This document shows, piece after piece, positions 1 through 25,790 of a DNA stretch of 25,790 nucleotides. The first letter of the stretch is position 1, and each line of letters opens with the position of its first letter. Below the pieces are notes generated by a model. That model did not search any database and was not told where the DNA came from. It saw nothing but the letters and a program-made list of their open reading frames with translations. The translations under genes and the position numbers were made by a program. Source of the stretch: a virus; the IMG/VR virus record IMGVR_UViG_3300025138_010588, positions 1-25,790 of that record; one strand, given 5' to 3'.

Positions 1-337
1 ATGATTGTAACTTAGCGTCATCTGAATCTAATCTAGTTTTAAGAGCTGCTATTTTAGTATTGATACCTTGAAGTAAACCTGAATCAGAATCTACATTAGA
101 TACAGTAGCATTTATCTTTGCTTGTAATTGAGTAATAATTAAATCTGAGTCTGCAAGATTTTGTATACCAGCTTGAATTGCTGAATCTAATGATTGTAAT
201 CTACCATCATCTGAATCCATTCTACCTTTTAATAAATTAATACTTGTGTTAACTGAAGTATCTATTGATTGTAGCTTAGCATCATCTGAATCTAATCTAG
301 ATTTTAAAGTATTGACAGTATTAGTTAAATCAGAATC
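1..337 (-). repeat. DSD coiled-coil repeat region (partial gene)
   Basis: Six copies of an Asp-Ser-Asp motif, usually as LDSD or MDSD followed by xxxLQSxD, lie in the translated frame at intervals of about 15 to 22 residues. The segment continues past the window edge. It is the same repeat type as at 1951-2466 and 3655-4476. Confidence 0.75.
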
Positions 338-400
338 AACTACTAAAACCTTTACATTGTTACCTACTATTAAATTTGCTAATTTTCTTGCGTTACCCAT
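1..400 (-). CDS. DSD-repeat virion structural protein, partial (runs off left edge)
   Basis: N-terminal 133 codons of a gene reading leftwards out of the window; the C terminus is missing. The ATG at 400 follows an AAGGA ribosome site near 410, in the 14-base gap after the 704-residue gene. The first 45 residues closely match the start of that neighbour: both have RK(L/I)A(N/D)LIVG, then VVDSDL, then RLDSDDAKLQS. Six DSD motifs occur in the visible part, spaced by roughly 20 residues in predicted helix. It is probably a stalk or fibre protein of the tail or baseplate. That role is inferred from position after the terminase genes and from repeat architecture, not from a recognised family. The missing C-terminal part would show whether it ends in a receptor-binding domain like its neighbour. 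Confidence 0.7.
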   Translation of the reverse strand, partial: MGNARKLANLIVGNNVKVLVVDSDLTNTVNTLKSRLDSDDAKLQSIDTSVNTSINLLKGRMDSDDGRLQSLDSAIQAGIQNLADSDLIITQLQAKINATVSNVDSDSGLLQGINTKIAALKTRLDSDDAKLQS

Positions 401-414
401 TTAACTATTTCCTT

Positions 415-2529
415 TTATGCTAGGTTTGATGGTACCATTACGTATGCTGCACCAGTATTATTACCTGCTGTATTTGTATGATTTTCATTACCACCTGCGA
501 TAGTCAAACCATCTTTAGATATAGAAAGTTTAGTACCATAATAATCATTTGCTTCTACACCCCTTAAATTACCAGGAACATATGTACTAGCAAGTGGAGT
601 TGCATTTGTTCCAACTAAAGACCATGATGTGCCAGTTCTAGTAAAAATAAATCCTCTTCCAGCAGCATTTCCATTATCATCATCACCAGCTGATCCTATA
701 TAAACTGTATTACCATCACCACTTATATCATGACCTGAACTTCCAAATCCAAAATTATCTCCACCCTCTCCATTAGGATGGTTTAATTTAGCTTGCTGTG
801 ACCAGCTCGTACCTGATCTAGTAAATATATAAACAACTCTTGAAGCATTGAATGCAGTTGGATCATTACTACTCATTACAGCTGTATTTCCATCTTCGTC
901 TATAGAAACAGAATAACCAAAGCTATCATTAGCTGCAACATCTGATGGTTGAATAGCTGCTTGTTGACTCCATGAAGTACCTGATCTTATAAAAATATAT
1001 GCTTTACCATTACTGTTAGCACCTGATCCTGTATCTTCATATGGAGCGCCTGCTATAATATAATTACCGTCACCTGATATGTCTACAGCATATCCAAATT
1101 GATCACCGTCTTGTGCATCACTAGCTTGTATTTTTTGTTGTTGAGACCATGAAGTACCTGATCTTACAAAAACATAAAGCGCTCCGGCATTAGCTGCTGT
1201 ATCATCATCACCAGCAGCTCCCGCAACTATATAATTACCATCATCTGATATAGCTAAATTATCTTGTTCTCCAGTGTTATCGGTTTCTACTGAACCAGAA
1301 GCTGTAAAATTATCTTGTTGAGACCAAGTCTCACCACTATCTGAAGTTGTCCAAACACTAATACCTCTTACACCAATACCTCTACCAATAACAATATCGT
1401 TGTTATCTGCACTTATATCAAGTGACTTACCAAAATGGTTATTTACACCACCTGCAACGTTATCATTATTAATTGTTTGTTTTAAACTCCATGTACCGCT
1501 TGATTTTTTATATACTCTAACAACCCCTGCGTTAGCTTGACTACCTACAGCAGCGTTTCTTACACCAACTGCTAATATAGTTCCATCTGCATTAAGTGCA
1601 ACTGTTTCACCTTGAAGTTCACTATTAACAGTCCCTTCGAATATTGCAGTAGTTGTAATCGTTCCCCAATTAGGTGCTACATAAAGAACATAATTTGATG
1701 ATAACGTAGGAACTAATATTGTTAGTTCAGCATTTACTTGAGCAGGCACAGCAAGTACTATTGAAGTACCATTTGTAGCAGTATAATCTTCATCTTCTAA
1801 TTTTACACCATTTAAAAATACTTGAATTGAACCAGCTGTATAAGCTAATGTTACACTGTCGACATCGCTTCCACTAAAAGTAGTTTGTCCGGCTGTTGCT
1901 CTATATGCAATATTAGTATATGTTACTATTATATTTTTAGATTGTTCTATTTCAGAATCTAATTGATTTCTTAAATCTGCTACTACTTTAAGATCTGAAT
2001 CTGCCATTCCTTGACCAGCTACAGCTTGACCTATTAATGATTTTGCTGCTGATAAGGCTGTCGAGTCTGAATCTAATCTAGTATTCAATATAGTAATAGA
2101 AGAATCTAATGATTGTAGTCTACCGTCATCTGAATCCATTCTACCTTTTACAGCAGATATATCAGTATTAGTTGCTACTATTTCAGCAGCTAAAGCTATG
2201 TTAAGAGCTTGAAGTCTTCCATCGTCTGAATCTAATCTACTAACGATTCCAGCTATTTGAGTATTGGCTGATTGTATAGCTGTTGAATCTGAATCTATAT
2301 TTGCAACAGCAGAATTAATCTTTGCTTGCAATTGACTAGTTATTAAATCTGAGTCAGCTAAGTTAACTAACCCTTGATTAATAGCAGTGTCTAATGATTG
2401 TAATTTTGCATCGTCTGAATCTAATCTTGTTTTTAATGAGCCTATAATATTATCTAAATCCGAATCTACTACTGTGACCTTTACGTTTGTACCTACGATA
2501 AGGTCTGCTATTTTTCTACCATTGCTCAT
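415..2529 (-). CDS. Tail fibre-like protein: DSD helical stalk plus seven-bladed FG-GAP-type beta-propeller
   Basis: 704 residues; the ATG at 2529 is preceded by GAGGA nine bases upstream. Three parts are visible. Residues 22-193 hold DSD motifs at 22, 37, 59, 79, 100, 132, 153 and 177, plus a DSE at 191, in Ala/Leu/Ile-rich helical sequence. Residues about 208-274 form a beta module (TAGQTTFSG...GSIQVFLNGVKL) also found in the 188-residue neighbour. Residues about 290-704 contain seven imperfect repeats of the type FGxxxxISxDGNxxxxGA...(Y/F)IF.RSGTSWSQQ, which resemble FG-GAP/integrin-type propeller blades. The architecture of stalk, linker and propeller suggests a receptor-binding fibre. 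The exact virion location is inference. No cysteine-rich or enzymatic motif was seen. The next gene down (1-400) shares its N terminus. Confidence 0.8.
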   Translation of the reverse strand: MSNGRKIADLIVGTNVKVTVVDSDLDNIIGSLKTRLDSDDAKLQSLDTAINQGLVNLADSDLITSQLQAKINSAVANIDSDSTAIQSANTQIAGIVSRLDSDDGRLQALNIALAAEIVATNTDISAVKGRMDSDDGRLQSLDSSITILNTRLDSDSTALSAAKSLIGQAVAGQGMADSDLKVVADLRNQLDSEIEQSKNIIVTYTNIAYRATAGQTTFSGSDVDSVTLAYTAGSIQVFLNGVKLEDEDYTATNGTSIVLAVPAQVNAELTILVPTLSSNYVLYVAPNWGTITTTAIFEGTVNSELQGETVALNADGTILAVGVRNAAVGSQANAGVVRVYKKSSGTWSLKQTINNDNVAGGVNNHFGKSLDISADNNDIVIGRGIGVRGISVWTTSDSGETWSQQDNFTASGSVETDNTGEQDNLAISDDGNYIVAGAAGDDDTAANAGALYVFVRSGTSWSQQQKIQASDAQDGDQFGYAVDISGDGNYIIAGAPYEDTGSGANSNGKAYIFIRSGTSWSQQAAIQPSDVAANDSFGYSVSIDEDGNTAVMSSNDPTAFNASRVVYIFTRSGTSWSQQAKLNHPNGEGGDNFGFGSSGHDISGDGNTVYIGSAGDDDNGNAAGRGFIFTRTGTSWSLVGTNATPLASTYVPGNLRGVEANDYYGTKLSISKDGLTIAGGNENHTNTAGNNTGAAYVMVPSNLA
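418..1662 (-). repeat. Seven FG-GAP-like beta-propeller blades
   Basis: Within the 704-residue protein, seven units recur, each containing an ISxDGN-like strand, an Asp/Gly-rich loop and a Y(I/V)F.RSGTSWSQQ strand. Units 3 to 6 are the most alike. The count of seven matches a closed seven-bladed propeller. The Asp/Asn-rich loops could bind calcium, as in integrin FG-GAP domains (inference). Confidence 0.7.
1951..2466 (-). repeat. DSD coiled-coil repeat region (704-residue protein)
   Basis: Eight DSD motifs at residue spacings 15, 22, 20, 21, 32, 21 and 24, followed by a DSE. Spacing near 21, and 32 as 21 plus 11, fits heptad and hendecad helical periodicity. One stretch at 2102-2150 is almost identical in DNA to 183-231 in the next gene. 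Confidence 0.75.
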
Positions 2530-2629
2530 TTGGATTGGTCCTCTTTGAATTCGTTACAATATATTTAATAAAATTCATTTTGAATAAATCCAAAATATGC
2601 ACATTTTACAAAAAATATATTTTTTTTTT

Positions 2630-3196
2630 TTAAGAAATATTAACTTTAAAAAAGTCAACAATTAATTCATTATCTAAAGAAGCTGGATCAATTAATATAA
2701 TTGACGAGCCACTTGATGCAGTGAAGTCAGTGGTGTCTAATCTTATTCCATTTAAAAATACTTGAATAGATCCAACGTTGTAAGATAGATTATTTCCATT
2801 AGCATCATTACCTGAAAAAGATGTTTGACCAGCTGTAGCTGTAAATTTAAAAGTTTCTATAGACGTTGATATTGAACCTGAAATTGCAATTGCGGCATTT
2901 TCATTTACGATAGAAACAATTCTATCAGAATCAATTTTAGAATGATTTTCGCTAAGTATAGATACAATTTGATCAGAATCAAAACCGGCGTTTCCAATAA
3001 CAGCATCACTAGAGATTGTACCAAAATCTAGAGCACCACCAGAAACTCTCAATACCTGATCATTGCCTCCTAGAGTACTAGGAAACTGGACATTACCTAC
3101 GGTTAGATTTTTGACACTTGCACGATTATTACTTACATGTAAGTCGCTATCACCAACCGTAAGACCTTTTTTTACTAAAAAATTCTTACTAGCCAT
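2630..3196 (-). CDS. Small virion structural protein with DSD motifs and shared beta module
   Basis: 188 residues, no recognised family name. The N terminus (MASKNFLVKKGLTVGDSDLH) matches that of the 476-residue neighbour (MANRDFRITQGLLVGDSDLH). Three DSD motifs occur. The C-terminal 70 residues (TAGQTSFSG...GSIQVFLNGIRL) match residues 208-274 of the 704-residue protein. So it reads as a shared N-terminal attachment peptide joined to a shared beta module, with hardly any stalk. It probably assembles into the same tail or fibre structure as its neighbours. It lies between a hairpin at 3230-3255 and an AT-rich 100-base gap at 2530-2629, in which no convincing promoter was seen. No strong ribosome site precedes the ATG. 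Confidence 0.7.
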   Translation of the reverse strand: MASKNFLVKKGLTVGDSDLHVSNNRASVKNLTVGNVQFPSTLGGNDQVLRVSGGALDFGTISSDAVIGNAGFDSDQIVSILSENHSKIDSDRIVSIVNENAAIAISGSISTSIETFKFTATAGQTSFSGNDANGNNLSYNVGSIQVFLNGIRLDTTDFTASSGSSIILIDPASLDNELIVDFFKVNIS

Positions 3197-3229
3197 CTTC
3201 GGTTCACTTTCCCCAAAGTCATAATATAG

Positions 3230-3255
3230 AGGGGTAGCGTATTAATGCTACCCCT
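3230..3255 (-). terminator. Hairpin after the 476-residue gene, possible terminator
   Basis: A perfect 9-bp inverted repeat (AGGGGTAGC at 3230-3238, GCTACCCCT at 3247-3255) with an 8-base loop starts 10 bases after the stop codon of the minus-strand gene. It is strikingly GC-rich for this genome. The tract after it, in the direction of transcription, is only T/A-mixed (TCTATATTAT), so it may be a weak terminator or an RNA processing or stability hairpin. Confidence 0.55.
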
Positions 3256-3264
3256 TAAGGTCGG

Positions 3265-4695
3265 TTATACAGTATATGATTCTAAAACAGTAAATGCAGT
3301 AGAGTTTGTACTTGCAGGAGTAGTCCTAACTCTAATGTTTCCACCATTAATATCGATATCATAAGTAGCTAGTGCAGCAGATCCAGTGAAGACTGTACCG
3401 TATTCTACGAACGCAACGTTTGTTCCATCGTGCGTCGCTAGTAATTCAGTTACATGTCTTTCCCCTGATGATCCATCAGCAGCAGTTACTATTAGCTTTA
3501 AGCCTTTTAGACCACTTGCAGTTTGAGTGTATATATCAACTTGTGTTGTAGCTGTTGTAGTAAGCTGGTGTGGATTTATTACTGCCATACCATTTACATT
3601 AGCTGTATTAACACCAATTGTTATACCTTCATTGAAAGTAGATCTTGCTGCTTCTTCGGAATCATTATCGTTTCTGATTGCATCTACAATAATTTGTAGT
3701 TCGCTTAATCTTAAACTATCAGAATCTAATCTAACGTGTGCAGCATCTGCTCTATTTTGAGCACCTGCAGCAGCAGCTGCTCCAGCACTTGCAGCAGCTT
3801 GAATAGCTCCATCGTCAGAATCTAATCTTCCTTTTACTTCAGTTTTGAAAGATGCTAGATCTGTCTTAACAGCTTGAATAGCTGAACTGTCAGAATCTAT
3901 ATCGCTTCTTACACCTGAAAGTAATTCACCACCAATTAAAGAATCTAATTGTTGTAATCTTATTTCATCAGAATCTAATCTAGCTATCAATGCAGTAACT
4001 GCAGAACCTCTAGCAGTAGTTTCAGCTGCGATGGCTTTATCTAATGATTGTAGTTTTGAACTATCTGAATCTAATCTTCCTTTAATAAGACCAACTTCAG
4101 TATTAGTTGCAGTTATTTCAGCATCTAATGCAGATTTGATTTCTTGAAGTTTTGCTTCATCGGAATCTAATCTAGGAAAGACTTGAGTTCTAATAGTTTG
4201 TTGAACTATAGAATCAGAATCTAATCTTCCTATTAATGCTGCAACCTTTTGGTCTAATTGAAATGTTAAAAGATCTGAGTCAGCAAGATTTAATAACCCT
4301 GATGCAATCTTTGATTTCATTAAGTCGTGGTCTGAATCTAATCTCGTATGGATTACTTCAACTTGGGTTCCTATACTTTGAATCTTAGTTGAGTCTGAAT
4401 CCAGCTTACCAATAGTAGCAGCTTTAAAACCTGCTAAATCAGTTTTTGCAGCTTGAATAGCTGTACTATCTGAATCAATGTCCGACCTAAGACCTGATAT
4501 ATTACTTGCAGTTAAATATCCAGCATCGTTAGTCAATAGGGCTACATTGTCACCTGCTTTTACGACAGCGTTATCACCTATAGAAATAGTTGCGGAACTT
4601 TTTAACTTTAATGAAGTGTTACCAACGAGACTAAAATGTAAATCAGAATCTCCTACTAAGAGGCCCTGGGTGATTCGAAAATCTCTATTTGCCAT
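3265..4695 (-). CDS. DSD-repeat tail fibre/stalk protein
   Basis: 476 residues; the ATG follows GGAG seven bases upstream. Residues 1-20 share the attachment-like peptide of the 188-residue protein. Residues about 35-65 include TNDAGYLT, a type of sequence common in phage fibres. Residues 74-347 carry eleven DSD motifs and a final DSE, spaced 18-32 residues apart, with LQxLD-type helical sequence between and an Ala-rich run near 300-312. The C-terminal domain (about 355-476) matches most of the following 143-residue protein: compare (T/L)E.GT(V/L) and the INGxxxxxR strand. The likely role is a long helical stalk with a small beta tip. Family-level assignment is inference from architecture. 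A GC-rich hairpin follows the stop codon. Confidence 0.75.
   Translation of the reverse strand: MANRDFRITQGLLVGDSDLHFSLVGNTSLKLKSSATISIGDNAVVKAGDNVALLTNDAGYLTASNISGLRSDIDSDSTAIQAAKTDLAGFKAATIGKLDSDSTKIQSIGTQVEVIHTRLDSDHDLMKSKIASGLLNLADSDLLTFQLDQKVAALIGRLDSDSIVQQTIRTQVFPRLDSDEAKLQEIKSALDAEITATNTEVGLIKGRLDSDSSKLQSLDKAIAAETTARGSAVTALIARLDSDEIRLQQLDSLIGGELLSGVRSDIDSDSSAIQAVKTDLASFKTEVKGRLDSDDGAIQAAASAGAAAAAGAQNRADAAHVRLDSDSLRLSELQIIVDAIRNDNDSEEAARSTFNEGITIGVNTANVNGMAVINPHQLTTTATTQVDIYTQTASGLKGLKLIVTAADGSSGERHVTELLATHDGTNVAFVEYGTVFTGSAALATYDIDINGGNIRVRTTPASTNSTAFTVLESYTV
3655..4476 (-). repeat. DSD coiled-coil repeat region (476-residue protein)
   Basis: Eleven DSD motifs at residues 74, 99, 120, 139, 159, 177, 209, 241, 267, 292 and 324, and a DSE at 345, most in the context (R/K)LDSD or DIDSD. 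This is the longest DSD array in the window. Confidence 0.75.
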
Positions 4696-4731
4696 TTTAG
4701 TTCTCCTTTATTTGGCTAAGTATAAAAATTA

Positions 4732-5163
4732 TTATACTCTTATTAATGTAGCACTAACCTTAAATTCAGTTTGGTTATTGCTCGTTGTCTGTGATCTTAA
4801 TTCACAGAAAATACCATTTATTATAGAACTAAATTCTACAAACCTAGTATTTGTGTTTGATGTGACTAGAGTACCATACTCTGTCAAATCTACAGAATCG
4901 CTATCACATGATAATAAAACTTCTGTAACTAGTTTTTGATCCGTGACTTTGTCTGTCGCTTGTATTACAAACTTTGCAGAGCCATACTTAGTTTTTTTAA
5001 ACTCTACAATTTTCCTTTCAGAAGTAGTTGCCGTTGCGGTAGCTCCAGTTGCCATTGTATATACACTTATATCAGAATCACTCTGAAAATCAAGTCTATC
5101 AACCAACATGTTCTCAATAGTCAATATTCGATTATTGAGATTGTACTTAAGCTGTCGCGCCAT
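4732..5163 (-). CDS. Small virion structural protein, beta-tip paralogue
   Basis: 143 residues; the ATG at 5163 is preceded by GAGGT about ten bases upstream. From residue about 20 the sequence aligns with the C-terminal domain of the 476-residue protein encoded next: an Ala/Thr turn, (V/T)E(V/L)L, Y-GT(V/L), INGxxxELR or INGGNIRVR, and N(Q/S)TxF near the end. Two DSD motifs remain. It is therefore a free-standing copy of a tip domain and probably a virion component, perhaps a tail-associated trimer. It is the first gene after terL and has a T4-late-type promoter match in the gap upstream (5192-5199). Confidence 0.7.
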   Translation of the reverse strand: MARQLKYNLNNRILTIENMLVDRLDFQSDSDISVYTMATGATATATTSERKIVEFKKTKYGSAKFVIQATDKVTDQKLVTEVLLSCDSDSVDLTEYGTLVTSNTNTRFVEFSSIINGIFCELRSQTTSNNQTEFKVSATLIRV

Positions 5164-5191
5164 ATTTTATTTTACCTCTGATCAGATATGT

Positions 5192-5199
5192 TATTTATA
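5192..5199 (-). promoter_or_regulatory. T4-type late promoter match (TATAAATA)
   Basis: The minus strand reads TATAAATA, the exact T4 late -10 consensus, in the 62-base gap between terL and the first structural gene, with room for a short leader and a GAGGT ribosome site before the ATG at 5163. In DNA this AT-rich the octamer is expected several times by chance, so position is the main support. Confidence 0.4.
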
Positions 5200-5225
5200 A
5201 TTCTAAAAGCTCTCTAAATTAGTAT

Positions 5226-7073
5226 TTAAAAATTAGATTTATATATATCATTGTACCAATCAGGGATGATAGGTTCATCAACTGTAGACCATACGTCTCC
5301 GTTGCTATCAATTTGTTTATCTATCATTTCGTCGTAAGGTAAAAAACCTATGGGCATAACCTCTTCTTCTAGTTCTCCTATTTTTTGTTTATACATATGC
5401 TGCTTTGCATTTGTATCAGTCAATTCTTTCCAATATTCAGTTCCAGCTGCCCAAGCAAATAAAACTAAACACATAACTAAATCATCATTGCAACCTGGTT
5501 CAGCTTCAAACGAACCAGTATTACCTTCACTTTTTCTTACAAATGTTGTAAGCTCAACATATATTTCATAATCTTCAACTATTAATTTATCAGCTTCAAC
5601 TAGAGATTTTAAATTAGAACACCCATTATTTTTTACTGAATGAGATGTTGTAACTCCTAATTTAGAACCAGGACCTGATCCTAATTGGAAACCTGCTCTA
5701 CCTTTTGACACAGTAGATAAAATATTCTCATATTCAAATTCTTGTTGTACACCTACAGCAACTTGTTGACCTACATCATTTACTTCAATCAACACCCATG
5801 CATTGTTATAATATTTGCCAATGTTAACAATAAAATTAGGAAATATCATTGGCGATACTTCATTAGATCTAAATTTAGATACAACTTTATATGGAACTGA
5901 TGTTATATCTATTACAACAAAAGCACTATAATCTAACCTAACACCTCTTGCAGAATCTACACACATAATATAGTTGTGACCTATCTTTGGTTCCTCATAA
6001 AAGTCAACAAATTCTTGAGTTTTGATAGGTGTGATATATGTAAGTTCGCTAAGTTTTGTAGGAGCTATTAAGGTATTAGATGAACCAATAAATTGACATT
6101 CGAATTCTTGTCTAAACTGATCTTCTGATGTATTGGATATTTGTTCTTGTTTCCAATCTTCATCTCTACCTGGAACATCCCACCAATTAATTTCAATAGG
6201 TTTAAATTTAGATCTTCTTTCTGTAGATTCCATCCACATTTTGTAGAAATGATTCATTCCTTTTGGTGTCGATACAACTATCATCTTTGTATCAGAACCA
6301 GATGAAATAGTTGGATACACAGAACGGAAAAAATCTTCAGCGTCATTAGGTGGTACGAAAGCAAATTCATCTAAGAACAATAATGAAAATGACATTCCAC
6401 GAGCTGCTGATCCTGAAGATGCAGTAGCAATTACTTTTGATCCATTTTCTAATTCTATTGATCTTTTGTTGTATGTAATGCAACCTTGTTGTAACCAAAA
6501 AGGTAACGATTCATATGCAGTTGCTAATCTACCTAACATCTCTTGAGCTAGCTCACCTTTGTTAGCTAAGATACCTACAACTTTACCAGGATTGAAAAGT
6601 AAGTACCATAAAATGTATGCAACAGATGTTGTTGATTTTCCACTTTGTCTAGGTAGTTTACATATAGTAAATCTATTGTCGTTAAAAGTGCTAATCATAT
6701 TCCTTTGAAATTTATACATTGTAAAAGGAATTAAACCAAAATCAACTGACATGATTCTTATATATGTTTCAGTAAAATATATAGGATCTTTACTACACTT
6801 TTGGAATTCTTTTAATTGTTCAGGAGTGTAATCAACAGATACAAAAGCAGCTTTGACATTAGGGTTACCCATGTAATGAGAAACACCTTGAGAATTTTTC
6901 TCAAATAAATCTTCATGTGTTTGTTCTGTAGGCGCAGAAGGATTATGTCTTTGTTCAGATATATGTTCTATTAATGTTTTTTTATTTTTTACGTAAACAT
7001 CTCCAAATTTTTTATAACCTTTATGAAAATCTGGATTGTATATGTCTTTTTTTATTACGTTATCAATTATCAC
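5226..7073 (-). CDS. terL: Terminase large subunit (T4 gp17-like)
   Basis: 615 residues, close to the 610 of T4 gp17. This is the ATP-driven DNA-packaging motor and headful nuclease. The N-terminal ATPase shows a Walker A-type loop LPRQSGKST (about 140-148), Walker B LLFLDE (231-236) and the coupling region VSTPKGMNHF (about 267-276). The C-terminal RNase H-fold nuclease has Asp373 in MCVDSARG, Glu430 in LIEVN and an Asp pair at 530-531 in CNDDLVM, matching the T4 catalytic triad pattern. The start is GTG at 7073, inside the last codons of terS (11-base overlap, translational coupling). The next in-frame Met is near residue 68, inside a region that aligns with T4 gp17, so GTG is needed. It is not followed by recognisable tail sheath or tube genes as in T4. 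Confidence 0.96.
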   Translation of the reverse strand: MIIDNVIKKDIYNPDFHKGYKKFGDVYVKNKKTLIEHISEQRHNPSAPTEQTHEDLFEKNSQGVSHYMGNPNVKAAFVSVDYTPEQLKEFQKCSKDPIYFTETYIRIMSVDFGLIPFTMYKFQRNMISTFNDNRFTICKLPRQSGKSTTSVAYILWYLLFNPGKVVGILANKGELAQEMLGRLATAYESLPFWLQQGCITYNKRSIELENGSKVIATASSGSAARGMSFSLLFLDEFAFVPPNDAEDFFRSVYPTISSGSDTKMIVVSTPKGMNHFYKMWMESTERRSKFKPIEINWWDVPGRDEDWKQEQISNTSEDQFRQEFECQFIGSSNTLIAPTKLSELTYITPIKTQEFVDFYEEPKIGHNYIMCVDSARGVRLDYSAFVVIDITSVPYKVVSKFRSNEVSPMIFPNFIVNIGKYYNNAWVLIEVNDVGQQVAVGVQQEFEYENILSTVSKGRAGFQLGSGPGSKLGVTTSHSVKNNGCSNLKSLVEADKLIVEDYEIYVELTTFVRKSEGNTGSFEAEPGCNDDLVMCLVLFAWAAGTEYWKELTDTNAKQHMYKQKIGELEEEVMPIGFLPYDEMIDKQIDSNGDVWSTVDEPIIPDWYNDIYKSNF

Positions 7074-7431
7074 GATTTAGTAATTCTAATAAATCTTTTG
7101 TATTCATTTTTACATTAAGATTATTATTTGTAATGTTATTTTTTTCACCTGATGGATTCTGTAACTTCTCAGTTTTTAAATGATGATCCATCATCTTAGC
7201 AGCATTATCTCCTAATGCTTTTGCGGCTTCGGTAGCAACTTCTATTGCCCTAGGATGTTCAGACTCCCTTGCTAAATTTACTGCTGCATCTAGAATATCT
7301 TGTAGTCTTTCTGTAGATGTATACAATATTTCTCTAGCATAGGTGTAGTCGTCATTCCTATTTGTTATAACCTTTTCTAGATTATTTTTTTCATCTTTTA
7401 ATTTTTTTTGTAATTCTTTTTCTTTTTCCAT
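7063..7431 (-). CDS. terS: Terminase small subunit (T4 gp16-like)
   Basis: 122 residues of almost wholly helical, charged sequence. The central part, with DDYTYAREILY, then a helix, then SEHPRAIEVATEAAKALGDN, resembles the T4-type gp16 core, whose family has a similar S-x-HPRAxEV pattern before its second long helix. Gp16 forms a ring that recognises DNA and stimulates the large subunit. The Lys/Glu-rich N-terminal 25 residues look like a coiled coil. The C-terminal part is Asn-rich and probably flexible, and its last codons overlap the terL start. Identification rests on these motifs plus immediate linkage to terL. It is the first gene of the leftward unit, next to a 48-base divergent gap. 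Confidence 0.87.
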   Translation of the reverse strand: MEKEKELQKKLKDEKNNLEKVITNRNDDYTYAREILYTSTERLQDILDAAVNLARESEHPRAIEVATEAAKALGDNAAKMMDHHLKTEKLQNPSGEKNNITNNNLNVKMNTKDLLELLNRDN

Positions 7432-7438
7432 AACATAT

Positions 7439-7446
7439 TATTTATA
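7439..7446 (-). promoter_or_regulatory. Second TATAAATA match, upstream of terS
   Basis: TATAAATA on the minus strand in the 48-base gap between the divergent terS and flavoenzyme genes. It ends only seven bases before the terS ATG, so a transcript from it would be nearly leaderless. The gap must hold control signals for both directions, but no sigma70-type pair was clear on either strand. Chance occurrence is quite possible. Confidence 0.25.
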
Positions 7447-7479
7447 AGAGCTATAACATGTAAATACTTAGGTAATAAA

Positions 7480-8568
7480 ATGAACTATAAAGATTTTTTT
7501 GAAATTGAACATCCGATTCTTCAAGCTACAATGACACACAATGGTGATTGGAAACTTGCTGCTGCAATATCTGAGGCTGGTGGTTTAGGTGTTATTATGC
7601 CTAATGGAGGATATAGTGCTGATTGGATGGATGAACAAATAACAAAAGTAAAAAAATTTACTTCTAAACCTTTTTCTGTAGCTATTTTTCAAAGGCCTAG
7701 ATTAGTTGAAAAATTATATTTAGAAAATTTAGATAAAATAGATATAAACTCTGACGATCACAAAGCTGTATTATCAAATTTAAAATATAATATTGAATTA
7801 TCTCATAGACATTTAGATGTAGCATTAGATCATGGAGTTAAAATAATACAAGCGCTTGCATGTGAACCTCAACCTAGATTAGTTAAGTTGTGTAAACAAA
7901 AAAAAGTTAAAATTTTAACAAAAACTCACAGTATAAAAAATAATATACAAAGAGCAAAAGATTTAGGAGCTGATGCATTAATATTAAAAGGTTATGAAGC
8001 TGCTGGATACATTGGTAAAGAATCTTCAATTGAACAAATAAAATATGTAGACAAAAATATATTACCTATTATTTCTTCAGGGGGAATATCAACTTGTGAA
8101 GATATTCAAGAACATTTAAATTTAGGAGCACTAGCTGTACAAATAGGTACAAGATTTGTTTGTGCAAAAGAAAGTTCAGCTCATAAAAAATATAAAGAAA
8201 TAATTATTAATTCACGTGAAGAAGAATCCCAAGTATCTCATAATTTTTGGAAAAGAGGCTATCCTAGACCTACAAGGTCTATTATAAATCAAAAAACAAA
8301 CAAATATATGAACGAATATAAAAAAATAATTAATGAAATTGAAACTGGAAAAATAACAAATGAAGAAGCTGAAAGGTTATTGTTAAGGTTACCTACTAAA
8401 GAAAATCCCAATAACGGAAGAAGTGAAAAATTATCTTCATCAATTATTGATGGGGATATTGAAAATGGTCCTGTAATGATAGGTAAAGGAATAAATCATA
8501 TTACTGAAGAAGAATCAGCAAATGAAATAATGAATAAACTAACAAAAAATTTAAAATGTATGATTTAA
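7480..8568 (+). CDS. Nitronate monooxygenase-like FMN oxidoreductase
   Basis: 362 residues, start ATG after AGGT. The N terminus, with HPILQATM (11-18) and then AAAISEAGGLGVIM (27-40), is the classic start of the NMO/2-nitropropane dioxygenase TIM barrel. The phosphate-binding part ISSGGIST (198-205) and the segment GALAVQIGTRFVCAKES (216-232) are also typical. The family binds FMN and oxidises alkyl nitronates or, as in FabK relatives, reduces enoyl thioesters. The usual GxEAGGHxG active-site loop reads GYEAAGYIG (171-179), so the catalytic His is replaced by Tyr177. The true reaction is therefore uncertain. The C-terminal 90 residues are an unusual helical extension. It is first in the rightward cargo operon and overlaps the next gene by 13 bases. 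Confidence 0.82.
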   Translation: MNYKDFFEIEHPILQATMTHNGDWKLAAAISEAGGLGVIMPNGGYSADWMDEQITKVKKFTSKPFSVAIFQRPRLVEKLYLENLDKIDINSDDHKAVLSNLKYNIELSHRHLDVALDHGVKIIQALACEPQPRLVKLCKQKKVKILTKTHSIKNNIQRAKDLGADALILKGYEAAGYIGKESSIEQIKYVDKNILPIISSGGISTCEDIQEHLNLGALAVQIGTRFVCAKESSAHKKYKEIIINSREEESQVSHNFWKRGYPRPTRSIINQKTNKYMNEYKKIINEIETGKITNEEAERLLLRLPTKENPNNGRSEKLSSSIIDGDIENGPVMIGKGINHITEEESANEIMNKLTKNLKCMI

Positions 8569-9566
8569 ATGCAGACTGGTTTAACTGGTATGTAAATAAT
8601 AAACCTTTAGGCAATAAGACATTTTCTGAAATTGTTAATGAGGATGGTTACATAAAAAGCGTTAAGATAATACCTGAAACACTTCCTAAATATGTTGGAA
8701 ATGTTAGAGAAGAATCAGAATTATATTTAGATAAAATAATATCTTCTTGCAAATTAAAAAAGTTTGCAGTGTTGATAAGTGGTATTGATTCTGAAATTAT
8801 TGCAAGGTATTTAAATAAAAAAAAGTTAGATGTTAAATTATATCATATAAAATTTTGGTTTAAGAATGACGACGATACTAACTTAATAAAACAAATATCT
8901 AAAGAATTAAATGTTCCATATAAAATTATAAATTATGATTATAAAGATGATAAACAAAGTATGATAGAAATACTTAATATTTCATTACAACCAGCTTCTG
9001 TAAAAAATACTTTTTTACATGCCATTTCTAAAATAGAAAAAGATAGATATATTTTTTGTGGTGTTAGAAATTTTGAGAAAAATGCTGTACAAAATTTATG
9101 TTCTTTTCATAAACCTTTTTTTAAAGATACTAATAAAAAATTAGTCTATATTGATACAAGACAAATAATTGGAAGAAATACACTTAATCTTTTGAAAAGA
9201 AAAGGTTGTTCTGTATTTTGGTTTAATGATTCTAGAACTACAAGTTCTATGCTTAGAGATAAAAGAACAATATTTAAACAAAATGGTGAGATAGACAACG
9301 ATAAAATTTTTAAAGATTTGTGGAAAAACGAATGTGTTTTTAAGCAAAAAACTAATCCATTTGTAGGAGGAACTAACAAATACAAATGGGAAAATTGGTT
9401 CAATGGTCATTGGAGATCTAGATCAAGAGCTTTAGTTTTTATTCAAAGAAGATATTTAAGAAAAAAATATGGTATTATAAAAAATGTATGTGATGATATT
9501 ATTAAAGGTGAGGCTGACAACTCATGGATTTTTGGAGCATCTATAGATTTAAATAAAATTTTATGA
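8556..9566 (+). CDS. Asparagine-synthase-like PP-loop protein, degenerate motif
   Basis: 336 residues. A PP-loop-like segment VLISGIDSEIIARYL begins near residue 72, where active ATP pyrophosphatases of the asparagine synthase type have SGGxDS. Here the second Gly is Ile, leaving SGIDSE (75-80). The strand after it, VKLYHIKFWF, and the following helix fit the adenine-nucleotide alpha-hydrolase fold. The N-terminal 60 residues lead into the domain much as in the second PP-loop protein (11938-12924), but the rest is divergent and the C terminus is rich in Lys, Arg and aromatic residues. No glutaminase domain is present. It may be an inactive partner or may use a modified substrate site. There is no obvious ribosome site; the start lies inside the previous gene, and its stop overlaps the next ATG (ATGA). 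Confidence 0.6.
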   Translation: MYDLNADWFNWYVNNKPLGNKTFSEIVNEDGYIKSVKIIPETLPKYVGNVREESELYLDKIISSCKLKKFAVLISGIDSEIIARYLNKKKLDVKLYHIKFWFKNDDDTNLIKQISKELNVPYKIINYDYKDDKQSMIEILNISLQPASVKNTFLHAISKIEKDRYIFCGVRNFEKNAVQNLCSFHKPFFKDTNKKLVYIDTRQIIGRNTLNLLKRKGCSVFWFNDSRTTSSMLRDKRTIFKQNGEIDNDKIFKDLWKNECVFKQKTNPFVGGTNKYKWENWFNGHWRSRSRALVFIQRRYLRKKYGIIKNVCDDIIKGEADNSWIFGASIDLNKIL

Positions 9567-10882
9567 TTGAATTATTTGTTATTTTATGTGGTGTTATGTA
9601 CGGTCTATTGTTTGGTGTTATACCAACAGCAGGACCAACCACAGCACTACTTACTAGTTTATTATTTGCACCTTTGTTCAACAATGATCCTTATTTAGGT
9701 GTTATGTTTTACACTTCACTTGTTGCAGCATGTACAACAGGAGATACGTGGAGTTCAATATTACTTGGTATACCAGGTTCTTCTTCATCTTCAGCAACAA
9801 TAATGGACGGTTATCCAATTGCAAAAAATGGGAGGGCTACTCTTGCTTTAAGCGTAGCTTTTGTAAGCAGTACTTTGAATGGATTGATATTTGGTTCATT
9901 AGTTTTTTTTATGATGCCAATTTATTCTGAATTGTTATTAATATTTAGTTTTTTAGAATTGCTAATTTTAAATATTTTTGCTTTGATGTGTGTTGTGTTT
10001 TTAATTAAACAGAAAATAATTTATGGAGTAATTGGAATAGCAATTGGTTTTATTTTTGGTTATGTCGGCATTGATGAGAACAATGCTGAAAGATTAACTT
10101 TTGGTTATACTTATTTTCAATCTGGTATACCAATAGCAATTTTTGTTAGTGGTTTATTCGCTGTCCCGGAACTTATAAATTTATTTTTTAAAGAACCAAA
10201 GTTACAAAAATTAAATGCGAATGTTAAACATATACTTTTAGGATTTAAATTTGTATACAAGTATAAAAAAATATCGTTGACAGGAGGTTTAATTGGCTCT
10301 ATTGTAGGTGCATTGCCTGGTGTTCACGGAATTATAGCTGATTGGTTATCATATATAAGATCAAAAAAACTATATCCTAAAAGCAGAATAGCAGGAGTTG
10401 TTGGACCAGAAGGTGCTAATAACTCAGTTCATGCTGCAAGTTTTGTTCCTACAGTAGTATTTGGAATTCCAGGTACACCATTTGCAGCAGTTATACTGTC
10501 AATTTTTTATATGTTAAACTTTGATCTTGGTTCAGTATCAATACAGAATGATTATCAATTTTTTAATTCAATGGCAGCTGGATATATTATTGGAACATTA
10601 TTAGTTGGTTGTATGTGTTTATTGTTATGTGTTCCAATATGTTATATTTTAAAAATACCACCAAAGATATTTTCAATAACTATTTTAATATTAATATGTT
10701 GGTCATGCTTTCAAGTTACAAATACAAAATTTGATTTGATTGCATTATTAATTTGTTCATTGCTTGGAATTTTAGCTAAGAAAACAAATATAAATAGACC
10801 AGCTATTCTATTAGCGTTTATATTATTTCCTAGAATTGAGTCGTTGACTTTTCAAACTTTAGGTTTTTATAATATAATTTAA
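9563..10882 (+). CDS. tctA: TctA-family membrane permease subunit of a tripartite tricarboxylate transporter
   Basis: 439 residues, about a dozen hydrophobic segments; family members are usually near 500. Both family hallmarks are present. The N-terminal repeat has GLLFGVIPTAGPT (14-26), then GIPGSSSSSATIMDGYP (69-85). The C-terminal repeat has GALPGVHGIIADWLSY (249-264), then GPEGANNSVHAASFVPTVVF (281-300) and GIPGTP. TctA is the large inner-membrane subunit that moves carboxylates such as citrate, delivered by a periplasmic TctC protein and using an ion gradient. Which substrate this one moves cannot be told. It is coupled by an ATGA overlap to the PP-loop gene and followed 39 bases later by the binding-protein gene. 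The small TctB subunit gene is absent. A transporter on a phage is unusual and suggests transfer from a host. Confidence 0.9.
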   Translation: MIELFVILCGVMYGLLFGVIPTAGPTTALLTSLLFAPLFNNDPYLGVMFYTSLVAACTTGDTWSSILLGIPGSSSSSATIMDGYPIAKNGRATLALSVAFVSSTLNGLIFGSLVFFMMPIYSELLLIFSFLELLILNIFALMCVVFLIKQKIIYGVIGIAIGFIFGYVGIDENNAERLTFGYTYFQSGIPIAIFVSGLFAVPELINLFFKEPKLQKLNANVKHILLGFKFVYKYKKISLTGGLIGSIVGALPGVHGIIADWLSYIRSKKLYPKSRIAGVVGPEGANNSVHAASFVPTVVFGIPGTPFAAVILSIFYMLNFDLGSVSIQNDYQFFNSMAAGYIIGTLLVGCMCLLLCVPICYILKIPPKIFSITILILICWSCFQVTNTKFDLIALLICSLLGILAKKTNINRPAILLAFILFPRIESLTFQTLGFYNII

Positions 10883-10921
10883 AAAATACACTATAATAAA
10901 AATGTATATTATGAGGTTACT

Positions 10922-11941
10922 ATGAACAAATTTTTAATTATTACTTTAAGCATTCTGCTATTTTCAAACAAAGCATTTTCTGATTACACATTGATAATAC
11001 CTAGTCCTAAAGGTACAGGTACTTCTATATGGGGTGATGTTGTATCTAAAGAATTATCTAGATATCTAAAAGAAAAAATAAATGTAATTAATATTAAGGG
11101 AGGTAAAGGTAATTTAGGTTTAGAAACATTTAAAGAAAAATATAAAAATGATCCTAAAGCAATATTATTAGCTCATGGAGGAAACGCAACACAGTGGTTA
11201 ATTAATGATGTAAAGTGGTCGTTTAAAGATTGGGATTCTATACTAATACAACCTTATAATATTACAACTACAATTAAAAAAGGTTTCAATTGGAGAGATC
11301 AAAAATTAAATTTAGCAGATTGTTCAGGTTGTGTACCAGAAACTCTAGCATGGGCAATGTTAAAAGGATGGAATAATATAAATTTTATCAGAAAAATGTC
11401 AGCTGGTGAAGCAAAAACAGCTTGGTTAAGAGGTGATTTTAAATATATCAGAGAACCAGCAAGTAGACATATTAAAAATACTTTACCATTGATAAAGGAA
11501 GGTAAAGCTGTAAGATTATTTAATCATGGAATTTTTACTAAAAATGGATTTATTCAAGATCATAATTGGCCAAATACTCTTACAGCGGTTGATTTATATA
11601 AAAAAACTTATGGTAAAAAACCTGAAGGGGATATATACGAAGCTTATATTTTAGCCGCAGCTTGGAGAGATGGTTTACAAAAAGGTTTGTTTATGCATAA
11701 AAATTCCAATAGTAAAATTGTAATCGATGCATTTCGAAAAATGTTAAATTCAAAAGATTCTAAAAAATATTTAATTACTAAATTAGGTGACTATCCTATG
11801 TTTATAGGTAAAGAATCAAAGACAATAATGGATTCGTTATATAGATATGTAACACCAGAAAGATTAAAAACATTAATAAATTTTTCTAAAGAAAAAATGA
11901 AATGGTCTACTGCTATATATATTGGTAATAAAACTCAATGA
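10922..11941 (+). CDS. tctC: TctC/Bug-type periplasmic solute-binding protein
   Basis: 339 residues; the ATG follows GAGG six bases upstream. Residues 1-20 form a clear Sec signal peptide with a hydrophobic core and cleavage likely after Ala-Phe-Ser, before DYT. The mature start, with IIPSPKGTGTS, then a Val-Asn-Ile-Lys-Gly-Gly-Lys-Gly-Asn segment, matches the layout of TctC/Bug proteins, where the first strand and the GGxG-type loop contact the carboxylate ligand. Directly following tctA supports the call. It would bind a carboxylate in the periplasm and pass it to TctA. Ligand identity is not visible, and similarity to well-known Bug proteins is distant. Its stop overlaps the next ATG (ATGA), so binding protein and amidotransferase-like enzyme are translated together. 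Confidence 0.78.
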   Translation: MNKFLIITLSILLFSNKAFSDYTLIIPSPKGTGTSIWGDVVSKELSRYLKEKINVINIKGGKGNLGLETFKEKYKNDPKAILLAHGGNATQWLINDVKWSFKDWDSILIQPYNITTTIKKGFNWRDQKLNLADCSGCVPETLAWAMLKGWNNINFIRKMSAGEAKTAWLRGDFKYIREPASRHIKNTLPLIKEGKAVRLFNHGIFTKNGFIQDHNWPNTLTAVDLYKKTYGKKPEGDIYEAYILAAAWRDGLQKGLFMHKNSNSKIVIDAFRKMLNSKDSKKYLITKLGDYPMFIGKESKTIMDSLYRYVTPERLKTLINFSKEKMKWSTAIYIGNKTQ

Positions 11942-12924
11942 ATTTAAACGACGTAAGTTTTTTTACTTCTGAATTTGAACAAGGTAAAGAGCAATCAATT
12001 GATGATGATTTTTTTAAAGAAAGATCTTATCTAGGAGGGTGGACTGTATCTGAACGTCATCCATATAAAGGTCTTAAAAGAAAGCAATCAAAAGATATTT
12101 TACCTAGTAAAATAATAAACAATTCTAAACCTTCAGATCTCAGAAACATTATAGAAAAAGTTATACTTAAATATGCTACTGACAAAAATGTTATTCTTTT
12201 GAGTGGTGGTAAAGACAGTACAACATTAGCTCATATTTTTAAAAAATTAAATATACCCTTTATTCCAATAAGTTTATATTCAACAATATCACAATTCACT
12301 GAACAAAATACTGTGAAACAGATTGAAAAAGAATTGTCAATCGAAGTTAATTATTTTAAAGTTGATAAAATTGAATTGAAAGATTTTAAATATTGGATCG
12401 AAAATCCTTATACTGCTAAAAGAAAAGCAATTGAAGAATTAGGTTTATTAGATTACACTATTTTTACAGGGGAAATAGGTACAGGAGAAATGCAAATAGA
12501 CCAATCGTTACAATACACTGCAATGATGGGTTATAAACCACATGATCTTTCACATTGGCATGTAAATGTTTGTGGAAGTTATAGAAGGATTAATTCTGTT
12601 AAAAAATTACACAACTGTCCTATATATTCAGACTGTGTAAATTATTTTATAAAAAGATTTGATCAATGGAATAAACATCCGGATATTTTAAATAGAGTCA
12701 TGTTTTCAAGATTACAAGACGAAGGGGCTTACAGGATTTTTAATAACAATTTAGATAATTTAAATTGGGTTCATCCATTTGCAGATTCTGAATTTATTCA
12801 TACATGTGTCAACATGGAAAGTACTTTTAAAGGTAATAAAAATCTTTATAGATTAATGTACAATGATTTAACTGATATTCCTTGGAGGTACCCAAAAAGT
12901 GGACTCGGCATACCAACTGTTTAA
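11938..12924 (+). CDS. Asparagine-synthase-like amide-forming enzyme lacking the glutaminase domain
   Basis: 328 residues. The pyrophosphate loop VILLSGGKDSTTLAHIF (SGGKDS at 89-94) is intact and preceded by a helix (DLRNIIEKVILKY), as in the synthetase domain of AsnB. The C-terminal end, with HPFADSEFIHTCV, then K-NLYRLM, then LTDIPWRYPKSGLGIPT, parallels the AsnB signature of (R/H)PFxD, KxxxR, then KxGxxxP. The family activates a carboxylate as acyl-AMP and attacks it with ammonia or an amine. Here the N-terminal Gln-hydrolysing Cys domain is missing, so free ammonia, another amine, or an intramolecular nucleophile as in beta-lactam synthetases could be used (inference). It sits just after a carboxylate binding-protein gene. 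The next gene starts inside its last codons. Confidence 0.75.
   Translation: MNLNDVSFFTSEFEQGKEQSIDDDFFKERSYLGGWTVSERHPYKGLKRKQSKDILPSKIINNSKPSDLRNIIEKVILKYATDKNVILLSGGKDSTTLAHIFKKLNIPFIPISLYSTISQFTEQNTVKQIEKELSIEVNYFKVDKIELKDFKYWIENPYTAKRKAIEELGLLDYTIFTGEIGTGEMQIDQSLQYTAMMGYKPHDLSHWHVNVCGSYRRINSVKKLHNCPIYSDCVNYFIKRFDQWNKHPDILNRVMFSRLQDEGAYRIFNNNLDNLNWVHPFADSEFIHTCVNMESTFKGNKNLYRLMYNDLTDIPWRYPKSGLGIPTV
12884..12889 (+). promoter_or_regulatory. Strong ribosome-binding site (GGAGGT) setting a GTG start
   Basis: GGAGGT lies inside the end of the preceding gene, nine bases before the GTG at 12899. It is the best Shine-Dalgarno match in the neighbourhood and supports the non-ATG start of the 131-residue gene, which has no in-frame ATG until its last codons. 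Confidence 0.65.
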
Positions 12925-13294
12925 TTTAAAAAATTTAATAATACTTTCAAATGAAAAAACAAAAAAAAGTTTTATTAAAAATGTATACCCTTACAATATA
13001 GATTGTATAGTTAAACACAAACACGAAGTAAAAAAACTTCAGGGTAATTTTAAAATTGTTTTTATAGGTTGTTTTATTGAAGAACTTAATAACCATGAAA
13101 ATATTATTTTAGATGATTTTATAAAATTAAATTATCAACAATCAGATCCTTTCAAATTAAAATGGACACCTGAAAATTTAGCAACATTTATAAGTGTATG
13201 GTTTAAACAAGATAAGATAAGAAAATTAAATAATAACTTTGATAATTACTACAAATCAAAAAATAAAACATGGTTAAAAGAAATAATGATATAA
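12899..13294 (+). CDS. Unknown protein, 131 residues
   Basis: I do not recognise this family. It starts at GTG with a strong GGAGGT ribosome site and overlaps the preceding asparagine-synthase-like gene by 26 bases in another frame. The protein is small, Lys/Asn-rich, with alternating hydrophobic strands (NLIILS, FKIVFIGCF) and helices, which would suit a small Rossmann-like alpha/beta fold; no catalytic motif is obvious. The final part contains Trp residues in a helical setting. Codon use and base composition look like its neighbours. Its coupling suggests it works with the amide-forming enzyme upstream or the oxygenase downstream, perhaps as a partner subunit, but this is inference. Confidence 0.6.
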   Translation: MDSAYQLFNLKNLIILSNEKTKKSFIKNVYPYNIDCIVKHKHEVKKLQGNFKIVFIGCFIEELNNHENIILDDFIKLNYQQSDPFKLKWTPENLATFISVWFKQDKIRKLNNNFDNYYKSKNKTWLKEIMI

Positions 13295-13301
13295 ATATTA
13301 C

Positions 13302-13763
13302 ATGATAGATTTACAAAGAATATTAAAAGAAATGGAAGACAATTTACCAACATACACAAATGCTATATGTTTACAAGGTGTGAAAGATTTTTTAGATCCG
13401 TTTTATGCAACCGGTTTATTATCTGCAGTAAAAAAAGATCCAAGCCATATACCAAGAAATTTTAATGTATCAATTTTTCCTAATATGACTTATACTAATT
13501 CAATATTGAGTGAATTGAAAATGTACAGAACAAGATTACTTAAATTGAATCCTAAAACGTGTTATTCTTATCACGTAGACAGAGAACAAAGAATACATAT
13601 TCCTATTGTAACAAATGAAAATAATTTTTTTATAATAGATAATGAGGTTAAAAGATTACCTGCAGATGGTAATCATTATCTGTTAGATACTACAAAACCT
13701 CATACGTTTGTAAATGCATCATTTGATGATAGAATACATATAGTAGGTTGTGTGTATAATTAA
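13302..13763 (+). CDS. Aspartyl/asparaginyl beta-hydroxylase-like 2-oxoglutarate/Fe(II) oxygenase
   Basis: 153 residues, a single cupin-like domain. The metal-binding pattern YHVD (His91, Asp93), then RIHIPI (Arg97-His99), then KPHTFVN (His134) and DDRIHIVG (Arg144) matches the AspH family layout HxD ... H with an Arg that binds 2-oxoglutarate. The family hydroxylates Asp or Asn side chains, in proteins or free amino acids, and is common in natural-product clusters. Here it is the last gene of the cargo operon, seven bases after the 131-residue gene, with no clear ribosome site. A substrate linked to the amide-forming enzymes upstream is an attractive guess. Its stop codon interlocks with that of the opposing glycosyltransferase gene. 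Confidence 0.78.
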   Translation: MIDLQRILKEMEDNLPTYTNAICLQGVKDFLDPFYATGLLSAVKKDPSHIPRNFNVSIFPNMTYTNSILSELKMYRTRLLKLNPKTCYSYHVDREQRIHIPIVTNENNFFIIDNEVKRLPADGNHYLLDTTKPHTFVNASFDDRIHIVGCVYN

Positions 13764-14320
13764 TCAAAACTATAATGAACTAGCTTTACTTCACCATCTT
13801 GAAAAAACTTGCCTTTAAAGGCTCTTTGGACCCACCATTCAGGAACTGTTCTAACCTCGAGAGTTTCTCTAATTGTGTCCTCGACAAAGTATTGTTCTCC
13901 GTTAACTGGTCCAACTGTTGTCTGATTTTTAATATATTTAGTTGTATAATATTCAGGTTTTTCTCTGAATCTGTTGACAACATACTTACATTCTTTTGGA
14001 TAATATTTATAGAAGCCTCCATTAATTTTATATTCTTCTTTATATGTATCTTTCCACCAACTAGGAATACTTATAAACTCTCCTTTTTTAATAGGATAAT
14101 TAAACAACTCATTATAGTTATTAAACAAACCAATGTCAACATCTATTACACATATAGGTTCATCGATATCTAGATCCATAAATCTCAATTTGTTCCATTG
14201 TAGTATAAATGGATTTGTTGATTTGTTTATAAAAGTTATACCTGGTATTTTTTCTTTGAGATAATCTTCATATTCAGGTCCATATTTGTTGCCTATTCGA
14301 ACAGCATATACTTTGACCAT
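13760..14320 (-). CDS. Small glycosyltransferase-like protein (GT-A, DxD) 1
   Basis: 186 residues. An N-terminal strand (VKVYAVRIG) followed by NKYGPEY parallels the start of the 241-residue protein (INFFTFKWGAKYGPEY). A central strand leads to the VIDVDIG acidic motif (Asp60-Val-Asp62), the DxD that binds a metal and sugar nucleotide in GT-A enzymes, preceded by QWNKLRF as in the sister proteins. It would transfer a sugar to an unknown acceptor in the cytoplasm. It is shorter than most GT-A enzymes, so it may be minimal. It is the last gene of the leftward operon; its start overlaps the upstream glycosyltransferase by 28 bases, and its end overlaps the opposing oxygenase gene by 4. Confidence 0.68.
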   Translation of the reverse strand: MVKVYAVRIGNKYGPEYEDYLKEKIPGITFINKSTNPFILQWNKLRFMDLDIDEPICVIDVDIGLFNNYNELFNYPIKKGEFISIPSWWKDTYKEEYKINGGFYKYYPKECKYVVNRFREKPEYYTTKYIKNQTTVGPVNGEQYFVEDTIRETLEVRTVPEWWVQRAFKGKFFQDGEVKLVHYSFD

Positions 14321-14847
14321 GGTCCATGCTCCCTCATTTTTTCATACGCTTGGTTAAATATTGTTACGTCCCATTTGTCATTGAAACCTTGCCAATTGTA
14401 AGATGTGCATATTGGATTATATGTGTTGTAGCTCATATCTAATTCGTAAATGTATTGATCAATGCCTTTATATTTCATCATATAATAATCCGGATTAGTT
14501 ACAAAAATATTATAGTAAAATGAATAATCACCTTCCCAGGACATTATAGAAGAATTTAAAGGCGTGTGGTGTTTAGTTCTCCACCATGCAGTTAATAATG
14601 TTAATTCTTTTCTTTGTAAATGTTCAACGTTTTTTGTTAAGCACACATCCAAATCTAAATATAAATAAGGACCTTTTTTAAAGTCTCTAAACAACTGAAG
14701 TTTATTCCACACACCATCATACTGTTCGTCAGTAATTATATGAACATTATTATACCTTGTACCAGTTCTATCTAACATATAAATTATATTATCAGTATAA
14801 ATTTGAGGATATTTATCTCCCGTATTGACTAATAATATATCAAGCAT
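14293..14847 (-). CDS. Small glycosyltransferase-like protein (GT-A, DxD) 2
   Basis: 184 residues. It starts with a beta strand (LDILLVNTG) and DKYPQIY, then VHIITD, then VWNKLQLF and the DxD strand PYLYLDLDVC (Asp65 and Asp67). Later residues include SSIMSWEGD, closely matching SSVVMWEGD in the 241-residue protein, so the two are paralogues. The acceptor is unknown. It overlaps the upstream methyltransferase-like gene by 8 bases. GT-A fold assignment rests on the DxD strand, the N-terminal strand and the similarity among the three. Confidence 0.72.
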   Translation of the reverse strand: MLDILLVNTGDKYPQIYTDNIIYMLDRTGTRYNNVHIITDEQYDGVWNKLQLFRDFKKGPYLYLDLDVCLTKNVEHLQRKELTLLTAWWRTKHHTPLNSSIMSWEGDYSFYYNIFVTNPDYYMMKYKGIDQYIYELDMSYNTYNPICTSYNWQGFNDKWDVTIFNQAYEKMREHGPWSKYMLFE

Positions 14848-15469
14848 TCCATTTACCTATAGTAATAAATCTTCTGTATGTATCAAACCAAATTTTATCA
14901 CCATGTAACATTTTAACTTTGTTATCTTCAGCTAATTGTACAGCAGATTGTTTACAATTTATATGGTCAGGTTCATCAATTTTATCATTTGAAGTTAACA
15001 TTAACAATGTTCTCTCAGGATTAATGAAATATTTTTTCATGTCAGCAAAGTCTCTCATGTGTTCACACGATGTATTAATTAAAATATGAGCTCTTCTATT
15101 TTCTTCATAAGTAAACCAGTCTTGTTCATATACGTTAATATTAAAATAAGGATTGAATTCTTTTATGTATCTATGTAGAACCTTTACAGCAAATGGATCC
15201 ATTTCGAAAAAATTGATTTTTAATATTGAGCTGCCAAAGTATTTTTGCAGCATACCAATAAGAGGCCATCCAAACCAACCACCTACTATTTCAATAATAA
15301 TTTTACCATCTTCGTTTTTGGGTATAACAATATTCTTTTCTTTTAGACCTAATAATAATTGTTCTTTAGATTTCTGCTGATTGAATGAAACAGATTCAAC
15401 AAACCTATCTATTTTATCTAAATGATTATTGTAAAACCATTTTAACATATTTGCATATTCAATCTGCAT
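14840..15469 (-). CDS. Rossmann-fold methyltransferase-like protein
   Basis: 209 residues. After a helical N terminus comes IIIEIVGGWFGWPLIGML (near 57-74), a strand and glycine turn like motif I of class I SAM methyltransferases, then INFFEMDPFAV (near 84-94) with an acidic residue ending strand 2, then VYEQDWFTY, and HILINTSCEHM resembling the post-motif strand. The C-terminal part ends WFDTYRRFITIG, like the strands of a seven-strand sheet. SAM binding and methyl transfer are the likely role, but motif I is unusual (GGWFGW) and the substrate is unknown. It sits between two small glycosyltransferase genes and the Rossmann-like 138-residue gene, suggesting methylated sugar or glycan chemistry. 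ATG with AAAGGGAA upstream. Confidence 0.58.
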   Translation of the reverse strand: MQIEYANMLKWFYNNHLDKIDRFVESVSFNQQKSKEQLLLGLKEKNIVIPKNEDGKIIIEIVGGWFGWPLIGMLQKYFGSSILKINFFEMDPFAVKVLHRYIKEFNPYFNINVYEQDWFTYEENRRAHILINTSCEHMRDFADMKKYFINPERTLLMLTSNDKIDEPDHINCKQSAVQLAEDNKVKMLHGDKIWFDTYRRFITIGKWNA

Positions 15470-15875
15470 TGTTTCCCTTTACTACAAACCACTTATCTAT
15501 GTTATAACTAAAATCAACGTTTGTTATATTATTTTGTTCTATTAATACATCTACGTTATCAATGGGGTTACAATCTCCATTGTGTTGATCATTGTCTCCT
15601 ATAACTATCATATCACCTTTATAAACATTACCTATAGGATAATGCTTTTCAGCATTAAAGTCAACAACTAATTCGTTAAATTTAACATTGTCATATATCA
15701 CATCTCTTGGATTAGGAAATTTAGGATCATAGTCAACAACATCAACGTCTATTCCTATACCTTCTAACATATAAACCAACTCTGTTCTTTCATTACATGC
15801 AACTAATGAAACAGATTCGTAACCTTCGCTGATAATTGTATCTAGTAATAACTTTTCCAGATTTCTTCTGCCCAT
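15459..15875 (-). CDS. Small Rossmann-like protein, possible methyltransferase relative
   Basis: 138 residues, ATG after GAGGTAAAAGG. A strand SVSLVACNERTELVYML (near 22-38) is followed by IDVDVVDYDPKF (near 42-53), which looks like strands 1 and 2 of a SAM-type Rossmann fold, but no glycine-rich motif I is seen. A later strand MIVIGDNDQHNGD and the end WFVVKGN resemble the IINTSCEHM and RFITIG strands of the 209-residue neighbour. It might be a divergent or inactive partner of that protein. It overlaps the glycosyltransferase gene upstream by 34 bases and the 209-residue gene by 11. Function remains uncertain. Confidence 0.5.
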   Translation of the reverse strand: MGRRNLEKLLLDTIISEGYESVSLVACNERTELVYMLEGIGIDVDVVDYDPKFPNPRDVIYDNVKFNELVVDFNAEKHYPIGNVYKGDMIVIGDNDQHNGDCNPIDNVDVLIEQNNITNVDFSYNIDKWFVVKGNNAD

Positions 15876-16567
15876 CCTTTTACCTCATCTAATTCGTATG
15901 CTTTTTCTGTAATACCTTTATTGTATAATATATGAGAAGTATTGAAAATACTTATCTTACCTTTTTTCTGAAAATATTCTCTATTGTAATTACTAACTAT
16001 TCCCTCGTCCCAAAAATCCATCAAACCTTTTCTATGAGCTTGATAGAATAAAAATTTATCTAAAGATTTATATGTAAAGAAAGATTGTTTTTCATTATTT
16101 AGTAATAGTTTATATAAGTATCTACCACTGTCACCTTCCCACATGACTACAGACGAGTTAACATGGCAAGAAACACCTTTACCATACCATTTCTCTGATC
16201 TCTCTTTATAATTATTCCAATAGTTCCATATAAATTTTGGTCTAGGTAAATCTTGTTCAATTAAATTATCTATATTATCATGTATCAATATATCTAAATC
16301 TAACCAACAATTTCTTCCTTCTACAAATTTGTCGAATAAGACGAGTTTTTCTCTAGTAAAGATTTGATTTTTTGGATAATGAAAAGGATCGAAGCTGGTA
16401 TAATCGATAGTATTGATATTGCTATCAATACCGTAAACATTATCAGTAATAACATTAAGTACAAAGTTGTGACTACAGTTATTCCGTAAACTTCCATAAA
16501 GTCTATTGACGTATTCCGGGCCATATTTAGCTCCCCATTTAAATGTGAAAAAGTTTATTGTGGCCAT
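15842..16567 (-). CDS. Glycosyltransferase-like protein (GT-A, DxD) 3
   Basis: 241 residues, the longest of the three related glycosyltransferases. The N terminus INFFTFKWGAKYGPEYVNRL has a strand, then the KYGPEY motif shared with the 186-residue protein. FTREKLVLF then leads to NCWLDLDILI, with the DxD pair Asp90/Asp92. SSVVMWEGD follows, as in the 184-residue protein. This pattern resembles GT-A enzymes that act on sugar nucleotides; donor and acceptor are unknown. It overlaps the radical SAM gene upstream by 13 bases and the small Rossmann gene downstream by 34. Confidence 0.75.
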   Translation of the reverse strand: MATINFFTFKWGAKYGPEYVNRLYGSLRNNCSHNFVLNVITDNVYGIDSNINTIDYTSFDPFHYPKNQIFTREKLVLFDKFVEGRNCWLDLDILIHDNIDNLIEQDLPRPKFIWNYWNNYKERSEKWYGKGVSCHVNSSVVMWEGDSGRYLYKLLLNNEKQSFFTYKSLDKFLFYQAHRKGLMDFWDEGIVSNYNREYFQKKGKISIFNTSHILYNKGITEKAYELDEVKGWAEEIWKSYY

Positions 16568-17604
16568 AAAGCATGACCTGTACCTATTTTACGTTTAGGT
16601 ATTTTACTATCAGCAGATGAAACACAAGTTTTAGTTGAACATATTTTAGGTTTGTCAAATAATTTAAAACCCTTATGTATATATCCTAATGGTTCATCTC
16701 TACAGCTGTAGCTACGTTTAATACTACCATCAGGCTCTCTAATTATTATAGATCTATAACCTGATGAACATTCCCAACCTTCGAATTTATTAAAATTAAA
16801 TGCATTAAATCTTTCAGCTTGATCCATCCACCAAATATTATTTTTAGAATCTCTCATCTCAACTTGAAAGATTTGTTTGCCTTCTAGTTTTTGAGGCATA
16901 CCATTATGCAATATGTCTAACATTTCATCTGTATAACCATCAACAATAAATGAAGCTGTTGGATCTGATTGAGGTTTAAGAGTTACATTTATATTTTTCT
17001 CAGCAAAAAAATTAGCATCTTCTAAACACTGCCAAAATGTATCTAATAACATAACTTGATTGATAGTTATTTTTGTTCCATTGTCTTGTAGATAAACTAA
17101 CTTATCTCTAAACTCTTCTAACTTAGTTTGAGTATTAACAGACTCTCTATGACATGAAGCTGTGATAGAAGCTCTGTTAAGTTTTTTAGCTATGTTTAAA
17201 TATTTGTCCCACCAAGGTCCTTTCCTTGATAAATTTGTAGTCATATGAATAGAAGTATAATTACAATTGCTAGCATCATTAGCAAGATGATTAATAATTT
17301 CAAGATACCCAGGATGAAAAGTAGGCTCGCCGCCACTAAGACTAAAATGAAAAGAATTAAATCCATTGTCCCTCGCTTGTCTTTTTATTTCGTCTATTGT
17401 CATTAAACATAAATCAATGTCTCTGTGATCTTTCTTACTTGATCTAGCATACGGCCAACAATAAGAACAATTATAGTTGCAAAATCTACCTAATAACCAT
17501 GATACAGTAAACAAATCTTTAGTTACCATTGTATGCTGTCCAACCATTTCAATATCATTAAATGGTATTTTATTAAAATTATAGTTACTCTTACTTAATT
17601 CCAT
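16555..17604 (-). CDS. Radical SAM enzyme with Cys-rich C terminus (no N-twitch)
   Basis: Using the ATG at 17604, 349 residues (MELSKSNYNF start); the open frame runs 6 codons further to another ATG at 17622, but the 17604 start mirrors the neighbour at 18683. The cluster motif is CNYNCSYC (Cys42, 46, 49 counted from that start), followed by FSLSGGEPTFHP, the SAM-binding GGEP. Late cysteines in WECSSG, SYSCRDE and ICSTKTC resemble an auxiliary-cluster SPASM or twitch region. Radical SAM enzymes cleave SAM to a 5'-deoxyadenosyl radical and carry out C-H chemistry. The substrate is unknown; it sits between a thioesterase and glycosyltransferases. It lacks the N-terminal Cys domain of the four right-hand radical SAM genes. 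Confidence 0.88.
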   Translation of the reverse strand: MELSKSNYNFNKIPFNDIEMVGQHTMVTKDLFTVSWLLGRFCNYNCSYCWPYARSSKKDHRDIDLCLMTIDEIKRQARDNGFNSFHFSLSGGEPTFHPGYLEIINHLANDASNCNYTSIHMTTNLSRKGPWWDKYLNIAKKLNRASITASCHRESVNTQTKLEEFRDKLVYLQDNGTKITINQVMLLDTFWQCLEDANFFAEKNINVTLKPQSDPTASFIVDGYTDEMLDILHNGMPQKLEGKQIFQVEMRDSKNNIWWMDQAERFNAFNFNKFEGWECSSGYRSIIIREPDGSIKRSYSCRDEPLGYIHKGFKLFDKPKICSTKTCVSSADSKIPKRKIGTGHALWPQ

Positions 17605-17944
17605 GAGGATAAGGTTTTCCATCTTTTATATTAACAAAAACAATGTTATCTACTTCAGTAATAATTTTTTTAGTTTTAATATTTCTTACAGTAGCTTTAA
17701 TTGTTATACTAGTTTTTCCTAATTTTATTGTATCCATTCCTATTTCAATTATATCACCATGCTCAGCGCCAGCTATAAAATCTATTTTTCCTATAGTTCT
17801 CGTAACAACATTTCTACTATCAAGTTGACAACTAACATAGATATATGCTTCTTCGTCAATCCAATCAAGTACTCTTCCTCCAAATAATACACCTATAGCA
17901 TTTAAATCTTTAGGAGCTATCATTTTTCTAGTTCTATATATCAT
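17591..17944 (-). CDS. YciA-like acyl-CoA thioesterase (hotdog fold)
   Basis: 117 residues from ATG at 17944, which has GGAG at 17951-17954 six bases upstream; a longer TTG-started frame is less likely. The N terminus, with PKDLNAIGVLFGGRVLDWID, carries the thioesterase signature (N..G..FGG..(L/M)xW(M/I)D), with the Asn and the Asp that activates water. The core then shows strands VVTRTIGKIDFIAGAEHGDI and SITIKATVRN typical of the hotdog fold. Family members hydrolyse acyl-CoA or acyl-carrier thioesters, usually as hexamers. A phage copy might control acyl groups on a small product or free CoA. It overlaps the upstream and downstream genes. Confidence 0.88.
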   Translation of the reverse strand: MIYRTRKMIAPKDLNAIGVLFGGRVLDWIDEEAYIYVSCQLDSRNVVTRTIGKIDFIAGAEHGDIIEIGMDTIKLGKTSITIKATVRNIKTKKIITEVDNIVFVNIKDGKPYPHGIK

Positions 17945-18683
17945 TATTATCTCCAAAGTATTGGGTGAATAATTTATCTCCTAAAATTTTTTGTACTTGT
18001 GAGAATTTAATTCTATCATTTTGTAATTTAATAATTAATTCACTTTGTTGTTTGATTGTATTTTTAAATTGATTGTTATATTTTTTAATTGCATCATCTT
18101 TCTTTTTTCTCACTCTACCATTATGTACCTTTCTGTAGATATAATTTAAGCTATTGTTAATGTAATCTTTTTTATGATACGTATATTTAGATATCCATTG
18201 ACTGGTAGTAAGAATTTTAATGTCATTATAATTAAGCAACAACCAAAATTTATTATTTTTATCTAAAAATATTTTTTGTAAAAAATTAATATGATCACCA
18301 TTTGGTTCGAAGGAAATTATAAAATCATTTTTTTTAAATATAGAATTTGAAACATTTAAAAAGTTTAAATTAATTATTCCATTGACAAAAAAATAAAAAT
18401 TTTTTAAATCATTATTAGTAAATGGATAGTTGTCCTCTAGAAGATTATAAAAAGAATTAATATTCTTTAAATAATCAGTTCCTATTACTGCTTCGTATTC
18501 TCTATTCTCGTAAATTTTAACATTAGGTAAAAAATCTATTTGTTTTGAAATATGGAAAATATACTTTTTTAAACTTTCGAAATGTTCTTTGTTAAAGTTG
18601 TTTTTTAATTTAACAAATTTATATACTGTATTATTTTTAATATCTATCTTTATATTATCAAAATTTGTATTGCTTAATTCCAT
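17934..18683 (-). CDS. Unknown 249-residue protein with C-terminal tail shared with a radical SAM protein
   Basis: No family recognised. The protein is Asn/Lys/Phe-rich. After an N-terminal part with hydrophobic strands (VYKFVKL, FYFFVNGIINLNFL) it becomes a charged helical stretch (RVRKKKDDAIKKY). It ends QKILGDKLFTQYFGDNNDI, closely like the end EKVIGKSLYNFYFGRNNEM of the radical SAM protein at 21378-22793. Both tails follow charged, coiled-coil-prone helices. The ATG overlaps the upstream radical SAM stop by 10 bases. It could be a scaffold or partner protein for the radical SAM enzymes. Confidence 0.6.
   Translation of the reverse strand: MELSNTNFDNIKIDIKNNTVYKFVKLKNNFNKEHFESLKKYIFHISKQIDFLPNVKIYENREYEAVIGTDYLKNINSFYNLLEDNYPFTNNDLKNFYFFVNGIINLNFLNVSNSIFKKNDFIISFEPNGDHINFLQKIFLDKNNKFWLLLNYNDIKILTTSQWISKYTYHKKDYINNSLNYIYRKVHNGRVRKKKDDAIKKYNNQFKNTIKQQSELIIKLQNDRIKFSQVQKILGDKLFTQYFGDNNDI
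17951..17954 (-). promoter_or_regulatory. Ribosome-binding site (GGAG) fixing the thioesterase start
   Basis: On the minus strand GGAG lies six bases before the ATG at 17944. An upstream TTG in the same frame overlaps this site, so ATG is the better start. Confidence 0.55.
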
Positions 18684-19699
18684 TGAGCTACATAAGGATC
18701 AAATTTATCATTACATTTAACTAAACATGTTTTGAGTTTATTATCTCCACTCCATCCTTTTTGTATTTTTTTAAAAAAACCACTTTCCATTACTTCTTTT
18801 ACAGAACTATCTAAAGCATTGATATTATAACCATTAATAAATTCCCAGATCTGCGAAGCTTCAGGTTGATGATACCACTTATACATTTGACCTGCAGTCC
18901 AACAACAAGGTAAAACAAATCCTTCAGCTGAAATGTAAATTTCTTTTTTCTGTACACACTTAGGTACTACTCTAAATGTTTCTAATGAATCAGTTAAATT
19001 AATATTCTTTTCAAGTTCTTTATTTCTATAATCTTTATTCTTTGGTTTGCTTAATAATGCTCCTAAACCTTTTCTAAAAATTGCTTGATGTTGTTCTTTT
19101 TTTTCTAAATTAGCTGTTAAATATCTACCTGACTTTTTTACTATAAATTTATTAATACCTAATAATTTTGAATATCTCTCTGCTTCTTGTACTTGATGTT
19201 CATTATAATTAAAAACTAGAAACGTCCAATCTCCTTTACCTCCTGCACTAGTAAAAGCATCTATGTTCTCTTCAACATTTTTCCAAACTACACCTTGTCT
19301 GTATAAATGATTTGTGTCTTCTAATCCATCCACAGAAAAGTTAACATGTACATCTAATTTAGCTAACTCCACCCACCAATCAGCTTTTCTAGCTCCTCCA
19401 TTTGTAGTGATACCTAATTTGAGATACTTATTTTTTGATCTCATATATTCAAACATTTCTAAACACTCAGGTGCAAATATAGGGTCTCCGTGATTACCAC
19501 AAAAATATATATTATCTAATTGATGTAAAAAAGATTCCGGAAAAATATGTTTAATATTTTCTAGTGATAAAGATTTATTTTTAAGATAAGGATTAACATC
19601 TCCACCATTCATATTCCTATCACACATAGGACATGATGCCTGACAAAGTTGTGTAGTTTCTAAATGAACCATTCTAATATTTTTATATTCATATGTCAT
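18674..19699 (-). CDS. Radical SAM enzyme with SPASM-like C-terminal cysteines
   Basis: 341 residues; its ATG shares a base with the kinase stop (TAATG). The cluster motif CQASCPMC starts at Cys19 (19, 23, 26), very early, so no N-twitch domain is present. C-terminal cysteines occur in CVQKKEIYISAEGFVLPCCW and in CLVKC, the layout of a SPASM-like domain holding extra Fe-S clusters (the GxxxPCC pattern). The usual GGEP segment is replaced by FCGNHGDPIFAPE. It probably acts on a peptide or small amino compound, as many SPASM proteins do, but no precursor peptide was identified nearby. Confidence 0.87.
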   Translation of the reverse strand: MTYEYKNIRMVHLETTQLCQASCPMCDRNMNGGDVNPYLKNKSLSLENIKHIFPESFLHQLDNIYFCGNHGDPIFAPECLEMFEYMRSKNKYLKLGITTNGGARKADWWVELAKLDVHVNFSVDGLEDTNHLYRQGVVWKNVEENIDAFTSAGGKGDWTFLVFNYNEHQVQEAERYSKLLGINKFIVKKSGRYLTANLEKKEQHQAIFRKGLGALLSKPKNKDYRNKELEKNINLTDSLETFRVVPKCVQKKEIYISAEGFVLPCCWTAGQMYKWYHQPEASQIWEFINGYNINALDSSVKEVMESGFFKKIQKGWSGDNKLKTCLVKCNDKFDPYVAQWN

Positions 19700-20208
19700 T
19701 ATCTATTACCAATTATTGTAAATAATTCAGTTAATTGAATTTGTGTTTTTAGATATGGGAAGTTGTTTAACTTTCTATTAAACCATATAGATTCAGGATC
19801 TATTATCTTTAATTCGCCTTTGCCTACATCTATAATATTTGAAAGAGTCAAATCTCGATGTATGCATTGCTCACCTTCATGTTTTGAAAAATTATATAAT
19901 TGTGATATTAACAAATTAATGTTAATACTTATATTAAACAATTGTGTTACATTTATAGTATCTTCATACTTGTAATCATCAACATTAATTCCAATAACTT
20001 TTTCCATTATCATTTCATTGTCATTTATACTATATATTTTAACTAGTTGTGGACAATATTCTCTAAGATGATTATACTTGTCTAACCATCCGTCGTGGTT
20101 TAAATGTATATAATTTTTAGTCATTATTTTTTTAACATGGTCTTCATTTATATAAACTGTGGAGTAAGGTCTATGAATTGTAATCGTTGTATCTTCACTA
20201 ATAAACAT
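19699..20208 (-). CDS. Minimal kinase-fold protein (APH/lipopolysaccharide kinase-like)
   Basis: 169 residues from ATG at 20208, which has AAGGA (20218-20222) nine bases upstream; the open frame reaches a TTG two codons earlier. The catalytic loop CIHRDLTLSN (HRDL at about 117-120 and Asn124) and the metal-binding IIDPES (Asp137) are those of the kinase superfamily, with DPES in place of DFG as in small APH- or Kdo-kinase-like proteins. The N lobe is very short: one Lys-containing strand region (VKKIM) precedes it. It probably phosphorylates a small molecule or sugar. It sits between two radical SAM genes. It could also be a pseudokinase, though the catalytic Asp and Asn are kept. Confidence 0.7.
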   Translation of the reverse strand: MFISEDTTITIHRPYSTVYINEDHVKKIMTKNYIHLNHDGWLDKYNHLREYCPQLVKIYSINDNEMIMEKVIGINVDDYKYEDTINVTQLFNISININLLISQLYNFSKHEGEQCIHRDLTLSNIIDVGKGELKIIDPESIWFNRKLNNFPYLKTQIQLTELFTIIGNR

Positions 20209-21388
20209 AATCAAATATCCTTGGAGCTAACAACGAAGCATCTCTATTATATAATGTATCTTGCATTTTAACTATATCTTTAAATGTTTCTTTTGGTATT
20301 GTTCTTTTACCTTTAAGTCTTTTAATAATATCTTTAGTAAATTCATTTTCTTCTATTTCATTGAGTAAAATAACTTTTGTTTTCTCATCTAAATTAACCA
20401 TGTCTAATCCTGCAGGGGAGTGAACGAACGTAGTTCTAATATTAATATCTAGATTGTTATAAGAAATTTTATTTAATTCTTTTCTTAATTTAAAAAAATC
20501 TTTAGAAATTTTATTCATGTAAAAAACATGATAACTACATGATGTACAAACTAACAATAAACTTTTTAAATTTTTACAATTTTTAACAATTGTTTTAAGA
20601 TTTTTAACAACTTGGTTATAATCACCTTTGTGTCTAAAATAATTAAATAAATTACCAGTACCATCAAAACTAACTGTAATATGTACACCTTTAAAATGTT
20701 TCCAAAGTTCAATCAAATCATATTTTTTAAATTTTATTAAACTCATATTAGTGTTGTAACTTAATGTAATTTTTTTTGTATCTATATTTTTATCATTTAT
20801 CATTCTTTCCAGTGTCTTATACATATCTATATGATAGAAAGGTTCACCACCTGCAAATTCTAATTTTTGTATGTTAGGAATTATGTTAAGAAATAGATCA
20901 TCCATTACATCAGATGTAGGTTTATCAATTACCTTACCTCTTTTATTAACAACATGATCAAAGTTATGGTCTTTGTATAAAGTTTCAGCAATGTATTTGT
21001 TTTTATTTCCAACCAAAATAAAATTTGAATTTGATTTTACATCACAATGCATACAATTAAAATTACATGTATTGCTCATCTTTAATTGTAAATCAGTAAT
21101 GACAACATTGTCATTTTCATAATCAGGAGTTGATATAGTACTTTCTAAAGACCTTTGTCTGTATGATTTGATATCATTTTCTTCTTGTATACGACAATCT
21201 TTACAACCTACAGGCCATTCGTTTTTTCTAAGTTGTCTTCTTACATCTTTCCAATGTTCATTATTAATTACATCTGAAGGTAGATCTGGAATTTTACCTA
21301 AATTATTATTGTATAATTTAAATCTATAACAAGGAGCATAACCTCCAGGTTTAAAATCTAAATGTGACCATGCATGTTTACATTTCAT
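20198..21388 (-). CDS. Radical SAM enzyme with N-terminal twitch-like Cys domain (copy 4)
   Basis: 396 residues from ATG at 21388; the frame extends 4 codons to a TTG at 21400, which is unlikely. N-terminal cysteines at 3, 20, 62 and 65 (C-x2-W-x-H start, then C, then GCKDCRIQEE) match the N-twitch layout of its right-hand neighbours, with CY instead of CC. The radical SAM motif CNFNCMHC (108, 112, 115) is followed by EFAGGEPFYH. A later region IKFKKYDLIELWKHFKGVHI continues the barrel. N-twitch proteins are thought to hold an extra Fe-S cluster before the barrel; their substrates are mostly unknown. Starts 11 bases inside the upstream gene. Confidence 0.88.
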   Translation of the reverse strand: MKCKHAWSHLDFKPGGYAPCYRFKLYNNNLGKIPDLPSDVINNEHWKDVRRQLRKNEWPVGCKDCRIQEENDIKSYRQRSLESTISTPDYENDNVVITDLQLKMSNTCNFNCMHCDVKSNSNFILVGNKNKYIAETLYKDHNFDHVVNKRGKVIDKPTSDVMDDLFLNIIPNIQKLEFAGGEPFYHIDMYKTLERMINDKNIDTKKITLSYNTNMSLIKFKKYDLIELWKHFKGVHITVSFDGTGNLFNYFRHKGDYNQVVKNLKTIVKNCKNLKSLLLVCTSCSYHVFYMNKISKDFFKLRKELNKISYNNLDINIRTTFVHSPAGLDMVNLDEKTKVILLNEIEENEFTKDIIKRLKGKRTIPKETFKDIVKMQDTLYNRDASLLAPRIFDYVY

Positions 21389-22793
21389 TGTTTCGACCAA
21401 AGTAAAAATTATATAATGACTTACCTATAACTTTTTCTATTGTTTCTTTTTTAATGGAGTTTTGAAGTTTTTGATTATGTACCAAATTTATTTCTTTAAT
21501 ATTTTTTCTACTAGCTTCAACAGTTAGATTATTCCTTAAATTTAATTCTGCTACTTCTTCGTGATGTCTTATTTTAAATTCTTCAATCAAATCAATTTTT
21601 TCTTTTGCAACATCTTCTATAAAAGTATCATACTTTTCATATTTTTTAAAAAAATTATAAAGTTCTGGATTATAATCTTCTAAAGACATTTTGTAAAATT
21701 TATCTGTAAGTTTAATTTGTTTTTGTATTAGTTTCCAATTTTTATTATTAAAATTTGAAGTTTGATCTATTTCTTGTTTAGTAACTTTAGTCATTGTATG
21801 TTGATTCCAGTCTACTATACTATCTAACCACAAATGATACCAAGGAGGAGCATGAGTAGGAGATGTTAATCCACTTGCAACTGCAGATGAAATTGTGAGA
21901 CCAGGCATGTTTTTTTTCTCTTTTTCCCAAAAATCAATTGTTTCATTGATACAGTTTATATTTAAAATAGACCACGTGATGTGTATATGCGGTTTGGATA
22001 TATTATTAAGTTGTTGTAGATACAATTTATAATTTTTAACGGAATCTTCAAAATTGCTATTGACTCTTTGATAGTCATTGTACTTGTATATACCATCTAT
22101 ACTGCCAGTTAGTCTTATTTTTTTAAATTTGTTTAATAATATTACAACATCATCTTGTAATATCTTTGTACAGTTAGTAACAATTTCTAATGTAATTTTA
22201 TCAGGGTTACCTTTAGATATAAAAAAAATTAAAAATTCTTTAAACTGAGGAGATAAAAAAGGCTCACCTCCCAGTAATTTTATTTCAGTCAAGTGTTCCC
22301 ATGATATATCTAAAGCTTTCAACTTTTCAAATCTTGACTTGTTATTAACTTTAGCAGGTTTCATAAATTGTATATCATCACCAAACATATTTGGATTGCT
22401 ATCGTGTAACATAATATCTCTTTTTAGCAACTTTGATGAAAACAAACTATTACACATTTTACATTCAAGGTTACATGTGTTATCTAAACTTATTTCAATA
22501 AATTTTAATGGTAATGGTTCAATAGTTAAATTATTTATTTCTTTTAATTTAAAGTTTTTATTAGCTGTTGATCTCATAGAATGTGTATTTTGATCTTCTA
22601 TATAGCATCTTGTACATTCTTTAGTCTTTACTCCATCGAGCATGTTTTTTCTTAACCATTCGTATTCTTTATAATAGTTATCAATTGTTACATTTGATTT
22701 TTGACTAAATCTACAACAAGGTCTAACACTATCCTTCATAGTAACAGTGAAATGTAACCAAGGCAACATACATATAACACCATTATCTTCCAT
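21378..22793 (-). CDS. Radical SAM enzyme with N-twitch domain and coiled-coil C-terminal tail (copy 3)
   Basis: 471 residues from ATG at 22793, preceded by AAGGA (22801-22805); a TTG one codon earlier is ignored. The N-terminal ICMLPWLH, RPCCRFS and ECTRCYIEDQ hold Cys8, 26/27, 60 and 63. The cluster motif CNLECKMC (107, 111, 114) and KLLGGEPFLSP follow. After residue about 340 there is a long charged helical stretch (KEKIDLIEEFKIRHHEEV and on) ending EKVIGKSLYNFYFGRNNEM, a tail not seen in the other N-twitch copies but matching that of the unknown 249-residue protein. Tandem paralogue of the genes on either side. Confidence 0.9.
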   Translation of the reverse strand: MEDNGVICMLPWLHFTVTMKDSVRPCCRFSQKSNVTIDNYYKEYEWLRKNMLDGVKTKECTRCYIEDQNTHSMRSTANKNFKLKEINNLTIEPLPLKFIEISLDNTCNLECKMCNSLFSSKLLKRDIMLHDSNPNMFGDDIQFMKPAKVNNKSRFEKLKALDISWEHLTEIKLLGGEPFLSPQFKEFLIFFISKGNPDKITLEIVTNCTKILQDDVVILLNKFKKIRLTGSIDGIYKYNDYQRVNSNFEDSVKNYKLYLQQLNNISKPHIHITWSILNINCINETIDFWEKEKKNMPGLTISSAVASGLTSPTHAPPWYHLWLDSIVDWNQHTMTKVTKQEIDQTSNFNNKNWKLIQKQIKLTDKFYKMSLEDYNPELYNFFKKYEKYDTFIEDVAKEKIDLIEEFKIRHHEEVAELNLRNNLTVEASRKNIKEINLVHNQKLQNSIKKETIEKVIGKSLYNFYFGRNNEM

Positions 22794-24117
22794 CAAACAG
22801 TCCTTTATATTGAGGTACTATTTTAGTTACATCTTGATTTCTTATTACGTCTAATTTTTTTGTTTGACTTATAAACTCATGTAAATATTGTTTTGAATAA
22901 TCTTCACTCATCATAAATTTAACAACCCCGTCTAAAATTTTTATAAAATTATTTTTAACATGTTCTGAATATTTAGTAGAATAAATCAAATCTTTATATA
23001 ATTCAAAATAATCCCATACTTGATTTTTAGTATCTAAAGGTAAAACTTTTATATTAAAATATTTAGGACTATGACACATGTGGTGTGTTATCAATGGTCT
23101 AGGACTTGAAATGGGATTGAATTTATCTAAACCACTCTTTTCAAGTTTCCATTTCATAAATTCAGGAAGATGGAATATATTATATGGAGTGATAGTAAAA
23201 GCAAACCATGCTTTTAAATTAATTCTATCATTATTCTGTAAGGAAAGCATATTTTTATATACGTTTGAAAATTTAGCAGGTGTACGTTGATAATCAAACA
23301 CTTCATCTATACCATCTATACTAACCCCTATTCTTATTTGTTTAAATTGTTCCCACAAAGAAATTAATTTATTAGGAACCATTGTAAGGTTACTATTATA
23401 TTCTATCTGTATATTTTTAGATTTACCACTATCAACTAATCTTTGTAGACTTTCTTGATGCTCTGGAATTATAAGAGGTTCTCCTCCTACTATATAAAGT
23501 TTTTTAGCATCAGGAGCGTATTGTTCAAAATTTGACCAATATCTGTTATTATTTTTAAACCAATTGAAATGATCAGTATCTAATTTACCTTTTTTATTTT
23601 TATGTAAAGTAACTTTTGAAGAACCATCTTTGAAAGTAGGTGTATCTGAATTTTGTAGTTTAGCAAGATCATCGTACCATTTATTACTATCTGTTGGACC
23701 ACACATTCTACATTTTAAATTACAAAAATTTCCATATCTCAAATCCATAAATTCAATCTTTTGTTTAGATGTATCCAATGTACCGTCTTTTTTAGTATTA
23801 TGTAATACGTTTGTTTCTACCCAATCCTCTTTCTCATATTCTCTTCTACTTTTAACACCATTCACTTCTTCTTGTCTACAACGTTCGCATTCTGGATGCC
23901 ATTTGTCTTTCATCATAGTGGCTCTTACTTCTTTCAAAAGAGGAGCATTTCTTGCTTCATTCCAATCATCTTTACCTGCGTTGAAATAAGCTCCGTCTTT
24001 TTTTTTTAATAAACCTCTATTAGGCGTATAGCTATTTGTATTACAACATATTCTCATGTCGCCATTGTTACGTAAATTTATACTATTCCAAGGCAAAGGA
24101 CAAAAAGTTTTACTCAT
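22783..24117 (-). CDS. Radical SAM enzyme with N-twitch domain (copy 2)
   Basis: 444 residues from ATG at 24117, in an ATGA overlap with the stop of the right-hand gene; the frame runs six codons further to a TTG, but coupling favours ATG. FCPLPWNSI, MRICCNTN and ECERCRQEE supply Cys6, 24/25, 77 and 80. The radical SAM motif CNLKCRMC (132, 136, 139) follows FMDLRYGN, and YIVGGEPLI carries the SAM-binding glycines. It is closest to copy 1 in length and in the ..DLR.G..C.L.C.MC context, and both have NTK(K/E)DG before the barrel. The two probably arose by tandem duplication. Confidence 0.92.
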   Translation of the reverse strand: MSKTFCPLPWNSINLRNNGDMRICCNTNSYTPNRGLLKKKDGAYFNAGKDDWNEARNAPLLKEVRATMMKDKWHPECERCRQEEVNGVKSRREYEKEDWVETNVLHNTKKDGTLDTSKQKIEFMDLRYGNFCNLKCRMCGPTDSNKWYDDLAKLQNSDTPTFKDGSSKVTLHKNKKGKLDTDHFNWFKNNNRYWSNFEQYAPDAKKLYIVGGEPLIIPEHQESLQRLVDSGKSKNIQIEYNSNLTMVPNKLISLWEQFKQIRIGVSIDGIDEVFDYQRTPAKFSNVYKNMLSLQNNDRINLKAWFAFTITPYNIFHLPEFMKWKLEKSGLDKFNPISSPRPLITHHMCHSPKYFNIKVLPLDTKNQVWDYFELYKDLIYSTKYSEHVKNNFIKILDGVVKFMMSEDYSKQYLHEFISQTKKLDVIRNQDVTKIVPQYKGLFDGR

Positions 24118-25529
24118 TTGTACCACTCTAACCAATCCATTTCAGGAAATGTTTTATTGAAATCTAGATTTCTTTGTTTAGCAACTTTATAACACCATTC
24201 GTTAGTAGCATTTAATCTTGTAGACCAATCTTCAGCATGCATAAAGTTTAAAAGTCCTTGTATTCTTTTTAGACCATATTCACTTTCAGACCAAACATCA
24301 TAACTTATATCTTCAGTACCAGTACACATTTTCCAATTTTCTTTTAACCAAGGATATAATTCTTCATCAAACTTCTGTGATGTTTCATTTTTAAACCATT
24401 GTGGTAGAACTTTAATGTTTAATTGTGGAGGCCAATAAGCTAGATGACAAGAAAACATTCCAGCACCACTTGGCCATTTATTAAGTAGTTTAAATTTACT
24501 TTTAAGTTTCCATTTTAAAAATTCTGGTAGATAATATATGTTTAAAGCTATTCCAGTCCAAGCAGTAGTGAGTGATAAATTTCCATGAGGATAATTATCT
24601 AATTTATGAATCTGTTGTTCTATTTGATTCCAATCGCTTGGGTATCTTATATATTCTAATCTTTCTTCTATATCATCTATTGAAAAATGAAATATAACAT
24701 TACGGAACTGCTTCCACAAATCAAATAAATCTTCTCTCCACTCAATACCATTACTATTATATCTCAATTCAATATTTTTAGCTAACCCGTCTTTAATAAT
24801 TTTTTCTAATAAAGTATAATGATCATCCATTATAAGAGATTCACCACCTGCCCAATATAACTGTTTGAGGTGAGGTAATTGTTCATACAATTCTTTCCAA
24901 AAGCTAGGATTTTTTTTATGCCAATTATACGAACCACCAGACCAAGCTAGCTTGCCAGATTCTTTTTCCCATGCCATAGATTTTTTTAATTGATCGTTTT
25001 TCAATATAGGATATATTTTTTTATGTTCAGGTACCCAATTAGAACTATCATGAGGAGAACACATTACACATGCAAGTTGACATTTAGATCCAAGTCTAAG
25101 ATCTATATATCTTATTTTAGGATCAATACTACCGTCTTCTTTTGTATTACCTATAATATCATCAATACCTAATTCGTTTACCCACTTACGTGTTTCCCAT
25201 ATTCTTTTACTTCTATGACCAGACTCTTCTTCTTTGAAACACTTAGTACACGATTGAGGTTGTTCTCCTTTAAGCATCATTTTACGAATACTTTTCATGT
25301 ATTCATTGTTCCAAGATTCTAACAAACCTGTGGTGGCAAGATTAGCAGGCTTTCCATCGTCTCTTCTCAATACACCTGATTCAGAAACAGTTTTGTTATT
25401 TGAGTCTGCATTTACACTCACAGCACTTGCGTTAGCTGTACAACAAACTCTCATGTGACCATTAGGTCTAGTTGAAAGATGTAGCCAAGGTAAAGCGCAA
25501 AAAGTTTCTGATGGTAATTTATTTGTCAA
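24114..25529 (-). CDS. Radical SAM enzyme with N-twitch domain (copy 1), TTG start
   Basis: 471 residues. The start must be TTG at 25529 or nearby, since a stop lies two codons upstream and the first in-frame ATG (residue 26) would cut off the conserved FCALPWLH block. Cys11, 29/30, 94 and 97 (FCALPWLHL, MRVCCTAN, SCTKCFKEE) build the N-twitch region. CQLACVMC (150, 154, 157) is the cluster motif. The SAM-binding segment reads YWAGGESLIM, with GGES for GGEP. Relative to copy 2 it has an extra 20-residue Asn/Ser-rich insert near 33-55. It overlaps the small helical gene upstream by 11 bases, so reinitiation may help the weak start. Confidence 0.9.
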   Translation of the reverse strand: MTNKLPSETFCALPWLHLSTRPNGHMRVCCTANASAVSVNADSNNKTVSESGVLRRDDGKPANLATTGLLESWNNEYMKSIRKMMLKGEQPQSCTKCFKEEESGHRSKRIWETRKWVNELGIDDIIGNTKEDGSIDPKIRYIDLRLGSKCQLACVMCSPHDSSNWVPEHKKIYPILKNDQLKKSMAWEKESGKLAWSGGSYNWHKKNPSFWKELYEQLPHLKQLYWAGGESLIMDDHYTLLEKIIKDGLAKNIELRYNSNGIEWREDLFDLWKQFRNVIFHFSIDDIEERLEYIRYPSDWNQIEQQIHKLDNYPHGNLSLTTAWTGIALNIYYLPEFLKWKLKSKFKLLNKWPSGAGMFSCHLAYWPPQLNIKVLPQWFKNETSQKFDEELYPWLKENWKMCTGTEDISYDVWSESEYGLKRIQGLLNFMHAEDWSTRLNATNEWCYKVAKQRNLDFNKTFPEMDWLEWYK

Positions 25530-25788
25530 GAATTAAAGCAGCAGTATATGCAACAGCTTCCATGAATGTTTGACTTTTTCTAAGTGAAGATTTCAATTCT
25601 CTATTAGTAGAATTTTTAACTTGTTCAATTTCAAAAGATTGTAATTTCAATTTAAACAAATCTTCATCTTTCATATTATAGAAATCAAAATTATCATCTT
25701 GTTGTGTTTGTTTTGTTTTTAAATTTATATCTTTGAGAATGTCTTTTTTTATTTTAGTTTCAAAAATTGTGTTTTGTTCTTCTAACAT
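25519..25788 (-). CDS. Small helical protein of unknown function
   Basis: 89 residues from an ATG two bases from the window edge; the gene may be complete or may extend further. The sequence is charged and helical (KDEDLFKLKLQSFEIEQV), with an Ala-rich end MEAVAYTAALILDK. No family recognised. It precedes the radical SAM array and its stop overlaps the TTG start of the next gene, so it is probably co-translated. A leader, chaperone or regulator role would be guesswork. Confidence 0.5.
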   Translation of the reverse strand: MLEEQNTIFETKIKKDILKDINLKTKQTQQDDNFDFYNMKDEDLFKLKLQSFEIEQVKNSTNRELKSSLRKSQTFMEAVAYTAALILDK

Positions 25789-25790
25789 AG

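Follow-up and report, generated by a model that had tools for sequence, protein, structure and literature searches.

The window, that is, the whole stretch of 25,790 nucleotides analyzed here (IMG/VR virus record IMGVR_UViG_3300025138_010588), carries a dense minus-strand array in which radical SAM genes occur together with putative glycosyltransferase and other enzyme genes. The phage origin given in a preliminary description is borne out by a T4-type terminase encoded in the record and by a contig, 99.92% identical over 11.6 kb, on which VrlC/gp14/gp15-type virion genes are positioned directly upstream of the array. The array lies between these VrlC/gp14/gp15/fibre-like genes and terS/terL, i.e., in the late (virion) gene block, and the following features were assigned:

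25519-25788, minus: end of a gene product whose length on contig L008 is 172 aa, located between the array and the fibre-like genes
24114-25529, minus: rS1, N-twitch radical SAM protein, 471 aa, core gene (NF033640, 389 bits)
22783-24135, minus: rS2, N-twitch radical SAM protein, 450 aa (NF033640, 348 bits)
21378-22796, minus: rS3, N-twitch radical SAM protein, 472 aa, C-terminal helical tail (NF033640, 202 bits)
20198-21400, minus: rS4, N-twitch radical SAM protein, 400 aa, variant N-terminal motif (NF033640, 216 bits)
19699-20214, minus: small kinase-like protein, 171 aa (HRD..N..D motif, weak profile matches)
18674-19699, minus: rS5, radical SAM protein, 341 aa, weak C-terminal SPASM, core gene (PF04055, 42.8 bits; SPASM, 0.021)
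17934-18683, minus: h249, C-terminal tail resembling that of rS3 (tail comparison)
17591-17956, minus: hot-dog thioesterase (4HBT, 1.6e-11)
16555-17622, minus: rS6, radical SAM protein, 355 aa, C-terminal Cys-rich region, core gene (PF04055, 52.8 bits)
15842-16567, minus: GT1, GT8-like glycosyltransferase by predicted fold (AlphaFold, Foldseek)
15459-15875, minus: ros138, small protein, probably related distantly to ros209 (hhalign)
14840-15469, minus: ros209, predicted class I SAM-transferase fold, core gene (AlphaFold, Foldseek, Bdellovibrionota homologues)
14293-14847, minus: GT2, small glycosyltransferase-like protein (BLAST to GT1, 1.8e-9; phrog_1962, 3.3e-4)
13760-14320, minus: GT3, small glycosyltransferase-like protein (BLAST to GT2, 2e-4; position kept in the GT module)

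A PF04055 profile search of the record returned exactly six matches, all above the curated cut-off, and each of the six proteins contains the CxxxCxxC cluster motif. As first described, the six genes share one strand within about 9 kb (16555-25529, ~9.0 kb, minus), and none has internal stops; the overlaps between array ORFs, originally put at 4 to 32 nt, are 8-34 nt, and 1 nt between the kinase-like gene and rS5, with longest-ORF starts, several of which are TTG. The four genes in direct succession, rS1-rS4, all pass the NF033640 (N_Twi_rSAM) cut-off of 170 bits (whole-protein score), which rS5 (59 bits) and rS6 (42 bits) miss. The shared N-terminal C..PW.H / CC motif was confirmed in rS1 (CALPWLH..CC), rS2 (CPLPWNS..CC) and rS3 (CMLPWLH..CC) but not in rS4, in which a variant, CKHAWSH..CY, nonetheless retains the four N-terminal cysteines. 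Thus, rS1-rS4 resemble the twitch domain-containing radical SAM proteins of NF033640 in both score and N-terminal four-Cys domain; that family has a name without a function, and no earlier account placing it in phage arrays was found. The best scores of all six proteins were far below the cut-offs of the NCBIfam SPASM/twitch peptide-maturase equivalogs, the cut-off for prokaryotic viperin (NF038283, 180 bits) was not reached (highest, rS6, 41.4 bits), and neither rS6 nor rS2 had a sequence match in the PDB. No precursor peptide was found beside the array among window ORFs of at least 60 aa, and the array genes overlap one another. Many characterized SPASM radical SAM enzymes act on peptides, so that a peptide may still be the target of the array.

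The thioesterase of the preliminary description is supported by its 4HBT match, and its kinase-fold protein by the HRD...N...D motif, although the profile matches of the latter are weak (Seadorna_VP7, 1.6e-3, below cut-off; phrog_4098, 2.2e-6). Profile searches gave no family match for h249, which has its C-terminal tail in common with rS3. For the three proposed small glycosyltransferases, a Pfam search identified no glycosyltransferase family. The AlphaFold model of GT1 (pLDDT 69, moderate confidence) matched GlyE, LgtC, UGGT and glycogenin in Foldseek (E 1e-6), and its predicted GT-A fold with an invariant DLD corresponds to the LgtC/glycogenin-like, DxD-bearing fold of GT8, whereas GT2 and GT3 may be glycosyltransferases on the strength of weak similarity to GT1. 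Similarly, of the two proteins described as Rossmann proteins, ros209 (pLDDT 92) matched SAM methyltransferases in Foldseek (E 1e-7), the matches including Coq5, PsoF and TrmK and also CntL and nicotianamine synthase. The model predicts a class I SAM-transferase fold; the group transferred from SAM may be one other than methyl. The second protein, ros138, is probably a distant relative, as judged from an hhalign comparison with ros209 (probability 74%, E 2.8e-5).

Among 34 non-redundant loci, 18 keep the order GT1-ros138-ros209-GT2-GT3, and the remainder are mostly partial or near contig ends; at least three radical SAM ORFs adjoin the GT1 module in 20 of 22 well-flanked loci. GT modules were also observed in two relatives that have no radical SAM array (G439 and G444), which indicated that the module and the array are separable.

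The radical SAM genes are intact and under purifying selection: comparison with the nearest relatives gives dN/dS values of 0.04-0.2, 157 of the 158 viral N-twitch ORFs of full length retain CxxxCxxC, and all seven cysteines, the four of the N-twitch auxiliary cluster (C12, C30, C83 and C86) and the three of the radical SAM cluster, are invariant in 15 diverse N-twitch proteins. Decay, for which loss of cluster cysteines in relatives had been suggested as the test, is ruled out by the kept cysteines and the dN/dS values. Tandem duplication within this phage is ruled out as well, as the N-twitch genes of the window are only 21-33% identical to one another and form four separate lineages in the tree, and for each of the four, distinct orthologues occur in other phages. 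Orthologues of rS1 are 73-94% identical in phages and 51-57% in Bdellovibrionota, rS3 falls in a phage-only clade, rS4 has orthologues of 54-57% identity (in L011-L014, L016 and L020), and rS6 has 594 viral matches. Among isolated phages, tblastn found no relatives of rS6 or rS4 and only distant relatives of rS1, rS2 and rS5.

Related virus records hold 2-21 radical SAM genes each, and the turnover of array gene content is high among related phages. When the window was aligned with its relative G004, positions 13768-19693 and 24110-25782 matched at 79-87%, and nothing alignable to 19694-24109 was found in G004. The alignment thus indicates that rS2, rS3, rS4 and the kinase-like gene have been replaced outright between conserved flanks within the lineage of the window itself, which is the block replacement of radical SAM genes between relatives seen in exchangeable modules of T4-like phages (CP220 type). 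The number of paralogues had been read as a sign of successive reactions on one scaffold, which was not supported: each paralogue belongs to an old lineage of its own and close relatives exchange rS2-rS4 as a block, a pattern that alternative tailoring enzymes would fit no less well than a fixed series.

A cellular counterpart comes from Bdellovibrionota, a phylum with predatory bacteria among its members. A core of rS1, rS5, rS6, ros209 and a glycosyltransferase-like protein, which recurs in other phages, is clustered in Bdellovibrionota chromosomes in shuffled order: well-flanked rS6 loci contain rS1 in 11 of 11 and rS5 in 8 of 11 cases, with both order and strand shuffled, and several also hold ros209 and GTc3. 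The latter had no family match in our searches and was rejected as a GT1 homologue for want of a profile match. Identities are 36-43% for rS2 and 38-48% for rS5 at Bdellovibrionota core loci and 52-64% for rS6 in Bdellovibrionota, and up to 39 N-twitch genes were observed in Bdellovibrionota. The MAG contigs L112, L114, L125, L133, L135, L137, L139 and L162 are possibly viral and do not enter the cellular counts. Neighbouring genes are kept together in phages, for which this check had been proposed at the outset, and in Bdellovibrionota.

In terms of function, the most likely role of the array is to build a variable chemical decoration. A glycan link is probable, given the GT8-like predicted fold of GT1, the position of the array beside GT modules, the NDP-sugar epimerase/dehydratase and UDP-sugar dehydrogenase types among phage array neighbours, and the GT2-family enzymes among Bdellovibrionota locus neighbours (6/80 versus <2/80 in control regions of such genomes). 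Against it, genes of the Asp/Asn hydroxylase type turn up beside the arrays just as often as sugar enzymes (6/80). We tentatively favour, at somewhat less than an even chance, a tailoring system of the core-plus-cassette type, located among the virion genes of a marine T4-like phage, that diversifies a surface glycoconjugate on the host or the virion. In such a system, GT1-GT3 would build a short glycan on a surface-exposed acceptor, either a host envelope polysaccharide or a virion protein; rS1, rS5 and rS6 together with ros209 and ros138 would use radical C-H chemistry and SAM-dependent transfer to modify the sugar or the residue to which it is attached; and the exchangeable N-twitch enzymes, here rS2-rS4, would add variable steps, so that related phages could present chemically different surfaces, as in serotype conversion or receptor masking. 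The modification pathway suggested earlier, for virion or host-surface glycans, lipids or a peptide, is thus supported in its intact enzymes, conserved neighbours and probable glycan link. Its description as complete was not upheld, as no acceptor, nucleotide-sugar pathway or supply, exporter, flippase, ligase, electron donor or precursor peptide was identified in this 25.8-kb fragment.

In the clade of the window, a D-S-(D/E) tripeptide is strongly enriched in outer tail proteins; it is clade-specific and resembles a modification site. A DNA-level origin is ruled out by the many codings, including AGY serines, and by the confinement of the six commonest 9-mers examined to D-S-x sites; a Ca-binding role is disfavoured, as DND, DTD and DGD are not enriched. 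An apparent prediction of D-S-x by the presence of ros138 proved to be an artefact of a 130-bit threshold, since a lower threshold finds ros138 in D-S-x-negative loci.

The strongest alternative, which we consider a good deal less probable, is that the array makes RiPP-like post-translational modifications (epimerization, cross-linking or oxidation, Asp/Asn hydroxylation, glycosylation) on residues of outer tail proteins, with tail, baseplate and fibres as the virion targets. The location inside the virion gene block, the recurrence of 2OG/Asp-Arg-hydroxylase genes beside arrays, the halogenase and 2OG oxygenases in the same interval of HTVC008M and the D-S-(D/E) enrichment are all consistent with it. 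However, the motif is present in G439 and G444, which have GT genes and no array, and in G441, which has one radical SAM gene, and it is absent from many array-bearing phages, so that D-S-x is not an obligatory substrate of the array and its candidacy as the substrate is weakened. In addition, no peptide-maturase equivalog cut-off was reached, and Bdellovibrionota have no virion, so the core there would need another protein target. A bolder proposal, which we regard as improbable, holds that marine phages and Bdellovibrionota, several groups of which attack bacteria, share a dedicated radical SAM/glycosyltransferase machine that gives the surface of the attacker chemically variable decorations, the phage acceptor being outer tail proteins with attachment at D-S-(D/E/A) in at least some lineages.

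Equally doubtful is the idea that the array yields a secondary metabolite, either a small molecule or a modified peptide, that diffuses out of the infected cell or out of the bacterium bearing the core. The enzyme mix (radical SAM, PP-loop ATPases, SAM transferase, thioesterase, kinase-like) resembles natural-product clusters, the N-twitch genes of Bdellovibrionota are numerous, and large proteins that are PKS-like by eye (b16/b17; L150, L159) are common to some cellular N-twitch loci; however, no precursor peptide, NRPS/PKS or exporter was found in the window or conserved in phage loci, and the gain for a lytic phage is not obvious. Least credible is a mere pile-up of radical SAM genes in a variable island with no single system, which would suit the high turnover and the several unrelated enzyme types but is opposed by purifying selection, the fixed order of the GT module and a core that stays together, though shuffled, in Bdellovibrionota.

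Exchangeable multi-radical-SAM modules are already known in T4-like phages, namely Campylobacter phages and pelagimyophages. The T4-related Campylobacter phages CP220 and CPt10 (Firehammervirus) carry 11-12 radical SAM genes, five of them in a block exchanged as a unit; genes for glycine amidinotransferase and nucleotide-sugar-transferase-like proteins lie within that block or next to it, and metabolic fitness was suggested as their role (Timms et al., 2010; PMC2853527). The window shares with them the T4-related background, the exchangeable block and the nearby sugar-transferase-like genes, but the sole detectable relative is that of rS5 (28.8%); tblastn with rS1, rS2, rS4 and rS6 found none, and thus no N-twitch core at that sensitivity. 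The pelagimyophage host recognition cluster (PMC7029224) and a T4-like marine genome with 12 radical SAM genes (PMC5332604) resemble the window in radical SAM cassettes and glycosyltransferases near tail genes and in cassette gain and loss. The portions of these two reports considered here treat radical SAM genes in passing and mention neither the N-twitch class nor a conserved core, and neither the GT module nor a counterpart in Bdellovibrionota. The array of the window lies between gp15/fibre-like genes and terS rather than between VrlC and gp14. The N-twitch core, its Bdellovibrionota counterpart and the linked glycosyltransferase module are new here.

The serotype-converting glycosyltransferase genes of phages are variable, modular enzymes that alter a surface. 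The array is comparable in that its enzymes too are variable and modular and, with its glycosyltransferases, would change a surface, but radical SAM enzymes dominate it, and no Gtr-type flippase or Oac acetyltransferase was seen. Large phage radical SAM arrays have been noted since 2010 without an assigned function; a conserved core told apart from exchangeable cassettes now provides a definite set of genes for testing, and genetic work on the system might be possible in Bdellovibrionota as a host. Should the product prove to be a surface decoration, the array would represent an unrecognized radical-chemistry route to phage surface or receptor variation; its enzymes would also be a source of new C-H functionalization chemistry.

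Fifteen genes run along the minus strand of the 25,790-base virus record from 25788 to 13760, each overlapping or abutting the next, and downstream of them lie a plus-strand island and then T4-type terS/terL. All six radical-SAM proteins of the run passed the PF04055 (radical SAM) cut-off, and four also passed the 170-bit cut-off of NF033640, the NCBIfam N-twitch model:

minus strand; partial gene ahead of rS1, end of a protein (172 aa on a related contig)
minus strand; rS1, N-twitch radical SAM, NF033640 389 bits
minus strand; rS2, N-twitch radical SAM, NF033640 348 bits
21378-22796, minus strand; rS3, N-twitch radical SAM, NF033640 202 bits
minus strand; rS4, N-twitch radical SAM, NF033640 216 bits
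minus strand; small kinase-like protein, between rS4 and rS5
minus strand; rS5, radical SAM, after the kinase-like gene
17934-18683, minus strand; h249, protein of no assigned family, after rS5
minus strand; thioesterase (4HBT), between h249 and rS6
minus strand; rS6, radical SAM, between the thioesterase and GT1
minus strand; GT1, ros138, ros209, GT2 and GT3, in that order after rS6

A C-terminal tail, K-x-[IL]-G-x-x-L-x-x-x-Y-F-G-x-N-N, is common to rS3 and h249 and was found only in the window and contig L009; it is possibly a docking element.

Pairwise identities among the N-twitch proteins of the window are 21-33%, and the four form separate lineages in a tree of 84 sequences, which excludes their being local duplicates; rS1 and rS2 cluster with proteins of viruses and Bdellovibrionota, rS3 with those of phages alone, and rS4 sits on a long branch. 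Several other phages carry orthologues (rS1 73-76%, rS2 60-62%, rS3 37-41%, rS4 54-57% identical), and several keep the rS1-rS4 order with other radical-SAM genes inserted. The loss of cluster cysteines considered in the preliminary description was not found: seven cysteines (four N-terminal, three radical-SAM) are invariant across 15 diverse N-twitch members, and the CxxxCxxC motif persists in 157 of the 158 viral N-twitch ORFs that are full-length. In addition, dN/dS against the nearest relatives was 0.04-0.2 for rS1, rS5, rS6, GT1-GT3, ros138 and ros209 (synonymous sites were saturated in rS2 and rS4). Decay is thus excluded, and the radical-SAM system described earlier proves real and intact.

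The number of radical-SAM genes in 22 related virus records ranges from 2 to 21. Between the window and its close relative G004, 13768-19693 and 24110-25782 align at 79-87%, while rS2-rS3-rS4-kinase (19694-24109) has no counterpart in the DNA alignment, G004 holding other radical-SAM genes there. This replacement resembles the swapped radical-SAM block of Campylobacter phages (Timms et al., 2010, PMC2853527). Twelve radical-SAM genes were reported in one T4-like genome (Nishimura et al., 2017, PMC5332604), and pelagimyophage host recognition clusters differ by radical-SAM cassettes (PMC7029224, 2020). In open-licence full texts, neither the N-twitch core nor its GT module nor a counterpart of it in Bdellovibrionota was found described. 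Of 34 non-redundant loci, 18 share the gene order GT1-ros138-ros209-GT2-GT3, the rest being mostly partial or close to contig ends, and at least three radical-SAM ORFs adjoin the module in 20 of 22 well-flanked loci; the neighbours are therefore conserved together, the opposite of the refuting case named in the preliminary description. Elsewhere, a stand-alone 120-aa protein within another array (L029:8339-8701) has a cysteine pattern like the rS6 C-terminal region, and a 979-aa protein adjoining rS6 (L074:723-3662), without Pfam or PHROG match, carries about seven repeats and a terminal domain of the glycosyltransferase-like GTc3 type.

When an N-twitch alignment was run against 84,980 species genomes, the matches came mainly from Bdellovibrionota. 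Core loci there contain rS1 (51-57% identical to the window), rS5 (38-48%) and rS6 (52-64%), often rS2 (36-43%), plus ros209- and GTc3-family genes, with gene order and orientation shuffled; the contigs (up to 936 kb) have no matches to the window's virion genes. Of 144 Bdellovibrionota genomes, 41 carry N-twitch genes that clear the cut-off, versus 3 of 150 Pseudomonadota, one of these three being the search centre, picked for having matches; a set of 14 reference genomes lacks such genes. At E 1e-60, rS6 gave one match apiece in 12 of 192 Bdellovibrionota and none in 200 Pseudomonadota. A quick rS6 tree places the 12 cellular sequences together on one side of a branch (SH-aLRT 94), so within this sample there is no need to assume that hosts were the source of repeated captures, with transfer possible in either direction. 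Dense arrays close to the phage ones also lie on MAG contigs L112, L125, L133, L137 and L139 (labelled Rickettsiales, Planctomycetota, Acidimicrobiaceae, Chloroflexi and Gammaproteobacteria), possibly viral contigs binned with bacteria.

The best cyanophage matches of TerL in the phage collection are 50-54% identical. A second contig, 99.92% identical to the window over 11.6 kb, extends the view upstream, where VrlC, gp14-/gp15-type proteins and tail-fibre-like proteins directly precede the array, placing it inside the virion gene block. The nearest VrlC is that of Pelagibacter phage HTVC008M (28%), to which the gp14- and gp15-type proteins give class matches; such pelagimyophage-like virion genes and a G+C of 22-38% would fit a low-GC marine host such as SAR11. 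The plus-strand island (7480-13763) encodes a nitronate monooxygenase, two PP-loop ATPases, an Asp/Asn hydroxylase, a TctA transporter (1.3e-84; no match in the PHROG search) and a secreted TctC-like protein, and nothing aligns with G004 DNA across 7467-13767. In HTVC008M, the stretch between terS and terL (L191:13198-15157) encodes a dioxygenase and a protein annotated as tryptophan halogenase, that is, tailoring enzymes in the same interval.

The main rival reading, which we consider unlikely, is that the array modifies virion proteins, and a tripeptide motif, D-S-x, bears on it:

2-5163, minus strand; D-S-x motif-rich proteins (also on L208, L194, L196, L373, L433, L435 and L440)

Virion proteins of this phage contain 82 D-S-D (5.2 expected) and 13 D-S-E (2.1 expected), with no enrichment of DTD, DND, DGD, DAD, NSD, DSN, ESE or ESD, and the codings are many, AGY serines among them. 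The motif marks the outer tail proteins (sheath, gp8, gp13, gp14, gp15, VrlC and a large structural protein), and fibre proteins of the clade are also dense in D-S-D/D-S-E; it is not in tube, portal, gp6 or terminase, and neither inner virion proteins nor enzymes are enriched. It occurs in most records whose terL shares about 61% identity or more with that of the window and is absent at 51-57%, with a weaker D-S-A/D version in the distant lineage G001/G003/G005 (terL 43% in G001 and G005). D-S-x has the look of a site for recognition or modification that is specific to the clade. Two motif-bearing relatives lack any radical-SAM gene, so the motif is not tied to the array. An apparent link to ros138 was a threshold artefact. 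The tail protein at 415-2529 carries five FG-GAP_2 repeats (2.1e-38) after an LDSD-rich repeat region.

The neighbours weakly favour a glycoconjugate. The GT1 model (pLDDT 69) matches GT8-type enzymes, including LgtC, UGGT and glycogenin; the ros209 model (pLDDT 92) has a class I SAM-transferase fold, and ros138 is probably its relative by sequence. GT2-family enzymes make up 6 of 80 neighbours of the Bdellovibrionota core, control regions giving a count below 2 of 80, and viral array neighbours include NDP-sugar enzymes and Asp/Asn hydroxylases. The array is a real, intact and modular system, and its best supported reading, held tentatively and at somewhat short of even chances, is that it tailors a glycoconjugate.
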